A stretch of DNA of 64,000 nucleotides from Pseudomonas sp. S04 (GTDB lineage Bacteria; Pseudomonadota; Gammaproteobacteria; Pseudomonadales; Pseudomonadaceae). The notes beneath the pieces were generated by a model. That model saw nothing but the letters and a program-made list of their open reading frames with translations. It made no database searches and had not been told where the DNA came from. Shown here one piece after another: positions 1 through 64,000 of this stretch (positions are counted from its first letter, which is position 1; the number at the start of each line of letters is the position of its first letter). The stretch is from positions 3,168,001-3,232,000 of the forward strand of contig NZ_CP019427.1 of assembly GCF_009834545.1 (NCBI RefSeq). Direction: 5' to 3'. A program made the position numbers and the translations under genes.

Positions 1-772
1 GATCGCGACTGAAAAAAATCCGCCCACGCTGGCTGACGAGGTGATCGAGCAAGCGCTCTTTCTCGCCGATCAGGCATTCGGGGTTGCGGTCATAGCCGCT
101 AGTGACCGCCAGTTCCAACCAATGGCTACCGGGGATCAAGTCACCCGCGAACAGCACCGGCCCACCCGGCATAGCGATTTCCGGCAGCAGTTGCCCGGGG
201 GTGAAACCATCACTGAGATGAAACTGCCAGCCACTGCCAAGCAGGTCACTGTCGACGCCATTGAGCAACGTCAGGCGAGCGCTGTCTTCCAGTCGGTGAA
301 GCAGTGGCGAGATGAACAGTGCGCGGTCTCGAGGATGTGGCCGACGGGCACGCTCCCAATGACGCTCACCCACCAGGTAGCGGGCGTTCGGGAACAACAG
401 TCGCGGTATGTCGCCGTCCTCGATGGCGCTCAGCAACTGGGACGATAGCCGGGCGTGCAGGTGAACCAACACCACGACATCGATATCGGCCTCGCCCAAG
501 CCATGCTGGGCCAGCGAATCGAGCAGGCCCTTGGGGTGTTGTTGGCAGCGACACGTTCTGGGTAACGGTGCCAGCAGCGCTTCACTGCCAGCCAGCACCA
601 GAATGTTGTTGCCGTTCTCTTGCACCAGCAAGGCACGTGAGGCGAGGCGGATCTGGTTGTCGTGGTCGGGGCGGACCCAGTCGGCCCAGCGCGAGCGCGG
701 AGTATTGCCGAACATTACCCCGCCATCGAGCCTGCGCCCCGGGCCGTCCAATGCGCAAATGCGACGGTTCAT
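1..772 (-). CDS. MBL-fold metallo-hydrolase-like protein (3' end outside window)
   Basis: An open frame runs from an ATG at 772 to the window edge, about 257 codons without a stop. The protein begins MNRRICALDG. It has the general shape of a metallo-beta-lactamase-fold hydrolase: a strand followed by VLVHLHARLS, and later LFAGDLIPGSHW, which resembles the second Asp motif. The canonical HxHxDH signature is degenerate here (HLHARL), and the usual second His motif reads FTPGQL, so metal binding may be altered or lost. It lies 53 bases downstream of the racemase gene on the same strand and is probably co-transcribed with it. No substrate can be assigned. The fold is likely; the activity is uncertain. 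Confidence 0.7.
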   Translation of the reverse strand, partial: MNRRICALDGPGRRLDGGVMFGNTPRSRWADWVRPDHDNQIRLASRALLVQENGNNILVLAGSEALLAPLPRTCRCQQHPKGLLDSLAQHGLGEADIDVVVLVHLHARLSSQLLSAIEDGDIPRLLFPNARYLVGERHWERARRPHPRDRALFISPLLHRLEDSARLTLLNGVDSDLLGSGWQFHLSDGFTPGQLLPEIAMPGGPVLFAGDLIPGSHWLELAVTSGYDRNPECLIGEKERLLDHLVSQRGRIFFSRD

Positions 773-825
773 TGAGTGTTGTACCTTGCGTGAGGACGTC
801 GATCGAGACTTCTTTGCACCAATGC

Positions 826-1941
826 TTACGAGCGCCAGACAGCCGCGAGGTCGTCGCCCTCAAGGCCGGCCATGACCTGGGCCGTGTGCGCGCCGCGAGT
901 CGGAATCGCCCCCGGTGTCGCGACCTGGCCATCGAAGCGCGGCGCAGGGCTGGCTTGCAGCATGCCGTCGCGCTCGAAGTACACGCCCCGCTCCACCATG
1001 TGTGGATGCTGCGCGGCTTCACGTGGGCTCAACACCGGGGCAAAGCACACATCGCTGCCCTCGAGCAGGTCACACCAGTGGGCGCGTGGCTGGCTGGCAA
1101 ATGTCTCGGCCAGCAACCCGCGTAGTTCGTCCCAACGTTTCACATCCCACTGCTTGGCGAAGCGCGGATCATCCTGCAGGCCGAGTTTTTGCAGCAACAG
1201 CGCGTAGAACTGCGGCTCCATCGAGCCCAGCGCGACATATTGGTCGTCGGCGCAGCGATAAGTGGCATAGAAGTGCGAGCCATCGTGAACGCTCTTGCCG
1301 CGCTGCTCCTGGAGCAAGCCACGACGCGACAGCGACATCATCAACTGCATCATGTGCGCCGAGCCATCGACGATGGCGGCATCGACCACCGTGCCCTTGC
1401 CGGTCTGCCGGGCGTTGAGGACTCCGGCCAATACACCGACCGCCAGGTACAGCGCGCCGCCGCCGATGTCACCGATCAGGGTGATCGGCGATGAAGGCGC
1501 TTCTCCAGCGGTACCGCTGTGGTACAGCGCACCGGACAACGCGATGTAGTTGTTATCGTGACCGGCGGCGCTGGCCATCGGGCCGTTCTGGCCCCAGCCG
1601 GTCATGCGCCCATAAACCAGCCGTGGGTTGCGCGCCTGGCACTCTTGCGGACCAAGGCCAAGACGTTCCATGACGCCGGGGCGCATGCCCTCGATCAAAA
1701 CGTCAGCGCTCTCGATAAGTTTCAGCACCGCTGCGCGCCCTTCAGGGCTTTTCAGGTCAGCCACCACCGAGCGCTTGCCACGGTTCAGCGGGTTGGCCGG
1801 CGCGTTGGCTTCGCCAGTGATCGAGACGGATTCCGCACGCTCGACAGCGATCACCTCCGCGCCCAGATCGGCCAGGTGCATGGCACAGAACGGCCCCGGG
1901 CCGATGCCACAGATTTCTACGACTTTGATACCTGACAGCAT
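826..1941 (-). CDS. Alpha-methylacyl-CoA racemase-type CaiB/BaiF family protein
   Basis: This 371-residue protein belongs to the CaiB/BaiF (class III CoA-transferase) superfamily. Its residues fit the racemase branch: His128 in AAGHDNNY, Asp158 in GDIGGG and Glu242 in GSMEPQFY match the acid/base residues of bacterial alpha-methylacyl-CoA racemase (His126, Asp156 and Glu241 in the mycobacterial enzyme). Such enzymes interconvert (2R)- and (2S)-methylacyl-CoA so that methyl-branched chains can enter beta-oxidation. The ATG at 1941 follows AAGGAAAAAAC. It is divergent from the secreted protein at 2134 and leads into the MBL-fold gene. A CoA-transferase role is the alternative, but the conserved triad argues for racemase. 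Confidence 0.85.
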   Translation of the reverse strand: MLSGIKVVEICGIGPGPFCAMHLADLGAEVIAVERAESVSITGEANAPANPLNRGKRSVVADLKSPEGRAAVLKLIESADVLIEGMRPGVMERLGLGPQECQARNPRLVYGRMTGWGQNGPMASAAGHDNNYIALSGALYHSGTAGEAPSSPITLIGDIGGGALYLAVGVLAGVLNARQTGKGTVVDAAIVDGSAHMMQLMMSLSRRGLLQEQRGKSVHDGSHFYATYRCADDQYVALGSMEPQFYALLLQKLGLQDDPRFAKQWDVKRWDELRGLLAETFASQPRAHWCDLLEGSDVCFAPVLSPREAAQHPHMVERGVYFERDGMLQASPAPRFDGQVATPGAIPTRGAHTAQVMAGLEGDDLAAVWRS

Positions 1942-2133
1942 GTTTTTTCCTTATTTGTCGGGACCTGACAACCGGGCATCGAACGCCCGTGATTGGCCAA
2001 TAACGTCACCAATACGCTAACAGAGCCCCCCTATCGAACATCCCCCCCGGCATGGGTGGCTACAGGTACAAGTAGGCGTCGCTACTCTCGGCCTTCCTCC
2101 GCTGGCAATAACAACAAGACAAAGGAAGACGAC

Positions 2134-3846
2134 ATGTTTGCTCTACGTTCTCATTGGGCGCTTCTGGCCACCTGCATGACTGTCCCGGTATTGGCAATGG
2201 CCGGCCAGAGCGCGCCGGTCAACCCGTATCTGGCACAGTCCTACAACAACCAGACACACTGGAACGACGGCGCCTCGGACAGCACCGATATTGCCGTACC
2301 ACGCGGCACCTTCAAGATCACGCCGGACGCCTACCGCGTATTGCCCAATGAATCGGCGAGCCTGATGCAGTACACCGACAAGGTTGGCGACACTGACCTG
2401 TACTGGTTCTGGGCCGGTTTTTCGCTGCGCAAGGTGAAGATCGAGGACGACTTCAAACTCACTGAAGTGGCCCGCGTCGACCTGCCGGTCAAACTGCCCA
2501 ACTACCAGCCGATCACCCCGCAACAGCGCTTGCAGCAGGCCGCCGAGACCCGCAAGTTCCTTGAAGCCAAGGACGAAAAGGGCTTGCTCGACTACATGAG
2601 CGCGCAACCCAACCGCATGCTGACCGCCACCGCCGATCAACTCCTCGGTGGGGCCATCTACTCATTGCTGACCCGCGAGGACGCGTTTATCGGCGCCAGC
2701 GCCCGTCGGGTATTCCGCATCGACCAGAATGACCACAAAGACCCGCAGTCGGGCATGAAGCTCACCCAGGAAGTGCAACTGCCCGACGCCTTGTTCGATA
2801 ACGAGAAGACCAAGCGCGGGATGAATATCCCGGTGGACACGACTTTCGGCATGGGCATGACGCCGAACGGCTTCCTGGTGGTCAACACCATGGGCGGCAC
2901 CGTAGCCACCCTTGATCGCACCACCCTGAAACTGATCGACAGCTACCGCGTGGAAGGTAGCGACGAGCTGTTCCTCAACTCCTTCGCCACCGGCCCGGAA
3001 GTCGATGGTGGCGCGGTTTACGTGGCGTCCAACCAGAACATGTATCGCCTGGTGGTCGACAAACAGGGCAAGATCCACGCCGACGAAGCCAGCGGTGCGT
3101 GGAAAGCGCCTTACGAGCGCGGACCGCGCTTCACTTCGATCAAGATCGCCGACGGCACCGGCGCCACCCCTACCCTGATGGGTTACGGCCCGGATGAAGA
3201 TAAGCTGGTGGTGTTCACCGACGGCGCGAAAAAGATGAACCTGGTCGCCATGTGGCGCGACCAGATCCCGGCTGGCTGGAAGCAAAAACCCGGCACCTCG
3301 TCGCCGCGCGTTGCCGATCAGCGTGAAGTCGACCTGGGGGCAGACATTACTACCGTGCAATCGGAACAATCGGTCGCGGTGTACGACGGCCACGCCTTTG
3401 TGGTCAACAACATTCCGGCCGTGGAAAAACCGGTGCTGTCCAAGTCCGGCTACTACGTGACCATGCTCAACGGCATGACCCGTCCGGCGCCAAGTGGCGT
3501 GGCCATGTTCAAGTGGGACAACGCCAAGGACCAGTGGAGTACTCTGTGGACGCGTAACGATGTCGGCTCGATTTCGATCGTGCCAATGATCAGCGGTGGC
3601 AGCCGCATGGCGTTGATCAACGGCTTCTACTCTGACCGCCTGGGCGAAGGCTTCCACCTCGGCATGGACCTCGATACCGGCAAGACCGTCCTGGAAATCG
3701 CCACCGGCAGCGACCCGATCTTCAACGGCATGTACGCGCCACTGAAAGTCGATAAACAAGGCCGGATCATGTACGGCATGGCCTTCGGCATGGTGTTGAT
3801 GGACACCAACCGCATGCAGAAAGTCGACCAGGTTGCCAAACAGTAG
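2134..3846 (+). CDS. Secreted beta-propeller-like protein of unknown function
   Basis: This 570-residue protein starts at 2134 after an AAGGAAG ribosome site; the open frame reaches further upstream without support for an earlier start. Residues 1-22 form a signal peptide ending near LAMAGQ, so the product should be periplasmic or exported. The body has many short repeating strand-turn segments (NGFLVVNT, GGAVYVAS, GHAFVVNN, GGSRMALING), typical of a propeller-like fold, but no catalytic motif was recognised. It sits beside fatty-acid-type catabolic genes, and such proteins may accompany DUF1302/DUF1329 envelope proteins in uptake of hydrophobic substrates. That role is inference. An intrinsic terminator follows at 3928. 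Confidence 0.8.
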   Translation: MFALRSHWALLATCMTVPVLAMAGQSAPVNPYLAQSYNNQTHWNDGASDSTDIAVPRGTFKITPDAYRVLPNESASLMQYTDKVGDTDLYWFWAGFSLRKVKIEDDFKLTEVARVDLPVKLPNYQPITPQQRLQQAAETRKFLEAKDEKGLLDYMSAQPNRMLTATADQLLGGAIYSLLTREDAFIGASARRVFRIDQNDHKDPQSGMKLTQEVQLPDALFDNEKTKRGMNIPVDTTFGMGMTPNGFLVVNTMGGTVATLDRTTLKLIDSYRVEGSDELFLNSFATGPEVDGGAVYVASNQNMYRLVVDKQGKIHADEASGAWKAPYERGPRFTSIKIADGTGATPTLMGYGPDEDKLVVFTDGAKKMNLVAMWRDQIPAGWKQKPGTSSPRVADQREVDLGADITTVQSEQSVAVYDGHAFVVNNIPAVEKPVLSKSGYYVTMLNGMTRPAPSGVAMFKWDNAKDQWSTLWTRNDVGSISIVPMISGGSRMALINGFYSDRLGEGFHLGMDLDTGKTVLEIATGSDPIFNGMYAPLKVDKQGRIMYGMAFGMVLMDTNRMQKVDQVAKQ

Positions 3847-3927
3847 GCGCGAGCCTGCTCGCGAAAAACGCCAACGATGACGCGTATTCCCTGGGTATAC
3901 GCGCGCATTTGAGAGCATCGTCAAGTA

Positions 3928-3958
3928 CGCCGGCCTTCGTTGAAGGCCGGCGTTTTCT
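3928..3958 (+). terminator. Intrinsic terminator after the propeller-like gene
   Basis: A 10-base-pair GC-rich stem (CGCCGGCCTT paired with AAGGCCGGCG) with a CGTTG loop is followed by TTTTCT. It lies about 80 bases past the stop codon at 3846. Confidence 0.85.
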
Positions 3959-3963
3959 ATGAC

Positions 3964-4970
3964 TGCTACATCGATGTTGGCTGTGCCGACCTCATCGCGG
4001 GCAAGCGGAGCGCCGCCCGGCCCGCTCCCACAGTGGTTCTGGGTGTTCGCACATTTTGGGTACACCCACTCAACCTGTGGGAGCTGGCTTGCCAGCAATA
4101 GCGGTATGTCAGGCACTATCGATGTTGAATTGACCGGCCTCATCGCTAGCAGGCTAGCTGCTCTCACAGTGGTTCTGGGTGTTCACAGATTTTGGGTACA
4201 CCCACTCAACCTGTGGGAGCTGGCCTGCCAGCGATAGCGGTATGTCAGGCACCATCGAAGTTGGCTTTGCCGGCCCCATCGCGGGCAAGCCCGCTCCCAC
4301 AGTGGTTCTGGGTGTTCACAGATTCTGGGTACACCCACTCAACCTGTGGGAGCTGGCTTGCCAGCAATAGCGGTATGTCAGGCACTATCGATGTTGAATT
4401 GACCGGCCTCATCGCTAGCAGGCTAGCTGCTCTCACAGTGGTTCTGGGTGTTCACAGATTTTGGGTACACCCACTCAACCTGTGGGAGCTGGCCTGCCAG
4501 CGATAGCGGTATGTCAGGCACCATCGAAGTTGGCTTTGCCGGCCCCATCGCGGGCAAGCCCGCTCCCACAGTGGTTCTGGGTGTTCACAGATTCTGGGTA
4601 CACCCACTCAACCTGTGGGAGCTGGCTTGCCAGCAATAGCGGTATGTCAGGCACTATCGATGTTGAATTGACCGGCGCTATCGCTAGCAGGCTAGCTGCT
4701 CCCACAGTGGTTCTGGGTGTTCGCGGATGTTGGGTACACCCACTCAACCTGTGGGAGCTGGCTTGCCAGCGATAGCGGTATGTCAGGCACTATCGAAGTT
4801 GGCTTTGCCGGCCCCATCGCGGGCAAGCCCGCTCTCACAGTGGTTCTGGGTGTTCGCAGATTTTGGGTACACCCACTCAACCTGTGGGAGCTGGCTTGCC
4901 AGCGATAGCGGTATGTCAGGCACTATCGATGTTGAATTGACCGGCCTCATCGCTAGCAGGCTAGCTCCCA
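3964..4970. repeat. Tandem REP array, alternating 136- and 133-bp units (269-bp composite)
   Basis: The element CTCAACCTGTGGGAGCTGG recurs at about 4069, 4205, 4338, 4474, 4607, 4743 and 4876, with spacings of 136, 133, 136, 133, 136 and 133. Two unit types therefore alternate and duplicate as 269-bp pairs. Each unit holds a left arm like GTGGGAGCTGGCTTGCCAGC and an inverted right arm. The right arm is GCGGGCAAGCCCGCTCCCAC in one type and GCTAGCAGGCTAGCTGCTC in the other. A diverged first copy begins near 3964, with an insertion inside its palindrome. Apparent reading frames here (4179-4908 and others) are repeat artefacts. The array lies between the terminators at 3928 and 5001 and contains no gene. 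Confidence 0.9.
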
Positions 4971-5000
4971 CCAATGGCAGTACCCGCTGCAAAATGGCCA

Positions 5001-5037
5001 ATAAAAAACCGGGCACTAGGCCTAATGCCCGGCAAAA
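5001..5037 (-). terminator. Intrinsic terminator of the thiolase/DUF1329/DUF1302 operon
   Basis: On the minus strand a GCCGGGCATTAGGCCTAGTGCCCGG-type hairpin (8-bp outer stem, self-complementary AGGCCT centre) is followed by a run of T residues. It lies about 55 bases beyond the thiolase stop codon at 5091. Confidence 0.8.
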
Positions 5038-5090
5038 AGGACAACGCTCAGTCGCCGGCGCACTCCTTCAAGAATGCCCCGGCGGACAAA

Positions 5091-6278
5091 TCAAGCGCGA
5101 CCGTACAGCGTCACAACACAAGCACCACCCAACCCAAGGTTGTGCGCCAAAGCGACATTCACACCTTCGACCTGGCGTTTGTCCGCATGACCGCGCAACT
5201 GCTGGGTCAATTCATAGCATTGCGCCAGGCCAGTCGCACCCAGCGGATGCCCCTTGGACAGCAGCCCTCCAGACGGGTTGGTAACCACCTGGCCGCCGTA
5301 AGTGTTGGCGCCAGCGAGCACAAACTTCTCGGCGCCGCCGACATCGCACAGGCCCAGGGATTCGTAGGTCAGCAGCTCGTTGTGGGCGAAGCAGTCATGC
5401 ATCTCGGCAACACGGATATCCAGCGGATCCACGCCGGACTTCTCGTACACTTCCTTGGCCGCTCGTTGCGCCATGTCGAAACCCACTACCTCGATCATCG
5501 ATCGCGATTCAAAGCACACCGGCTTGTCGGTGGTCATCGACTGGGCAAGGATCACCACGTCAGTGCGCAGGTTGTGTTTCTTGGCAAAGGCTTCGCTGCA
5601 GATGATTGCCGCCGCCGCACCGCAAGTCGGTGGGCAGGCCATCAGGCGGGTCATCACACCCGGCCACATCACCATGTCGTTCATCACGTCTTCAGTGGTC
5701 ACCACTTTGCGGAACAGCGCCAGCGGGTTGTTGGCGGCATGGCGACTGGCCTTGGCGCGAATTGCCGCAAAGGTGCTCATTTGCGTGCCGTACTTTTGCA
5801 TGTGCTCGCGCCCGGCGCCGCCGAACATCCGCAGGGCACTGGGGATTTCCACGTCAGCGGTCAGCTCATCGATGACCGACTGGGTCATGTGAGTGGTCGC
5901 TCGTGGGCGATCGTCCCAATTGCCTTTCAGGGCGCCGGGTTGCATCTGCTCGAAGCCAAATGCCAGGGCACATTCGACTGCACCGCTTTCCACTGCCTGC
6001 CGTGCGAGGAACAAGGCGCTGGAGCCGGTGGCGCAGTTGTTGTTGACGTTGATTACCGGGATGCCACTCATACCTACTTCATAGAGGGCGGCCTGGCCAC
6101 TGGTGGAATCGCCGTAAACGTAACCCGCATAGGCTTGCTGGACCAATCGGTAATCCACACCGGCATCCTGCAGGGCAAGGCGAATCGCCTGCGAGCCCAT
6201 TTCAATGTAAGTACCGCTGGTACCGGGTTTGACAAACGGGATCATGCCAACGCCGACAACATAAGGTTTTTGCGACAT
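5091..6278 (-). CDS. SCP-x-type thiolase / lipid-transfer protein (copy 1)
   Basis: This 395-residue protein is a thiolase of the sterol-carrier (SCP-x) type, which cleaves 3-ketoacyl-CoA with CoA and often accepts branched or bulky chains. The nucleophilic Cys82 lies in NNNCATGSS, the CFAHNE and SKGHPLGATG motifs supply the catalytic histidines, and GLGGACVVT near the C-terminus supplies the second Cys. It is the last gene of a long minus-strand operon, followed by the terminator at 5001. Two close paralogues of almost equal length lie at 14347 and 21761. No separate SCP2 domain is fused. Confidence 0.88.
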   Translation of the reverse strand: MSQKPYVVGVGMIPFVKPGTSGTYIEMGSQAIRLALQDAGVDYRLVQQAYAGYVYGDSTSGQAALYEVGMSGIPVINVNNNCATGSSALFLARQAVESGAVECALAFGFEQMQPGALKGNWDDRPRATTHMTQSVIDELTADVEIPSALRMFGGAGREHMQKYGTQMSTFAAIRAKASRHAANNPLALFRKVVTTEDVMNDMVMWPGVMTRLMACPPTCGAAAAIICSEAFAKKHNLRTDVVILAQSMTTDKPVCFESRSMIEVVGFDMAQRAAKEVYEKSGVDPLDIRVAEMHDCFAHNELLTYESLGLCDVGGAEKFVLAGANTYGGQVVTNPSGGLLSKGHPLGATGLAQCYELTQQLRGHADKRQVEGVNVALAHNLGLGGACVVTLYGRA

Positions 6279-6363
6279 TACTCTTCTCCAGATTCAGTGA
6301 AAGTGACTCAGGGGGCAGTCGTTCGCCCTCTTGCGAGGACGAACAGCGATGGGCCTGAATGGC

Positions 6364-7731
6364 TTAGCGGATGCCGGCGTTGCGCAGTGCTGCCGGGGTG
6401 AAGTCGTTCATGGACGGCTGGTAGGCGTAGTCGGGACCGCGCTTGTTCTCGTTGCCCAGGTTCGACACCAGGTACCGACCGGCCAGCAAGTCATAGACGC
6501 CCATCGCGGCGTACACCGCGACGCCCTGCTTGTAATCGTTGACCAGATACCCTTCGCTCACACGCCACAGCGCACCACGACCGTCGTACTGGTCGATTTC
6601 CACTGCCGCCCAAGTGTCTTCGTCGAAGTACATGCGACGCTTGGCGTAAATGTGGCGCTGGCCTGGCTTGAGGGTGCCCTCCACTTCCCAAACGCGATGC
6701 AGCTCATAGCGGGTCAGGTCCTGGTTGATGTGGCCGGGCTTGACGATGTCCGCATACTTCAACTTTGGCGATTGCAGCAGGTAGTTGTTGTAGGGCACGT
6801 AGATTTCTTTCTTGCCAATCAGCTTCCAGTCGTAGCGATCCGGCGCACCGTTGTACATGTCGGCGTTATCGGCCACGCGCATGCCATCCGCCGCAGTCCC
6901 CGGACCGTCATAGGCCACTTGCGGCGCACGCCGCACGCGACGTTGGCCGGCGTTGTAGGCCCAGGCCATGCGCGGTTCCTTGATCTGGTCGAGGGTTTCA
7001 TGGATCAGCAGCACGCCACCGGCCAGACGCGACGGCGCGGTTACGGTTTGCTTGGTGTAGAACAGGATGTTGGCACTGTCCTCGGGCTTGGCGTCGCTCA
7101 TTTTCCACGGCAGCCCCGTGGCAAACTCAATTTGCACCGGGGTGTAGTCACCGTTGACCTGTGGCGTGGCCTGCATCTGACGACTGATGTAGTTGTTGCC
7201 GCGAGAACGGGTCAAGTGGTTCCACACCACCTCAAGGCCAGTCTTGGGAATCGGGAAGGCGTAATAGTGGGACTGCTCGAAGTTCTTCAACGAGTAGCCA
7301 TCGTTGGTCGACTCGGTGGTCACCGCGCTTTTCTTCGCCGCGTCGTACACCTCTTGCGGCGCCGAGGCGGTGCGCTGGGTTTTGTACACCGGAATCTTGT
7401 AGGTGTCGGGATAGCGCTGGAACATCGCCTGTTGCCCGGCCGTCAGCTTGTCCTTGTACTGCGCGGCGTTGGCGGCGGTGATCACGAACTGCGGTTTTTC
7501 CCCTTCGAAGGGGTTGCCGAGAAAGTCATTGGTCATCGGCGCGGCGTCGGGCTTCAGGCCACCGGTCCAGGCGGGAATGGTGCCGCTGGCATTGCCGGCT
7601 TTCTCGCCGCCAAGGGGAGTCAGTGTGGTGCCCAATTGTGCGGCTTCCTGTGGGGAAACGGCCGCCATGACGCTGGAAGCGATCAGGCTGAGGGTCAAGG
7701 TGCAGGCTTTCATCAGAGTGCTGGATTGCAT
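6364..7731 (-). CDS. DUF1329 outer-membrane/periplasmic protein
   Basis: This 455-residue protein starts at 7731 after GGAGATAATAAAA. A signal peptide of about 23 residues ends in SSVMA. The mature part opens with VSPQEAAQLGTTLTPLGGEKAGN and continues with GTIPAWTGG and ANAAQYKDKLTAGQQAMFQRY, all typical of the DUF1329 family, whose fold resembles lipoprotein carriers. Members commonly sit beside DUF1302 proteins in clusters for hydrophobic substrates, as here. A role in carrying lipid-like substrate across the periplasm is a reasonable guess but not shown by sequence. Length is normal for the family. Confidence 0.88.
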   Translation of the reverse strand: MQSSTLMKACTLTLSLIASSVMAAVSPQEAAQLGTTLTPLGGEKAGNASGTIPAWTGGLKPDAAPMTNDFLGNPFEGEKPQFVITAANAAQYKDKLTAGQQAMFQRYPDTYKIPVYKTQRTASAPQEVYDAAKKSAVTTESTNDGYSLKNFEQSHYYAFPIPKTGLEVVWNHLTRSRGNNYISRQMQATPQVNGDYTPVQIEFATGLPWKMSDAKPEDSANILFYTKQTVTAPSRLAGGVLLIHETLDQIKEPRMAWAYNAGQRRVRRAPQVAYDGPGTAADGMRVADNADMYNGAPDRYDWKLIGKKEIYVPYNNYLLQSPKLKYADIVKPGHINQDLTRYELHRVWEVEGTLKPGQRHIYAKRRMYFDEDTWAAVEIDQYDGRGALWRVSEGYLVNDYKQGVAVYAAMGVYDLLAGRYLVSNLGNENKRGPDYAYQPSMNDFTPAALRNAGIR

Positions 7732-7756
7732 TTTTATTATCTCCGTCTGATCAGTG

Positions 7757-9577
7757 TCAGAAGTTCACGCCGAAGCTGAGGGCGACATAGTCGCGATCAG
7801 TGTTGGTATTCCACTTTCCGCCGAAGTAATCGGTGTAACTGAGGCTTGCGGTGTAGGTGTTCAAGTAGTCGGCATCGAGCCCGAGGCTGATGGCCTTGTT
7901 GCCCTCCTCGAAGTTGGGCCCTACGCCGTCGACGTCATGGGACCAGGCCAGGTTGGGCGAGAGGTTGATACCGGCAATCACGTTGGGGTAGTCCAGCTTG
8001 CCGCGCAGGCGATAGCCCCACGAGTCGCTGGTGTAGAACCCATGGCTGTTGCATTCCTGCTGCGGGTTGCTTGGGCGGGTGGCGCCGGGCTGACCTGGCA
8101 CCGGCGTGTTCTGCCCGACGCAGACAGCCTGGTTGACCAGTTGCCCGGCGCCGAACACGGTGCTACGGCCAAAACGCTCTTCAGTACCATCACTGGCGCC
8201 CAGGCCATTGATGTGGTTGTAGCCCACCTCGCCTACCAGCGTCAGGCGCGAGGAACCCAGGATCTGGTCGAAGAATTGCGTAGCGCTCATCTGCGCTTGC
8301 AACACGGGCATGCGCTTGTAGCCGTCGACGCTGGCCCCGGCGACATTGGAGGACTGGCCACTGATGAACAGCGGCGAAGACGCGTTGCCCACGGCCGCCA
8401 GGTTGATGTCGGCGCCGTTGAGGTTCAGCGGCATGTTGGGTCGGAAACTCACCTCGCCCCCCAGCGAAGTTCCCATTACGTTGGTCGCGAAGCTCAGGCC
8501 ATACAGGCGCACATCCTCGGGATAGACCACGTTGTAGCTAGCGCTGCGAATCGCCGCTACCGCGTTGGCACTGCTGGTGGCGCGGGTGAAACTCAGGCTG
8601 GGATTGCGGCTGTGGTAGTTCATGACATAGGCACCGAACTCGGTGTCGTTCAGTTCGGCGGCAAACCAGCGCAGGGCCAGGCCGAACTGGCCGCTGTCGC
8701 GGGCATCCTGGGTCTTGGTGCGCGCAATGTAGGCATCGTCGAACAGTCCAGGTGCGCCGGTGTTGTTGGCCACACCGGGCGGCAGATCGAGGCCAGCCAG
8801 CACGGCGCGGTCATTACAGCCTTCAGGCGTCACATCATTGCCGAAAAAGGTGCCGCAGTTGTCGATCACCGAGGGCGCCCATTCGATCTGGTAGAAGGCT
8901 TCGGCGGTAACGTTCTCAGTCAGTCCCTGGGATACATAGAGCATGTTCACCGGGATCAAGCCTTCCTTGACCTCGGCCCCCGGGCGGCGCAAAGCAGCGA
9001 CGTCGATCGGGTTGATGCTGTTGATCGAGTTGCCGATGAAGGTACTTTCGCCCCAACTCACCACCTGCTTGCCCAGGCGCACGTTGCCCTGCAAATCGTC
9101 GAGGGTGTAGTTGTGATAGACAAAGCTGTCGAGAAACATCGCCCCCGACGACTTGGCGGCACGCTGGCGGCCATGATCGTCGATGTCATAGAACGGACGG
9201 CTCTCGTCCATCAGCTCAAAGTCATACCAGTACTTGCCACGCACGAAGGCGCCGCTGTCGCCATATTTCAGTTCCAGGTCATGCACACCCTTGAAGATCT
9301 TCGAGAAGGTCTCGCCCTTCTTGAAGTTCAAGCGATTGTCATCGTTGGTGCGCGCTGACGCGTTGCCCCTGGTGCCTTGCGAATTAAAGTTGGAAATGAA
9401 ATCGGGGTCAGGTCCGCGAACGGCCCAACTGGCGCCAACGGACAGTGACGAGTCGAAGCTGCCCTCGATCTCACCGATACTGAAATCCTTGGCAAAGGCC
9501 TCTGGGGCAATGGTTGCAGCGACGGCGACAGCCAGCAGGTGTGGATAGCAAACTCCACGCATTTTCGAAATGCTCAT
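7757..9577 (-). CDS. DUF1302 outer-membrane protein
   Basis: The chosen ATG at 9577 follows GGAGAAAACGC; the frame extends six codons further upstream without need. The 606-residue product has a signal peptide ending near PEAFA and then KDFSIGEIEGSFDSSLSVGASW, the usual DUF1302 opening. It is rich in aromatic, alternating strands and ends YVALSFGVNF, with the C-terminal Phe expected of an outer-membrane beta-barrel. DUF1302 proteins usually occur next to DUF1329 proteins, as here, with 25 bases between them. It is probably an outer-membrane channel or receptor for the substrate of the island; the substrate is unknown. Confidence 0.88.
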   Translation of the reverse strand: MSISKMRGVCYPHLLAVAVAATIAPEAFAKDFSIGEIEGSFDSSLSVGASWAVRGPDPDFISNFNSQGTRGNASARTNDDNRLNFKKGETFSKIFKGVHDLELKYGDSGAFVRGKYWYDFELMDESRPFYDIDDHGRQRAAKSSGAMFLDSFVYHNYTLDDLQGNVRLGKQVVSWGESTFIGNSINSINPIDVAALRRPGAEVKEGLIPVNMLYVSQGLTENVTAEAFYQIEWAPSVIDNCGTFFGNDVTPEGCNDRAVLAGLDLPPGVANNTGAPGLFDDAYIARTKTQDARDSGQFGLALRWFAAELNDTEFGAYVMNYHSRNPSLSFTRATSSANAVAAIRSASYNVVYPEDVRLYGLSFATNVMGTSLGGEVSFRPNMPLNLNGADINLAAVGNASSPLFISGQSSNVAGASVDGYKRMPVLQAQMSATQFFDQILGSSRLTLVGEVGYNHINGLGASDGTEERFGRSTVFGAGQLVNQAVCVGQNTPVPGQPGATRPSNPQQECNSHGFYTSDSWGYRLRGKLDYPNVIAGINLSPNLAWSHDVDGVGPNFEEGNKAISLGLDADYLNTYTASLSYTDYFGGKWNTNTDRDYVALSFGVNF

Positions 9578-9665
9578 GCGTTTTCTCCGGTGCATTGGCG
9601 TAGGGAGATCTAGCCACCTACTAGCGGGCGGCTTTTATTGAGGTGTTGTAGGTAGCGAGAGTCGA

Positions 9666-11228
9666 TCAGGCGATGCCGCGCTGCCGGTTATCCCAGAACG
9701 GCTTGCGTAGCTCGGTCTTGAGCACCTTGCCAACACTGGTCAGCGGCAACGTCTCGCGGAACTCGACGCTGCGCGGCACCTTGTAGCCAGCGATCCGCTC
9801 GCGGCAGTGGGCGATGATCTGTTCCTGGCTGGCGTGGACACCGGGCTTGAGAATGATCACCGCATGCACCGTCTCGCCCCACTTGGTGCTCGGAATTCCG
9901 ATTACCGCGCTTTGCGCCACAGCAGGATGACTGCCGATGGCTGCTTCAACTTCACCGCAGTAAACGTTCTCGCCGCCGCTGACCACCATGTCCTTGAGAC
10001 GGTCGCAGACGTAGATGAAACCGTCCTCGTCCATGTAGCCGCCGTCACCGGTGTGCATCCAGCCGCCACGCAACGCTTCGGCGGTGGCTTCGGGTTTCTT
10101 CCAGTAACCGAGCATCACGTTCGGGCCACGCACGATGATTTCGCCGACCGTACCGCGCGGCACTTCGTTGTCGTTGGTATCGACGATGCGGATTTCTACA
10201 CAGAGCACTGGCAGGCCCGCCGAATACATCTTGCCGCTGGCCTGGTGCTCGGCGCTGTGGTACTCGGTGTCGAGGATCGCGGCGGCCGGTGACAATTCGG
10301 TCATGCCGTAGCCCTGGGAGAATTCAGCACCGGTGAACACTTTGCAGGCGCGGTCAAGCAAGGCCGGGGTGATCGTCGACGCCCCATAGACGATGCGTTT
10401 CAAGGAACTGACATCAAGTGCCTGGCCGTGCTCCTGGTGCCAGTCCAGCAGCATTTGAATCATCGTCGGTGCCAGCAGGATTTCATCGGCTTTCTCGCGC
10501 TCGATGGCTTGCAGAACCCCCTGCGCAGAGAACGTCTGCAGCACCGCGTGGGTGCCTCCAGAGATGAACAGTGCTGACATCGCCGCAAAATCGGCGAGGT
10601 GGAACATCGGCATCGCGTGCAGGAAAACTGCGCCTTTTTGGCAGCGTCCCATCGTCAGGGAGTTCAACGCCGAGAATGCGACGTTGTTATGGCTGAGCAT
10701 CACACCCTTGGGATCGCCCGTGGTGCCGCCGGTGTAGAAAATACCGAGCAAGGCGTCACCGCTGCGGCGGGCATCTTCCACCGGCTCGCTGATCTCGATC
10801 AGCGTTTCATAGTTGAGCATTCCTGCCGGGGTCTCGCCGTCACCGGCGTAGATCACCACGCGCACGGTTTTCGCTTGTGCCTGCACCTGGGCGCCCAGGG
10901 TTTTGTGGTGATCGTCGACGATCAGCACGCTGGTTTCCGAGTCGTCCAGCGAGTAGATGATCTCCGCTGCACTCCAGCGAAAGTTCACCGGGTTGACCAC
11001 GGCATCAGCCCACGGCACAGCCTGGTAATACTCGATGAACCGTTGCGAGTTGAACGACAGCATCGCCACGCGATCGCCGCTGGCGACCCCCAGGCCTTTG
11101 AGCGCACTGGCCAGGCGCACCACGCGGTCACCAAACTCGGCGTAGGTTATGCTGCGGCCCTGGGAGCGGATCGCCACGGCATTGGGACGTTGCTGCAGAT
11201 GACGGTGCAGCCCTTGAGTGATGTACAT
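9666..11228 (-). CDS. AMP-binding acyl-CoA ligase
   Basis: This 520-residue adenylate-forming enzyme converts a carboxylic acid, ATP and CoA to acyl-CoA. The phosphate-binding motif YTGGTTGDPKG lies near residue 168. GYGMTE, HTGDGG and KDMVVSGGENVY follow in order, and the catalytic lysine region GKVLKTELRK is near the C-terminus. The ATG at 11228 follows GGAGTTTTC. It sits in the middle of the minus-strand beta-oxidation operon, so it probably activates the substrate acid of that pathway. Family members range from medium-chain fatty acids to bulky cyclic acids; specificity cannot be read here. Confidence 0.88.
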   Translation of the reverse strand: MYITQGLHRHLQQRPNAVAIRSQGRSITYAEFGDRVVRLASALKGLGVASGDRVAMLSFNSQRFIEYYQAVPWADAVVNPVNFRWSAAEIIYSLDDSETSVLIVDDHHKTLGAQVQAQAKTVRVVIYAGDGETPAGMLNYETLIEISEPVEDARRSGDALLGIFYTGGTTGDPKGVMLSHNNVAFSALNSLTMGRCQKGAVFLHAMPMFHLADFAAMSALFISGGTHAVLQTFSAQGVLQAIEREKADEILLAPTMIQMLLDWHQEHGQALDVSSLKRIVYGASTITPALLDRACKVFTGAEFSQGYGMTELSPAAAILDTEYHSAEHQASGKMYSAGLPVLCVEIRIVDTNDNEVPRGTVGEIIVRGPNVMLGYWKKPEATAEALRGGWMHTGDGGYMDEDGFIYVCDRLKDMVVSGGENVYCGEVEAAIGSHPAVAQSAVIGIPSTKWGETVHAVIILKPGVHASQEQIIAHCRERIAGYKVPRSVEFRETLPLTSVGKVLKTELRKPFWDNRQRGIA

Positions 11229-11300
11229 GAAAACTCCAAATTGCTTTTTTATTATTCAATCGATTTGGAAATGTCGACGCCTGGTACGCTGGCTCGCCGG

Positions 11301-12443
11301 TTACAGCGACCGCGCAACGACTTCGCGCTGAATCTCGTTGGAACCGCCGTAAATGCGCGCCACCCGGGCATCGGCCCACATGCGGCCAATCGGGTATTCG
11401 TTCATGTAGCCGTAGCCGCCGAACAGCTGCAGACAGCGGTCGAGCACCTCGCCCTGGCGTTCCGTCAGCCAGAACTTGCCCATCGAGGCCAGCGTGGTAT
11501 CGAGGGTGCCGTCGATCCAGCGTTGGATGATCAGGTCGACAAAGGTCCGTGACGCGAGCACGGTTGCTTTCACATCGGCCAACACGAAGCGGCTGTTCTG
11601 GAATTCGATCACCGGTTTGCCGAACGCCTTGCGCTCCTTGGTGTACTCCACGGTCAGGCGCAGCGCGCGCTCCATCACCGCTACGGCGCCGACACCGATT
11701 TGCGCCCGCTCGTACGGCAGCTGGCTCATCAGGGTGTAGAACCCCTGCCCCTCCACTTCACCGAGCAGGCAGTCAGCCGGCACTTGGACGTCGTCGAAGA
11801 ACATTTCCGAGGTGTCCTGGGCGTGCATGCCGACTTTGCTCAGCAGTTTGCCGCGACGGAAACCCGGGGTATTGGTATCGACCATGAACAGCGAAACGCC
11901 TTTGGCGCCCTGGCTGATGTCGGTCTTGGCGATCACCAGCACCATGTCACTGGTCTGGCCGTTACTGATGAAGGTCTTGGCGCCGTTGATCACGTACTTG
12001 TCGCCCTGCTTCACCGCACGGGTACGCACCGATTGCAGGTCGGAACCGGCACCGGGTTCGGTCATGGCGATGGCACAGATGATTTCGCCGGAACCGATCT
12101 TCGGCAGCCAATGCTTCTTCTGCGCTTCGGTGCCGGACTCAAGGATGTAGTGCGCGACGATATGGCTCAGGCCCAGTCCCAGGCCGCTGCCATTGGCGTT
12201 CATGGCGTTGATCACGCACACGTAGTGGCCGATGCTGCCACCGGCGCCGCCGTACTCTTCTGATACATCAGGCAGGATCAAGCCCAGCTCGCCAGCCTTG
12301 AGCCAGGCAGAGCGATCGGCATGGTGCTGCTCACGCCATTTCAGCTCATTGGGCTCCATGTATTCCTTGGCGAAGCGCAGGACCATGTCATTGAACGGTT
12401 GCAGGTCTTCGGTCATCCAGGGTGAGCGATAGTTTTCCAACAT
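11301..12443 (-). CDS. Acyl-CoA dehydrogenase
   Basis: A start at 12443 (MLENYRSPW) follows AGGAATCTTTA; upstream frame extension has no ribosome site. The 380-residue flavoenzyme introduces the 2,3-double bond into acyl-CoA and passes electrons to ETF. It has MTEPGAGSDLQ for FAD/substrate binding and LPYERAQIG with a Glu in the helix-G position used as base in long-chain and isovaleryl-type enzymes. It ends with GGYGYMNEYPIGRMW and IYGGSNEIQREVVAR. It is closely similar in layout to the enzyme at 15911. It lies between SDR and ligase genes in the same operon. Confidence 0.9.
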   Translation of the reverse strand: MLENYRSPWMTEDLQPFNDMVLRFAKEYMEPNELKWREQHHADRSAWLKAGELGLILPDVSEEYGGAGGSIGHYVCVINAMNANGSGLGLGLSHIVAHYILESGTEAQKKHWLPKIGSGEIICAIAMTEPGAGSDLQSVRTRAVKQGDKYVINGAKTFISNGQTSDMVLVIAKTDISQGAKGVSLFMVDTNTPGFRRGKLLSKVGMHAQDTSEMFFDDVQVPADCLLGEVEGQGFYTLMSQLPYERAQIGVGAVAVMERALRLTVEYTKERKAFGKPVIEFQNSRFVLADVKATVLASRTFVDLIIQRWIDGTLDTTLASMGKFWLTERQGEVLDRCLQLFGGYGYMNEYPIGRMWADARVARIYGGSNEIQREVVARSL

Positions 12444-12540
12444 TAAAGATTCCTCGGGTTCTGGGGCCTGTCGACCGACGAGGGTCAACAGGCGCAACAA
12501 CGCATTGGCCCTGCGTTTCAGGGCAGAAACCGCAACGACC

Positions 12541-13374
12541 TTAGAAGTTGGAACCTGGACCGCCGCCGCAATAGATGACCTGGCCGGAACAGAAGTTGGA
12601 TTCCGGCAGGCAGAACATCACCACCGCACCCGCGGCTTCTTCTGGCTTGCCCACACGGCCCAACGGGATGGTGGCAGCGACGCCATCAAGGCGTGCCTGT
12701 TGCACGCCGACCTTGATTTCGCGACCTTCGATGTTCACGGTCTTGCTGTCATCACCGGCCAGGGCCTGGGTCAAGCGAGTGTCGATCAGGCCGAAAGCCA
12801 CGGCGTTGACGTTGACCTTCAGACGGCCCCATTCCTTGGACAGGGTCTTGGTCAGGCCCAGGATCCCCGACTTGCCCGAGGAATAGTTGGACTGGCCGAC
12901 GTTGCCGCCAGCGGCGCCGGAGGAAATGTTCACCACTTTGCGCAGTACTTCGCGGCCTTCTGCGGCCTCTTTCTTGGCCAGGGCACTGATCACGGGCTGC
13001 GCGGCACGCAGGATGCGGAATGGCGCGGTCAGGTGGCAGTCGATGACCGCGTACCATTGCTCGTCGCTCATCTTCTGGATCACGTTGTCCCAGGTGAAAC
13101 CGGCGTTGTTGATGATGATGTCGATCGCGCCATAGTTCTTGACGGCGGTCTGCACGAAACGATCGGCAAAATCAGCGGCGGTCACGCTACCGACGCAAGC
13201 CACGGCTTCACCGCCGGCGGCACGGATCTCGCTAACCACGGCCTCAGCCGGCTCGGCGTCCAGGTCGTTGACCACGATCTTGGCGCCGTAGGCTGCCAGC
13301 TGCAGGGCGACTTCACGACCGATGCCACGACCGGAACCGGTCACCAGAGCTACTTTGCCTTCAAGCTTTTTCAT
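12541..13374 (-). CDS. SDR-family 3-hydroxyacyl-CoA dehydrogenase (probable)
   Basis: This 277-residue short-chain dehydrogenase has the NAD(P)-binding TGSGRGIG at residues 12-19, NNAG at 89-92 and the catalytic set Ser151/152, Tyr164 and Lys168 (SNYSSGKSG). Its layout matches the dehydrogenase domain of peroxisomal multifunctional protein 2 (17-beta-HSD4 type). Next to two MaoC-type hydratase genes it most likely oxidises the 3-hydroxyacyl-CoA formed by them. The start at 13374 follows AGGAAAAACAACA. Other SDR substrates are possible; the operon context supports the beta-oxidation role. Confidence 0.87.
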   Translation of the reverse strand: MKKLEGKVALVTGSGRGIGREVALQLAAYGAKIVVNDLDAEPAEAVVSEIRAAGGEAVACVGSVTAADFADRFVQTAVKNYGAIDIIINNAGFTWDNVIQKMSDEQWYAVIDCHLTAPFRILRAAQPVISALAKKEAAEGREVLRKVVNISSGAAGGNVGQSNYSSGKSGILGLTKTLSKEWGRLKVNVNAVAFGLIDTRLTQALAGDDSKTVNIEGREIKVGVQQARLDGVAATIPLGRVGKPEEAAGAVVMFCLPESNFCSGQVIYCGGGPGSNF

Positions 13375-13407
13375 TGTTGTTTTTCCTGTGAAATAAAAGT
13401 TTTGGGG

Positions 13408-13842
13408 TTAGGCCAGGGCCACGACGGCTTCGCCAGCCAGCTTTTCTTCGCCGTACTGGTTGGCGCAACGAATCGCCAGGCGCACGCGTTTCTCACCGTG
13501 TTCTTCGAACTTTTCGGTGATGGTTCCGGTACAGGTCGGGATATGCCCCAGTTGGGTGATGCCGGTAAAACGGATCGACAGGCTGCGCACTTGTTGCTGC
13601 GGCACCCATTGGGTCAACAGGCGACCGAGGTAGGCGGCGGACAACATGCCGTGGGCAAACACGTCGGGCATGCGTGACTTGCGGGCGAAATCGATGTCGA
13701 TGTGGATCGGGTTGTGGTCGCCCGAAGCACCGCAGTACAGCGCCAGGGTGGTGCGGTTGACCGGTTGCAGCTTCAACAACGGGATCTCATCGCCGACCTG
13801 GATATCGGAGAACTGCGCGTGGGTGGTGTTGGAGAGCGTCAT
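13408..13842 (-). CDS. MaoC-family enoyl-CoA hydratase, catalytic subunit
   Basis: The ATG at 13842 follows GAGGAAATCTCG. The 144-residue hotdog protein carries the hydratase-2 motif, with Asp42 and His47 in SGDHNPIHID followed by FAHGM. It adds water to 2-enoyl-CoA. It starts 10 bases after the stop codon of the FAS1-like dehydratase gene at 13853, which has a damaged version of this motif. The pair resembles heteromeric hydratases, such as those of sterol side-chain degradation, in which only one subunit is catalytic. The heteromer is inferred. Confidence 0.87.
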   Translation of the reverse strand: MTLSNTTHAQFSDIQVGDEIPLLKLQPVNRTTLALYCGASGDHNPIHIDIDFARKSRMPDVFAHGMLSAAYLGRLLTQWVPQQQVRSLSIRFTGITQLGHIPTCTGTITEKFEEHGEKRVRLAIRCANQYGEEKLAGEAVVALA

Positions 13843-13852
13843 CGAGATTTCC

Positions 13853-14290
13853 TCAGCGCTGTACGAGGGACGAGCGGACATCGGCGATATGCACGTCGTC
13901 CTGGTTGGTCACACGCGATTCCATGACCACGAATTGCAGGGCCCCGCCCTTTTTCTCGTAGACATCGGTGATGGCGGCATCGAACGTCAGCACGTCACCG
14001 GCGTAGGCCATGGCGTGATAGACGAAGGATTGTTCGGCGTGCAGGATCCGGCCGAGGTCGAAATCGACCAGTTTCAGGAACGTGGTCAAGTCACGACCTT
14101 CACCTTCCAGGCACTTGAGAAACGTCGGTGGCACCGGCAGGGTTTTGTGGCCAGCGGCAACAGCAGCCGCTTCGTTGGTGTAGACCGGGTCGGTCTCGCC
14201 GATTGCCTTGGCGAAGAAGCGCAAACGGCCCTTCTCCACATCGACGCTGAATTTATCGAGCTTGTGCCCGATCAGACTCTTGTCTGCCAT
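13853..14290 (-). CDS. FAS1-like dehydratase (MaoC N-terminal type) subunit
   Basis: The ATG at 14290 is preceded by GAGGAGTGAGGCAA; the longer frame to 14476 overlaps the thiolase gene and has no ribosome site. The 145-residue protein matches the N-terminal MaoC-like/FAS1-type dehydratase family: FFAKAIGETDPVYTNEAAA then LPVPPTFL. The His of the GDxNPxH hydratase motif is absent, so it is probably the non-catalytic partner of the protein encoded at 13408. Its role is likely to enlarge or shape the acyl pocket. The assignment to family is good; the partnership is inference. Confidence 0.83.
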   Translation of the reverse strand: MADKSLIGHKLDKFSVDVEKGRLRFFAKAIGETDPVYTNEAAAVAAGHKTLPVPPTFLKCLEGEGRDLTTFLKLVDFDLGRILHAEQSFVYHAMAYAGDVLTFDAAITDVYEKKGGALQFVVMESRVTNQDDVHIADVRSSLVQR

Positions 14291-14346
14291 TTGCCTCACT
14301 CCTCTTGTTGTTATGCGTGCCGGTCCAGGCACGCGCTTGGAAAGAC

Positions 14347-15531
14347 TCAGTTGCGCCCGTACATCGTGACTACGCAGGCGCCGCCCAGGCCGAGGTTGTG
14401 TTGCAGGGCGATGTTCAGGCCTTCGACCTGGCGCTTGTCGGCGGTGCCGCGCAGTTGCTGGGTCAGCTCGTAGCACTGGGCCAGACCGGTGGCGCCCAAT
14501 GGGTGGCCCTTGGAAAGCAGGCCGCCGGACGGATTGGTCACCACCTGACCGCCGTAGGTGTTGTCACCATCGAGTACGAACTGCTCGCCACCGCCGACAC
14601 CGCACAAGCCCAGGCCTTCGTAGGTGAGCAATTCGTTGTGGGCGAAGCAGTCGTGCAGTTCTACCGCGCGAACGTCCTGCGGACCGACGCCCGCCTGCTC
14701 GTAGACCAATTGCGCGGCGCGCTGGGTCATGTGGAAACCGGCGTAGGCAATCATCGACGGCGGATCGAACGACTCGACCGGGTCGGTGACCATCGATTGG
14801 GCAAGAATCACCACGTCACTGCGCAGGCCATGCTTCTTGGCGAAGGCTGGCGAACAGATAATTGCAGCCGCCGCACCGCAAGTCGGCGGGCAAGCCATCA
14901 GGCGAGTCATCACACCCGGCCACAGCACCTGGTCGTTCATCACGTCCTCGGTGGTCAGGACGTTCTTGAACAGTGCCAGTGGGTTGTTCGCAGCGTGGCG
15001 GCTGGCCTTGGCGCGGATGGCGGCGAAGGTTTCCATGCGGGTGCCGTACTTCTGCATGTGTTCGCGACCAGCACCGCCGAAGGTTTTCAGCGCGCGCGGC
15101 AGGTCGACGTCGCGGGTCAGGCCTTCCATCACGTGAACCACACTGGCGCGGGTCTGCGGACGGTCATCCCAATGCGACTTGAGGGCGCCGGCCTGCATCT
15201 GCTCGAAACCCAGCGCCAGCACACACTCGGCCTGGCCGCTCTGCACTGCGGCGCGGGCCAGGTACAAGGCGGTGGAACCAGTGGAGCAGTTGTTGTTGAC
15301 GTTGACGATCGGGATGCCCGTGCGGCCGACTTCGTAGAGGGCGGTCTGCCCGCAAGTGGAGTCGCCGTAGACATAGCCGGTGAACGCCATTTGCACCTTG
15401 TCGTAGCCGATGCCGGCGTCCTTCAGCGCGAGGCGTACAGCTTCGGCGCCCATGTCGGTGTAACTGGGGCTTTTGCCCGGCTTGGAGAAGGGAATCATCC
15501 CGACCCCGGCGACGACGACTTTTTCACTCAT
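14347..15531 (-). CDS. SCP-x-type thiolase / lipid-transfer protein (copy 2)
   Basis: This 394-residue protein is co-linear with the thiolase at 5091. Cys is in NNNCSTGSTAL, His in CFAHNE and SKGHPLGATG, and the second Cys in GGACVVTMYG. The ATG at 15531 follows AGGAAATTCATCC. It is the first gene of the long minus-strand operon and faces the acyl-CoA dehydrogenase at 15911 across a promoter region. Compared with copy 1, the segment around residues 125-145 differs most, which may reflect substrate choice. It should cleave 3-ketoacyl-CoA; chain type is unknown. Confidence 0.88.
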   Translation of the reverse strand: MSEKVVVAGVGMIPFSKPGKSPSYTDMGAEAVRLALKDAGIGYDKVQMAFTGYVYGDSTCGQTALYEVGRTGIPIVNVNNNCSTGSTALYLARAAVQSGQAECVLALGFEQMQAGALKSHWDDRPQTRASVVHVMEGLTRDVDLPRALKTFGGAGREHMQKYGTRMETFAAIRAKASRHAANNPLALFKNVLTTEDVMNDQVLWPGVMTRLMACPPTCGAAAAIICSPAFAKKHGLRSDVVILAQSMVTDPVESFDPPSMIAYAGFHMTQRAAQLVYEQAGVGPQDVRAVELHDCFAHNELLTYEGLGLCGVGGGEQFVLDGDNTYGGQVVTNPSGGLLSKGHPLGATGLAQCYELTQQLRGTADKRQVEGLNIALQHNLGLGGACVVTMYGRN

Positions 15532-15910
15532 GGATGAATTTCCTTAGGCATACACGTTCGGTTGTCGTACCTGCCGGCCGGCGGGTTCTTGTGGGATTCA
15601 TCCTAGGTTTGCCCATCGGCACGCTTCGACCGTCGAAGGGATGAAGTTGCGGAGGTAGTGGGAGGCGTTCCAAGGAACGATTGGAGGGAGTAATGCCGAG
15701 GTAGTCAGGCGGGGTCAGCCACAAATCCTTGTGGGAGCGAGCAAGCTCGCCCCCACAGAAAAGCAAAGGCAAACAGGTGTACTCCCCCACGGCATCCTTT
15801 CGAACGATCCCGCACCTACTCCGCAGCATCATCCCTTCGGCTCTCGCTGAAAATCTTCACCACGCCCAGCATTGCAAGAGTCCCTGTCCCCTGACCTACC
15901 GAGGATTGAA
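15532..15910. other. Divergent intergenic region with one REP palindrome
   Basis: This 379-base stretch separates the minus-strand operon from the plus-strand acyl-CoA dehydrogenase. It holds a REP palindrome at 15731-15756 (GTGGGAGCGAGC / GCTCGCCCCCAC). No convincing gene was seen; a minus-strand open frame over 15524-15832 lacks family features. Promoters for both directions should be here, but I could not choose hexamers. Confidence 0.6.
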
Positions 15911-17059
15911 ATGAGCGAATACAGACCCGCGTGGCTAACTGAAGACCTGGCGATCTTCCAGGAATCGGTTCGCCGTTTTGCCGCCGAAGAATTGGTACCC
16001 CACGAGGATCGCTGGGCGCAGCAGAAGCATGTCGACCGAGAGACGTGGCTGAAGGCTGGCGCAATGGGCTTGCTGTGCCCCGCCATTCCTGAAGAGTACG
16101 GCGGCAGCGGCGGCAGCCACGCCCATAACGCAATCATTGGCTATGAGCTGGCCCGCGCGATCGCGACCAGCCTGGGCACCAATGTGCACAGCGCGATCTG
16201 TGCTCACTACATCCTGCGTTATGCCTCTGAAGAGCAGAAACTGCGTTGGCTGCCTAAGATGGCCACAGGCGAAATGGTTGCCGCCATCGCCATGACCGAA
16301 CCGGGCGCAGGCACCGACTTGCAGAGCGTCAAGACCAAGGCCATCCGTGACGGTGATCAATACGTGATCAACGGTTCCAAGACCTTCATCACCAACGGAT
16401 CCCAAGCCGACCTGGTACTGCTGGTGTGCAAGACCGATCCGAGCCTGGGTGCCAAGGGCATGTCGATCATCGTGCTGGAGGTCAACGATCTTCCGGGCTT
16501 CCGGCGTGGTCGGATCCTCGACAAGATCGGCCAGAAAGGCCAGGACACCTCGGAGTTGTTCTTTGATGACGTGCGCGTGCCGGTGGCCAATTTGCTTGGC
16601 CCGGAGGAAGGCAAGGGCTTCGTCCAGCTGATGCAGCAATTGCCCGAAGAGCGCATGTTCATCACCATGAACGCCCTGGGGTCCATGGAGCGCGCGGTCG
16701 AGGAGACCATCAAGTACACCAATGACCGCAAGCTGTTCGGCAAGCCATTGCTGGACATGCAGAACACTCGTTTCAAACTGGCGGAAATGCAAACCACCGT
16801 GACCATTGCGCGCACATTTGTCTTCGATTGCCTGGACAAAATGGTCAAGCACGAACTCGACCCAACCACTGCCGCCATGGCCAAGTGGTGGTCCTCGACT
16901 CAAGCCTGCCAGATCATCGATGAATGCCTGCAGCTGCACGGCGGGTACGGCTACATGATGGAGTATCCGATCGCCCGCCTGTACGTCAACACCCGACCCA
17001 TGCGCATCTATGGCGGCTCCAACGAAGTCATGAAAGAGCTGATTGCCCGCACCCTGTAA
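15911..17059 (+). CDS. Acyl-CoA dehydrogenase
   Basis: The start at 15911 (MSEYRPAWLTED) follows GAGGATTGAA. The 382-residue protein has MTEPGAGTDLQ, a Glu in LPEERMFI at the helix-G catalytic position, and the C-terminal GGYGYMMEYPIARLY and IYGGSNEVMKELIAR. It oxidises acyl-CoA to 2-enoyl-CoA with FAD, electrons going to ETF. It resembles the enzyme at 11301 but is transcribed the other way, with a thioesterase gene downstream. A REPIN whose right edge is followed by a T run separates the two and could limit read-through. Confidence 0.9.
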   Translation: MSEYRPAWLTEDLAIFQESVRRFAAEELVPHEDRWAQQKHVDRETWLKAGAMGLLCPAIPEEYGGSGGSHAHNAIIGYELARAIATSLGTNVHSAICAHYILRYASEEQKLRWLPKMATGEMVAAIAMTEPGAGTDLQSVKTKAIRDGDQYVINGSKTFITNGSQADLVLLVCKTDPSLGAKGMSIIVLEVNDLPGFRRGRILDKIGQKGQDTSELFFDDVRVPVANLLGPEEGKGFVQLMQQLPEERMFITMNALGSMERAVEETIKYTNDRKLFGKPLLDMQNTRFKLAEMQTTVTIARTFVFDCLDKMVKHELDPTTAAMAKWWSSTQACQIIDECLQLHGGYGYMMEYPIARLYVNTRPMRIYGGSNEVMKELIARTL

Positions 17060-17072
17060 CTATCCCCAATCC

Positions 17073-17175
17073 CTGTGGGAGCGGGCTTGCCCGCGATGAC
17101 GGAATCGCATTCGACATTACTGTTGACTGACACACCGCTATCGCGAGCAAGCTCGCTCCCACAGGTTTTTTTTGC
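17073..17175. repeat. REPIN (inverted REP pair) followed by T run
   Basis: The left arm CCTGTGGGAGCGGGCTTGCC at about 17072 and the inverted right arm ending GCTCGCTCCCACAGG at 17165 can form a long hairpin. Eight T residues follow, so on the plus strand it may act as a weak terminator between the dehydrogenase and thioesterase genes. Confidence 0.8.
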
Positions 17176-17193
17176 GCCTGTGAAAACGAGCAC

Positions 17194-17664
17194 ATGTCCA
17201 TGAACTCAATCCCCGAACCCTTTGCAGCGGCCACCCACGAGGACCGGCCACCCGCCGGCTTCCTGCCAATGGGCCGCGTCGGTTTCGTCGTACATTGCAC
17301 CGGCCTGTATGTCCACGAAGAACGCTCGGTGCTGGCCGCACGCATCCGCCCCGAGCACCTCAACCCGCTGGGCATTGCCCACGGTGGTTTTCTCGCGACG
17401 CTGGCTGACACGGCTTTCGGCCGGGCGCTGAGACTGGCCTCAGCCAGCGAACTGCCGCCAGCGACCATCAACCTGAGCATGGACTACCTGAGCCCGGCCA
17501 ATCTCGGTGCCTGGGTCGAGGCCCACGTTCAGGTGCATCGGGTCGGACGCTCGCTGTCTCACGCTAGCCTGGACCTGCTCGATGGCGAGCGTCTGGTCGC
17601 CCGGGGCAAGGCGACGTTTATCGCCAACACCCCAAGCCTGCACGGCAAGCGCCGCCAGGACTGA
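17194..17664 (+). CDS. PaaI-family hotdog thioesterase
   Basis: This 156-residue single hotdog domain has the PaaI/HGG motif HGGFLATLADTAFG near residues 66-79 and the core strand NLSMDYLSPA. Family members hydrolyse acyl- or aryl-CoA and often relieve CoA trapping during catabolism. It follows the acyl-CoA dehydrogenase on the same strand. Its TGA (17662-17664) abuts the TGA of the convergent regulator gene, the two stops forming TGATCA. Substrate is not known. Confidence 0.83.
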   Translation: MSMNSIPEPFAAATHEDRPPAGFLPMGRVGFVVHCTGLYVHEERSVLAARIRPEHLNPLGIAHGGFLATLADTAFGRALRLASASELPPATINLSMDYLSPANLGAWVEAHVQVHRVGRSLSHASLDLLDGERLVARGKATFIANTPSLHGKRRQD

Positions 17665-20415
17665 TCAAGGCTGCGGGTTGCCAGGGAGTTTCAGTTCCAG
17701 GTCGCGGACTTTGGCGATGGCCTCGTCACGCCCGGTGACGCCCAGCTTGTAGAAGATGTTCTTCATGTGCCATTTCACCGTTTCCGGTGACAGGTTCAGT
17801 ACCCGGGCGATCTTTTTATTCGGCAGTGCCTGGGCTACCAGGCTGAGCACATCCAGTTCGCGAACGCTGAGTACGTTTGCGGTGCCTGCTGCAGGGGCCT
17901 GCTGCTCGTTGCCGTCGCTGGCGCAGGCAATGTCGAGCAGGCGTTGTGCGTAAAACGTCAGCACCGGATCCAGGACCTTTTCGGCCATCAACGCTTCAAG
18001 CATCGATGGCACTCCTGGCCATGCATCCAGCAAGCTGCGAACCAGTCCAAGTCGATGTCCCTGGCGCAACGCCTCGATAAGCTGCTCGCGGGCCTCGGTT
18101 GGCCGTCCCCTGCCCTGTTGGATCACGGCCATCTGCACGCGCATGGCCACGACCCGACGCCAACGGCGGTTGCTCTGTGAGACATCGATAAGGTCCGGCA
18201 AGCGCTCAGCCGCCGACGAGAAGTCTGCGCGGTGCAGGTGCCGCTCAATCTCGGCCCGACGGGCGATGATCCGCACTTCCAGTGGTGTGCCTGATTGCAG
18301 CTCACTCTGATGCTGCGCCGTTTGCAGGATCCGCTGCAGTGCACTTTCAGCGCCGGGCTCATCCGCCGTCAATTGCAACCAACGCATGCGCACCAGCAAC
18401 GCACAGACCAGCAAGCGGTCCAGGTCATAACGGCTGGCGTATTGTTCCAGGCGATCGAGCCAGCTCAGTGCTTCGGTCTGTCGCCCGGCCAGCCAGTGCG
18501 CCATGGCCAGCGTCTGCATGCACTGCAACACCGTGTCCGGGATCGCCACCTGTTCCAGCAGCTTCATCCGCCGCTCAAGTAACAGGCAGGCAGCATCGAA
18601 ATCGCCTTGTTCATACAATGCGGTGCCGAGCAAACCTGCGGCCATGGTGCTGACCACGAGGTAAGCCACCCCGTGCTTCTCAGCTTCTTCCAGCACTTCA
18701 CGGTAAAGATGCTCGGCCTGGGTCGCGCGGCCTTCGAGGGCCAGGCTCATGCCGCTCATGCATCGCCCCAGCAGGCTGCGGCGCGGCGACCCAAGGCGCT
18801 CGCCACCCTCGAGAATCTCGCGGGCCTTCTCGAACTCGCCCTGGTACATGTACAGCCAGGCCAGGGTGTTACTGCGTCCGGACCAGGCAAAATCGTCGGC
18901 ATTGGCAGGGATTGCCAACAGTTCGGGCAAGATCGCCAGCATCGCGCTCGTGTCGTCCTGATGGATCGCTTGACTGCCCTTGAGCACGGTCAGTGCGTGA
19001 CGCTGCCTGTGGTCGAGTTTTGCGTGATGGTCTTGCAGATGCTCCAGGGTCTGGTCCAGTGCCTGGAAGTTGCGCGAGTACAGTTGCAGGTGAGCCATGA
19101 CGATCTGCAGCCCGAAACGTTCGGCGGTCTGCTCCGGCGGCAAGCCCTTGAGCAATCCGGAGATCTGGCTGAGGTTGCCTTTGGCGAGCAGGTCATAGGC
19201 GCAGGCTTCAACGATATCCGCTGCGGCCTCGGAGTCACCCGCGCGCACCGCGTGACGTACCGCTTCATCAAGGTGTTCATGCTCGGTGAACCAGCCTCGT
19301 GCGACGGCATGCAGGACCTGTTCCTGCTGCGGTCGCGCCGCCAGTCGCGCACGCAATACGCTGCCCAGCAGCGGGTGCAGGCGATACCAGGTTTCGCGGT
19401 CGTGGCTCTTGACCTGGGTGATGAACAGATTGTCGGCATCGAGACGTGCCAGCTGGATCATCATGCCGGCGATGGCGTGCGGCTGGCCGAGCAAGGTTGC
19501 GCACAACGAGGCGCAGAAACGTTCACAGATCGAGACGCAGGTGAGCAGGCGCAAATCTTCAGGCTCAAGGCGCACCAGCACTTCACGTTCGAAATAGTCG
19601 GCAAACCCGACCGCATCGCGAATCTGTACCCGGTCAAAGCGCGTCATCTGTTTGGCTTTGAGATCAACCGCAAACAGCTGTAGACCAGCGACCCAGCCAT
19701 CGGTCAGTTCATGCAGCGTCGCGGCGTCACGGGCGTCGATAGCGCCCAGGTGCTCCTGGAGGAAGCGTTCTGATTCGGCGCGTGTGAAGCGCAGGTCGCG
19801 CAGATCGAATTCACTGACCTGGTCTTTTGCCCGCAAGCGTGCCAGCGGAAACGGCAAGGCGATCCGCGTGCCGAACACCAGGTGCAGGTTGGGGGGGGCG
19901 TAGTCGATCAACCATTGCAACGCCTGGATAATTCGCGGCGCCTGCAAGTGCTGCATGTCATCGAGCATCAGCAGCACTTCACGCGAGTGCTGGGCGATGC
20001 CTTGAACCAGGGTGATGACCCAGTGTTCCACGGCCATTTGCTGATTGTCGCGACCGAGCAGCACACCTGCGTCGCGAACCTGCTCGGGCACCACTTCAGC
20101 CAGGCTGGCTTGCAGGCAATGGCAGAAGCGCCCGATTTCGTCGTCCTCGGCCGCCAGTGACAGCCAGGCGACCTCGAAATTCATCGCCAGCAGTTCCCGG
20201 CGCCAGGCCAGCAAGGTGCTGGTTTTGCCACTGCCGGCCGGCCCCTGGATCACCACGCAGCGCTGTCGCCGAACGTCCTGCAGTCGCGCCATCAACCCCT
20301 CGCGAGGCATCAGCCGACGAGCCCCGCGTGGCGGGACGAGCTTGGTGTCGGCAATCGACTGATCGGCGTCGATCGAGGAACGAAGATCGGTGTCTTGGGT
20401 AGGAGGTAACGACAT
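17665..20415 (-). CDS. MalT-type STAND ATPase/LuxR transcriptional activator (copy 1)
   Basis: This 916-residue regulator has a P-loop GPAGSGKTS near residues 58-66 followed by a STAND/NB-ARC-type ATPase region (LLMLDDMQ is Walker B). A long TPR-like helical array follows, and the C-terminus is a LuxR helix-turn-helix (ELDVLSLVAQALPNKKIARVL, ETVKWHMKNI). Such proteins bind an inducer and ATP, multimerise and activate catabolic promoters. The ATG at 20415 is chosen over 20475 because GGAAG lies upstream, though spacing is not ideal. Two others of this class lie at 24404 and 37392. It converges on the thioesterase gene. The inducer is unknown. Confidence 0.9.
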   Translation of the reverse strand: MSLPPTQDTDLRSSIDADQSIADTKLVPPRGARRLMPREGLMARLQDVRRQRCVVIQGPAGSGKTSTLLAWRRELLAMNFEVAWLSLAAEDDEIGRFCHCLQASLAEVVPEQVRDAGVLLGRDNQQMAVEHWVITLVQGIAQHSREVLLMLDDMQHLQAPRIIQALQWLIDYAPPNLHLVFGTRIALPFPLARLRAKDQVSEFDLRDLRFTRAESERFLQEHLGAIDARDAATLHELTDGWVAGLQLFAVDLKAKQMTRFDRVQIRDAVGFADYFEREVLVRLEPEDLRLLTCVSICERFCASLCATLLGQPHAIAGMMIQLARLDADNLFITQVKSHDRETWYRLHPLLGSVLRARLAARPQQEQVLHAVARGWFTEHEHLDEAVRHAVRAGDSEAAADIVEACAYDLLAKGNLSQISGLLKGLPPEQTAERFGLQIVMAHLQLYSRNFQALDQTLEHLQDHHAKLDHRQRHALTVLKGSQAIHQDDTSAMLAILPELLAIPANADDFAWSGRSNTLAWLYMYQGEFEKAREILEGGERLGSPRRSLLGRCMSGMSLALEGRATQAEHLYREVLEEAEKHGVAYLVVSTMAAGLLGTALYEQGDFDAACLLLERRMKLLEQVAIPDTVLQCMQTLAMAHWLAGRQTEALSWLDRLEQYASRYDLDRLLVCALLVRMRWLQLTADEPGAESALQRILQTAQHQSELQSGTPLEVRIIARRAEIERHLHRADFSSAAERLPDLIDVSQSNRRWRRVVAMRVQMAVIQQGRGRPTEAREQLIEALRQGHRLGLVRSLLDAWPGVPSMLEALMAEKVLDPVLTFYAQRLLDIACASDGNEQQAPAAGTANVLSVRELDVLSLVAQALPNKKIARVLNLSPETVKWHMKNIFYKLGVTGRDEAIAKVRDLELKLPGNPQP

Positions 20416-20539
20416 TGGAGAACGCTTCCGGAATGGCGAGCCAGGCGACAAACGATGCGGGACAGACGGTGTCACGACTGCATGATATTTCGCAGTGCAT
20501 TGTAGGGCTTCAGCGCGTTGGCTGCGATCTTTTGATCTT

Positions 20540-20830
20540 GGGTTTGGGGGCTTATCCGTTGGTGGGGTTGTGGCGGGTAATGGTTCCGCCCTTACGGCGG
20601 GTCACTTGGAAAAGCCCCAAGTAACCAAGGGCTCTTTCCCCAGGCGTACGGCCCCTCGCTTAGGCTCGGGGTACCTTCGCTACGGTATCCATCCGGGGGC
20701 ATCGCCTCCGGTTTGCTGCGCTGCACCTCCTCTCGATGTGTGCGGCTTCGCCGCACGGCGCTACGCGCCTCCCCCCAGATGGATACCTTCGCTCAGCCTG
20801 CCGATGGGCGTGTGGATCAAGATCAAAAGC
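20540..20830. repeat. Dispersed Pseudomonas intergenic repeat with inverted core
   Basis: The stretch with GTAACCAAGGGCTCTTTCCC, then CGGGGGCATCGCCTCCGG and GTGCGGCTTCGCCGCAC resembles an element I recognise as recurring between genes in Pseudomonas genomes and giving spurious short proteins. Within it GGTATCCAT (20684-20692) and ATGGATACC (20779-20787) form an inverted repeat. Edges are approximate. Confidence 0.65.
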
Positions 20831-20920
20831 AAGAGCACGGCGACCTGACAGTCGGCCTGAGTGGTAAAAGCGGGCGAGGCGGCCTGACAGTCGGCCTGGC
20901 TTTTCCTGGTGTACGAGTTT

Positions 20921-21018
20921 CCCCTGTGGGAGCGAGCTTGCTCGCGATGGGGGCGGCACAGCCAACATTTATGGTCCCTGACACACCGCCATCCAGAGCA
21001 AGCCCAGTTCACAGGGGT
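20921..21018. repeat. Degenerate REP pair
   Basis: The left arm CCCCTGTGGGAGCGAGCTTG is intact with its GCTCGCGA palindrome; the right arm AGCAAGCCCAGTTCACAGGGG has decayed. Confidence 0.7.
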
Positions 21019-21115
21019 GCTGGCCGTACGCAAAATTTACGGGCAGCCAGATTCACTGTGTAGCGAACCTGCTAGCAATAAAGTCAGGCGCGCCGCAGTT
21101 ATCCAGGATCGCAGA

Positions 21116-21688
21116 TCAGGCCTCGGGCAAGCCCTGCGGCCACAGCAGCCGAACGGCATCGCCATCTTCGCGATAGGCATGGCAAGTGCCAATGACCCAC
21201 GAGCGCACGGCGACGACCTGTTCGGTGCTTGTGGCCCTGCGGCGGGCTGCATCGGCCCGGTAGGTTGAAAACATCGTCTGCATGGCGGTGGAAGCCATGC
21301 GTTCGAGTAGTTCGGTCATGTGCGTGCAACCGTTCACGCCACCGACGATGGCTTTCATTTTCTGTTTGAAACCCGCGGCGATTTTCAACCCGGTCAGCCG
21401 CGAATACGCCGCTGCGGCTTCGCCACAAAACTGGCTGGCACCGGTGGCCGTTATCGCTGCGATGTGCTGGATCACTAGATCGGCATCAAGGGTCATCACC
21501 AGGCGCATGTCATGGATCACGCCACCGCTGGGAACCCGGTGAAACGGCAGGTCGGTGGGTTCGTTGGTCAAGTCCTGCAAGCGCCCTTCGATGTCGAACA
21601 GGCCATCGCTGCGTTGGTAGCCCTTACAGGTGATTTCACGGGTATGCAGCAAAGTCCGGGTAGGCGAATCAGGGGGCGTGGTGGTCAT
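21116..21688 (-). CDS. DUF2889 domain protein
   Basis: This 190-residue protein shows the DUF2889 pattern: TREITCKGYQRSDGLFDIEGRL at about residues 16-37, then CNGCTH-like GVNGCTHMTELL. The start at 21688 follows AAGGATTTCATCG. No function is established for the family that I know of; it is often found beside acyl-CoA genes, as here where it follows a thiolase gene on the same strand after 72 bases. It has no signal peptide or membrane segment, so a cytoplasmic role in the pathway is likely but undefined. Confidence 0.8.
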   Translation of the reverse strand: MTTTPPDSPTRTLLHTREITCKGYQRSDGLFDIEGRLQDLTNEPTDLPFHRVPSGGVIHDMRLVMTLDADLVIQHIAAITATGASQFCGEAAAAYSRLTGLKIAAGFKQKMKAIVGGVNGCTHMTELLERMASTAMQTMFSTYRADAARRRATSTEQVVAVRSWVIGTCHAYREDGDAVRLLWPQGLPEA

Positions 21689-21760
21689 CGATGAAATCCT
21701 TCTTTGAACTACTCGATACGCTCAAGAGAACGCCGCGCCAGGCGCGGCGCTGCAGATCAC

Positions 21761-22948
21761 TCAGTTTTTGCCATAAAGCGTGACGACGCAGGCCCCACCG
21801 AGCCCGAGGTTGTGCTGCAACGCGTGTTGCAGGCCGTCGACCTGACGCGCACCGGCCGTGCCGCGCAGTTGGTGGGTCAGCTCGTAGCACTGCGCCAATC
21901 CCGTGGCACCCAGCGGATGGCCTTTGCACAACAGGCCGCCGGACGGGTTGGTCACGACCCGGCCGCCGTAGGTGTTGTCGCCATCGAGGACGAATTTTTC
22001 CGCTTCACCGACCGGGCACAGGCCAAGGGCTTCATAGGTCAACAATTCGTTGTGGGCGAAGCAGTCGTGCAGCTCCACCACACGAATGTCCTGCGGGCCG
22101 ACGCCAGCTTTCTCGTACACCGCACCGGCGGCGCGTTCGGCCATGTGCGCGCCGACGAAACCGATCATGGTTTTCGGTTCGAACGACTCCACGGGATCTG
22201 TCACCAGTGACTGGGCGAGGATCGCCACGTCAGTGCGCAGGCCATGTTTTTTGGCAAACGCCGGCGAGCAAATGATCGCCGCTGCTGCGCCGCAAGTCGG
22301 CGGGCACGCCATCATGCGGGTCATCACCCCGTCCCACATCAACTGGTCGTTCATCACCTCTTCAGTGCTGACGATTTTCTTGAACAAGGCCAGCGGGTTG
22401 TTGGCCGCGTGACGGCTGGCCTTGGCGCGGATCGCGGCGAAAGTGCTCATTTGCGTGCCGTACTTGCGCATGTGCTCGCGTCCGGCACCGCCGAAGGTGA
22501 TCAGGTTGCGCGGGATGTCGCCGGCGTCGCCACACAGCTCATCCTGAATCGGCAAGTAATCGCCACGGGGCAATGGTCGGTCATCGAAATTGGAACGGGT
22601 CGGGCCTGGGCGCATCTGTTCAAAACCGACGGCCAGGGCGCATTCGACCTGCCCGCTTTCCACTGCAGCACGCGCCAGAAACAAAGCGCTGGAGCCGGTG
22701 GCGCAGGCGTTGTTGACGTTGAACACCGGAATCCCGGTGCGCCCGACCCGATACAGCACGGCCTGGCCGCAGGTGGTGTCGCCGTAGACGTAACCGGCGA
22801 ATGCCATCTGCACCTTGTCATAGCTCAGGCCGGCGTCGGCCAGCGCCTGGCGCACCGCTTGGGCGCCCATGTCGATGTAGCTTGGGCTCGCGCCTGGCTT
22901 GGTGAAAGGGATCATGCCGACCCCGGCTACTAATGCGTTCTGACTCAT
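21761..22948 (-). CDS. SCP-x-type thiolase / lipid-transfer protein (copy 3)
   Basis: This third member of the thiolase set is 395 residues, with Cys in NNACATGSSAL, His in CFAHNE and CKGHPLGATG, and GGACVVTLYG near the end. The ATG at 22948 follows AAGGACCTAGCC. One small difference is CKGHP where the others have SKGHP. It lies between a DUF2889 gene and a divergent acyl-CoA dehydrogenase-like gene in one minus-strand operon. It probably serves a different round or side chain from copies 1 and 2. Confidence 0.88.
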   Translation of the reverse strand: MSQNALVAGVGMIPFTKPGASPSYIDMGAQAVRQALADAGLSYDKVQMAFAGYVYGDTTCGQAVLYRVGRTGIPVFNVNNACATGSSALFLARAAVESGQVECALAVGFEQMRPGPTRSNFDDRPLPRGDYLPIQDELCGDAGDIPRNLITFGGAGREHMRKYGTQMSTFAAIRAKASRHAANNPLALFKKIVSTEEVMNDQLMWDGVMTRMMACPPTCGAAAAIICSPAFAKKHGLRTDVAILAQSLVTDPVESFEPKTMIGFVGAHMAERAAGAVYEKAGVGPQDIRVVELHDCFAHNELLTYEALGLCPVGEAEKFVLDGDNTYGGRVVTNPSGGLLCKGHPLGATGLAQCYELTHQLRGTAGARQVDGLQHALQHNLGLGGACVVTLYGKN

Positions 22949-22976
22949 GGCTAGGTCCTTACTGGTTTGAGGAGTG

Positions 22977-24083
22977 TCACAGCGCTTGCGCGATGATTTC
23001 GTGCATGGCCTTGCCGGTTACCCCGTGATCAAGCGTGGCGTGGGCAATGGAATGAGTGCGTAAACGGCCTTGGGCGGCGCGCAATCGCGAGAGTTCGTCA
23101 GCGCATTTGCGCAGGGCTTTACTGGCGTACAGATTGGCGATTGCCGCGTGTTCGGCGCTCAACGGGTGGCGCATGCGCCGGTCCAGGTAGTGATCGACCA
23201 GTACGCGCAACGCGACGGCGCGAGCCTTGATGTCGGCGATTTTGTTGCGGGTGTGCGCCAGCTCCCACGAACAATGGCCGCTTACATCGGGTTGCCGCAG
23301 ATGAATCAAGGTCAGGTCCAGCAGGTGTTCGAGGCGACTCGCGGCAGAAATCGCTGCCAACAGGCGCTCCTCGTCGCCTGCCCGGTTCAGATAGTCCAGG
23401 CCCCTGCCCGCTTCACCCAGCAGATTGCTCACCGGCACACGTACATTGTCGAAGCACAATTGAGCGGCACTCGGTTGCAGACTACTTTGCGGGCTGCGGC
23501 TGCGTTGCACGCCAGGGCGGTCGGTTTCGACGATGATCAGGCTGATGCCCGTCTCGCCGTCAGTGTCTTCGGTGCGGCAAGCGAGCAGGACCAGGTTGCC
23601 GGTCATGCCATTGCCGACCGCGCTTTTACTGCCGTTGATCAGGTAACCGTCGCCGTCGCGCACGGCCTGGGTTTGGATTCTTTTGAGCCCGCCGCCAGGT
23701 TCGTCGACCGCCAGGGCCAGGACCACCCCGCCGCTGCAGATGCCCGGTAGCCAGCGACGCTTCTGCTCATCGGTAGCCAACTGGGCGATGCACGGTGCGA
23801 TGATGTCCGAGTGCAACGATAACGCCCGGTCGCAGACCCCGACCCGGGCAAATTCTTCACGCAGCACCGCAGCGTGGCCAAAGTCACCTCCGCCACCGAA
23901 TTGCGCCGGCAGCGTTACACACAACAACCCTTCACGGCCGGCCTTCAACCAAACCCGCCGTTCCACATCTGCGGCATGTTCCCGACCATTGAGCTGAGGC
24001 AGGTGTTCGCGCTCGAGAAAGCGTCGCACGGCGCTGCGAAACATTTCATGGTCTTCACGGTAGAGAGTGCGCTCAACGTCCAT
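22977..24083 (-). CDS. Divergent acyl-CoA dehydrogenase-like protein
   Basis: The start at 24083 (MDVERTLYRED) follows AAAGGTTCCGG; the longer frame to 24254 has no ribosome site. The 368-residue protein has the overall ACAD fold (LYREDHEMFRSAVRRFLE at the start, LINGSKSAVGNG in the middle). A Glu pair in GDEERLLAA falls near the helix-G base. The FAD-binding TEPGAGSD motif is changed to DEPGGGLK, and the C-terminal YGGSNE motif is missing, replaced by TLDHGVTGKAMHE. It may be weakly active, specialised, or a partner subunit. It heads the operon and faces the regulator at 24404. Confidence 0.82.
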   Translation of the reverse strand: MDVERTLYREDHEMFRSAVRRFLEREHLPQLNGREHAADVERRVWLKAGREGLLCVTLPAQFGGGGDFGHAAVLREEFARVGVCDRALSLHSDIIAPCIAQLATDEQKRRWLPGICSGGVVLALAVDEPGGGLKRIQTQAVRDGDGYLINGSKSAVGNGMTGNLVLLACRTEDTDGETGISLIIVETDRPGVQRSRSPQSSLQPSAAQLCFDNVRVPVSNLLGEAGRGLDYLNRAGDEERLLAAISAASRLEHLLDLTLIHLRQPDVSGHCSWELAHTRNKIADIKARAVALRVLVDHYLDRRMRHPLSAEHAAIANLYASKALRKCADELSRLRAAQGRLRTHSIAHATLDHGVTGKAMHEIIAQAL

Positions 24084-24403
24084 CCGGAACCTTTGGCCAT
24101 CGCCCGATTGCATAGGGAAACGGGATAGCCCGCTCCAATTTGTCGAGGCAATCGTTGCATGGGACCGGGTGGATCGAGAGCCACCCTCACAGGGGGGGCG
24201 GGTTTGCAAGACACGGTGCGCGCACCATAATCGGCCGAGCTCATTGCATGACACTGCGGCTCAACGGTGCGCCTTGAGGGTTGCGTTAGACCATAGTCTC
24301 GGGCAAAGGCCAAACGTGGCACTATGGCCGGATTTACAAGAATAAAAAGGTCACGTTGCCATGCGCTAGCGTAAGGCGAGTGGTCCGTAGGGAGGTACTT
24401 TCA
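24084..24403. other. Divergent promoter region, no gene
   Basis: These 320 bases lie between the divergent ACAD gene and a MalT-type regulator gene. They include a G-rich tract near 24191. No small gene or clear operator was recognised; promoters for both directions are expected. Confidence 0.5.
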
Positions 24404-27142
24404 ATGCCAGTTCACTGGGACTACTCAACGGTCGGATCTGCCGGCCCTGGTCTCTCTGCCACCTCGGGTGAGCCGTCAGCCTCAAGAAGTGGCTCCATCA
24501 AGTTCGCCAGTCCGAAGTCGGCCGACAGCCACTTGTCGCGTTCGCGCCTGCTAGAGCAAATGGCCAACGCCGATGCGGCCCGCCTGGTCCTGATTCGCGC
24601 CGCCGCCGGCTTCGGTAAAACCACGCTCATGCAGCAATACCGCGAGCATTGCCTGACCCGCGGCAAGCAAGTGCTGTGGATCAACCTGGAACCCGCCGAT
24701 AACGACCTGCAACGGTTCATCAACCTGTTGGACAAGGGCATCGGCGGCCTACTGCCCATGGCTGGCGAGCAGACGCTGCGCAACGATCCACCCAGCGCCG
24801 AGGAAATGCTTGAACAACTGGTCAGCAGCGTTTCGCCATTTGCGATCCTGCTCGATGAAGTCGAAGTCATCCAGAATCCCGAGGTGCTCGATTTTCTCCA
24901 GCAGCTAGTAGAACAACTGCCTTCGGGCAGCGTTGTGGTGATGGCCTCGCGTTCCACTCCGGGTATCGGTCTGGGGCGTATTCGGGCTCGCGGGCAATTG
25001 CTGGAAATCCGCCCGGGCGACCTGCGTTTCACCCCTGAAGAAGCCATGGAATTCATTCGCGGCAAGCGGCAAATCCCGCTGCATGACGACGAACTGGCCA
25101 CGCTGTACCGACGCACCGAGGGCTGGATCGCCGGGCTCTACCTGGCCAGCCTGTCGCTCAAGGACCGGGACGATCACAGCGCCTTTATTGCTTCTTTTTC
25201 CGGTTCCAATCTGGAACTGGCCGAATACCTCACCGAAGACATCCTGGCGCGACAAACCGAGGACTGCCGGGTGTTTCTGATGCAAACCAGCATCCTCGAG
25301 CAGTTTTGCGTGCCGCTTTGCGAAACGGTGACTGGGCGCAAGGACAGCCGCGCGATGATTGATCACCTCGACCGCACCAACCTGTTCCTGGTGCCGGTCG
25401 ACAGCCAGCAACAGTGGTTTCGTTATCACCACCTGTTTGCCAGCTTCTTGCGCCACGCCCTGGATCGCCTTTACCCCGGCATGGCGCAAACGCTCCATGA
25501 AACCGCCGCACAATGGTTTTTCGACGCTGGGCAACCGATCCCCGGAGTCGAGCACCTGTTCAGCGCCGGGCTTCTCGATGAAGCCGCCGAAGGACTCAAT
25601 CGCCACCTCGATACCCTGATCGACAGTGGCCGCACGCGCTTGCTGCTGCGTTGGCTGGACCGAATCCCAGAGGCCACTCGCGACCGCTATCCGTCGCTCA
25701 ATCAAGCCTACGCGTGGCTGCTGGCGAGCACGACCCGCCTCAAGGACGCGATGCAGGTGGCCGAACGTCTGGAGCAACAGTCGGGACCCGACTTTGCCTA
25801 TGTTCCCCAGGTCGTTCAATGCCTGCGCCTTGGGGTGACAGATCAGGCCGAAGACTGTTGCCGCAGGGGCGTCGAATTGCTCGCGCGCATGCCTGCCGAC
25901 GAAGTGAATTTGTACATAGTGCTGGCCAACTCGGTCGCGATGAACATGGTTGCCAGCGGTCGCTACGATGAGGCGCGTAACCTGTTGTCCAGCGCGTTGC
26001 AACGCGACTCACGGGTTCATTCGAGTTTTCTGCGCCACATCTTCCGCGTCAACGAGAGCACCCTGGACTTGATCCAGGGCCGCTTGAGCAGTGCCCTCGT
26101 GCGTATGCAAAGCACGCCGGAGCGCCCGCAAACCAACGGCCAACGCAAACCGCACGAAGCCAAGCTGTCGATGGATATCCTGCATGGCTTGCTGTTGTAC
26201 GAAAACGGCAACTTTGAACAGGCGCAAAGTCATCTCTCACGCTGCCTGTTTTTTGCCAAGCAAGTCAGTTCCCCCGAGAACCAGATCGTCACTCACGTAC
26301 TGACTGCGCGCATCGCTTACAGCCAGGGCGACCGCACCACCTGGACCCGATGCCTGGTGGAACTCGAACAGATTGGCCGCCAGGTTGGCTCGCGGCGTGT
26401 CGAGTGCTCGGCATGGCTGGAGCGAGCCCGCGTGGCATTGCTCGATCAGCGCCTGGACAGCGCCACGCAAGCCCTGCATTCGGCGGACCTGGCCGGCGAT
26501 TGGGACCGCCCCGATTTCATCCGGCTCGCCAACGACGTAGATACCCCCAGCATCGCGCGACAACGCTTGCGGATTTTCCAGGGTGAAGGCGCGGCGGCAG
26601 CCAAGGCCTTGCGCACGGCAATCGAGCAGGCGCGGCACTGGCAACATCACCGCCGTGAACTGAAGCTGCAAATACTTCTGGCATTGGCATTGGACAGCAT
26701 TCAGCAGCCGCAAGAGGCCTTTCAGGCACTCAACGAAGCACTGCGCCTGGCCAGCCAGGACGGCTTCCTGGCCACGTTCATTGAAGAAGGCGAGCGGATG
26801 GCCGGCCTCCTGCAACGCTGGGCCACGACCGGCAAGGCACGCTGTAAAGAGCTGGGGATCGAGTGCGGATTCGTCGACACGCTGATGCAACATTTGGGGG
26901 TCAGCGACGGCAACATGGAAGATGCCCGTACTGACAACGGTGCCCACGAAGTGCTGACCGTGCGCGAGTATCAGATCCTGCAACTGCTGGCTGCCGGGCA
27001 TCGTAACCGCGAAATCGCCGAGAAAGTGTTCCTCTCCGAGTTCACGGTCAAATCCCACCTGCAAAAGATCTACGCGAAACTGGAGACCAACGGACGCACC
27101 GAAACCCTGGCCATTGCCCGCTCGCGGGGTTGGATTACCTGA
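24404..27142 (+). CDS. MalT-type STAND ATPase/LuxR transcriptional activator (copy 2)
   Basis: The ATG at 24404 has GGAGGT nine bases upstream, better than the TTG at 24356. The 912-residue protein has AAAGFGKTT (residues 67-75), a Walker B region ILLDEVEV, a long TPR-like helical region, and a C-terminal LuxR domain (VREYQILQLLAAGHRNREIAE, FTVKSHLQKIYAKL). It should act as an ATP-dependent activator. It is divergent from the ACAD/thiolase/DUF2889 operon and is the natural candidate to control it. It shares more of its ATPase and HTH wording with copy 3 (37392) than with copy 1. The inducer is unknown. Confidence 0.9.
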   Translation: MPVHWDYSTVGSAGPGLSATSGEPSASRSGSIKFASPKSADSHLSRSRLLEQMANADAARLVLIRAAAGFGKTTLMQQYREHCLTRGKQVLWINLEPADNDLQRFINLLDKGIGGLLPMAGEQTLRNDPPSAEEMLEQLVSSVSPFAILLDEVEVIQNPEVLDFLQQLVEQLPSGSVVVMASRSTPGIGLGRIRARGQLLEIRPGDLRFTPEEAMEFIRGKRQIPLHDDELATLYRRTEGWIAGLYLASLSLKDRDDHSAFIASFSGSNLELAEYLTEDILARQTEDCRVFLMQTSILEQFCVPLCETVTGRKDSRAMIDHLDRTNLFLVPVDSQQQWFRYHHLFASFLRHALDRLYPGMAQTLHETAAQWFFDAGQPIPGVEHLFSAGLLDEAAEGLNRHLDTLIDSGRTRLLLRWLDRIPEATRDRYPSLNQAYAWLLASTTRLKDAMQVAERLEQQSGPDFAYVPQVVQCLRLGVTDQAEDCCRRGVELLARMPADEVNLYIVLANSVAMNMVASGRYDEARNLLSSALQRDSRVHSSFLRHIFRVNESTLDLIQGRLSSALVRMQSTPERPQTNGQRKPHEAKLSMDILHGLLLYENGNFEQAQSHLSRCLFFAKQVSSPENQIVTHVLTARIAYSQGDRTTWTRCLVELEQIGRQVGSRRVECSAWLERARVALLDQRLDSATQALHSADLAGDWDRPDFIRLANDVDTPSIARQRLRIFQGEGAAAAKALRTAIEQARHWQHHRRELKLQILLALALDSIQQPQEAFQALNEALRLASQDGFLATFIEEGERMAGLLQRWATTGKARCKELGIECGFVDTLMQHLGVSDGNMEDARTDNGAHEVLTVREYQILQLLAAGHRNREIAEKVFLSEFTVKSHLQKIYAKLETNGRTETLAIARSRGWIT

Positions 27143-27149
27143 AAGCAGC

Positions 27150-27178
27150 GCTCATCGCGCGATCTACCCGCGATGAGC
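27150..27178. terminator. Hairpin between convergent genes
   Basis: GCTCATCGCG and CGCGATGAGC form a perfect 10-bp stem in the 48-base gap between the regulator end (27142) and the MFS end (27191). No T run follows on either strand, so it may be a weak bidirectional terminator. Confidence 0.55.
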
Positions 27179-27190
27179 TGGCCAGCATGA

Positions 27191-28513
27191 CTACGGCTTC
27201 GCGCGTTCCTTCAAGTGACTGGCCGGAATGGCTACCAGCAACACCACTGCGCCCAGCACCAACACACCGGCGATCACATCGAATGCCAGGTACAAGTCTC
27301 CGGTTGCCGATTTGATCGCACCCACTACGACCTGGCTGATGACCCCGGCCATACCACCGATGCAACTGATCACCGCGATGCCCACCGCCGCTGCCGAGGG
27401 GGACAGCAAGGCTGGCGGAATGCTCCAGAACAGCGAGAGCGCGGACATTGCGGCGGCGGCCCCGATGCTCATGAACACCACGGATAACAGCAGATGGTCC
27501 TGAACCGGCCCCAGCAGCAAGAAGCAGGTGGCGCTGAGCAAAAGGGTCAGGCTCACATGCCAGCGCCTTTCCAGGCGTTTGTCTGAACTGCGGGCCAGCA
27601 AGTACATGCCGATCAAGGCGCACATATACGGCACGCTGGCCAGCAGGCCGATGGTTTTAAGATCATGCACGCCAAATCCGCGAATCAATGTCGGCATCCA
27701 GTAAGACACCGTATTGGAACCGCTGTAGATGCAAAAAAACACCAGGCCGGCCACGTACACCCGGGGATTACGCAGCACTTGGGCCAGGGTTGCATGGGCT
27801 GTGTCCGCCGGGCGCCCCTGTGCCAGGCCGGCTGCCAGCAGGCTTTTTTCCTGCGCGGTGAGCCAGCGCGCATCGTCCGGTTTGTCCACCAGCCAGAACC
27901 AGCCGAACAGCCCCAGCAGTATGGCCGGGATGCCTTCCAGTACAAACAGCACCTGCCAGTCGCGCAGCCCCAGCCAGCCATGGAAGTGACTCATGATGGT
28001 CCCGGCGAGTGGCCCGCTGATGATGCCGGCGACCATGGCTGACATCAGGAACACAGCGGTGATGCGTGCACGCAGGGCGGCTGGGAACCAGTACGTCAGG
28101 TACAGGATGACGCCAGGGAAAAAACCGGCCTCGGCCACGCCGAGCAGGAACCGCGCGACAATCAACTGATTCGCCGTGGTAACAAACGCGGTGGCCACCG
28201 TGACCAGGCCCCACAGCACCATGATGCGAGTCAGCGTGGCACGAGCGCCTATGCGTTGCAGATAGATATTGCTGGGGACTTCGAACAGGATGTAACCCAG
28301 GTAAAAAATGCCGGCACCAATGCCATAGGCAGCATCCGTCAGCCCGATGTCTTCGGCCATGCGCAACTTGGCGAAAGACACGTTCAGCCGGTCGATGGTG
28401 TTGATGGCATAGGCCAGCACCAGGTAAGGCAACAAGCGCAGGATGACCTTGCGATAAACCGCGCGGGTTTGTTCGACGGACGCCGGCAGGTAGTGCTCAG
28501 CAGCATGACTCAT
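27191..28513 (-). CDS. MFS transporter, anion:cation symporter-like
   Basis: This 440-residue protein has about 12 hydrophobic segments and the layout of the ACS family (NINT-like AINTIDRLNVSFA in the first segment, YILFEVPSNIYLQRIGAR, and LGVAEAGFFPGVILYL). Members carry organic anions such as sugar acids, phthalate or hydroxyphenylacetate with a cation. The ATG at 28513 follows AAGGAGAGCCGC. It lies downstream of etfA on the same strand but beyond a REPIN, and may be the last gene of that operon. Substrate is probably a carboxylate of the island, by context only. Confidence 0.87.
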   Translation of the reverse strand: MSHAAEHYLPASVEQTRAVYRKVILRLLPYLVLAYAINTIDRLNVSFAKLRMAEDIGLTDAAYGIGAGIFYLGYILFEVPSNIYLQRIGARATLTRIMVLWGLVTVATAFVTTANQLIVARFLLGVAEAGFFPGVILYLTYWFPAALRARITAVFLMSAMVAGIISGPLAGTIMSHFHGWLGLRDWQVLFVLEGIPAILLGLFGWFWLVDKPDDARWLTAQEKSLLAAGLAQGRPADTAHATLAQVLRNPRVYVAGLVFFCIYSGSNTVSYWMPTLIRGFGVHDLKTIGLLASVPYMCALIGMYLLARSSDKRLERRWHVSLTLLLSATCFLLLGPVQDHLLLSVVFMSIGAAAAMSALSLFWSIPPALLSPSAAAVGIAVISCIGGMAGVISQVVVGAIKSATGDLYLAFDVIAGVLVLGAVVLLVAIPASHLKERAKP

Positions 28514-28549
28514 GCGGCTCTCCTTTCTTATGGGTGATCCCCATCCACT

Positions 28550-28648
28550 GTAGGAGCGAGCTTGCTCGCGATGGACTCAAGGACAACGCGTTAAACCAGA
28601 ACAAACGCGTCATCGTTGACGTCCATCGCGAGCAAGCTCGCTCCTACA
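28550..28648. repeat. REPIN (inverted REP pair)
   Basis: GTAGGAGCGAGCTTGCTCGC at 28550 is mirrored by GCGAGCAAGCTCGCTCCTAC ending near 28647, with about 60 bases between. It lies between the etfA and MFS genes. Confidence 0.9.
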
Positions 28649-28665
28649 AGGGGATGTGGTGTTTG

Positions 28666-29607
28666 TTAGAGGGCCCGTTCGAGTTCCGGGACTGCCTCGA
28701 ACAGGTCAGCCACCAGGCCGTAGTCCGCCACCTGGAAGATCGGGGCCTCTTCGTCCTTGTTGATGGCGACGATGATTTTCGAGTCCTTCATGCCGGCCAG
28801 GTGCTGGATCGCACCGGAGATACCGACGGCGATGTACAACTGTGGTGCGACGATCTTGCCGGTCTGGCCAACCTGCATGTCGTTGGGTACAAAACCGGCA
28901 TCGACAGCAGCGCGCGAAGCACCGACACCCGCGCCGAGCTTGTCGGCCAGCGAATATAGGTATTGGAAGTTGTCGCCGTTCTGCATGCCACGCCCGCCAG
29001 ATACCACTATTTTCGCAGCGGTCAGCTCAGGGCGATCGGACTTGGCCAGTGCTTCGCTGACGAAACTGGAAATACCGCCATCGTGAACAGCGGCCAAGGC
29101 TTCAATGACAGCCACCCCACCAACAGCCGCCACCGGGTCGAAACCGGTGGCGCGCACGGTGATCACCTTGACCGCAGCGTTCGACTGAACGGTGGCAATG
29201 GCATTCCCGGCATAAATCGGCCGCTTGAACGTATCCGGGCTTTGAACCGCGATGATCTCGGAGATCTGGTCGACGTCCAGCGCAGCGGCAACGCGTGGCA
29301 GAACGTTTTTGCCATTGGACGTGGCCGACGCCAGAACGTGGCTGTAGATGGTCTGCTGCGCGATTACTAGGTTGGTAACCAACGGGGCCACGTTTTCCGG
29401 CAGTTGGTGAGCGTAGGCGACGTTGTCGGCCAGCAGCACCTTGGCCACATCTGGGATTTTTGTGGCGGCTTCAGCCACGGCGCCAGCGTCAAGACCTGCG
29501 ACCAGCAGGTGGATCTCACCACCGATTTTCGTCGCAGCCGCAACGGTATTCAGCGTGGCCGTGGCCAGCGAGCGGTTGTCGTGCTCAACGATTACCAAAA
29601 TAGCCAT
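28666..29607 (-). CDS. etfA: Electron transfer flavoprotein subunit alpha
   Basis: This 313-residue protein has the alpha-subunit N-terminal domain ([11 protein letters not shown]) and the C-terminal FAD-binding domain with SGGRGM and [20 protein letters not shown], then [17 protein letters not shown]. It accepts electrons from acyl-CoA dehydrogenases as a heterodimer with EtfB and passes them to ETF:ubiquinone oxidoreductase. Its ATG shares one base with the etfB stop (TGATG at 29609-29605), so translation is coupled. Placement behind ACAD genes suggests an ETF dedicated to this pathway. No ETF:quinone oxidoreductase gene is in the window. Confidence 0.95.
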
Positions 29608-30356
29608 CAGATCACCTTCGCTTGGTTTTTCAGTTTGTCGACCAGTTCTGCCACCGACTTGACCATGATCCCCGCGCTGCGCGTAGCCGGGGCTTGGACG
29701 TTGAGGATCTTGTTGGTGGAGCCCGTAGCAATGCCCAGCGCGGCCGGAGTCAGCACTTCAAGAGGCTTTTTCTTGGCTTTCATGATGTTCGGCAAGGATG
29801 CATAACGCGGTTCGTTCAAACGCAGGTCAGTGGTCACGATGGCCGGCAGTTGCAGGGATACGGTCTGCATGCCGCTGTCGACTTCGCGCGCAACGATCAC
29901 CTTGTCACCGGCAATCTCGACTTTCGAGGCGAAGGTGCCCTGCGCGAACCCGGTCAGCGCAGCGAGCATCTGGCCGGTCTGGTTGTTGTCGCTGTCGATG
30001 GCTTGCTTGCCGAGGATCACCAGTTGCGGTTGCTCCTGATCGACCACGGCCTTGAGCAGCTTGGCCACCGGCAACGAGCTCAGCTCTTCATTGCACTCGA
30101 TCAGGATGGCGCGGTCGGCACCCAGTGCCAGCGCGGTGCGCAGTTGCTCCTGAGCGGTGCTCGGACCGACGCTTACCACCACGACTTCAGTGGCAATGCC
30201 CTGCTCTTTCAGGCGCACGGCTTCTTCCACGGCAATTTCGCAGAAGGGGTTGAGGGCCATTTTGACGTTGGCCAGGTCGATGCCGGATTGGTCCGCCTTG
30301 ACGCGAACCTTGACGTTAAAATCGACCACGCGCTTGACGGCTACGAGGACTTTCAT
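29607..30356 (-). CDS. etfB: Electron transfer flavoprotein subunit beta
   Basis: The start at 30356 ([19 protein letters not shown]) is the family start; the longer frame to 30458 is not. The 249-residue protein has the beta-subunit signature region [43 protein letters not shown] broken only by its usual spacing, and binds AMP. It pairs with EtfA, whose gene overlaps by one base. The genes follow the sulfatase gene on the same strand after a REPIN-containing gap, so they may be expressed from that operon or from their own promoter. Confidence 0.95.
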
Positions 30357-30393
30357 CAGAGCACTCCAGAAAATATGGGAATCAGCTGTTTTT

Positions 30394-30508
30394 TGTAGGA
30401 GCGAGCTTGCTCGCGAAAAACCTGAGCGCGACGGGTTTATCCAGACAGTACGCGTCATCGTTTACGCCCATCGTCGGAACGCCGCGCGGAGCAGGCTCGC
30501 TCCCACAG
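30394..30508. repeat. REPIN (inverted REP pair)
   Basis: GTAGGAGCGAGCTTGCTCGCG near 30395 is paired with a diverged inverted arm ending GGCTCGCTCCCACAG near 30508. It lies between the sulfatase and etfB genes. Confidence 0.8.
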
Positions 30509-30622
30509 TTTTTTGTGCAATGGCTGCAATACCTGCGAACCCCTCGCCCACTTGCTCCCTGTGTAACCGAATTGTCCTTGAGTCGTTCGCAAGCAGGCCC
30601 CCCCCACAGTGGGTAGCGGCAA

Positions 30623-32197
30623 TCAGTTCGCCGGTGCAGGTTTCTGCAAGCCCATCAGCGCTTTCTTCACTGCCAGGCTCTGGTAGTTGATGTTGCCGGG
30701 GTTCAGGCTGACGCCTTCCTGGAACGGGTATTGGCTCAACGTTGCGAGGAACGTCTTGACCTTGTCCTGGACCGGGACCAGTAACCACGCCTGGTCAGCG
30801 GCCCAACGCTTGGCCATCGGCGATTCCTTGCGCGCGGTCTGGAACGGGTCGGCCAACAGATTGGTCAACACCGGCACATTGGTGACCTTGCGTGAGGCGC
30901 TGGCGAAATCCCCGGTCATTTGCGCAAACGCCAGTCGCCACTCCCGCCAGCGGATCGCATCGAGATCGCCGCCCATGCTGAAATAGAAATACTCCTCGCG
31001 CGGACTTTCCTTGACCTCGCCCTTGAAGAACGGCAGGAAGTTATAGCCATCCAGATGCACGCGGAACTGCTTGCCGTTGAGTTGGGTGCCCTTGGCCAGG
31101 TCCGCCACCAGATTCGGTGCGCCCGCCGCGGCAGCCAGTGTCGGCATCCAGTCGTTGTGGGCAATCAGGTTGTTGGCGTGAGTGCCGGGTTTGAGCACCT
31201 TGGGCCACTTCACCAGCAACGGAACGCGATGCCCGCCTTCATTGGAAGTACCCTTCTCCCCCGCGAACGGTGACGTGCCGCCATCAGGCCAGGAGAATTT
31301 CTCCGCGCCGTTGTCGGTGGTGTAGATCACGATGGTGTTGTCGGCGATGCCCAGGTCATCCAGTTTCTTCAGCAACTGACCAACCTGCCCGTCATGCTCG
31401 ACCATGCCGTCCGGATACAGGCCGACGCCGGTCTTGCCATCGGACTCAGGCTTGAGGTGGGTCCAGATGTGCATGCGGGTGGCGTTGAACCAGACAAAAA
31501 ACGGCTTGTCGGCCTTGTGCGCCTTGTCGATGAAGTTGCCGGTGGCCTGCACCAGTTCATCATCGATGGTTTCCATGCGCTTGCGTGTCAGCGGACCGGT
31601 GTCTTCGATCTTGCCGTCGGCGTAGGAATGGATCACGCCGCGCGGTCCGTACTGTTTACGGAACGCTGGGTCCTTGGGGTAGTAGTAGGTTTCCGGTTCT
31701 TCCTCGGCGTTCATGTGGTACAGGTTGCCGAAGAATTCATCGAAACCATGGTTGGTCGGCAGGTGCTTGTCGCGGTCTCCCAAATGGTTCTTGCCGAACT
31801 GGCCGGTGGTATAGCCCTGCTGCTTCATCGCGTCGCCGATGGTCGGTGCCCAATCGGGTATCCCGTGTTCCGAACCGGGCATGCCGATGGTCAGCAGGCC
31901 GGTGCGAAACGGGTGTTCGCCCAACGCAAAAGCAGCGCGGCCGGCGGTACAGGACTGTTCGCCGTAGGCATGGGTAAACAGCACACCTTCCTTGGCGATG
32001 CGGTCGATGCTCGGCGTTTCATACCCCATCATGCCCTGGTTGTAGGCGCTGATATTGAAGATGCCGATGTCATCGCCAAAGATGACCAGCACGTTCGGTT
32101 TGTCGGCGGCAGAACTGCACAGTGATACGGCCAGCAAGGCACTCACGACGCTCAGGTCGCGCAGCCGCTGGCATAGCAAACCCCATGATGTAGCCAT
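30623..32197 (-). CDS. Exported type I sulfatase (arylsulfatase family)
   Basis: This 524-residue protein hydrolyses sulfate esters. After a signal peptide ending about residue 30 (LLAVSLCSSA) comes NVLVIFGDDIG, with Asp42/Asp43 as metal ligands. The formylglycine motif is C83-T-A-G-R87, the accepted C-x-[P/A]-x-R form with Ala for Pro. GKNHLGD and TTDNGAEKFSWPDGG supply further active-site residues. Cys rather than Ser means a formylglycine-generating enzyme is needed; none was seen here. The ATG at 32197 follows GGGAG. It lies between an ACAD pair and etfBA, so desulfation probably exposes an alcohol for the neighbouring dehydrogenases. Confidence 0.9.
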   Translation of the reverse strand: MATSWGLLCQRLRDLSVVSALLAVSLCSSAADKPNVLVIFGDDIGIFNISAYNQGMMGYETPSIDRIAKEGVLFTHAYGEQSCTAGRAAFALGEHPFRTGLLTIGMPGSEHGIPDWAPTIGDAMKQQGYTTGQFGKNHLGDRDKHLPTNHGFDEFFGNLYHMNAEEEPETYYYPKDPAFRKQYGPRGVIHSYADGKIEDTGPLTRKRMETIDDELVQATGNFIDKAHKADKPFFVWFNATRMHIWTHLKPESDGKTGVGLYPDGMVEHDGQVGQLLKKLDDLGIADNTIVIYTTDNGAEKFSWPDGGTSPFAGEKGTSNEGGHRVPLLVKWPKVLKPGTHANNLIAHNDWMPTLAAAAGAPNLVADLAKGTQLNGKQFRVHLDGYNFLPFFKGEVKESPREEYFYFSMGGDLDAIRWREWRLAFAQMTGDFASASRKVTNVPVLTNLLADPFQTARKESPMAKRWAADQAWLLVPVQDKVKTFLATLSQYPFQEGVSLNPGNINYQSLAVKKALMGLQKPAPAN

Positions 32198-32239
32198 GAC
32201 ATTGTCTCCCTTATTGTTGTGTGATCAGGTTCGACGAAC

Positions 32240-33382
32240 CTAGGCTTCCTGCATGAGCTCGCTGTACGCCTGCAAATGATGATCATCGTCACCAAACTGG
32301 CGGGCGATCATCAGCAGGTGCTTGGCGTGGTGCGACAGCACGTATTCCCAGGTCAGGCCGATACCGCCGTGTAGCTGGATGCCCTGATCGGCGACAAAAC
32401 GCGCCGCACGGCAAACGACATACTTGGCGGCGGCCAATGTGCGACTGCGTTCCAGGCTGTCCGGCTCGTCGGCGACACACGCGGCAAGCAGGGTCATTGA
32501 GGTCGCCTGATCGAGTTCGATGTGCATGTCGACCATGCGGTGCCGCAAGGCCTGGAATTTGCCGATGACCTGGCCGAATTGCTTGCGGGTTTTCAGGTAA
32601 TCAAGGGTCAACGCGCACGTCGCTTCCAGGCTGCCGACCGCTTCTGCGCACTGCGCGGCGATGGCTCGGCCCTGCTGATAGCGCAATGCACCAAGCGCCT
32701 TGCCGTGTTCGCCGAGCACCGCGGCGCTGCTGACAAACACCTGGTCCAGGAACACGTCGCAGGCCCGGCGGCCGTCCATGGTCGGATATTCGCGTACGCT
32801 CACGCCCGGGGTCGCCGGATCGACCAGGAACAGACTGATGCCCGCCTCGGCACGGTCATCCCCGGACACCCGCGCCGAAACCAGTAGTAAACCGGCGCTC
32901 TGTCCGCCCACTACCATCGACTTGCGGCCGCTGAGCGACCAACCATCACGGAGCGCTTCGGCGCGGGTCTGCACATCGTGCAATTGGTAGTGGCTCTGCG
33001 GCTCCTCGACGGCTACTGCCAGTTGCAGGCCGGCACTGGCCACTTGCGGCAGCAGTTCGCTTTTTTGCGCAGCGCTGCCGAGTTGATCGATCAAGCCACC
33101 GGCGAAAATCACCGATTGCAGCCAAGGCTCCAGGCACAAACCTCGGCCGAACTCCTGGGCTACCAGCATCACCTCCACGCCGTTGCCACCGAAACCGCCG
33201 AAGTCCTCGGCAAACGGCACCGACGTCAGGCCCAGGTCACCGAGCTGTTGCCAGAACTCGCCACTGAAACCCTTGGCGCTGTCACGAAACTGTTCGCGCT
33301 GCTCGAAGCCATAGGCATCACGCACCAGTCGGGCAGCAGTGTCTTGCAGCATTTGCTGCTCTTCTGAAAGTTTGAAGTCCAT
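32240..33382 (-). CDS. Acyl-CoA dehydrogenase, non-catalytic-type (beta) subunit
   Basis: This 380-residue ACAD-fold protein starts MDFKLSEEQQMLQDT. At the helix-G position where the active partner has THERTTIAG it reads YQQGRAIA, with no Glu, and its C-terminus is QLHGGIGLTWEYVLSHHAKHLL without a GGS[TN]E motif. These are traits of the subunit lacking the base in the alpha2beta2 ACADs of sterol and bulky-acid degradation. Its gene begins 10 bases after the partner gene at 33393. The complex should desaturate a bulky acyl-CoA. Confidence 0.87.
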   Translation of the reverse strand: MDFKLSEEQQMLQDTAARLVRDAYGFEQREQFRDSAKGFSGEFWQQLGDLGLTSVPFAEDFGGFGGNGVEVMLVAQEFGRGLCLEPWLQSVIFAGGLIDQLGSAAQKSELLPQVASAGLQLAVAVEEPQSHYQLHDVQTRAEALRDGWSLSGRKSMVVGGQSAGLLLVSARVSGDDRAEAGISLFLVDPATPGVSVREYPTMDGRRACDVFLDQVFVSSAAVLGEHGKALGALRYQQGRAIAAQCAEAVGSLEATCALTLDYLKTRKQFGQVIGKFQALRHRMVDMHIELDQATSMTLLAACVADEPDSLERSRTLAAAKYVVCRAARFVADQGIQLHGGIGLTWEYVLSHHAKHLLMIARQFGDDDHHLQAYSELMQEA

Positions 33383-33392
33383 GATCTGCCCC

Positions 33393-34589
33393 TTAGAGTT
33401 CGAGAATCATCTTGGCGATGATGTTCTTCTGGATTTCAGTGGAGCCGCCGTAAACCGAGGCTTTGCGCATATCCAGGTACTGACAGGTCGACGAGTTGCT
33501 GAACTCGCTGTGCAGCAGCTCTCCTTCATAGTCGTAGCCCAACTCCTCCTTGAGGAACGGGTTGGCATAGGCCCCGACCGCCTTGCTCAGCAAATAAGTA
33601 ATGGCCTGGCGGATCTCGGTGCCCTTGATCTTCAGGATCGAGCTTTCCGAACCCGGCACTCCGCCGTCACGGGCAGAGGCAAGGATGCGCAGGTTGCTCA
33701 TGCCGATGGCCATCAACTGGATTTCCACGTCGGCGATCTGCGCCCGGAACTGCGGGTCTTCAAGCAACGGCTTGCCGTTGCGTTGTTCAGTACGTGCGAC
33801 CTGCTTGAGACGCGTGAGCATGGCCTTGGCGATGCCGATCCCGGCGATCGTCGTACGTTCGTGGGTCAACAGGTACTTGGCGCAGGTCCAGCCCTCGTTT
33901 TCACGGCCGACCAGGTTGCTGACCGGTACGCGCACGTTATCGAGGAACACTTCGTTGACGTAGTGACCGCCGTCGAGGGTGATGATCGGCCGTACGGTGA
34001 TACCAGGGGTCTTCATGTCGATCAGCAGGAAAGAGATGCCCCGCTGCTGCTGCGCTTCGGCATCGGTACGCACCAGGCAGAATATCCAGTCCGCCATGTG
34101 TCCGGTGGAGGTCCAGGTCTTCTGCCCATTGACCACGTACTCGTCGCCTTCACGCACCGCGCGGGTGCGCAGGCTCGCCAGGTCGGAACCGGCACCCGGC
34201 TCGGAATAGCCCTGGCACCACCAATCGTCGCAGTTGAGAATGCGCGGCAGGTAATGCGCCTTTTGCGCTTCGGTGCCGAACTTGATGATCACCGGCCCGA
34301 CCATGTTCACGCCGAACGGCACGATTCGTGGGGCCCCCGCAACCGCACACTCTTCATCGAAGATGTGCTTTTGCACGGCACTCCAGCCTGTGCCGCCGTG
34401 CTCCACTGGCCAGCTTGCCGCCAGCCAGCCTTTTTCGTTCAAGGTGCGCATCCACAGCACCTGATCGGCTTTGCACACCGACTTGCCCTGATTGATCCTG
34501 GCCGCGATATCTTGCGGCAGGTGGGCCTTGAGAAATGCCCGGACTTCCTCGCGAAATGCCACTTCCTCAGGATTGAAATGAATATCCAT
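33393..34589 (-). CDS. Acyl-CoA dehydrogenase, catalytic (alpha) subunit
   Basis: This 398-residue flavoenzyme subunit has YSEPGAGSDLASLRTRA, NGQKTWTSTGHMADW, a Glu in LTHERTTIAG at the catalytic helix-G position, and the C-terminal VYGGSTEIQKNIIAK. It is expected to assemble with the product of 32240 into an alpha2beta2 enzyme. The gene follows alcohol and aldehyde dehydrogenase genes in the same minus-strand operon, which fits a route alcohol to aldehyde to acid to CoA ester to 2-enoyl-CoA. Confidence 0.9.
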   Translation of the reverse strand: MDIHFNPEEVAFREEVRAFLKAHLPQDIAARINQGKSVCKADQVLWMRTLNEKGWLAASWPVEHGGTGWSAVQKHIFDEECAVAGAPRIVPFGVNMVGPVIIKFGTEAQKAHYLPRILNCDDWWCQGYSEPGAGSDLASLRTRAVREGDEYVVNGQKTWTSTGHMADWIFCLVRTDAEAQQQRGISFLLIDMKTPGITVRPIITLDGGHYVNEVFLDNVRVPVSNLVGRENEGWTCAKYLLTHERTTIAGIGIAKAMLTRLKQVARTEQRNGKPLLEDPQFRAQIADVEIQLMAIGMSNLRILASARDGGVPGSESSILKIKGTEIRQAITYLLSKAVGAYANPFLKEELGYDYEGELLHSEFSNSSTCQYLDMRKASVYGGSTEIQKNIIAKMILEL

Positions 34590-34656
34590 CTGCTACCTCA
34601 ATGGTGAGTCGCCAGCCTGTGGCCGGTCTTGTTTGGGGACCGCATGCACAACCCAC

Positions 34657-35742
34657 TCACTGGTCGAAGAGAATGACCGAGCGTGCCAGCTCACCACGGC
34701 GCAGTTCGTCGAAGGCCTCGTTGATCTGCTCCAGCTTGATGCGCTGCGAGATCATTTCGTCGAGCTTCAGCCGGCCCTGCATGTAGAAGTCGGTCAGGCG
34801 CGGCAAGTCCACCGGGAAGCGGTTGGAACCCATGAACGAGCCCTGGATACGCCGCTCGTGCAGCATGGCCATCGGGTCCAGCTCCAGTTTTACCCCGGGC
34901 TTGATCATGCCGATGATCGTCGCGGTACCGCCGCGAGCCAGCATGCCGAAAGCCTGTTCGGCGGTTTGCTTGAGGCCGATGCACTCGAACGCGTGATGCA
35001 CGCCGCCTCGGGTCAGCTCCAGTACCTGGGCGACGGCGCTGCCGTCCTTGGCGTTGACCACATCGGTGGCGCCAAACTGCTTGGCCAGTTCCAGCTTCGA
35101 ATCCAGCATGTCGATGGCAATGATCCGCCCGGCACCGGCCAGCGCCGCGCCGTTGATGGTCGAAAGGCCGATACCGCCGCAGCCGATCACCGCCACCGTT
35201 TCACCCGGACGCACCTTGGCGGTATTGAACACCGCACCAGTGCCGGTGGTAACCGCACAACCGAGCAGCGCCGCGCGGTCGAGTGGCATGTCACGACGAA
35301 TCGCTACCAGCGCGTTTTCGTGCACCAGCATCTGCTCGGCATAGGCCGACAGGTTGATGAACTGGGTCATCGGTTTTTGTACGTAGGTCAGTCGCGACTC
35401 TTCATCCGCGCGACGCTTGGTGTCCGGTGACACGCACAACGACAGGTGCCCGGTGACGCAATGCTCGCAGTGGCCGCAATAGGCCGACAGGCACGTCACC
35501 ACGTGATCGCCCGGTTTGACCGTGCGCACCTCTGAGCCCACTTGTTCGACAATGCCGGACGCTTCGTGACCCAGCACCACCGGCATCGGGTACGGGTAGG
35601 CACCATCGACAAAGTGCAGGTCGGAGTGGCAAACGCCCACCGCAACGGTGCGCACCAGCACTTCCCGTGGACCGGGTTTGCTGATACCGACTTCTTCAAT
35701 GGTCATTGGCGAGCCAGGGGCGTGCAGAACGGCAGCTTTCAT
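34657..35742 (-). CDS. Zinc-dependent alcohol dehydrogenase
   Basis: This 361-residue medium-chain dehydrogenase has the catalytic zinc region GVCHSDLHF and GHEASGIVEQVG. The structural zinc cysteines are in CGHCEHCVTGHLSLC, and the NAD-binding motif is IGCGGIGLSTING. It oxidises a primary or aromatic alcohol to the aldehyde with NAD. The length, the structural-zinc loop and LGCAVTTGTGAVFNTA fit the class III/aryl-alcohol-like branch. It sits just downstream of an aldehyde dehydrogenase gene, which should take its product. The true substrate is unknown. Confidence 0.9.
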   Translation of the reverse strand: MKAAVLHAPGSPMTIEEVGISKPGPREVLVRTVAVGVCHSDLHFVDGAYPYPMPVVLGHEASGIVEQVGSEVRTVKPGDHVVTCLSAYCGHCEHCVTGHLSLCVSPDTKRRADEESRLTYVQKPMTQFINLSAYAEQMLVHENALVAIRRDMPLDRAALLGCAVTTGTGAVFNTAKVRPGETVAVIGCGGIGLSTINGAALAGAGRIIAIDMLDSKLELAKQFGATDVVNAKDGSAVAQVLELTRGGVHHAFECIGLKQTAEQAFGMLARGGTATIIGMIKPGVKLELDPMAMLHERRIQGSFMGSNRFPVDLPRLTDFYMQGRLKLDEMISQRIKLEQINEAFDELRRGELARSVILFDQ

Positions 35743-35820
35743 ATTGTTATTCTCTTGTTAAGCAAGATGTGGAGGACGAAGGCGCACGCAGCCAGCGCGT
35801 GCGCTATGCCGGTGGGTATC

Positions 35821-37233
35821 TCAGCGCTTGATCATCGAACCGACGAACTGGCGTACCTGTTCGCTGTACGGCGGGCGCATCGCATCCGGTCCGTCGACCG
35901 AGCGCAGCACCGATTTACCGTGGCTGAAGGTGCGGAAACCGTCGATCCCGTGGTAGCAACCCATGCCGCTGTTGCCGACTCCACCGAAAGGCAAGGTCTC
36001 GACGCCGCCGTGGCGCAACACGTCATTGAGGGTGACCCCGCCGGACGTGGTGCGATTGAGCACGAACGACTCTTCCCCGGCATCGTTGCCGAAGTAGTAC
36101 AAGCCCAGCGGACGCGGGTGCGAGTTGATGTAGCTGACCACTTCGGCGAAAGACTGGTAGGTTTTGAACGGCAACAGCGGACCGAAGATTTCGTCCTGCA
36201 TCACCTGCAATTCGTCACCGGGATTGCGCAACAGGCTCGGCGCCATTTTATGGTGTGGCTGAGCGCTGAAATCTTCATCGGCCGGGTTCAGTTCGATCAG
36301 TTCGACGCCGGCGTTGCGCGCCTCATTCAGGTAACCGTGCAGGCGCTCGAAGTGACGGGCGTTGATCAGCGAGGTGTAGTCGGGGTTTTCCAGCAGAGTC
36401 GGGTACAACGTGGCGACCACTTCGCGAGCCGCTGCAACAAACGCTGCTTGTTGCTCCTCGGGGACGAACACATAGTCCGGCGCCAGGCAGATCTGCCCAG
36501 CGTTGTGCAACTTGCCGGTGAGGATTTTAGTGACCGCGACTTTAAGGTCGGCGGTGCGCGAAATGATGGTCGGCGACTTGCCGCCCAGTTCCAGGGTCAC
36601 CGGCACCAGGTTCTCGGCAGCAGCGCGCATGACGTGCTTGCCGATGCTGCTGGCGCCAGTGAACAACAGATGGTCGAACGGTTGCTGGCTGAACGCATGG
36701 CCGATGTCCGGGCCACCGGTGATGATCGCGACTTCGTCCTCGGCATAGACCTCGCGGAAGATCCGCGCCAGCAAGGCGGAGGTTTTCGGGTTGTATTCAG
36801 ACACCTTGATCATCACTCGGTTGCCTGCCGCCAGAGCCCCCGCCAGACCATTGAAGACCATGTTGCCGGGGAAATTCCAGGCGGTGAGAATGCCCACCAC
36901 GCCCAGTGGCTGATACTGCACCCAGGCCTCGCCACGGTCGGTGGCCCTGTGGTCAGGCTGCATCCATTCGGCAATTTTCGCCTTGGTATACTTCAACGAC
37001 GCCAATGGCCCCAGGACATCGACCATGCGCGAGAAGTCATGGCTGCGATGACCGAAGTCCGCCGACAGCGCTTCGATGATTTCATGCTGATAGTCGACCA
37101 GCAGGCCGATGGCCCGGTCGATCAGTTCGCAGCGCTGTTCAGCCGTCCATGGCTCGCTGGCGAGGAACGCGGCACGTTGCTTGTCCAGGATCACGCGAAT
37201 ATCGGCGGCATTCAGATTTTCGTTGGCACTCAT
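35821..37233 (-). CDS. Aldehyde dehydrogenase, coniferyl-aldehyde dehydrogenase type
   Basis: The start at 37233 (MSANENLNAAD) gives the family length of 470 residues; the longer frame lacks a start context. It has the aldehyde dehydrogenase features TAWNFPGNM, LFTGASSIGKHV, Glu in TLELGGKSP and the nucleophile Cys in HNAGQICLAPDYVF. The wording matches the coniferyl-aldehyde dehydrogenase subgroup, which also acts on other bulky aldehydes. It is the first gene of the operon running to etfBA and faces the MalT-type regulator at 37392, which probably controls it. Confidence 0.9.
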   Translation of the reverse strand: MSANENLNAADIRVILDKQRAAFLASEPWTAEQRCELIDRAIGLLVDYQHEIIEALSADFGHRSHDFSRMVDVLGPLASLKYTKAKIAEWMQPDHRATDRGEAWVQYQPLGVVGILTAWNFPGNMVFNGLAGALAAGNRVMIKVSEYNPKTSALLARIFREVYAEDEVAIITGGPDIGHAFSQQPFDHLLFTGASSIGKHVMRAAAENLVPVTLELGGKSPTIISRTADLKVAVTKILTGKLHNAGQICLAPDYVFVPEEQQAAFVAAAREVVATLYPTLLENPDYTSLINARHFERLHGYLNEARNAGVELIELNPADEDFSAQPHHKMAPSLLRNPGDELQVMQDEIFGPLLPFKTYQSFAEVVSYINSHPRPLGLYYFGNDAGEESFVLNRTTSGGVTLNDVLRHGGVETLPFGGVGNSGMGCYHGIDGFRTFSHGKSVLRSVDGPDAMRPPYSEQVRQFVGSMIKR

Positions 37234-37391
37234 GGTGTTCGGACTTCCATGCAAGGGTTGGCGGTCGGGGAGCTGCCAATCCGGTGTCGGCCCGTTACAC
37301 TGGCGGGCTCGAACCATGAATCGGGTGTCGCTCATGACAGGCGATACTAGAAAGGGCCGCACCGGCGCGACGACAACCAAAGGTAGGATGC

Positions 37392-40079
37392 ATGGAAGGT
37401 TTCGAACGTAGTTCCAACGAACCAGCCCAGGGAGTAAAGCCGCCCATTCGTGCGGGTAAATTCCTGGCACCGGCCAGCCTGCCAGGTCAATTGGAACGTT
37501 CGCCTTTGCTTGCCCAACTGCAACCGCGCGATGGCTTGCGGCTAATCCTGATCAGTGCCTGCCCCGGCTACGGCAAGACCACGCTGTTGCAGCAGTACCG
37601 CGAACGGTGCCTGGCCGAAGGCCGACGGGTGTTGTGGTGCAACCTCGATGTCCTGGACAACGATCCGCGGCGCTTGAGTCAGGTGCTGCTCAGCGGCTTG
37701 CGCGATATCGACCTGATCGATGCCGGCGATAACCCCGTTGCGCACAGTAGTCCCGCGCAATGGGAGGATTGGTTGTTTGAGCGCATCGCCGCTTGCAATG
37801 AGACGCTCACCCTGCTGATGGACGAATTTGAAGTCATCGATCAGTCGCCGGCCCTCGAATTTATCCAGCGCCTGCTCAAGGCGTTGCCGATGGGTGTGAC
37901 GCTGGCCATCGCTTCGCGCACGACCCCGGATATCAATCTGGGCCGCTTGCGCGCGCGTGGCGAACTGTTGGAAATCAATACCGAATCGCTGGCCCTGAGC
38001 CTCGACGAGACTGCCACCTACATCTTGCAAAAGCGCCAGTTGCCTTTGGACCTGAGCGATATCGAGAGCCTGCACGAGCGCACCGAAGGCTGGGTTACCG
38101 GGGTTTACCTGGCCAGCCTGTCGCTGCAAAGACACAGCGACCCGGCCGCGTTCATTGGCTCATTCAACGGTTCCAACCCGGCGCTGGCGGAGTACTTCGC
38201 CGAAGACGTGCTGGCCCGGCAGACCGCGCAATGCCAGCAATTCCTGTTGCAGACCAGCGTCTTGTCACGATTGTGTCCGGCCTTGTGCGATGCCGTCACG
38301 GGGCGCAGCGATAGCAAGGCCATGATCGAGGCACTGGAGCGGGCCAATCTGTTCGTGATTGCAATGGACGACCAGCGCCAATGGTTTCGCTATCACCCGC
38401 TGTTCGCCGACTTCCTCCTGCAAACCCTCAAGCGACACCCGGAGCAGTTCGAGCAGCAGCATCAACAGGCTTCGGGCTGGTATTTCGCCAATGCCCAGCC
38501 GGTCGAGGCCCTTGAGCACCTGTTTGCTGCGCACGCCGTCGACGATGCCGCCACGCAACTGGTATTGCACATCGACGAGTTGGTGGAAAACGGCCATGCC
38601 AGCCTGCTGATGCGCTGGCTCTCGCGCATTCCGGTGCAGATACGCGATTTGCATCCCCGGCTGGGCATTGCCTATGCGTGGGCACTGCTGCATGCGCGTC
38701 GTCACAAGGATGCCTTGCACGTACTGGAAAACCCGGCGTTGGCGGGAGAACACCACTACGTTCATCCGCTGTTGCTGCTGATCGGCGACCGCGTCGATGA
38801 AGCCCTGGTAGCCGCCACCGAGTTGCTGTTGCAGCTCGGCCCTCAGGACAAAATGCAGTATCGGGTCACGGCTTTTGTAGAAATCAGCTCGCTGTTCTAT
38901 ACCGGCCGCTTCGACGAAGCGCGGAAAAAACTTGCCAGCGCCGCAATCCGTGAGGCGCAACAAGAGTCGGCCTACCTGCGCGACGTCACCGATGCGCTGG
39001 AAGCGATGCTCGACCTGACTCAAGGGCAACTCGACAGCGCCCTGACCCGCGCGGAGACGGCCATGCGCCGCAGCCGCGAGACATTGGCGGGTACGCCACC
39101 GGTAGGTTATCCGGTTTTGCAGACCATTCATTGCGTGGTGCTCTACGAAACGGACGCGGTGGACGAAGCACGGCGACGCCTCACTGAGCTGCTGCCCTAT
39201 GCCAGGGAGCACGCGGCACCGGACTCGCTGATCAGCACCCATGTGCTATTGGCTCGCCTCGCCTACCTGCACGCCGACCGCCCGGCCTGGATGCGTTACC
39301 TGGCGGATCTCGATCAACTGGGCCAAGTGTCCGGTTCTACCCGCATCCTCTGCTCCGCCTGGCTGGAGCGAGCGCGTGTCGCCACCCTGGAAAAACGGCT
39401 GGACACCGCCGATCACGCGATGCGCGCCGCCGAGCAACTGAGCGACTGGGAGCAACCGGGCGTGACATTGAGCGCCAACGACGTCGACACGCCCTTCATC
39501 GCTCGCCAGCGCCTACGTATCGCGCAAGGTGAACAAGGTTGCGTCGAACCGCTGCGTCAGGCCATGGATCAGGCGCTGCAACAACATCAGCATCGCCGGG
39601 CTTTGAAACTGCGTTTACTGCTGATCCTCGCACTCGATGGTGCGAAGCAGCACAAAGAAGCCCTGGAACACCTGACGGCGGCTTTGCGCTTTGCCAGCCA
39701 CGTCGGGTTTGTCCGCACCTTCCTCGATGAAGGCGCGCCGCTGGCAGCGGTGCTGGAGCGCTGGTCGGTGACGTTCCACGGCCAGGAGCAAGCGTTGGGC
39801 ATTCACGCAGGATTCAGCGCCCGGTTGCTGCGTGGTGAGAGCAGCAGCAAGAAGGCCGAACCCAAGCGCGAAGACCAGGCACCGACCAATCTCTCGGCTC
39901 GAGAACTGCAAGTGGTGCGCTTGCTGGCATTGGGTTACCGCAACCGCGAAATCGCGGAAAAAATGTTTCTCTCGGAACTGACGGTGAAATCACACTTGCG
40001 CAAGATCAACAGCAAACTCGGTGCCGGCGGCCGCACCGAGGCGGTGTCCATTGCAAGGGCTCAGGGTCTACTGGACTGA
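37392..40079 (+). CDS. MalT-type STAND ATPase/LuxR transcriptional activator (copy 3)
   Basis: The ATG at 37392 follows AGGTAGG. The 895-residue protein has ACPGYGKTT (residues 57-65), Walker B TLLMDEFEV, TPR-like helices and a C-terminal LuxR domain (ARELQVVRLLALGYRNREIAE, LTVKSHLRKINSKL). It resembles copy 2 closely in motif order and length. It is divergent from the aldehyde dehydrogenase operon across about 160 bases, the usual layout for a local activator. Its inducer is probably a pathway intermediate. The gene ends 12 bases before the convergent TetR gene. Confidence 0.9.
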   Translation: MEGFERSSNEPAQGVKPPIRAGKFLAPASLPGQLERSPLLAQLQPRDGLRLILISACPGYGKTTLLQQYRERCLAEGRRVLWCNLDVLDNDPRRLSQVLLSGLRDIDLIDAGDNPVAHSSPAQWEDWLFERIAACNETLTLLMDEFEVIDQSPALEFIQRLLKALPMGVTLAIASRTTPDINLGRLRARGELLEINTESLALSLDETATYILQKRQLPLDLSDIESLHERTEGWVTGVYLASLSLQRHSDPAAFIGSFNGSNPALAEYFAEDVLARQTAQCQQFLLQTSVLSRLCPALCDAVTGRSDSKAMIEALERANLFVIAMDDQRQWFRYHPLFADFLLQTLKRHPEQFEQQHQQASGWYFANAQPVEALEHLFAAHAVDDAATQLVLHIDELVENGHASLLMRWLSRIPVQIRDLHPRLGIAYAWALLHARRHKDALHVLENPALAGEHHYVHPLLLLIGDRVDEALVAATELLLQLGPQDKMQYRVTAFVEISSLFYTGRFDEARKKLASAAIREAQQESAYLRDVTDALEAMLDLTQGQLDSALTRAETAMRRSRETLAGTPPVGYPVLQTIHCVVLYETDAVDEARRRLTELLPYAREHAAPDSLISTHVLLARLAYLHADRPAWMRYLADLDQLGQVSGSTRILCSAWLERARVATLEKRLDTADHAMRAAEQLSDWEQPGVTLSANDVDTPFIARQRLRIAQGEQGCVEPLRQAMDQALQQHQHRRALKLRLLLILALDGAKQHKEALEHLTAALRFASHVGFVRTFLDEGAPLAAVLERWSVTFHGQEQALGIHAGFSARLLRGESSSKKAEPKREDQAPTNLSARELQVVRLLALGYRNREIAEKMFLSELTVKSHLRKINSKLGAGGRTEAVSIARAQGLLD

Positions 40080-40091
40080 ACGAGCCCGCTC

Positions 40092-40742
40092 CTACAAGCT
40101 CCGTGTTGACGACAGTGCGTTTTCAATGAAGGCCAGCATCTGCGTGTGCACCAACTCCAGGTCGACGGCCGAAGGGTTCAGCAGCACCTGCAACATCATG
40201 CCGCGCAACGTTCCAAGGAATAGCAGCGCGCCCATCAGCGGGTCCACATCCGCGCGGATTTCGCCGCTGTCGATCCCCTGGCGGATATAGCGCGCCAGAT
40301 GCTTTTGCACCGAAGAATTGTACTCGGCAAGGATTTCCACCGTTTCCGAATCCTGGGTCACGGCTTCGGCCATCAGCGTCAGCAATGCGCGGGTATTGAC
40401 CCAGTCGCCGTCAGGACGCGCCAGGTATACGCTGACAAAGCCCTTGAGTGCGTCCATCCCCGGGCGCCATTGTGGCGACCGGGCTTGCACCAGTTCCATG
40501 AAGGTTGCATTGACGAAACCCGCCAGGGCGCGCAGCAGACCGGCCTTGTTGCCGAAGTGATGCGTCGCCAGGCCACGGCTGTAGCCCGCCTCCTCGCCCA
40601 CCTCCGATAGCGTCATGCCGACCCAGCCCTTGCGTGCGACGATCTGCCGGGCAGCGATCAACAGACGTTGTTCGGCCTCGGCGCGCCGCTCCAGCTGAGT
40701 GCGCCGCGAAGTCGACTGGGAGGTTTTTTCAACGGGTTCCAT
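40092..40742 (-). CDS. TetR/AcrR-family repressor
   Basis: This 216-residue regulator has a TetR helix-turn-helix at about residues 30-75 (GMTLSEVGEEAGYSRGLATHHFGNKAGLLRAL) in the N-terminal domain and an all-helical ligand domain. It starts 11 bases after the crotonase stop and is probably in the same transcript. It is the likely local repressor for the crotonase and the divergent ACAD pair at 41682. An acyl-CoA ligand is plausible from context but is not visible in sequence. Confidence 0.88.
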   Translation of the reverse strand: MEPVEKTSQSTSRRTQLERRAEAEQRLLIAARQIVARKGWVGMTLSEVGEEAGYSRGLATHHFGNKAGLLRALAGFVNATFMELVQARSPQWRPGMDALKGFVSVYLARPDGDWVNTRALLTLMAEAVTQDSETVEILAEYNSSVQKHLARYIRQGIDSGEIRADVDPLMGALLFLGTLRGMMLQVLLNPSAVDLELVHTQMLAFIENALSSTRSL

Positions 40743-40753
40743 CGAGCAATTCC

Positions 40754-41539
40754 TTAGTGTCCTGTAAAAACCGGCGTGCGACGTTCAGCCATGGCGCGAG
40801 TGCCTTCGGCAAAATCGGCGCTGACGATCTGCCACTCCTGCTCGGACGCCTCGCGGTCGATGATCCGGTCAACCGCATCGGCCAGCCCCATGCGCAGGGT
40901 TTCCCGACTGGACATGACCGCGCCGGGTGCAGACGCGGCGATCTCCTCGGCCAACTCACGGGCTTTGTGGCGCTCCGTGCCCGGTTCTGCCAGTACATCC
41001 GCCAAACCGATACGCACCGCTTCACGGCCATCGATGCGCCGTCCGGTGGCGATCAGTAGCGAGGCCATTTGCGGGCCGACCAAACGCGGCATGGTAACCG
41101 AAATCCCGAAGCCCTGATGAATCCCCAGCCGGTTGAAATTGGCTGAAAACCGCGCTTTTTCACTGGTCACCCGAAAGTCCGCGACCAGCGCCAAGCCCAG
41201 GCCGCCACCAATCGCGGCACCTTCCACCACACAGATCAGCGGCTTGCGATTGCGAAACAGGCGCACCGCAGATTTATAGACACGGCGCGGAAATTGCGGG
41301 TCGTGCTGATCGTCACCAGAGAAGTCGGCACCGGCACAAAACACCTTGCCTTCCGCCTGCAGGATGACCACGCGGCACTGCGGCAAGTCATCGAGGTATT
41401 GCAGTGCATCAGCCAGGTCTTTGATCAGTTCGGCATCAAAGAAATTCAGCGGCGGACGACTGAAAACGAGGGTCGCGACATGGCCTTCAAGGCCCAGCGC
41501 AAGGCCGCGGCCGGGGGAAAAACAGGTGTGGGTCGACAT
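40754..41539 (-). CDS. Crotonase-family enoyl-CoA hydratase/isomerase
   Basis: The ATG at 41539 (MSTHTCFSPGR) has GGAGC upstream; the frame above it is not supported. The 261-residue crotonase has the oxyanion-hole segments FCAGADFSGDD and GAAIGGGLGLAL. The usual hydratase glutamates are not evident: the region reads GIHQGFGISVTMPRL, seen in divergent members of the family. It could be a hydratase, isomerase or ring-acting hydrolase. It is divergent from the ACAD pair and leads into the TetR gene. Confidence 0.83.
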   Translation of the reverse strand: MSTHTCFSPGRGLALGLEGHVATLVFSRPPLNFFDAELIKDLADALQYLDDLPQCRVVILQAEGKVFCAGADFSGDDQHDPQFPRRVYKSAVRLFRNRKPLICVVEGAAIGGGLGLALVADFRVTSEKARFSANFNRLGIHQGFGISVTMPRLVGPQMASLLIATGRRIDGREAVRIGLADVLAEPGTERHKARELAEEIAASAPGAVMSSRETLRMGLADAVDRIIDREASEQEWQIVSADFAEGTRAMAERRTPVFTGH

Positions 41540-41681
41540 GGTAGCTCCGGGGCTTTGGCGTTTTTCAAGAGTGGCAGCGGCTTGATCCGTTGCCAAGGTT
41601 GCTGGTAGCTTATTTACTTGTTGGGCGTTCAGCAAGTTAGAAAAACAACTCAATCACCCACTCTTCACATGAGCAAATGCC

Positions 41682-42824
41682 ATGCAGGCACTCGATATCC
41701 GCCCCTGTCAATTGGACCCCAAGACCCAGGCTTTACGGGCCGAAGTGCGCGAATTCGTCGCCGAGGCATTAAAGGACTACCCGGCCCACGAACGTGCGAA
41801 AAACTGGAACGGCGCCGACCCGCAATTCAGCCGCAAGCTGGGCGAGCGCGGCTGGCTGGGCATGACCTGGCCCAAGCGCTACGGCGGACACGAGCGCAGC
41901 GCCCTGGAGCGCTACGTCGTGCTCGAAGAACTGCTGGCCGCTGGCGCACCGGTCAATGCGCACTGGATCGCCGAGCGTCAATCCGGCCCGCTGCTGATGA
42001 AATTCTCTCCCGATGTACTTGCGCCACGGTTGATGCCTGCCATCGCACGCGGTGAGCTGCTGTTCTGCATTGGCATGAGCGAGCCGAATGTTGGTTCTGA
42101 CTTGGCCTCAGTGCAGACCCGCGCGGTGCAGACCGAGGGCGGCTGGATCGTCAATGGCAGCAAGGTCTGGACCACCGGCGCCCACCGCTGCCACTACATG
42201 GTCACCCTGCTGCGCACCGGGCCGAAGGACGCCAGCAACCGCCACGCCGGTCTGTCGCAACTGTTGATCGACATGCACGCCACTGGCGTCACGGTACGCC
42301 CGATCTACAACATGCTCGGCGAGCACGACTTCAATGAAGTGTTCCTCGACGACGTGTTCGTTCCCGACGACTTTGTCATCGGCCAGCCCGGTGATGGCTG
42401 GAAGCAAGTCGGCGCGGAACTGGCACTGGAACGCAGCGGCCCGGAACGCTACTTGAGCAGCACCCAGTTGTACCTGGAAATGCTCGACGCGGCTGACCCA
42501 CAGAACGCTCGTCACAGTGTCAGCCTCGGTCGCGTCGCCGCCCGCTACGCAGTGCTGCGCCAGATGTCCCTGGGTGTCGCCGGCATGCTCGCGCGCGGCG
42601 ACAACCCGGCAACCCCGGCAGCGCTGGTCAAGGATCAAGGCGCCCTGCTCGAACAATCCCTGCCTGACCTCGCCCACGACCTGTTTGGCGGCACCCGCGA
42701 GCCCGGTTCCCCACTCGACCAGGTGATGCGTTACCTGACCCAGACCGCCCCGTCGTTTTCCCTGCGTGGCGGCACCCGCGAAATTCTTCGCGGCATCATT
42801 GCCAGAGGATTAGGACTGCGATGA
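41682..42824 (+). CDS. Acyl-CoA dehydrogenase, catalytic-type (alpha) subunit, second pair
   Basis: This 380-residue ACAD has MSEPNVGSDLASVQTRA, NGSKVWTTGAHRCHY, a Glu in LALERSGPERY near the catalytic helix-G site and a C-terminal FSLRGGTREILRGIIAR. It overlaps the next gene by four bases (ATGA, 42821-42824), so the two are translated together. The arrangement matches heteromeric ACADs for bulky acyl-CoA. The start at 41682 gives the family N-terminus. Confidence 0.88.
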   Translation: MQALDIRPCQLDPKTQALRAEVREFVAEALKDYPAHERAKNWNGADPQFSRKLGERGWLGMTWPKRYGGHERSALERYVVLEELLAAGAPVNAHWIAERQSGPLLMKFSPDVLAPRLMPAIARGELLFCIGMSEPNVGSDLASVQTRAVQTEGGWIVNGSKVWTTGAHRCHYMVTLLRTGPKDASNRHAGLSQLLIDMHATGVTVRPIYNMLGEHDFNEVFLDDVFVPDDFVIGQPGDGWKQVGAELALERSGPERYLSSTQLYLEMLDAADPQNARHSVSLGRVAARYAVLRQMSLGVAGMLARGDNPATPAALVKDQGALLEQSLPDLAHDLFGGTREPGSPLDQVMRYLTQTAPSFSLRGGTREILRGIIARGLGLR

Positions 42825-43942
42825 ACCAGGCCACCCACTATCAAGCGATGGACGACAGCGCGCCATCCGAGTTGCAATCGATCATCGCCGACAGCGTCGA
42901 GCGCCTGTTCGCCGAACAGATCAGCCCTCAGTTGCTGGCACATTTCGATGCGGGTCATCGCGCGACAGCCTTGTGGCAACAGGTGGTCGAGCAAGGTCTG
43001 CCCGGCGCCCTGATGGCCGAGGACGCCGGCGGCAGTGCGGCCAGTTGGCTGGAAGCCAGCCCGGTGTTGCGCGCCGTTGGGTACTGGAGTGCACCGCTGC
43101 CGTTGAGCGAGACCATGCTCGCTTCGCTGTTGCTGGCACGCGCCGGCCTGGAGGTACCGGATGAGCCGATTACGCTGATTCAGACCGGCCGTCTCGGTGA
43201 TCTTACGTTGACCGCTGACGGCCAACTACACGGCCGTGCATTCAATGTGCCGTGGGCGCGCAGCAGTCAATGGGCGGTGGTAGCCGACGGCACTGGTCAC
43301 GTGGCGTTGGTGGATCTGCGCCAGGCCACTGTCAGCCTGGAGGCCGGCAGTAATTTTGCTGGCGAGGAACGCGACAGCCTGCACTTCGTCAATGCTCGTG
43401 CTCACGCCATCGGCCACCTGCAGATAGCCGATGTGCAGGAGCCTGTCTGGCTGTTCGGGGCGCTGATCCGTGCCTGCATGCTGGTCGGTGCGCTGGAGTC
43501 GAGCCTGGACAAGGCCGTCAACTACGCGAACGAGCGTGCCCAGTTCGGCAAGGCAATCGGTAAATTCCAGGCGGTGCAGCAGCAACTGGCGCAAATGGCC
43601 GGCGCCATCGGTGCCGCGCGCATGGCGACGCAAGTCGCATTGCGCAGCGCCTGCGAGGCCCAGCAGGCCGAGGCAGGCGCGCGCAGCACGCTGGCGTTCG
43701 ACGTAGCCGTGGCCAAAATCTGCGCTGGCGAGGCCGCGACACTGGCCACGTCGGTGGCGCACCAGGTTCACGGGGCGATCGGCTTCACCCACGAACACAC
43801 CCTGCATTTCACCACCCGCCGCTTGTGGTCGTGGCGCGATGAATTCGGCAGTGATTCCCAGTGGGCCGAAGTGCTTGGGCAGGCGGCAATTGCGGCTGGC
43901 GGCAAAGGCTTCTGGGCAGGTTTGACGCAACGCCAATTCTGA
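42821..43942 (+). CDS. Acyl-CoA dehydrogenase, non-catalytic-type (beta) subunit, second pair
   Basis: This 373-residue ACAD-fold protein starts in the ATGA overlap with its partner. At the helix-G site it reads FGALIRACMLVGALES without an aligned Glu, and the C-terminal motif is HQVHGAIGFTHEHTLHFTTRRLW. It should form an alpha2beta2 enzyme with the product of 41682. Its later part (GKFQAVQQQLAQMAG) keeps the substrate-binding helix pattern. It is followed by a hairpin and the nitronate monooxygenase-like gene. Confidence 0.86.
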   Translation: MNQATHYQAMDDSAPSELQSIIADSVERLFAEQISPQLLAHFDAGHRATALWQQVVEQGLPGALMAEDAGGSAASWLEASPVLRAVGYWSAPLPLSETMLASLLLARAGLEVPDEPITLIQTGRLGDLTLTADGQLHGRAFNVPWARSSQWAVVADGTGHVALVDLRQATVSLEAGSNFAGEERDSLHFVNARAHAIGHLQIADVQEPVWLFGALIRACMLVGALESSLDKAVNYANERAQFGKAIGKFQAVQQQLAQMAGAIGAARMATQVALRSACEAQQAEAGARSTLAFDVAVAKICAGEAATLATSVAHQVHGAIGFTHEHTLHFTTRRLWSWRDEFGSDSQWAEVLGQAAIAAGGKGFWAGLTQRQF

Positions 43943-43949
43943 CACCACA

Positions 43950-43977
43950 GGCATGAGCCCACAAAAAGGCTCATGCC
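43950..43977 (+). terminator. Hairpin between the ACAD and NMO-like genes
   Basis: GGCATGAGCC and GGCTCATGCC form a perfect 10-bp stem with a CACAAAAA loop. No T run follows, so it may stabilise the upstream message or attenuate rather than terminate. Confidence 0.45.
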
Positions 43978-43997
43978 CCTTCGTAAGGGTCTTTCGA

Positions 43998-44942
43998 ATG
44001 TCGTTACCTGCTGTGTTATCCAACCGCCTGCGGCTACCGCTGGTTGCCGCACCGCTGTTCCTGGCTTCCACGCCCAGACTGGTAGAAGCGCAATGCCACG
44101 CCGGTATCGTCGGCTCCATGCCGGCACTCAACGCGCGCAGTGCCGAGATGCTCGACGACTGGCTGGCTCAGTTGAGCGAGCGCTTGTGCACTCCCCTCGC
44201 AGCGCCGTTTGCGATCAACCAGATTGTCAGTCGCTCCAACCGACGACAGGAGCAGGACCTGGCGCTGCTGGTCAAGCACAAGGTGCCGGTGGTGATCACC
44301 AGTGTCGGGGCCCCGGGGGAAGTGGTCGATGCCGTTCACGGTTACGGCGGCATTGTCTTTCACGACGTGATCAGCGTACGGCATGCCGAAAAAGCCGTTG
44401 CAGCCGGGGTCGATGGCATTGTCGCCGTGTGCGCGGGTGCCGGCGGCCACGGCGGCACATTAAATCCACTGGCGTTCGTCAACGAGATTCGCCGTTTCTA
44501 CACCGGCACCGTATTGCTCTCCGGCGGCTTGACCACCGGCAAGGACCTGGTGGCCGCGCAGATCATGGGCGCTGACCTGGGTTACGTCGGCACGCGCTTT
44601 CTCGCCACACAGGAATGCGAAATCGACGAGGCCTACAAACAGATGCTGCTCGCGTCCAACGCCGATCAGATCGTCAACACCGCATTATTCAGTGGCCTGC
44701 GGGCCAACTACCTCAAGCAAAGCATCGCGCGTGCGGGGCTGGACCCGGACAACCTGCCGCCACCGCCGGCGCAGGGCGGTACGGGCGGACACAATGGCGC
44801 GAGGTTATGGAAAGACATCTGGGCCGCGGGCCAAGGCGTCGGGAACATCGATGACATTCCCACCGTGGCGCAGTTGATTGCACGTTTCGAAGACGAGTAC
44901 CACGCCGTGCGGTTGCCCGCACAGCGTGCTGCTGCGGTGTGA
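43998..44942 (+). CDS. Nitronate monooxygenase / NAD(P)H-dependent flavin oxidoreductase
   Basis: The start at 43998 (MSLPAVLSNRLRLPLVAAP) follows AAGGGT; the longer frame to 43953 runs through a hairpin. The 314-residue TIM-barrel flavoprotein has LVAAPLFLAS, AVCAGAGGHGGTLNP and LSGGLTTGKDL typical of the 2-nitropropane dioxygenase-like family, which binds FMN. In acyl-CoA clusters these proteins often act as enoyl reductases or unknown oxidoreductases, so nitronate need not be the substrate. It follows the second ACAD pair on the same strand. Confidence 0.85.
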   Translation: MSLPAVLSNRLRLPLVAAPLFLASTPRLVEAQCHAGIVGSMPALNARSAEMLDDWLAQLSERLCTPLAAPFAINQIVSRSNRRQEQDLALLVKHKVPVVITSVGAPGEVVDAVHGYGGIVFHDVISVRHAEKAVAAGVDGIVAVCAGAGGHGGTLNPLAFVNEIRRFYTGTVLLSGGLTTGKDLVAAQIMGADLGYVGTRFLATQECEIDEAYKQMLLASNADQIVNTALFSGLRANYLKQSIARAGLDPDNLPPPPAQGGTGGHNGARLWKDIWAAGQGVGNIDDIPTVAQLIARFEDEYHAVRLPAQRAAAV

Positions 44943-44958
44943 TCGGGCCGGATTCAAC

Positions 44959-45747
44959 TCACTTTGCGACCGGCCATTGATACAGCGCCGGTTCTTTGCG
45001 CAGGAACCGCGCGGTGGCTTGTTCGACATACGAGGAACTCATTGCCACGGCCTGGGCGCTGGCTTCGCAATCGAGTTGCGCCGCCAGATCGGTCTGGAAG
45101 GTCCGTGCCAACAGGCGTTTGGTCATGTCGAAGGCAACCATCGACAGGTTGCTCATACTGCGTGCCAATTCTTCTGCCCGCGCACGAAACTGCTCGGCGG
45201 GATGTACCTCCAGGGCGATGCCCAGGGCCAGGGCCTCCTGGGCGCTCACTTCACGCGCTGAGTAGATGATTTCCTTGGCTTTTTGCAGGCCAACGATGCG
45301 CGGCAAAAGATGCGACGCGCCCATGTCTGGAACCAACCCGATACGGGCAAACGCCATGCAAAAGCGCGCCCGGTCCGAGGCGATCAGAAAGTCAGCGGCG
45401 AGTGCCAGGCTGAAACCGGCACCGAAGGCGACTCCGTCCACCGCAGCAATCACCGGCCGGCTGAAATCCGCCAAAGCGCCAAGCAACTGGTTGCCATGGT
45501 CCATGCGCTCGCGAATATCGCTGGCATCGACTCCGCCGCTCATCCTGCTGACATCGCCGCCGGAGCAGAAATCCTGACCGCTACCGATCAACAACAGTGC
45601 CTTGACCTCTGGGTTGCCGCGTAACTGATCGAGCGCTTCACGCATCTCATCGGCCAATTGCCGATTGATCGCATTCTTGCGCTCGGGTCGCATCAAGGTC
45701 AGGGTCGCGAGGCCATCTGCTATGGATAAATCAATAGTCTTGAACAT
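44959..45747 (-). CDS. Enoyl-CoA hydratase/isomerase
   Basis: This 262-residue crotonase has the oxyanion segments FCSGGDVSRM and GVAFGAGFSLAL. The active-site region GLVPDMGASHLLPR has Asp in place of the second hydratase Glu, as in PaaG/FadB-like isomerases. It may isomerise or hydrate an enoyl-CoA of the island. It ends 16 bases from the convergent NMO-like gene and has an independent promoter region upstream with a lone REP. Confidence 0.86.
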   Translation of the reverse strand: MFKTIDLSIADGLATLTLMRPERKNAINRQLADEMREALDQLRGNPEVKALLLIGSGQDFCSGGDVSRMSGGVDASDIRERMDHGNQLLGALADFSRPVIAAVDGVAFGAGFSLALAADFLIASDRARFCMAFARIGLVPDMGASHLLPRIVGLQKAKEIIYSAREVSAQEALALGIALEVHPAEQFRARAEELARSMSNLSMVAFDMTKRLLARTFQTDLAAQLDCEASAQAVAMSSSYVEQATARFLRKEPALYQWPVAK

Positions 45748-46098
45748 GTGATCCCATTGAGTGAGCGCGGTCTTGAAGGTCGCACTTGAGCTCTTCGCTA
45801 TTAGGATGGACTGCTGGCAACGGGTCCCGGGGAGAATTGGAAGCTATGCCAGCCAATGAAGTGCCATCCCACGGTAAGGATAGAACGCCTCGTGCAGTAC
45901 TCCCTGAAACGGGGGGCAAGGCGTAATGCTGTTCAGTTAAGTGAGCGCAGTACTTTGTAGGAGCGAGCTTGCTCGCGATGGACGCTAACGATGACGCGTA
46001 TTACCTGAATAAACGGGTGGGATAATCAACTGGCCTCGCACAAAGGCGCCAAGCGGTCTAGTGGCCTGGCGGATGATCCAGCATGGATTGATCGGCGC
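45748..46098. other. Intergenic region with a single REP
   Basis: About 350 bases without a gene separate the acyl-CoA island from the sugar cluster. A REP arm GTAGGAGCGAGCTTGCTCGCG lies at 45957-45977, followed by the frequent tail ACGATGACGCGTATTACCTG. I see nothing else definite. Confidence 0.6.
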
Positions 46099-46791
46099 TT
46101 ATTCCTCCCCACGCTCCACCAGATGATGATGCATTGCTCGCTCGGCACCCGCTGGGTCATTTGATTTGATAAAACCAAGAATGGTCCCGTGCTCCTTGAG
46201 CGTCATCTCGCGGCCTTTGAAACGCAACATGTCCTCGCGGTAGTCGGCCATCCACTCCAGGATTGCGTGAGAAATCGCAATGTAGATCGGGTTCCCGGAG
46301 ATGCGTGCGATTTCGGCATGAAACTCCATGTCGGCGGGAATAAACTCGTCGCTGTCTCGGTACTTGTGCATCTTCGCCAAGGCCGCTTCGAGCCTGACAA
46401 CATCGGCGGGCGTGGCCTGCTGCGCGGCGATCTTGACCAGCCCGGTCTCAAAAAACTCGCGAGCCTGACGCAGGTGGTCGACGTTTTTCGCCGAGCTGGA
46501 AAGCAGATGGCGAGCGGCCAGGTCGATCTGGTTGATCATGGAGTGCATGTCCACACGCCCGACCTTGGCTCGTTCCCCGTGCTGAATGGTGATCATGCCC
46601 ATGCCAGCCAGCCGCTGCATTGCTTCGCGGACTACAGGGCGACCCACGCCGAAGGTTTCCATCAGCTCGCGTTCCGCCGGCATTTGATCGCCGGGCTGCA
46701 GGTTTTCCTCTTGGATGAGTCCGATCAGTTGCTCAAAGACGATGTCAGAAAGCTTCTTGCGTTGAATAGTGCGTTTCTTGATCTCTGACAT
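46099..46791 (-). CDS. GntR/FadR-type (FCD) regulator of the apiose cluster
   Basis: This 230-residue protein has an N-terminal winged helix of GntR type (QPGDQMPAERELMETFGVGRPVVREAMQRLAGMGMITI) in two linked segments. Its helical C-terminal FCD ligand domain carries the usual metal-ligand positions (DMEFHAEIARISGN and HLVERG). It lies 50 bases downstream of the ApnL gene on the same strand. It is the only regulator in the sugar cluster and is therefore the best candidate to bind the TGGTATGAT sites at 48848 and 60752, probably released by a pathway intermediate. Confidence 0.88.
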   Translation of the reverse strand: MSEIKKRTIQRKKLSDIVFEQLIGLIQEENLQPGDQMPAERELMETFGVGRPVVREAMQRLAGMGMITIQHGERAKVGRVDMHSMINQIDLAARHLLSSSAKNVDHLRQAREFFETGLVKIAAQQATPADVVRLEAALAKMHKYRDSDEFIPADMEFHAEIARISGNPIYIAISHAILEWMADYREDMLRFKGREMTLKEHGTILGFIKSNDPAGAERAMHHHLVERGEE

Positions 46792-46841
46792 TAATCGACA
46801 TCTCTATCGTGAAAGCGTAAATAGCGGCAACGTTAACGTGA

Positions 46842-48038
46842 TTATAAGCCACTCTCAACATTACATTGGCAGTCCAGAACGAGCACGCCATAAGGCGCAA
46901 TGACAGGCAGGCCGTAGCCAGGGCTGAATCTTCGGTGAATGAAGCCCGGATCGTTCTGTGCGCTGCTACAGGTATCGGCATCCAGGCGAGTGATGCCATC
47001 AATGCCCATCCCGGTCAACTCGATGGCCTGCTCACGGCCTGTCAGGTTGGCCACCCATACCTCAATCCCTTTCTCCTCTCGCCAGGCCAGCACGGAAACG
47101 GCCGCCGAAGAAGCGCCAATATCCAGGGCGGTTTTACCTCGGCCTCGGTTCAACCCTCGCAAGGCATGAAAGATCGGCCACAACTCGCCGGACTCCGCGA
47201 CCGCGAAAGGTTGATTGACGGCCCACAGCGCTATGGCGTCGACGCCTGCCCGCTGGACGGCGGCGTAGTGCGCCACCGTCCAGGCGGCCGCGAACTGGCC
47301 TCGCTGGCGTGGATCCTGGTCGCTGAGGGTCACACGCTCGCGCCGTGGATTGGGCGTCAGTTGGCCGCCGTACGGGTTGCGCCAGGCACCGATGGCCGTG
47401 GTGGTCAGGCGATAGGGTTTGCCGTGGGCCAGTAGACGCGCCGAGCGGGCGATATCGCCCAGTGATTGCAGGGACTCCATCACCGACAGGTCATCGGCTG
47501 CATGCACAATGGGCGAAGTCGCGTGGGTCAGATAATCGAATCGCTCGGCAGCCGGGCGACAGCGATTCAATTCAGTGAAGTAGGTTGGAACGCCGCCACC
47601 GATCAGGTAGCCAGGCAGCAGCTCGGCGGTAAGCGCGGCAATATCGTCGGGGGTTGGGCCGTTTGGCCACTGGCCGTTGGGCTGGTAACTCTCCAGATAG
47701 GTTGCCGGCGTGGCCAGAATGCCTCGCGGGACACAGGGCGCGGTTGCCAGCATCCGGGCCAGGTCGCGTATTTGTTTCTCTGGCGTCTGGTCACTGACAA
47801 TCACCAACAACCAGGCCTCGGTCTGGGTACGCTGACACACCGATAAAGCGTCGCGCAGCCGTTCAAGACTGCCGGGTTGGCGAAGATCGACCAGCAACTC
47901 CAGGTGCGCACCACCGAGTTGCTCGATCAGCGTTTGAACGGCGTCCACGTCTTCCAGGTGGTTGACCCACAGACCATGGCCCAGTGCAGGCAACGGATGT
48001 GCGGATGTACCTTCGATGGCGATGCGGATGGTGCTCAT
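46842..48038 (-). CDS. apnL: D-apionate lactonase, C-terminal TIM-barrel part (split gene)
   Basis: This 398-residue protein has a glycosidase-like barrel pattern (HLELLVDLRQ, TPATYLESYQPNG, GGGVPTYFTELNR, ATSPIVHAADD, AIALWAVNQP) but is not a known sugar hydrolase by itself. As I recall, homologues are often fused after a beta-sandwich like the product of 48035. The characterised apionate pathway uses such a protein, ApnL, to open D-apionolactone to D-apionate. Here the two parts are separate genes overlapping by ATGA at 48035-48038. Start at 48038 is set by that overlap. Family assignment rests on motif memory and context. Confidence 0.62.
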   Translation of the reverse strand: MSTIRIAIEGTSAHPLPALGHGLWVNHLEDVDAVQTLIEQLGGAHLELLVDLRQPGSLERLRDALSVCQRTQTEAWLLVIVSDQTPEKQIRDLARMLATAPCVPRGILATPATYLESYQPNGQWPNGPTPDDIAALTAELLPGYLIGGGVPTYFTELNRCRPAAERFDYLTHATSPIVHAADDLSVMESLQSLGDIARSARLLAHGKPYRLTTTAIGAWRNPYGGQLTPNPRRERVTLSDQDPRQRGQFAAAWTVAHYAAVQRAGVDAIALWAVNQPFAVAESGELWPIFHALRGLNRGRGKTALDIGASSAAVSVLAWREEKGIEVWVANLTGREQAIELTGMGIDGITRLDADTCSSAQNDPGFIHRRFSPGYGLPVIAPYGVLVLDCQCNVESGL

Positions 48039-48763
48039 GGCCGGTAGTCCTGATTGCGTAGCACGGTCAGTTCGATGCGCTGTTCGACGCGCTGACCTGC
48101 CTCAATGACGTACGGGCAAGGCAACGCCAGCGGCCGGTTATACGTCTTGAACGAGGCATCGGACCAATTGCGCTGGTCCTCCATTTCAAACACATCGCCA
48201 CTCAGGCGCCAGTCCAGCACCAGGCCGGGCGCAGGTGAATGCACCAGGCCGGCGATATCGAAAAAAGGCTGACTCGCACTGATCAGGTCAGGGAAGACGC
48301 CCTCTTCTTGCTGGTTATCGCTATGGATCACAGACACCGGTGCGCCGACGACTCCGTCGAGTGGGTGCAGCAGCATCAACCCGGCGCGGCAGGTGGAAAA
48401 ATCCCGCCGCGCGCTCAACTCGGCCTTGATCGATAGCCTGTCGCCACGGATGTCCATCTCCAATCGCCAGTCCAGCACCGGCTTGTCGGCGTTAGAAGCC
48501 ACTATCCCCTCGACCTTCCGCCACCATTGTCGATGCTCCGAGCGGGTTTCCAGGCGTTGCTGGAGCAGGTGATGCGTCCCCCAGAATTCATCACGTATCA
48601 CCAGGCCGACACTGCGCATGATCTCCCGTTGGTCGACACAAAAGCGCCGTAACTGCGCACCTTCGGCAACAAAGGTCAGGTCCAGCATCGCTACTTGCTG
48701 CCCTTCGGCAGGCGGCTGCGAAGTGCCGTAAAGACGGTAATCCTGGGCTTGCGATGAGCTCAT
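48035..48763 (-). CDS. apnL: D-apionate lactonase, N-terminal beta-sandwich part (split gene)
   Basis: The start at 48763 (MSSSQAQDYRLYG) has AGGA upstream. The 242-residue product is beta-rich and contains IRDEFWGTH, GLMLLHPLDG, ISASQPFFDI and GDVFEMEDQRNWSDASFKTY. The EMEDQRNW-DASFKTY wording is what I recognise from the N-terminal half of large fused lactonase-like proteins. It is translated ahead of the barrel part, with a four-base stop/start overlap in a different frame. It is the first gene of the minus-strand transcript and faces the ABC transporter operon. Together the two parts sum to about 640 residues. Confidence 0.62.
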   Translation of the reverse strand: MSSSQAQDYRLYGTSQPPAEGQQVAMLDLTFVAEGAQLRRFCVDQREIMRSVGLVIRDEFWGTHHLLQQRLETRSEHRQWWRKVEGIVASNADKPVLDWRLEMDIRGDRLSIKAELSARRDFSTCRAGLMLLHPLDGVVGAPVSVIHSDNQQEEGVFPDLISASQPFFDIAGLVHSPAPGLVLDWRLSGDVFEMEDQRNWSDASFKTYNRPLALPCPYVIEAGQRVEQRIELTVLRNQDYRP

Positions 48764-48841
48764 CGACGAGATTCCTGCTCTGGTTATGGTTGGCATCAAG
48801 GTAGGACCCAATGCGCACAAGCTTAGGAAAAAGACTCTACC

Positions 48842-48869
48842 TTGAACTGGTATGATGATGATATATAGT
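48842..48869 (+). promoter_or_regulatory. Predicted sigma-70 promoter with embedded TGGTATGAT operator half-site
   Basis: TTGAAC (48842-48847) and TATAGT (48864-48869) are separated by 16 bases, a plausible -35/-10 pair for the transporter operon starting at 48926. TGGTATGAT (48848-48856) lies in the spacer and matches the left part of the palindrome at 60752. A repressor bound here would block the promoter. Confidence 0.5.
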
Positions 48870-48925
48870 GATGACTGAACCTCCTAACAAGTACAAAAAA
48901 ATCGCCTTGAGGCGAGGAGATCTGC

Positions 48926-49672
48926 ATGGGCTTGACTGTATCCGGTAAACCTTCGGGGTTTTCCCGAGGCGTCCCAGCTGTTGCGATAGTGGCTGTCGTG
49001 GCTGCAGCGCTGGTGGCCACGACGTTGATTGGCGGCCCGCTCGTCAGCCTGCGCCCCCTTGATCCGGCCACCGGCCGAGTCGTACTCAACACGGCGCAGA
49101 GCGCCAACGCCAAAGGGCTCAACCAGAAATTCGCGATCAACAGTTTTAATCCCGAGCAGTTTGTCGAGCAGCAATGGGCCAGCGACGTGCAACCGGTGCT
49201 GGACAAGGACGCCGTCGACCTGCCAACCGTGCTCGCTGCCATCGCCGCAAACCCTGCTGATGCAGCCACACGTTTCGCCGTTCCCCATCCAGGCGCGACA
49301 AAAAACTTCGTGGTCAGCGGCACCGCGCGCGTTGCCGAGGCCAACCTGAAGTCACCCTTGGGGCTGCTCACGCTGGAGTTCCCCGACAACCCTGAGCTGG
49401 TCGGGCAAAAGATTCAACTGCTGACCGGCCCGTTAGTCATCAGCACTGCACTGCGCGATGTCGCCAGCAATATGTCGTTGAACGCATTTACCAACCAGAC
49501 CCAATACGCCGACGTGGCCGCCGCCCTCAACAAGCAAGCATTGGCCCGTGCCTACGGGCAGGTTCCGGCCGCCAGCCTGGCAGGCAAGACGGTCACGTTC
49601 AGTGGTGTGTTCAACCTGCAATCGCCCACCACAATCCGCATCGTGCCCGTCAGCCTGACGGTGGAGGAGTAG
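48926..49672 (+). CDS. DUF2291 protein of sugar ABC transporter operon
   Basis: This 248-residue protein has one N-terminal membrane segment (AVAIVAVVAAALVATTLIGG) and a DUF2291 body with FAINSFNPEQFVEQQWASDVQPVL and a C-terminal TVTFSGVFNLQSPTTIRIVPVSL. Family members sit with sugar ABC transporters of the ribose/xylose type and are probably anchored in the periplasm; their exact task is not known. It is the first gene of the plus-strand operon, and its stop is three bases before the ATPase start. Confidence 0.85.
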   Translation: MGLTVSGKPSGFSRGVPAVAIVAVVAAALVATTLIGGPLVSLRPLDPATGRVVLNTAQSANAKGLNQKFAINSFNPEQFVEQQWASDVQPVLDKDAVDLPTVLAAIAANPADAATRFAVPHPGATKNFVVSGTARVAEANLKSPLGLLTLEFPDNPELVGQKIQLLTGPLVISTALRDVASNMSLNAFTNQTQYADVAAALNKQALARAYGQVPAASLAGKTVTFSGVFNLQSPTTIRIVPVSLTVEE

Positions 49673-49675
49673 CCG

Positions 49676-51256
49676 ATGAACGCGCACTCCCCCGCCCTCA
49701 CGCTAGCCATGCGCCTGCGGCAGATACGCAAGGTGTACCAGGGCACTACCGCGCTCAAAGGCGTGGACTTTGATGTGGTGCATGGCAAGGTCAATGTGCT
49801 GATTGGCGAGAACGGCGCCGGCAAATCGACGTTGATGAAAATCCTCGCGGGGATCGAGCAGCCAACTTCCGGGCAGATGTTCGCCGGCGAACAGGCATTG
49901 ACGCTGAACAGTCCCCGCGAAGCCATGGCCCGTGGCATCGGTATCGTGCATCAGGAGCTCAACCTGTGCCCGAACCTCAGCGTTGCCGAGAACATGTTCA
50001 TCGGCAAAGAGCGATGCACCCGCTTTGGTCGGGTCTTGCACGGCGAGCAGCGCCAATTGGCGCACGCCACCCTGCAGCGCATGGGCCAGGACATCGACGT
50101 CGATGCGCTGGTGCAGGATCTGAGCATCGGTAAGCGGCAGATCGTCGAGATCGCCAAAGTGTTGGTAAGTGATGTGCGGGTGCTGATCCTCGACGAACCC
50201 ACCTCTTCGCTGAGCGAAGCCGAGGTCGGTATTCTGTTTTCGCTGATCACCGACCTCAAGCGTCAGGGCGTCTCGATCATCTACATCTCCCATCGCCTGG
50301 ATGAACTGATCGAGATCGGCGACCACTTCACCGTCCTGCGCGACGGCCATCTGGTGGGCACTGGTGTGCGCGACGCCGTCACCGTCGACTGGCTGGTGGA
50401 GCGCATGATCGGCAGCCAGATGAACACTCAATTGCGCACTGGCACCGACCCTGCGGTGCATCAACTGGCACCTGTCGTACTGCGGGTTTGCGACCTGGAA
50501 GTGGCGAGCGATCAAGGTTCGCTGTTATTGAACAAGGTTTCGTTCAGCATACGACGCGGCGAGATCGTCGCGTTCTACGGACTGATGGGCGCAGGCCGCA
50601 CCGAACTGTTCGAAACCCTGATCGGTCTGCGACGCGCCATCGGCGGACGCATCGAGATCAACGGCCAAACCCTGCCATTGGCGCAGGATATCGCCGGTCG
50701 CATACGCGCCGGTATTGCCCTGGTGCCCGAGGACCGGCAGAAGCTCGGGCTGGTTGCCAGCGCCAGCGTGCGCGACAACTTGTTGCTGGCCAATCTAACC
50801 CGCTACAGCCGCGCCGACGGTCTGGCTCGCCAGCCGATGGACGACGACGTGGCACGGATGATTCGCGAACTGCACATCAAGGCCGAGCATGCCGACGTCG
50901 CGATTTCTTCACTGTCCGGCGGCAACCAGCAGAAAGTCGTGGTGGGCAAGAACCTGCTTACAGAACCCCATGTGTTGCTGCTCGACGAGCCGACCCGCGG
51001 GATCGACATCAAGGCCCGGCGCGAGCTGTTCGAGGTGCTGGATCGCCTGGCGAAGAACGGCCTGACAATTCTCTATGCCTCCAGCGACCTGACCGAAATC
51101 ATCGGTGGCGCAGACCGGGCACTGGTGATGTGTCAGGGCCGCATCACCGCCAATCTAACCCGCCAGCAACTGGACGAACCCACACTGGTGGGCTGGTCGC
51201 AAGTCTCGCGCAAGGACTCGACAGCCTTGGCGCCCACTGAAAAGGAAACTGCATGA
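49676..51256 (+). CDS. Sugar ABC transporter ATP-binding protein (RbsA/XylG type)
   Basis: This 526-residue protein has two fused ABC domains. The first has Walker A GENGAGKST (residues 44-52), LSIGKRQIVEIAK as signature region and ILDEPTSSL as Walker B. The second has the usual degenerate Walker A GLMGAGRTE, then LSGGNQQKVVVGK and LLDEPTRGID. It powers uptake by the permease and binding protein encoded next. The ATG at 49676 follows GAGGAG. The permease ATG overlaps its stop. The transported sugar is inferred to be D-apiose from the catabolic neighbours. Confidence 0.93.
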   Translation: MNAHSPALTLAMRLRQIRKVYQGTTALKGVDFDVVHGKVNVLIGENGAGKSTLMKILAGIEQPTSGQMFAGEQALTLNSPREAMARGIGIVHQELNLCPNLSVAENMFIGKERCTRFGRVLHGEQRQLAHATLQRMGQDIDVDALVQDLSIGKRQIVEIAKVLVSDVRVLILDEPTSSLSEAEVGILFSLITDLKRQGVSIIYISHRLDELIEIGDHFTVLRDGHLVGTGVRDAVTVDWLVERMIGSQMNTQLRTGTDPAVHQLAPVVLRVCDLEVASDQGSLLLNKVSFSIRRGEIVAFYGLMGAGRTELFETLIGLRRAIGGRIEINGQTLPLAQDIAGRIRAGIALVPEDRQKLGLVASASVRDNLLLANLTRYSRADGLARQPMDDDVARMIRELHIKAEHADVAISSLSGGNQQKVVVGKNLLTEPHVLLLDEPTRGIDIKARRELFEVLDRLAKNGLTILYASSDLTEIIGGADRALVMCQGRITANLTRQQLDEPTLVGWSQVSRKDSTALAPTEKETA

Positions 51257-52356
51257 TGGCCGATTCTCTTTCCATGCCTGCCCGAAAATCTACCGCGTTG
51301 AACATGCGCTCCCTACCGTTGTTGCTGCTCCGACTGCGCGCCTACCTGGCGCTGGCGCTGCTGGTGGTGCTGTTCTCCTCCATTGCGCCGTCGTTCCTGT
51401 CGGCCCGTAACCTGGTCATCGTGACCGAGCAGGTGGCGGTGTTCGCAATCCTGGGTATCGGCATGACGTTCGTCATCCTTGCGGCCGGCATCGACCTGTC
51501 CGTTGGCGCAGTGGCGGGACTGGCCGCGATGGTCGCCGGCTACTTGATCACCGAGGGGCTGCGCCTGCCATGGCTGGGCGTCTCGGCGTTTTTCAGCATT
51601 CCGGTCGTGTGTATTCTGAGCCTTGCGCTGGGGACCCTGGTGGGCGCGGTCAACGGCTGGTTCATCACGCGCCTGAAAGTCACGCCGTTCATCATGACCC
51701 TGGGCATGCTGTACATGGCCCGTGGCGCGGCGCAACTGGTGTCCGGTGGAGCCACGTATGGCGACCTCACGGGCCAGGTCGAACTGAACAACAGCGGTTT
51801 CCTGCTGCTGGGCACTGCGCGGCTGTTGTCCGTGCCGGTGTCAATCTGGCTGATGATCCTGTTGACCCTGGTGGCCGTGTACATCAGCCGCAAGACCGTT
51901 TTTGGTCGCCAGGTGTTCGCCATTGGCGGCAACGAACGCACCGCCGAGCTCTCGGGCGTGCGGGTCAGTCGGGTGAAGATTGGCACCTACGCTATCTCCG
52001 GCTTCTGCGCCGCCCTGGCGGGGCTGATCATTGCCTCGCGCCTGGGCGCCGCCAACCCGGCCATCGCCACCTCCTACGAACTCAACGCTATCGCCGTGGT
52101 GGTGCTGGGCGGCGCCTCGCTGTTCGGGGGCGTAGGTACCATTGGCGGCACGATCATCGGTGCCTTTGTCCTCGGGGTGCTAAGCAACGGGATGGTACTG
52201 GTGGGTATTTCCGACTTCTGGCAGACCGTTATTACCGGCGCGGTGATCGTACTGGCCGTGGTGGTCGACCAATTGCAACGCCGTGTCGAAAAATCAAGCG
52301 CAGAACGCCAGGCCAAAGCCCAGGAAGACCGGGGTACGCCGAGCACCACTGCGTGA
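51253..52356 (+). CDS. Sugar ABC transporter permease (RbsC type)
   Basis: This 367-residue membrane protein has 8-10 hydrophobic segments and RbsC-family landmarks: GIGMTFVILAAGIDLSVGA, TRLKVTPFIMTLGMLYMARGAA, GGNERTAELSGVRV and VVVLGGASLFGGVGTIGG. It forms the inner-membrane channel of the transporter. Its ATG at 51253 overlaps the ATPase stop codon. The first of the two tandem ATGs (ATGATGGCC) is taken. Confidence 0.93.
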   Translation: MMADSLSMPARKSTALNMRSLPLLLLRLRAYLALALLVVLFSSIAPSFLSARNLVIVTEQVAVFAILGIGMTFVILAAGIDLSVGAVAGLAAMVAGYLITEGLRLPWLGVSAFFSIPVVCILSLALGTLVGAVNGWFITRLKVTPFIMTLGMLYMARGAAQLVSGGATYGDLTGQVELNNSGFLLLGTARLLSVPVSIWLMILLTLVAVYISRKTVFGRQVFAIGGNERTAELSGVRVSRVKIGTYAISGFCAALAGLIIASRLGAANPAIATSYELNAIAVVVLGGASLFGGVGTIGGTIIGAFVLGVLSNGMVLVGISDFWQTVITGAVIVLAVVVDQLQRRVEKSSAERQAKAQEDRGTPSTTA

Positions 52357-52387
52357 CTTTCAATCACATAAAGGGATGACTACAACA

Positions 52388-53353
52388 ATGAAAAAACTCT
52401 TCTCCCGTCAGTTGCTTTCCCTGGCCATGTTGTCCGCGTCGATGCTGCCGCTGGCGGCCACCGCCGCAGAATTCAAAACCTCGGATCATCTGATCGTGGT
52501 CATCACGCCGTCGCACAGCAATGCGTTTTACAAGGCCGAATCCGATACTGCCGTTGCGGCGGCCAAGAAGCTCGGTTATCGCACCAACGCGCTGGTGCAT
52601 CAGGACGATCCGGACATCCAATTACGCCTGGTGCAGACCGCCATCGGCGACAACGCCTCTGCGATCATTCTCGACAACGCCGGTTCCGACGCCTCCATCG
52701 CAGCGGTGAAGCGTGCACAGGAAGCGAAGATTCCGGTGTTCCTGATCGATCGGGAAGTCAACGCCAACGGCATTGCCACGGCGCAGATCGTTTCCAACAA
52801 CTCACAATGCGCGACGTCAGTTGCGGAATACTTCGCCGAGCAGGTCGGTTTCAAGGGTGAATATGTGGAGCTGATCGGGCGCACTTCCGATGTCAACGCC
52901 CATGTCCGCTCGGAAGGTTTCCATCGCGTGCTCGACCAGATCCCGGATTTGAAAATGGTCTCGCAGCAGTCAGCCAACTGGGACCAGACCCAGGGCTACA
53001 ACGTCATGCAATCGATCATCCAGGCTCACCCGAACATCGTCGGCGTCCTGGCCGGCAACGACACCATGGCACTGGGCGCCGCCGCGGCGTTGAAGAACGC
53101 CGGCAAGGGCGAAGTGAAAGTAGTCGGCATCGACGGCAACCCCGATGTCGTCCGGCAGATTACCGGTGACGGCCCGATCATCGCCACCGGCCTGCAACAG
53201 GCGACGCAAATGGCGGCGATGGCCATGGAACAGGCCGATCAGCTTCTGCGCACCGGCAAGACCGACAAACCCGAGAAGCAATCGGTGGATTGCGTAATGG
53301 TCTCCAGAGACAACAGCAAGCAAGTGCGTGAGGGCGGATTCGGCATGCGCTGA
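52388..53353 (+). CDS. Sugar ABC transporter periplasmic binding protein
   Basis: The start at 52388 (MKKLFSRQLLSLAMLSASM) opens a clear signal peptide ending ATAA; the frame above lies inside the permease gene. The 321-residue protein has the Peripla_BP_4/RbsB fold: VVITPSHSNAFYKAES, VFLIDREVN, GVLAGNDTMALGAAAAL and VVGIDGNPDV. It delivers sugar to the permease. It is the last gene of the operon, not the first as in many such systems. Ligand is probably D-apiose or a related branched sugar, by context. Confidence 0.92.
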   Translation: MKKLFSRQLLSLAMLSASMLPLAATAAEFKTSDHLIVVITPSHSNAFYKAESDTAVAAAKKLGYRTNALVHQDDPDIQLRLVQTAIGDNASAIILDNAGSDASIAAVKRAQEAKIPVFLIDREVNANGIATAQIVSNNSQCATSVAEYFAEQVGFKGEYVELIGRTSDVNAHVRSEGFHRVLDQIPDLKMVSQQSANWDQTQGYNVMQSIIQAHPNIVGVLAGNDTMALGAAAALKNAGKGEVKVVGIDGNPDVVRQITGDGPIIATGLQQATQMAAMAMEQADQLLRTGKTDKPEKQSVDCVMVSRDNSKQVREGGFGMR

Positions 53354-53361
53354 GTGGCAAA

Positions 53362-53386
53362 TGTCCCCATGCGGTGCGTGGGGACA
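53362..53386. terminator. Hairpin between convergent sugar genes
   Basis: TGTCCCCA and TGGGGACA form a perfect 8-bp stem with a 9-base loop in the 40-base gap between the binding-protein and apsD genes. There is no T run, so terminator strength is doubtful. Confidence 0.5.
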
Positions 53387-53393
53387 TCCCTGT

Positions 53394-54440
53394 TCAAGCA
53401 GCTACAAACCTGGCGGGCACCACCGTGGTTCCTCTGCTCGCAGATTCATACGCAGCCTCCACCAACGCCTGGGTGTTGAAGTTATCCGCACCCGAGGTCT
53501 CCGACTCCCGGTTGCCACGTCGATCAGCCAACCACTCACGCTGCAAGCGCAGCACGCTTTCCTGTATCGGCTGCCAGGGGGCATCACTCCAGGTAGGCGC
53601 ATCCGGCGAGACATCCAGTGTTTCGACATTCCCCTGGGCGTCGTGGATCTGCAAGCGAAAGTCCGCCAGCAGGCGCAACGAGCCGCGATCGCCGTCCACC
53701 TCGAGCAGACTCTGCGGGAACGGGTCACTGGCCAGTTGGGTCGCATAGCTGAAGTCCACCACGCTGGTCGCCCCCTGCTCGTGCGCCAGAAGCACCGTCG
53801 CGACGTCCTCGCCTGCTATTGCGCCATTGACCCGACGGGTCTCGCAAGTCAGTCGCGAGACATCGCCAAACAACGCCCGGGCGATGTCCAGCACATGCAC
53901 GCCGAGGTCCTCGATGATGAAGCGCGGAGCCTTCGCCAGATACGGTTGCAAGCGATAGACATCGAAGCCGCTGCGAAAGCTCACGCGGCCAAAAAAGGCG
54001 GTGCCGATCACCCCGCTGCGCAGCTGTTCGATCGCTGCCCGAACCGGCGCCTGCCACCGAAAATTCTCATGCACGGTCAAGCTCACACCCAGGGCCGCAC
54101 AGGTGTCGATCATCAGCCGGGCATCGTCCAGCGTTGCCGCAAACGGTTTCTGGCAGATGATATCGACACCCGCCTCGGCGCCCATCAGCACCAGCGCCTT
54201 GTGCGCCGAGGTCGGTGTCGCGATGTCGACAAAATCCAGTTCCAACTCGCCCAGCATGGCCTGCGCATCGGTATAGGTTGCCGCGTCCGGCGCATGTTCA
54301 GCGAAGGCCGCTAGCCGTTGCGGGTCGCTGTCGCACAGGGCAACGATCTGCACGCCACTGAGGTCCTGCCAGGCGCGCAGCTGATTGAGGGCGAAAAAGC
54401 CACAACCGATCAGCGCACCACGCAACGGTGGACGGTCCAT
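53394..54440 (-). CDS. apsD: Gfo/Idh/MocA oxidoreductase, probable D-apiose dehydrogenase
   Basis: This 348-residue protein has the N-terminal NAD-binding motif IGCGFFA, the conserved Lys-Pro in CQKPFAATL and the C-terminal domain His in EDLGVHVLDIARALFG. In the characterised apiose route a Gfo/Idh/MocA enzyme, ApsD, oxidises D-apiose to D-apionolactone with NAD. The neighbours supply each later step, so that function is the best fit. It is the last gene of the minus-strand operon and is set off from apnO by an intrinsic terminator. Another sugar dehydrogenase activity is possible. Confidence 0.72.
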   Translation of the reverse strand: MDRPPLRGALIGCGFFALNQLRAWQDLSGVQIVALCDSDPQRLAAFAEHAPDAATYTDAQAMLGELELDFVDIATPTSAHKALVLMGAEAGVDIICQKPFAATLDDARLMIDTCAALGVSLTVHENFRWQAPVRAAIEQLRSGVIGTAFFGRVSFRSGFDVYRLQPYLAKAPRFIIEDLGVHVLDIARALFGDVSRLTCETRRVNGAIAGEDVATVLLAHEQGATSVVDFSYATQLASDPFPQSLLEVDGDRGSLRLLADFRLQIHDAQGNVETLDVSPDAPTWSDAPWQPIQESVLRLQREWLADRRGNRESETSGADNFNTQALVEAAYESASRGTTVVPARFVAA

Positions 54441-54463
54441 TGTTCATCTCCTTGGCTGCAGAT

Positions 54464-54501
54464 AAAAAAAGACGCCCGGAGGTGTTCACCGCCCGGACGT
54501 C
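54464..54501 (-). terminator. Intrinsic terminator/attenuator between apnO and apsD
   Basis: On the minus strand GACGTCCGGG and CTCCGGGCGTC form a strong stem (about 9-10 pairs including wobbles) followed immediately by seven T residues. It lies 27 bases past the apnO stop and 24 before the apsD start, so it should reduce or stop transcription into apsD. Confidence 0.8.
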
Positions 54502-54527
54502 AAAAAGTACTTGGTTTTCAGTATGGA

Positions 54528-55397
54528 TCAAGCCGCATCGGCTTTGCGCACTGCATCGATTTTCAACATGCGGGCAATGATCAGGTCGAGTTCTTTCTCG
54601 TCGAAGATCTTCTTCCAGTCCGGCTTGATGATCTTCTCGCGGCCATATTCCATGGCAATCATGCAGGCATCGGAGAATGGGTTGGTGCTGCGGAAGGACA
54701 CCGCCAGCGCAATCTGGATATGGCCATAGAGCATGGCCTTGGCCGCCGCTTCAGGGACACCGATGCGGTTGATGGTCTCGTCCAGCGCTTCTTTCATGAA
54801 ACTACCGACCATGCAGGCGACGGTTTCCACCAGCGTTGGCTCCAGATAGGCCAGTTGCTTGACGGTTACCCAATGCACTTCGCCAACCGGGCCGTACATT
54901 ACCGCGATAATGTTGGCCAGTTCCGAGCGCTGCTTGTCGTTGCCGGTTTCAAACGCGGCGCAGACATCCTGCACCGCCGCGTTACCGCCGAAGGCATCGG
55001 CGTGTTCTTCCTTGGTGTAGCGCTCCAGAAATACCGAGGGATGGCAAGGGTGCGCCACGGCCTGGTGAATGCCATCGCGCTGGGCCAGCAGTCCGGCATA
55101 GGACGCCGCCGGGTCGAGGGTCAGCAGGATCGCGCCGCTCTTCATCTGTGGCACGACCTGTGCCGATACGGCTTCGAGGGCCACGTCCGGCACGGCCAAA
55201 ATCACCACATCGGCCTGCGGCACGACATCGTTGGTGGCCGACAGGCTGCGCCCCGCCGCGACAATCTGCTCCTGAGCCTTGGGCGAGTTTTCGCAGTAGG
55301 CAACACTGTAATGGCTGCCTTGCAGGTTTTGCGAGATGCGCATGCCCATCTTGCCGCCGGCACCCACAATCGCAATTTTGTTGAGTTCGTATGTCAT
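54528..55397 (-). CDS. apnO: Probable D-apionate oxidoisomerase
   Basis: This 289-residue protein has a Rossmann start IAIVGAGGKMGMRIS and a C-terminal helical domain of the 6-phosphogluconate dehydrogenase C-terminal kind. HPCHPSVF and YGPVGEVHWVTVKQLA lie in the active-site half. ApnO, the enzyme that oxidises and rearranges D-apionate to 3-oxo-isoapionate, belongs to this type. The next gene, OiaC-like, uses that product, and starts five bases away. A different beta-hydroxyacid dehydrogenase remains possible. Confidence 0.75.
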   Translation of the reverse strand: MTYELNKIAIVGAGGKMGMRISQNLQGSHYSVAYCENSPKAQEQIVAAGRSLSATNDVVPQADVVILAVPDVALEAVSAQVVPQMKSGAILLTLDPAASYAGLLAQRDGIHQAVAHPCHPSVFLERYTKEEHADAFGGNAAVQDVCAAFETGNDKQRSELANIIAVMYGPVGEVHWVTVKQLAYLEPTLVETVACMVGSFMKEALDETINRIGVPEAAAKAMLYGHIQIALAVSFRSTNPFSDACMIAMEYGREKIIKPDWKKIFDEKELDLIIARMLKIDAVRKADAA

Positions 55398-55401
55398 GGG
55401 G

Positions 55402-56208
55402 TCATTCCTCGGTTTGCTTTGTATTCAGGTAGTTCAGGTTATGTCGGGTCCACTGGTCTTCGAGCGCGCAGGTGGTGGCCGCGTCGAGTTGCCAGGGGAG
55501 CCAGTGTTCGATGATCTGGTTGATGTGCCGGCTGTTCGGTCGAACCTTGCCGCGCATGTAGGCGTAGTCCAGCAGGCCCTCGCCCATTGGGCATCCTGCG
55601 AAGGTAAAACCGACCCAGCCATCGCGCCGGGAAAAGGCGAAATCCTTGACGTGCAGGTTCAGTACCCGTTCCGCGGTCATGTCGATGACCTCGCGCGGAT
55701 TTTCCAGCGCTGCCACGCAATTGCCGGGGTCCAGGCAGATACCCAGCCACGGGCTGTCGATACGTTCGACGACATCCAGTACGGTGCGCGTCGGCACTTG
55801 CTCGTAGGTCTCCAGGGCCAGCTTGACGTCCTGCTCGACGAACTGCGGCATTACCCTTTGCAGCAGTTCGAAGGCCTGTTCGGACGTCGGTTTCAGGCTG
55901 TTGCTGTTGAACATACTGCGCAACACGCGCACATCCAGGGCCTCGGCGATACTCAGGTACTTGCGCAGGTGTTCGGTGTCCAGGCCACGAGTACCCAGTT
56001 CCAGCACCAGTCCGAGGTCGTCGGCCTGGCGCCTGAGGTCGCCCAGCTCGCTGGCACTCAATGCTTCAAGCGCCTTGTAGTCGCAGATCTGGAATACCCC
56101 GGCGCCCAGCTCAGCGGTCTGCTGCAGCATTTGTGGCAGATACAGCGGTTGCGGGACGCGCTCGCTGGCACGCCAGAAGAACGAATAGGTACTCAGGCCG
56201 ATTGCCAT
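55402..56208 (-). CDS. oiaC: Probable 3-oxo-isoapionate decarboxylase (TIM-barrel)
   Basis: This 268-residue protein is of the sugar-phosphate isomerase/epimerase (AP endonuclease 2-like) TIM-barrel family. Likely metal ligands are Glu in LALETYEQ, Asp in CLDPGNC and His in LHVKDFAF, with a further Glu near the C-terminus. OiaC of the apionate pathway is in this family and gives L-erythrulose and CO2. The gene overlaps lerI by 16 bases. Without the neighbours it would be called only an epimerase-like protein. Confidence 0.72.
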   Translation of the reverse strand: MAIGLSTYSFFWRASERVPQPLYLPQMLQQTAELGAGVFQICDYKALEALSASELGDLRRQADDLGLVLELGTRGLDTEHLRKYLSIAEALDVRVLRSMFNSNSLKPTSEQAFELLQRVMPQFVEQDVKLALETYEQVPTRTVLDVVERIDSPWLGICLDPGNCVAALENPREVIDMTAERVLNLHVKDFAFSRRDGWVGFTFAGCPMGEGLLDYAYMRGKVRPNSRHINQIIEHWLPWQLDAATTCALEDQWTRHNLNYLNTKQTEE

Positions 56209-56996
56209 GATGCGCCCTCCATTTCACGGGCAGACGTAGGGCCGCAGAGCTTTGCCGCCTCGTCGAGAATCGATTGAAAAGCGCCTGGATCATGGGCGAA
56301 GCGCCCCAGGAACAGGCCGTCGACCTGGCCACCCAACTGGCTCAGTAATCCGGGGCCGGCGCTGCCGCCATAAATCACCCGAGTGCCGCTCCCGGCCACG
56401 GCATTGCGCAACGCCTGGCACACTTGACCGATGTACTCGGCGGACGCTGGTTGAGCCGCGCCGATGGCCCATTGCGGTTCGTAAGCGAGGATCAGCTCGC
56501 CGCTCAGACCGGCCTGGCGGGCCGAGGCCAATGCAGCATCGAGCTGTTGCAGACACACCTGCACCGCATCCTGTACCCGACCGTGACGTTCCTCGCCCAG
56601 GCACAGCACCGGGGTCAAGTCATTGCGCCAGGCCGCGGCGGTCTTGTCGGCAATCTGCCGATCGGTCTCGGCGAAGTACCGACGTCGCTCGGCGTGCCCG
56701 ATCTCGGCGACGCTGCAGCCCATCTCACGCAACATCAGCGGACTGACTTCACCGGTGTAGGCGCCTTGATCTTCCCAGAACAGATTCTGCGCACCGACCC
56801 GGGCCAACCCGTCGAAGATCTCCAGCACAGGCGTCAACGTCGGGTGGCTGGGAATCACGAATACCTCGATCGCTGCGCTGCGCACATCGGCATGGGCGCT
56901 CAGTTGCCGGGCAATGGCCTGGCACCATTCCAGGGTTTGGCGATAGCCGAAATACATCTTCAGGCTGACACCGAGCGTGATGACGGGTGTGCTCAT
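56193..56996 (-). CDS. lerI: Triosephosphate isomerase homologue, probable L-erythrulose-1-phosphate isomerase
   Basis: The start at 56996 overlaps the derI stop (ATGA). The 267-residue protein keeps the catalytic residues of TIM: Lys13 in SLKMYFGY, His in EIGHAERR and Glu in AYEPQWAIG, with YGGSAGPG for phosphate. The NWKMN motif of housekeeping TIM is replaced by VSLKMYF, as expected of a paralogue with a four-carbon substrate. LerI converts L-erythrulose 1-phosphate to D-erythrulose 4-phosphate. Its place between derI and oiaC supports this. Confidence 0.8.
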
Positions 56997-57463
56997 CGTG
57001 CGCTGACCCGCTCGTAATCGGTCAGGGTCTGGACCTTCTGCGCAGACGCCGAATGCTCGTCGAAGCGATAGGTCAGCCACTCCTTGAGCAGGCGCCGAGC
57101 CAACTCCAGGCCAATCACTCGTTGACCGAGCGTCAGCACCTGGGAGTTGTTGCTCAACACCGCGCGCTCCACCGAAAAACTGTCATGGGCGGTCACTGCG
57201 CGAACCCCCGGCACCTTGTTGGCGGAGATGGCCATGCCCAGCCCGGTGCCACAGATCAGCAGCGCACGGTCAGCCGCACCGGATGCGACCTTTTCCGCAG
57301 CCGCGATGGCCACCAGCGGATACGCGGTGTGGCTCTGGCTGTCGACGCCGACGTCTTCGATCAACTCGACATCCGGGTTGGCAAGCAGGTCGCGCTTGAG
57401 CGCTTCCTTGTATTCGTAACCGGCGTCATCCGAGCCGATGACGATGCGCAGTGGGTTATTCAT
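56993..57463 (-). CDS. derI: RpiB-family isomerase, probable D-erythrulose-4-phosphate isomerase
   Basis: The start at 57463 ([15 protein letters not shown]) has GGAGA upstream; longer forms lie in lerK. The 156-residue protein is of the RpiB/LacAB type, with the active Cys in [22 protein letters not shown] and a [10 protein letters not shown] end. The usual ribose-5-phosphate region HN-N is changed to LSNNSQ, fitting a four-carbon substrate. DerI makes D-erythrose 4-phosphate from D-erythrulose 4-phosphate. It overlaps lerK by eight bases and lerI by four. Confidence 0.82.
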
Positions 57464-59219
57464 GAACTGTCTCCTCGATACGACGGGGTGCCAGCGTGCC
57501 GGCCCGCAGGACGGGCTCGATGGCATTGATGATCAGGGAAAGCGACACGGCGCCGGCATCCGGTGTACCGAGGCTTTTTTCCGCCAGAGGGCGGGCGCGG
57601 CCGATACGTGGGCGCAGGTCGGCAGTGGCGGCCGCTGCCTCGGCAGCCACCTGAGCAGCCAGTTGCCAGGCGTGATGCAACTCCAGGCCGCGTGCGGCAG
57701 CCTCGCTCAGCGCTGAACTGAACGGCACCAGAACGTCAACCATGGTCTTGTCGCCCACCTGCGCCTTGCCAAAGTGCTGAATGCCGTCGCTCGCCTGGCG
57801 AATCCCTTGGGCCACTAACCTCGCGTCTGGATCCAGAACATCCCCAAGCGAGGTGCCAAGCGCGGTCAGCAGTACGCCCCAGATCGCCCCCGACGTCCCA
57901 CCGGCCTGATCGGCCCAGGCATCGGCGGCCATGCGCAACAAGGTCCCGGCACCCGCCTCCATGGCCAGGACTTCGCCCGCCCTGCCCACTGCGGCGATGA
58001 TTCCACGCTGCATGCCGATGCCATGATCACCGTCGCCGGCCACCGCATCGATACGGCCGAGTTCATCGACCTGTTCGATCAGCACTTTTTGCGCTGCCTC
58101 CAGCGCCTGCATGACGCAATGCGCCGAGCGCCGAGACTTGGTGCTGGAGGGTGGAATCACCGTTACCGCTACCACGGGCGCGTGCTCTTCGCTCAAGCGT
58201 TCGGCAACGCGGGTCACGCCCTTGCGATAAGCCGGGGTCGATGTCGGTGCGCACCAAAAGCCTTCCAGCTCCTCGTCCAGCCAGCACAGGGTCAGCGACA
58301 AACCCGCCATGTCGAAACTGGTGACCAGTTCACCCACTTCAGGCTCGACCACGGTCAGTCCGCTGGCTTCGAGTAGTTGCGCGACCCGCCGATAGAGCAC
58401 GAACAGCTCTTCGTACTTGACGCTGCCAAGACCGTTGAGGATGACCGCGACACGCTGCCCGGCCACCTCGGTGATACCTTGCGGCAGCTCCTTGAGCAGC
58501 GACGAGACTAAAATCTCGGCTAGTTCATCGGCACTTGGCACCGGGCCTTCGCTAATCCCGGGTTCACCATGAATACCCATGCCCAGCGCCATCTGGCCCT
58601 GCGGCACGTCGAACAACGGATGGTCGGCGCCCGGCAACGTGCAGCCAGAGAACGCCACACCCAGCGAGCGGGTGCGAGCATTGGCATGCCGTGCAACACG
58701 CACCACAGCATCGAAGTCATATCCCGCCTCGGACGCCGCGGCCGCCGCCTTGAACACCACCAGGTCACCGGCAATGCCACGACGCTTGTGCAGCTCGTCA
58801 CTGGAAGCGCTGGAGATATCGTCCGTGACCGCGATCACCTCGCAGCGGATGCCTTCGGCGTTCAATCGATCCTTGGCCAGGCCGAAATGCAGCACGTCCC
58901 CGGCATAGTTGCCATACCCCAGCAACACCCCACCGCCGGTCTGCGCGGCACGGGAGACAGCATAGATCTGCTGCGCGGAGGGCGAGGCGAACAGGTTGCC
59001 CATCACTGCCGCGTGGGCCAGGCCCTGGCCAACCAGTCCCGCGAACGCCGGGTAATGCCCCGAGCCACCACCGATCACCACGGCAACCGAACCCTCTTGA
59101 GAGCGGGTGCAGCGCATCACTCCGCCGGGCACCTGGCGTACTTTGTCGCGGTGCGCGGCGACAAACCCCTCCACCAGCTCACTGGTGAAGGCTGAAGGTT
59201 CATTGAACAAACGGGTCAT
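57456..59219 (-). CDS. lerK: DhaK-DhaL fusion kinase, probable L-erythrulose 1-kinase
   Basis: This 587-residue protein is an ATP-dependent dihydroxyacetone kinase homologue. The N-terminal DhaK part has [12 protein letters not shown] and the substrate-binding His217 in GMGIHGEPG. The DhaL part from about residue 385 has the ATP-Mg aspartates in [11 protein letters not shown] and GGTSGAIWG. LerK enzymes of this family phosphorylate L-erythrulose. The setting next to LerI and DerI homologues favours that over dihydroxyacetone. It starts three bases after the MFS gene ends. Confidence 0.82.
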
Positions 59220-59222
59220 TTC

Positions 59223-60596
59223 TTATTCTCCCTGGAGGACCTGTTGCGTAGCGGCCAGCGGTGCTGCATCGACAACCCGCCGCCGCGTGCCGAGCGCCAC
59301 CATCAGCACCGCGGACATCAGCATCAGTGCGCCGACCACCATCATCGGAACCGCGTAGGTACCGGTGTAATCCTTGAGGGCGCCAGTGATGAAGCCCGCA
59401 GAGAAGCCCGCGACGTTGCCGACGGTGTTGATCAGTGCCACAGCAGCCGCAGCCGAGGCCCCGGTGAGGAACTGGGTCGGCAGCGTCCAGAAGTTGGGCA
59501 GCGCAGCGAAGATCGAGCAGGCGGTAATCGTCACCACGGCCACGGTGGCTGTCGGCGAGCCCATGGCCATGGCCAGCGGAATGCTCACTGCGCCGGTCAA
59601 TGCGGGCAGCGCGATGTGCCAGGTGCGGCAGCCACGACGGGTCGCATCACGGGACCAGAGGTAGAGCACCAGAGCCGCCGGCAGATACGGAATCGCGGTG
59701 ATCAGGCCCTTCTCGAATACCGTGAACGTGGTGCCGAACTGAGCCTGGAAACCGCCGATGATGGTGGGCAGGAAGAACGACAGCGCATACAGCCCGTAGA
59801 TAAAGCCAAAGTAGATCAGGCACAGCATCCAGACTCGCCCGTTGAGCATTGCCGCGCGGACACCCATGTGGTGTGGGCTGCGACGAACATCGACGCGCTC
59901 GCGGTCGAGTTCGCCGACCAGCCAGGTTTTTTCATCGGCGTTCAGCCACTTGGCCTGGGACGGGTGATCGACCAGATAGAACCAGGCAATCAAGCCCACC
60001 ACGATGGCCGGCAGCGACACCCCCAGGAACATTACCCGCCAGCCGGACAGACCGAACAGACCGTCATGGCCGATCAACCACGCGGCCAACGGTGCGCCGA
60101 TGACGATGGTCAGCGGCTGGGCGAGATAGAACAGCGAGAGGATCTTGCTGCGATAGCGGGCAGGCACCCACAGGCTGAGGAACAGGATCGCTCCAGGGAA
60201 GAAGCCCGCTTCCGCGATCCCCAGTAAAAAGCGCAGGGTGTACAAGCCCTCGATACTGCTCACCCAGGTGAACAACAGCGAAACGATGCCCCACGACACC
60301 ATGATCCGCGCCAGCCACTTACGCGCGCCGAACTTGTGCAGTGCGAGGTTGCTTGGCACTTCCAGCAGGATGTAACCGATGAAAAAGATCCCCGATGCCA
60401 GGCCGTACTGGATGACGCTCAGACCAAGGTCCTGATTCATGCCATTGGGTCCGGCGAAGGAAATCGCCGTGCGGTCGAGGAAGTTGATGAAAAACATCAG
60501 TGCCACGAAAGGCACCAGGCGCAGCGAGATCTTACGGATAGCCGATTGCTCGGCCGGAGATGCGGAGATGTTCTGCATTGCGGTTCTCCGGCTCAT
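59223..60596 (-). CDS. MFS transporter, anion:cation symporter family
   Basis: This 457-residue protein has about 12 membrane segments, INFLDRTAISFAGP in the first, YILLEVPSNLALHKFGAR and LGIAEAGFFPGAILFLSLW, all ACS-family traits. It could import an acid of the route such as D-apionate, or a ketose. Two starts are possible: 60596 (AGGA seven bases upstream) and 60578 (GGAG seven bases upstream); the longer is listed. It is the first gene of the seven-gene minus-strand operon ending with apsD. Confidence 0.87.
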   Translation of the reverse strand: MSRRTAMQNISASPAEQSAIRKISLRLVPFVALMFFINFLDRTAISFAGPNGMNQDLGLSVIQYGLASGIFFIGYILLEVPSNLALHKFGARKWLARIMVSWGIVSLLFTWVSSIEGLYTLRFLLGIAEAGFFPGAILFLSLWVPARYRSKILSLFYLAQPLTIVIGAPLAAWLIGHDGLFGLSGWRVMFLGVSLPAIVVGLIAWFYLVDHPSQAKWLNADEKTWLVGELDRERVDVRRSPHHMGVRAAMLNGRVWMLCLIYFGFIYGLYALSFFLPTIIGGFQAQFGTTFTVFEKGLITAIPYLPAALVLYLWSRDATRRGCRTWHIALPALTGAVSIPLAMAMGSPTATVAVVTITACSIFAALPNFWTLPTQFLTGASAAAAVALINTVGNVAGFSAGFITGALKDYTGTYAVPMMVVGALMLMSAVLMVALGTRRRVVDAAPLAATQQVLQGE

Positions 60597-60906
60597 CTAC
60601 AGGTCCTTTGGCAGGACTGGTGTGATGAGATGACGTTCTTATTAGGACCGCTGAAAGGCGGCGATCCAAACCTGGGCCTGGCTTCAGCAACGAAGCTCGA
60701 GGGCTTGGGCTAATTTCTAACACGGGGATTTTAATTTGTATACTGTGATGATGGTATGATCTCTATACCAGACCAAAAAAAGGCCTCATCGGCGCCCTAA
60801 GCGTGAGCAGCCAGCGCTATTTTCCGAGCCTTTTGCCATTCATCGGAACAGAGTCAACACGCAACGCCGAGGGTTCGCGCTGACAAAGCAAGCATCTGCC
60901 CAGGTG
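60597..60906. other. Control region of the apiose operon, and 3' flank of the kinase-like gene
   Basis: These 310 bases hold the palindrome at 60752-60770 and a weak GGGC/GCCT hairpin followed by seven T residues (minus strand, about 60774-60797), a possible terminator for the kinase-like gene at 60907. No coding region was recognised. Confidence 0.5.
60752..60770. promoter_or_regulatory. Palindromic operator, GntR-type (TGGTAT-N7-ATACCA)
   Basis: TGGTATGATCTCTATACCA is a perfect 6-bp inverted repeat with a seven-base centre, about 155 bases above the MFS start. TGGTATGAT recurs in the promoter at 48848. FadR/NanR-type regulators bind such sites, and one is encoded at 46099. Confidence 0.65.
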
Positions 60907-61539
60907 CTATGCACTAGCGTCTACAGAGCCGCGAAGGACCCTATGGATCTGCGCAACCACCTGCATCGTCGCTTCTTCGATCGTTCCTTCATTGCGGCAC
61001 AAAGCCCAGCAGTGATCTGCAATCGCGCGCTCGAACGCCTGGGTACAAGCGACATGTTCTTCCAGCTTATGGATCACGGTACTGCTCAGCCCACGCTGGC
61101 GTGCCGCGGCCCTCGCCCATGAAACCTCTGGGTCGGTAACAACCCCGACATGCAGGTCTGGCACTTGCACGCCTCGATCAATGTTCAACTGCAGGATCTC
61201 TGCAAACGGGATCTGCCGGCGAAACGCGGCATCGGACGGGTACCAGCGATCGATCAGGATGATGCTGTCCTGTGGCTGTTTAGTCAGCACGTGCTGGGAA
61301 ATCCAGCGGCGACTATCGGCAAAGCGCTGGCAAACCTCCCACTCCAGATCCCGTATGGGATTTCTGACGAACTGGTTTACCAGGGCCATGGTTTCACCCC
61401 TGTAGGGATCGCTTTTACTCTCGCAAAGTCGGATCACCTTTTTGTTGTCTGCCCGCAGTACTTTCGTAACGGCCTCCAACAGTGTGGTTTTACCGGTTCC
61501 CTTGGGCCCATCTAGAGAAACAAACAGCGGACGATTCAT
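60907..61539 (-). CDS. Thymidylate kinase-like P-loop protein
   Basis: This 210-residue protein starts MNRPLFVSLDGPKGTGKTTLL with a P-loop at residues 11-19. DRWYPSDAAFR in the middle resembles the DR[YW] motif of dTMP kinase, and RQRGLSSTVIHKLEEH could serve as lid. The usual dTMP kinase end is diverged, so this is probably not the housekeeping enzyme. Nucleotide or small-molecule phosphorylation is a reasonable guess. No functional link to the sugar operon is visible. Confidence 0.75.
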   Translation of the reverse strand: MNRPLFVSLDGPKGTGKTTLLEAVTKVLRADNKKVIRLCESKSDPYRGETMALVNQFVRNPIRDLEWEVCQRFADSRRWISQHVLTKQPQDSIILIDRWYPSDAAFRRQIPFAEILQLNIDRGVQVPDLHVGVVTDPEVSWARAAARQRGLSSTVIHKLEEHVACTQAFERAIADHCWALCRNEGTIEEATMQVVAQIHRVLRGSVDASA

Positions 61540-61653
61540 TCTTCACTAACGATTGATATACGGTTGTTTTGCCCGGTTCGTTCGCTGGAAGCGCTTGGCG
61601 CAACTAAAGCGAGTCGAGTGGAGGGAGCATATGAACAGGCGTGGATGAGCACT

Positions 61654-61872
61654 TTAACCCGGTTTCTGGGTATCTATCGGCTTGTCGTTCGTCATCAGGG
61701 GATCGATGCCCCAGTCACCAGGAAGATGCCAATCGTCGCCAAAAAGTTCGGCCGGATGCATCGTACGGTCAGAGCCATTGCCGCAGGCCAGGGACTTCGC
61801 CGGGCAATAGCGGTCGCACCCCCAACAGATCCGTTCGGGGTGCTTAGGGTTGATGGGGAAATTCTTAGCCAT
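61654..61872 (-). CDS. DUF3079 cysteine-rich small protein
   Basis: This 72-residue protein starts MAKNFPINPKHPERICWGCDRYCP and continues with LACGNGSDRTMHPAELFGDDW, the DUF3079 pattern. The CWGC...C...C cysteines suggest metal binding. GGAG lies eight bases before the ATG at 61872. A longer plus-strand frame over the same bases (61564-61995) has no family features. Function is unknown. Confidence 0.8.
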   Translation of the reverse strand: MAKNFPINPKHPERICWGCDRYCPAKSLACGNGSDRTMHPAELFGDDWHLPGDWGIDPLMTNDKPIDTQKPG

Positions 61873-62148
61873 GCCGATCTCCGGTCATTGGGAGGCGTTC
61901 TTCCAACCTACAGCCCTTACGCAAATCCAATCTTGATACGCGTCAAGAATCGACGTCGGTGCCTGCGCGCACCTCCTTCGCAATCCTGGAGCTAAGCTAA
62001 CGCCTGAATAGACTGGGGACGTCACTCATGCTCAATAAAAATCCTTTGTCAGGCGGTCATCCAACCCTATCGACTTGGGACGACCAGAACGCCGCGACAT
62101 CTCTCGGTGACGAAGCGTTTACCGCACCGCCCGCCATGACCAACGCCG

Positions 62149-62497
62149 GTTTGGCGGCCAGCCATTGGTGTTGATTTTCGAACTCCACTTGAGGAACTCA
62201 GCGATGTCATCCACCTCCTGGTCACTTAACTTGAACTGAGGCATCGCGCGACGGCCCGGTATTCCCAGTGGCTGCATCTTCATCCAAGCGTGCAGGAAGG
62301 GTTTGAAACCCTCCTCTGCGCCGCGTCGCTGGAATACGTTGCCCAACTCGGGAGCAAGCAGGCGCCCTCCCCCAGCAGCGTGTGGCAGCCAATGCAATTG
62401 TTTTGCTCCCAGACCTACTTGCCGCGCTCGACCGATTCGGTTAAAAACGCCTCATTGCTGCGCTCTGGAAAGGTCTGTTCCGTGTGATAGGTCTGCC
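62149..62497 (-). pseudogene. norC: norC relic (nitric oxide reductase cytochrome c subunit)
   Basis: The minus strand encodes, in two frames, a recognisable NorC: YHTEQTFPERSNEAF, then VWEQNNCIGCHTLLGEG with the haem CxxCH motif. After a frame change come LAPELGNVFQRRGAEEGFKPF, PGRRAMPQF and EFLKWSSKINTNGWPPN. A TAG at 62417-62415 replaces the Glu before VWE, and a frameshift lies about 62362-62372. The N-terminal membrane anchor is missing above 62497. No norB follows. The gene is dead. Confidence 0.88.
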
Positions 62498-62684
62498 CGA
62501 TGGCGTTTAATCAACGTGCGGCCTACCACCTTTATTCCTACGCAAATCACTTACAAGATCAGAGCCCTCGACAACCACCCGGTTTAACGGACGCGTCCTA
62601 CGCTAAATATCGATTCATCTGACTGCGCCAATTTGTAGATCCACGCAAAGTCCCGTGCCTAAAAATAGACACAGGGACATGTGG

Positions 62685-64000
62685 ATGCAAAGCGATGCCA
62701 AGCAGGTCGTTTTCAAACTCGACATTGAAGGTTTTCCCCACGATCTTCAGGTACTCGAATTCCGCACCAAGGAGAGGCTCAACCAACCCTATGCAGTCAA
62801 ACTCGAACTGGTCAGCGAACGCCCGGACCTGGACCTCGAGTCTCTGCTGCATCGCCCAGCTTTTCTGCGCTTGGGTCCTGATAACTCCGGCCTTCACGGG
62901 CAGGTCTATCAAATCGCCCAAGGCGATTCAGGCAAGCGCCTGACCCGCTATCAGATGACGTTGGTGCCCCGACTCGCCTACCTCACCCACTGCCACAATC
63001 AGCGTATTTTTCAGCACTTGAGCGTGCCGCAGATCATCTCCAGCGTGCTGAAAGACCAGGGAATGCAGCCCGATACCTGGCGCTTCCAGCTAAGCGCCGA
63101 GTACCGGCCACGGCTCTATTGCGTGCAGTACGAGGCCGACCTGCATTTCCTGCAAAGGTTGTGCGAGGAAGAAGGTCTGCACTTTCATTTCGAGCATAGT
63201 CCCGACGGACATGTGCTGGTGTTCGGTGACGATCAAACCAGCTTCTCGAAACCCTCCCAGTCAACCGCGTACAGGCCAGGCAGTGGCATGGTCGCCGAAG
63301 CGCCGTTGATCGATCGTTTCAAGCTGCGACTGGAAACCCGCCCGACCCACGTCAGCCGTCGTGATTACGACTTCGAGAAACCGCGTCTGGAACTGGAAAG
63401 CGAGACCCAAACCTCGCTGCTACCGCACCTTGAGGACTATGGTTTCCCAGGGCAGTTCACCCATCGTGAGCGCGGTAAACATCTGGCCAATCGGGCACTG
63501 GAACGCCACCGCGCCGATTACCGGCAAGCCGAAGGGCGCGGTGATCAGAGCGCCATGCGCTGTGGCCATTTCGTCGACATATCCGAACACCCCCGCACTG
63601 ACTGGAATGGCCTGTGGCTTCTGACTGAAGTCGAGCATGTTGGCCTGCAACCCCAAGTGCTTGAGGAGTCGATCATCGATGCCAGTCCGCAGGACGGTTT
63701 CAGTCAGGGCTACCGTAACCACTTCGTCGCGACACCTTGGGACGTCCCGTTCAGACCGGCTCTTGAACACGCCAAACCGCGAATAACGGGTAACCAGCAT
63801 GCCATCGTCACAGGCCCGCCCGGCGAAGAGATCTACTGCGACGAATACGGTCGGGTCAAGGTTCAACTGCCGTGGGATCGCGAGGGTCAACACAACGAAC
63901 AATCGAGCTGCTGGCTGCGGGTCGCTACCGGTTGGGCCCATGACCGCTATGGCAGCGTGCTGATCCCTCGGGTCGGCATGGAAGTCCTGGTGGGATTCAC
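62685..64000 (+). CDS. vgrG: Type VI secretion spike protein VgrG (3' end outside window)
   Basis: The frame is open from 62685 to the edge, about 438 codons. AGGGA lies seven bases before the ATG at 62685, better than the ATG at 62679. The protein has the VgrG/gp27-like N-terminal region (LKDQGMQPDTWRFQL, YCVQYEADLHFLQRLCEEEGL) and then HAIVTGPPGEEIYCDEYGRVKVQLPWD as two linked parts, the start of the gp5-like needle region with SSCWLRVATGWA. It forms the tip of the T6SS tube. Any effector extension lies outside the window. Confidence 0.93.
   Translation, partial: MQSDAKQVVFKLDIEGFPHDLQVLEFRTKERLNQPYAVKLELVSERPDLDLESLLHRPAFLRLGPDNSGLHGQVYQIAQGDSGKRLTRYQMTLVPRLAYLTHCHNQRIFQHLSVPQIISSVLKDQGMQPDTWRFQLSAEYRPRLYCVQYEADLHFLQRLCEEEGLHFHFEHSPDGHVLVFGDDQTSFSKPSQSTAYRPGSGMVAEAPLIDRFKLRLETRPTHVSRRDYDFEKPRLELESETQTSLLPHLEDYGFPGQFTHRERGKHLANRALERHRADYRQAEGRGDQSAMRCGHFVDISEHPRTDWNGLWLLTEVEHVGLQPQVLEESIIDASPQDGFSQGYRNHFVATPWDVPFRPALEHAKPRITGNQHAIVTGPPGEEIYCDEYGRVKVQLPWDREGQHNEQSSCWLRVATGWAHDRYGSVLIPRVGMEVLVGF

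Follow-up and report, generated by a model that had tools for sequence, protein, structure and literature searches.

Judged by protein families and gene context, uptake and each step of the oxidative D-apiose route are encoded at positions 46099-60596 of the window, the 64,000-nt stretch of Pseudomonas sp. S04 DNA under analysis. Genes assigned in this way to ApsD, ApnL, ApnO, OiaC, LerK, LerI and DerI lie together here, and each component named in a sequence-only reading of this DNA is present, with intact open frames and membership of the expected families. That reading described two facing operons; the island instead comprises three transcription units: mfs to apsD on the reverse strand, DUF2291-ABC-binding protein on the forward strand, and apnL_N-apnL_C-gntR on the reverse strand. 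The order given for the first unit, mfs-lerK-derI-lerI-oiaC-apnO-apsD, is borne out, and its successive junctions, computed with the most plausible start codons, are a gap of 3 nt, overlaps of 8, 4 and 16 nt, and gaps of 4 and 87 nt. Base composition led us to reject recent horizontal acquisition: the 3-kb steps covering the island (45-60 kb) have a GC of 0.59-0.64, and the rest of the window 0.56-0.64. An Rfam search of 44-64 kb at gathering scores returned no match; the promoter-like scan gave 2 sites where shuffles averaged 3.8, and terminator-like sites numbered 14, with 10.7 in shuffles; neither scan is counted as evidence.

The forward-strand unit encodes a DUF2291 periplasmic protein (48926..49672), a two-cassette ATPase of the CUT2 family (49676..51256), an ABC permease (51253..52356) and a CUT2 sugar-binding protein (52376..53353), all assigned by family match. 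The closest solved relative of the binding protein is PDB 5ibq (E 8e-91), whose ligand we take to be apiose, and this system would import D-apiose. The DUF2291 protein is a probable transporter partner; of the 32 loci with a binding-protein homologue among the best 80 of 457 related loci, 28 also encode it. D-apiose is a sugar of the plant cell wall.

Oxidation would begin with ApsD (53394..54440, reverse strand), a D-apiose dehydrogenase of the Gfo/Idh/MocA type (PDB 5uhw, E 1.4e-115) predicted to yield D-apionolactone. Once this is opened to D-apionate, the oxidoisomerase ApnO (54528..55397, reverse strand; PGDH_C, 201.1 bits; PDB 5t57, E 5.9e-59) would form 3-oxo-isoapionate, and OiaC (55402..56208, reverse strand), a xylose-isomerase-like TIM barrel and candidate 3-oxo-isoapionate decarboxylase, would release L-erythrulose. 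OiaC was assigned by PF01261 (AP_endonuc_2) and context, with no specific model among its NCBIfam hits; likewise, no specific equivalog appeared among the NCBIfam hits of ApsD, ApnO, LerK or LerI. In six Pseudomonas, represented by the window and loci L033-L037, apsD, apnL, apnO and oiaC occur as a linked set; in some of L033-L037, lerI, derI or lerK run off the end of the available sequence. Parallel enzymes might instead act on a different branched or rare sugar, given that the enzyme functions are sequence-based assignments and that ApnO shares only ~36-40% identity with its counterparts in most alphaproteobacterial loci. We regard this as improbable: besides the relationship of the binding protein to 5ibq, ApsD shares 57% identity with the one encoded in the Paraburkholderia graminis locus, and the match to the ApnL equivalog profile extends over almost all of it.

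The choice of the OiaC branch, proposed in the sequence-only reading, is supported by families, nearest solved relatives and kept neighbourhoods. Among the best 80 of 457 loci, an OiaC homologue accompanies all 16 gammaproteobacterial loci of the split-ApnL clade described below and none of the 64 others. A search of the S04 genome for RuBisCO-like proteins (PF00016) gave no match (0/1; the control matched in 5/14), which lends further support to the OiaC branch; as far as this search indicates, the other oxidative branch is without its enzyme in Pseudomonas sp. S04.

L-erythrulose would be converted to D-erythrose 4-phosphate by LerK, LerI and DerI. The Dak1+Dak2 kinase LerK (57456..59219, reverse strand) scores 759 bits against the subfamily model PRK14479 (cut-off 492) and is the only match of its kind in its genome. 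LerI (56193..56996, reverse strand), a putative TIM-type L-erythrulose-1-phosphate isomerase whose gene overlaps derI by 4 nt, has as its second-best solved match 11ef, named 'L-erythrulose-1-phosphate isomerase' (146.1 bits), slightly behind the putative triosephosphate isomerase 3s6d (157.7 bits), presumably of fungal-type origin. It carries SLKMYF, GHAERR and AYEPQW, which we take to hold the catalytic Lys, His and Glu, and it is distinct from the genome's own TpiA, encoded elsewhere and bearing NWKMH. DerI (56993..57463, reverse strand, starting at the internal ATG 57463) is a putative D-erythrulose-4-phosphate isomerase of the RpiB type (LacAB_RpiB); it passes TIGR02133, named ribose-5-phosphate isomerase (197.5 bits, cut-off 168.2), and falls below the Rhizobium-type DerI equivalog NF051858 (144.7 bits, cut-off 240). 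Enzymes of the LerI and DerI kinds are known from erythritol and threitol pathways, and in Kushneria and Salinicola the L-erythrulose module stands apart from the apiose genes; the two Halomonadaceae genomes without linked lerK-lerI-derI have homologues elsewhere, the DerI-like protein being only 43-46% identical. An island serving mainly L-erythrulose, erythritol or threitol is nevertheless very unlikely, in view of the linkage of apsD, apnL, apnO and oiaC in the six Pseudomonas and of the absence from the island of any polyol kinase or polyol dehydrogenase family.

The lactonase is present, as had been claimed, but its division between two genes had been missed. Elsewhere ApnL is one protein of ~600 residues; here the 595-position model NF049900 is covered nearly full length across two overlapping reverse-strand ORFs, so that ApnL as a single gene was rejected. 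apnL_N (48035..48763; its start is uncertain, the ORF extending to 48820) covers positions 3-231 and encodes the beta-sandwich part, and apnL_C (46842..48038) covers positions 249-593 and encodes the TIM-barrel and beta-domain part; the two meet in an ATGA overlap. According to predicted folds and conserved positions, the fission point falls between two folded domains, at a domain boundary; the structure models were built from alignments of four sequences each, with mean pLDDT of 75.9 and 72.1. Together, ApnL-N and ApnL-C would act as a two-subunit lactonase converting D-apionolactone to D-apionate. The parts score 202.3 and 217.7 bits, neither reaching the cut-off of 750. As each half falls short, annotation with the curated ApnL model will overlook the enzyme, and so take the pathway for incomplete, in these members of Pseudomonas, Salinicola, Kushneria, Halotalea and Salinisphaera.

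Of 80 related loci, the best of 457 confirmed ones, 15 share this split, and further split forms could be absent from this survey; L035, L041 and L046 were taken as the same genomes as G050, G599 and G912 and counted once. It is found in the five genera just named, and a sequencing error was rejected as its cause. The other 65 loci have a single frame and include ApnL-like proteins without apsD or apnO in the available sequence; both genes accompany 30 of the 65, so not all of them are proven ApnL. In the tree, the window, the 15 split loci and one single-frame Salinicola gene form one clade of 17 rows with support 100. The phylogeny thus probably reflects one fission and one re-fusion, the gene being apparently whole again in one species, Salinicola rhizosphaerae. 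Fission followed by nested re-fusion offers a natural experiment in which a two-domain enzyme passes to two subunits and back.

The low profile scores, together with the rapid divergence of the halves (mean identity 57.0 and 58.5% in 15 Pseudomonas pairs, against means of 63.6-92.6% for the other ten genes compared), could suggest a gene broken by frameshift or decaying as a pseudogene, with D-apionolactone opening spontaneously or through another lactonase. This is improbable: the split recurs in 15 of the 80 relatives, both frames are long in every split case except L052, where a stop interrupts the C part early, and of the sites conserved in 97.5% or more of 80 proteins, many are retained in both window parts. 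dN/dS of both halves is 0.17-0.35, well below 1, in three of four pairs, where both look constrained; in the fourth, the N half reaches 1.58 at a dS of only 0.010. The split was rejected as the cause of faster evolution: when matched for ApsD divergence, fused ApnL evolves at about the same rate, and it also outpaces its neighbours, so the pace of the halves is uninformative on the split. Programmed ribosomal frameshifting, yielding one chain, would fit the overlap of the frames in all 16 split cases; we consider it most unlikely, as the downstream frame is shifted in one direction in 11 cases and in the opposite direction in 5, and in all 16 an ATG precedes the end of the upstream stop by 4 to 14 nt (as ATGA in 11). 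Such an arrangement is typical of stop-start coupling, by which the two subunits may be translated.

Downstream of apnL_C lies a GntR/FCD regulator of the NanR subfamily (46099..46791, reverse strand; NF003011, 272.3 bits, cut-off 260), a probable repressor at both promoter regions. Candidate operators lie in the divergent apnL/ABC promoter region (48847..48863, forward strand; pattern CTGGTATNNNGATNATA) and upstream of mfs (60752..60771, no strand assigned), the latter holding TGGTAT-N7-ATACCA. CTGGTATNNNGATNATA matches two places in the 6.1-Mb genome, although it was built from both candidate operators, so recovering them with it is circular, and a rough estimate by hand expects about one 13-of-17 match between two such promoter regions by chance. 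The block at the divergent promoter is conserved in Pseudomonas, and this conservation, along with the absence of a third genomic copy, supports the candidate pattern. The divergent-promoter pattern is absent from L037, and the first half-site from the mfs promoter of G022. The looser TGGTAT-N7-ATANNA has two genomic matches, one of them the mfs site (backward control, 1). Two Salinisphaera loci also carry the full palindrome in the stretch that separates apnL_C from oiaC (0 and 1 mismatches), and one Salinicola has it upstream of apnL_N (2 mismatches); with as many as 2 mismatches allowed, 13 of the 19 stretches scanned lack it, the chance expectation being ~0.2 per 21 kb.

The first unit is headed by mfs (59223..60596, reverse strand; Pfam MFS_1), nearest to galactonate/HpaX-type carriers; its top NCBIfam models, HpaX and D-galactonate transporter, are both under cut-off. 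The window, G050 and G022 are the only places where it was found. In the last of these, another Pseudomonas, the operon consists only of mfs-lerK-derI-lerI-oiaC-apnO-gntR, and apsD, apnL and ABC homologues were not found in 34 kb. This gene content suggests a D-apionate core module and points to D-apionate as a nutrient by itself, with a specific MFS importer. The MFS protein thus probably imports D-apionate directly, for instance apionate formed by periplasmic PQQ glucose dehydrogenase, and the ABC system D-apiose; a PQQ membrane dehydrogenase scores above cut-off in all three genomes searched.

Taken together, we consider it highly probable that the island supports growth on D-apiose and D-apionate through the whole proposed route, with a two-subunit lactonase that arose by a single fission at a domain boundary in a gammaproteobacterial ancestor, under GntR control. 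The analysis establishes the gene content, the conservation of the split, the constraint on its two halves, the co-occurrence with OiaC and the modularity, while the substrates, the heteromer, the targets of the regulator and the translational coupling are inferred. With moderate confidence, we further hypothesize that ApnL of gammaproteobacteria is a lactonase that requires two subunits, beta-sandwich and TIM-barrel, sharing one active site, that it was split once and re-fused in Salinicola rhizosphaerae, and that it belongs to an apionate core module that has an MFS importer of its own and can gain or lose apiose uptake and oxidation.

The OiaC branch of the oxidative D-apiose pathway was reportedly described by Carter et al. 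(Nat Chem Biol, 2018). The island resembles it in enzyme set and reaction order from D-apiose to D-erythrose 4-phosphate, and differs in that ApnL is encoded by two genes, that lerK-lerI-derI share an operon with oiaC-apnO-apsD, and that an MFS gene heads this operon, whose core stands alone in G022. LerK-LerI-DerI form the L-erythrulose module of the threitol and erythritol pathways; the same three families lie here inside an apiose operon. Passages of one source describe a RuBisCO-like branch with lactonase, dehydrogenase, oxidoisomerase, kinase and decarboxylase (PMC11747546), and passages of another deal with RuBisCO-like enzymes (PMC6302742). That branch has ApsD, ApnL, ApnO and 3-oxo-isoapionate in common with the island, but proceeds through a kinase and a RuBisCO-like enzyme, the latter without a match in Pseudomonas sp. 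S04. The pathway is thus already known, and the two-gene lactonase and modular layout make the island a variant of it.

All genes named in the sequence-only reading, which had correctly recognised the known oxidative D-apiose pathway, are present in the window as intact frames with the expected Pfam and NCBIfam families. On the minus strand, ORFs with family matches follow in the order mfs (60596-59223), lerK (59219-57456), derI (57463-56993), lerI (56996-56193), oiaC (56208-55402), apnO (55397-54528) and apsD (54440-53394). From mfs onwards, the first two genes are 3 nt apart, the next three junctions overlap by 8, 4 and 16 nt, and the last two leave 4 and 87 nt between genes, a spacing that fits one transcript. 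The order from mfs to apsD and its tight junctions are thus as proposed; the arrangement in two facing operons was not borne out, as there are three units in all. A plus-strand operon encoding a DUF2291 protein, an ABC ATPase, a permease and a binding protein (48926-53353) is convergent to the mfs operon and sits between the two minus-strand units, the second of which, divergent from it, holds two ApnL ORFs and gntR (48820-46099). The DUF2291 gene (48926-49672) has a homologue in 28 of the 32 loci with a binding-protein homologue (among the best 80 of 457 ApnL loci), and given this companionship its product is probably a transporter component. The permease homologue of the draft Pseudomonas genome G050 (L024:14496-15576) matches as two pieces in different frames. 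A thymidylate-kinase-like P-loop protein (60907-61539) adjoins the island where GC is lower (0.561 over 60-63 kb) and long ORFs are few, and three large MalT-like LuxR regulators (17665-20475, 24356-27142 and 37392-40079) are encoded within about 22 kb.

The D-apionate lactonase ApnL had been taken for a single gene, and its conserved two-gene form was missed. The 595-position ApnL model is matched at 3-231 by the ORF at 48035-48820 and at 249-593 by that at 46842-48038; by this profile evidence, the two ORFs are predicted to be one enzyme, ApnL, encoded by two genes. Pfam gave no match to either half at E values up to 10. ApnL matches were found in 2 of 298 genus genomes and 3 of 293 order genomes, always as two pieces, and in 15 of 398 phylum genomes: two in two pieces, one (G490) with the N part only, and 12 in a single frame, 7 of them above the cut-off. 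The lone N-part homologue of G490, a gammaproteobacterium, lies at L028:9382-10281 (profile 11-227), and the phylum search found no C part there. In a reference-genome scan, analysed for the best 80 of 457 confirmed loci, ApnL is split in 15 (L033-L046, L052) and single-frame in 65. The C-part frame of L052 (uncultured Kushneria) is short, 277 codons in all. Across the 16 split cases, window included, the second gene starts before the end of the first-gene stop by 4 nt in 11, 8 nt in 1, 11 nt in 2 and 14 nt in 2. Both kinds of frame offset occur, in 11 and 5 cases. These start positions and mixed offsets fit translational coupling and speak against programmed frameshifting.

The split point falls between domains. 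The C-part model, a TIM barrel with a beta domain (pLDDT 75.9), has GH30 xylanases as its closest matches (9-12% identity). The N-part model, a beta-sandwich (pLDDT 72.1), best matches beta-galactosidases, followed by aldose 1-epimerases, galactose mutarotases and YidC. We read this set as pointing to a beta-supersandwich fold, presumably common to these matches. Both parts contain positions conserved in at least 97.5% of ApnL rows (best 80 of 457), including E212, E214, D215, R217, N218, W219, D221 and K225 (N part) and E156, N158, R159, H179, D182 and D183 (C part). Several lie in low-confidence stretches of the separate models (N 214-228; C 152-160 and 176-181), which suggests, without proving, that each part completes the active site of the other.

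An ApnL tree was built from 80 rows, the window and 79 loci from the best 80 of 457; L091, a Mesorhizobium MAG locus whose fused ApnL has a stop codon inside the N-terminal domain, was left out. All 17 gammaproteobacterial rows group in a single clade (support 100) in this quick tree, in which long branches are flagged, including L089 versus that clade. The single-frame ApnL of Salinicola rhizosphaerae (L047) nests inside Salinicola, and one fission and one re-fusion would be the simplest reading. For L034/L035, L046/L052 and WIN/L033 (the window and L033), both halves have dN/dS values between 0.17 and 0.35, the last ratio being rough with dS >1. In L041/L043 the N half gave 1.58 at a dS of only 0.010, and the C half 0.33 at a dS of 0.065. 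Split and fused ApnL alike diverge faster than neighbour genes. At 70-80% ApsD identity, the N and C parts share 57.1 and 58.5% identity in fused ApnL (9 pairs), against 56.8 and 62.1% in split ApnL (19 pairs); at 80-90%, the values are 81.8 and 81.2% for the fused form (122 pairs) and 64.6 and 70.9% for the split form (just 2 pairs).

Among solved structures, the binding protein is nearest 5ibq (E 8e-91), which we take to be apiose-bound, and then 4ry0 (5.1e-90). ApsD matches 5uhw (E 1.4e-115) and ApnO 5t57 (E 5.9e-59), both presumably proteins of the oxidative D-apiose pathway. LerK matches the dihydroxyacetone kinase 1un9 (E 4.9e-59), DerI the putative ribose-5-phosphate isomerase 3qd5 (E 4.6e-61), and LerI 3s6d (157.7 bits) and 11ef, named L-erythrulose-1-phosphate isomerase (146.1 bits). 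An OiaC homologue occurs in all 16 gammaproteobacterial loci (15 split and L047) and none of the 64 others among the best 80 of 457. An extract of PMC6302742 assigns RuBisCO-like enzymes to a D-apiose pathway; RuBisCO large (PF00016) had no match in the window's own genome, and a control search matched in 5 of 14 genomes. The window's gene order is kept in Pseudomonas L033-L037 as far as the compared DNA reaches, and through to mfs in G050. Salinicola (G599) and Kushneria (G912) have lerK and lerI homologues elsewhere in the genome (64-66% and 52-53% identity) adjoined by an RpiB homologue (43-46%). In our reading of the ORFs at L130:3824-11089 (G912), lerK-lerI lies near the RpiB homologue, a SorC-like regulator and a transketolase seemingly split into two ORFs.

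The GntR protein belongs to the NanR subfamily. There are two copies of the pattern CTGGTATNNNGATNATA in 6.1 Mb, both at island promoters (backward control 0); as the pattern was derived from these two sites, the count shows only the absence of a third copy. L033-L036 retain the divergent-promoter copy as GGTAT, L037 lacks it, and the mfs-promoter copy is kept in G050; the pattern is absent from every other split locus examined. In another Pseudomonas genome, G022, ATACCA is retained and the first half-site is missing.

With a limit of E 1e-40, OiaC was found in three of the 298 genus genomes, namely that of the window, G050 and G022. In G022 a compact mfs-lerK-derI-lerI-oiaC-apnO-gntR operon runs in one direction (L139:10972-17901). 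The surrounding 34 kb contain no homologue of apsD, apnL or the ABC genes, and G022 is not one of the two genomes with an ApnL match among the 298 searched. This operon is probably a D-apionate-only module. The closest families to the MFS protein are HpaX and galactonate carriers, whose cut-offs it does not reach, and a PQQ membrane dehydrogenase scores above its family cut-off in all three genomes searched (G000, G022, G050). The MFS protein would import D-apionate, including that produced outside the inner membrane; the genes for ApsD, ApnL and the ABC system would be an add-on for intact apiose.

The founding paper of the oxidative D-apiose pathway is said to be that of Carter et al. (2018). 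An extract of PMC11747546 describes a Rhodobacteraceae strain growing on D-apiose via a kinase and decarboxylase route. In the apiose and apionate papers retrieved, titles and abstract openings made no mention of a two-gene ApnL, which is no proof of its being unpublished. The two-gene lactonase is conserved and scores below the cut-off of the curated ApnL model, and the island is the known pathway with a conserved two-gene lactonase and a modular core.
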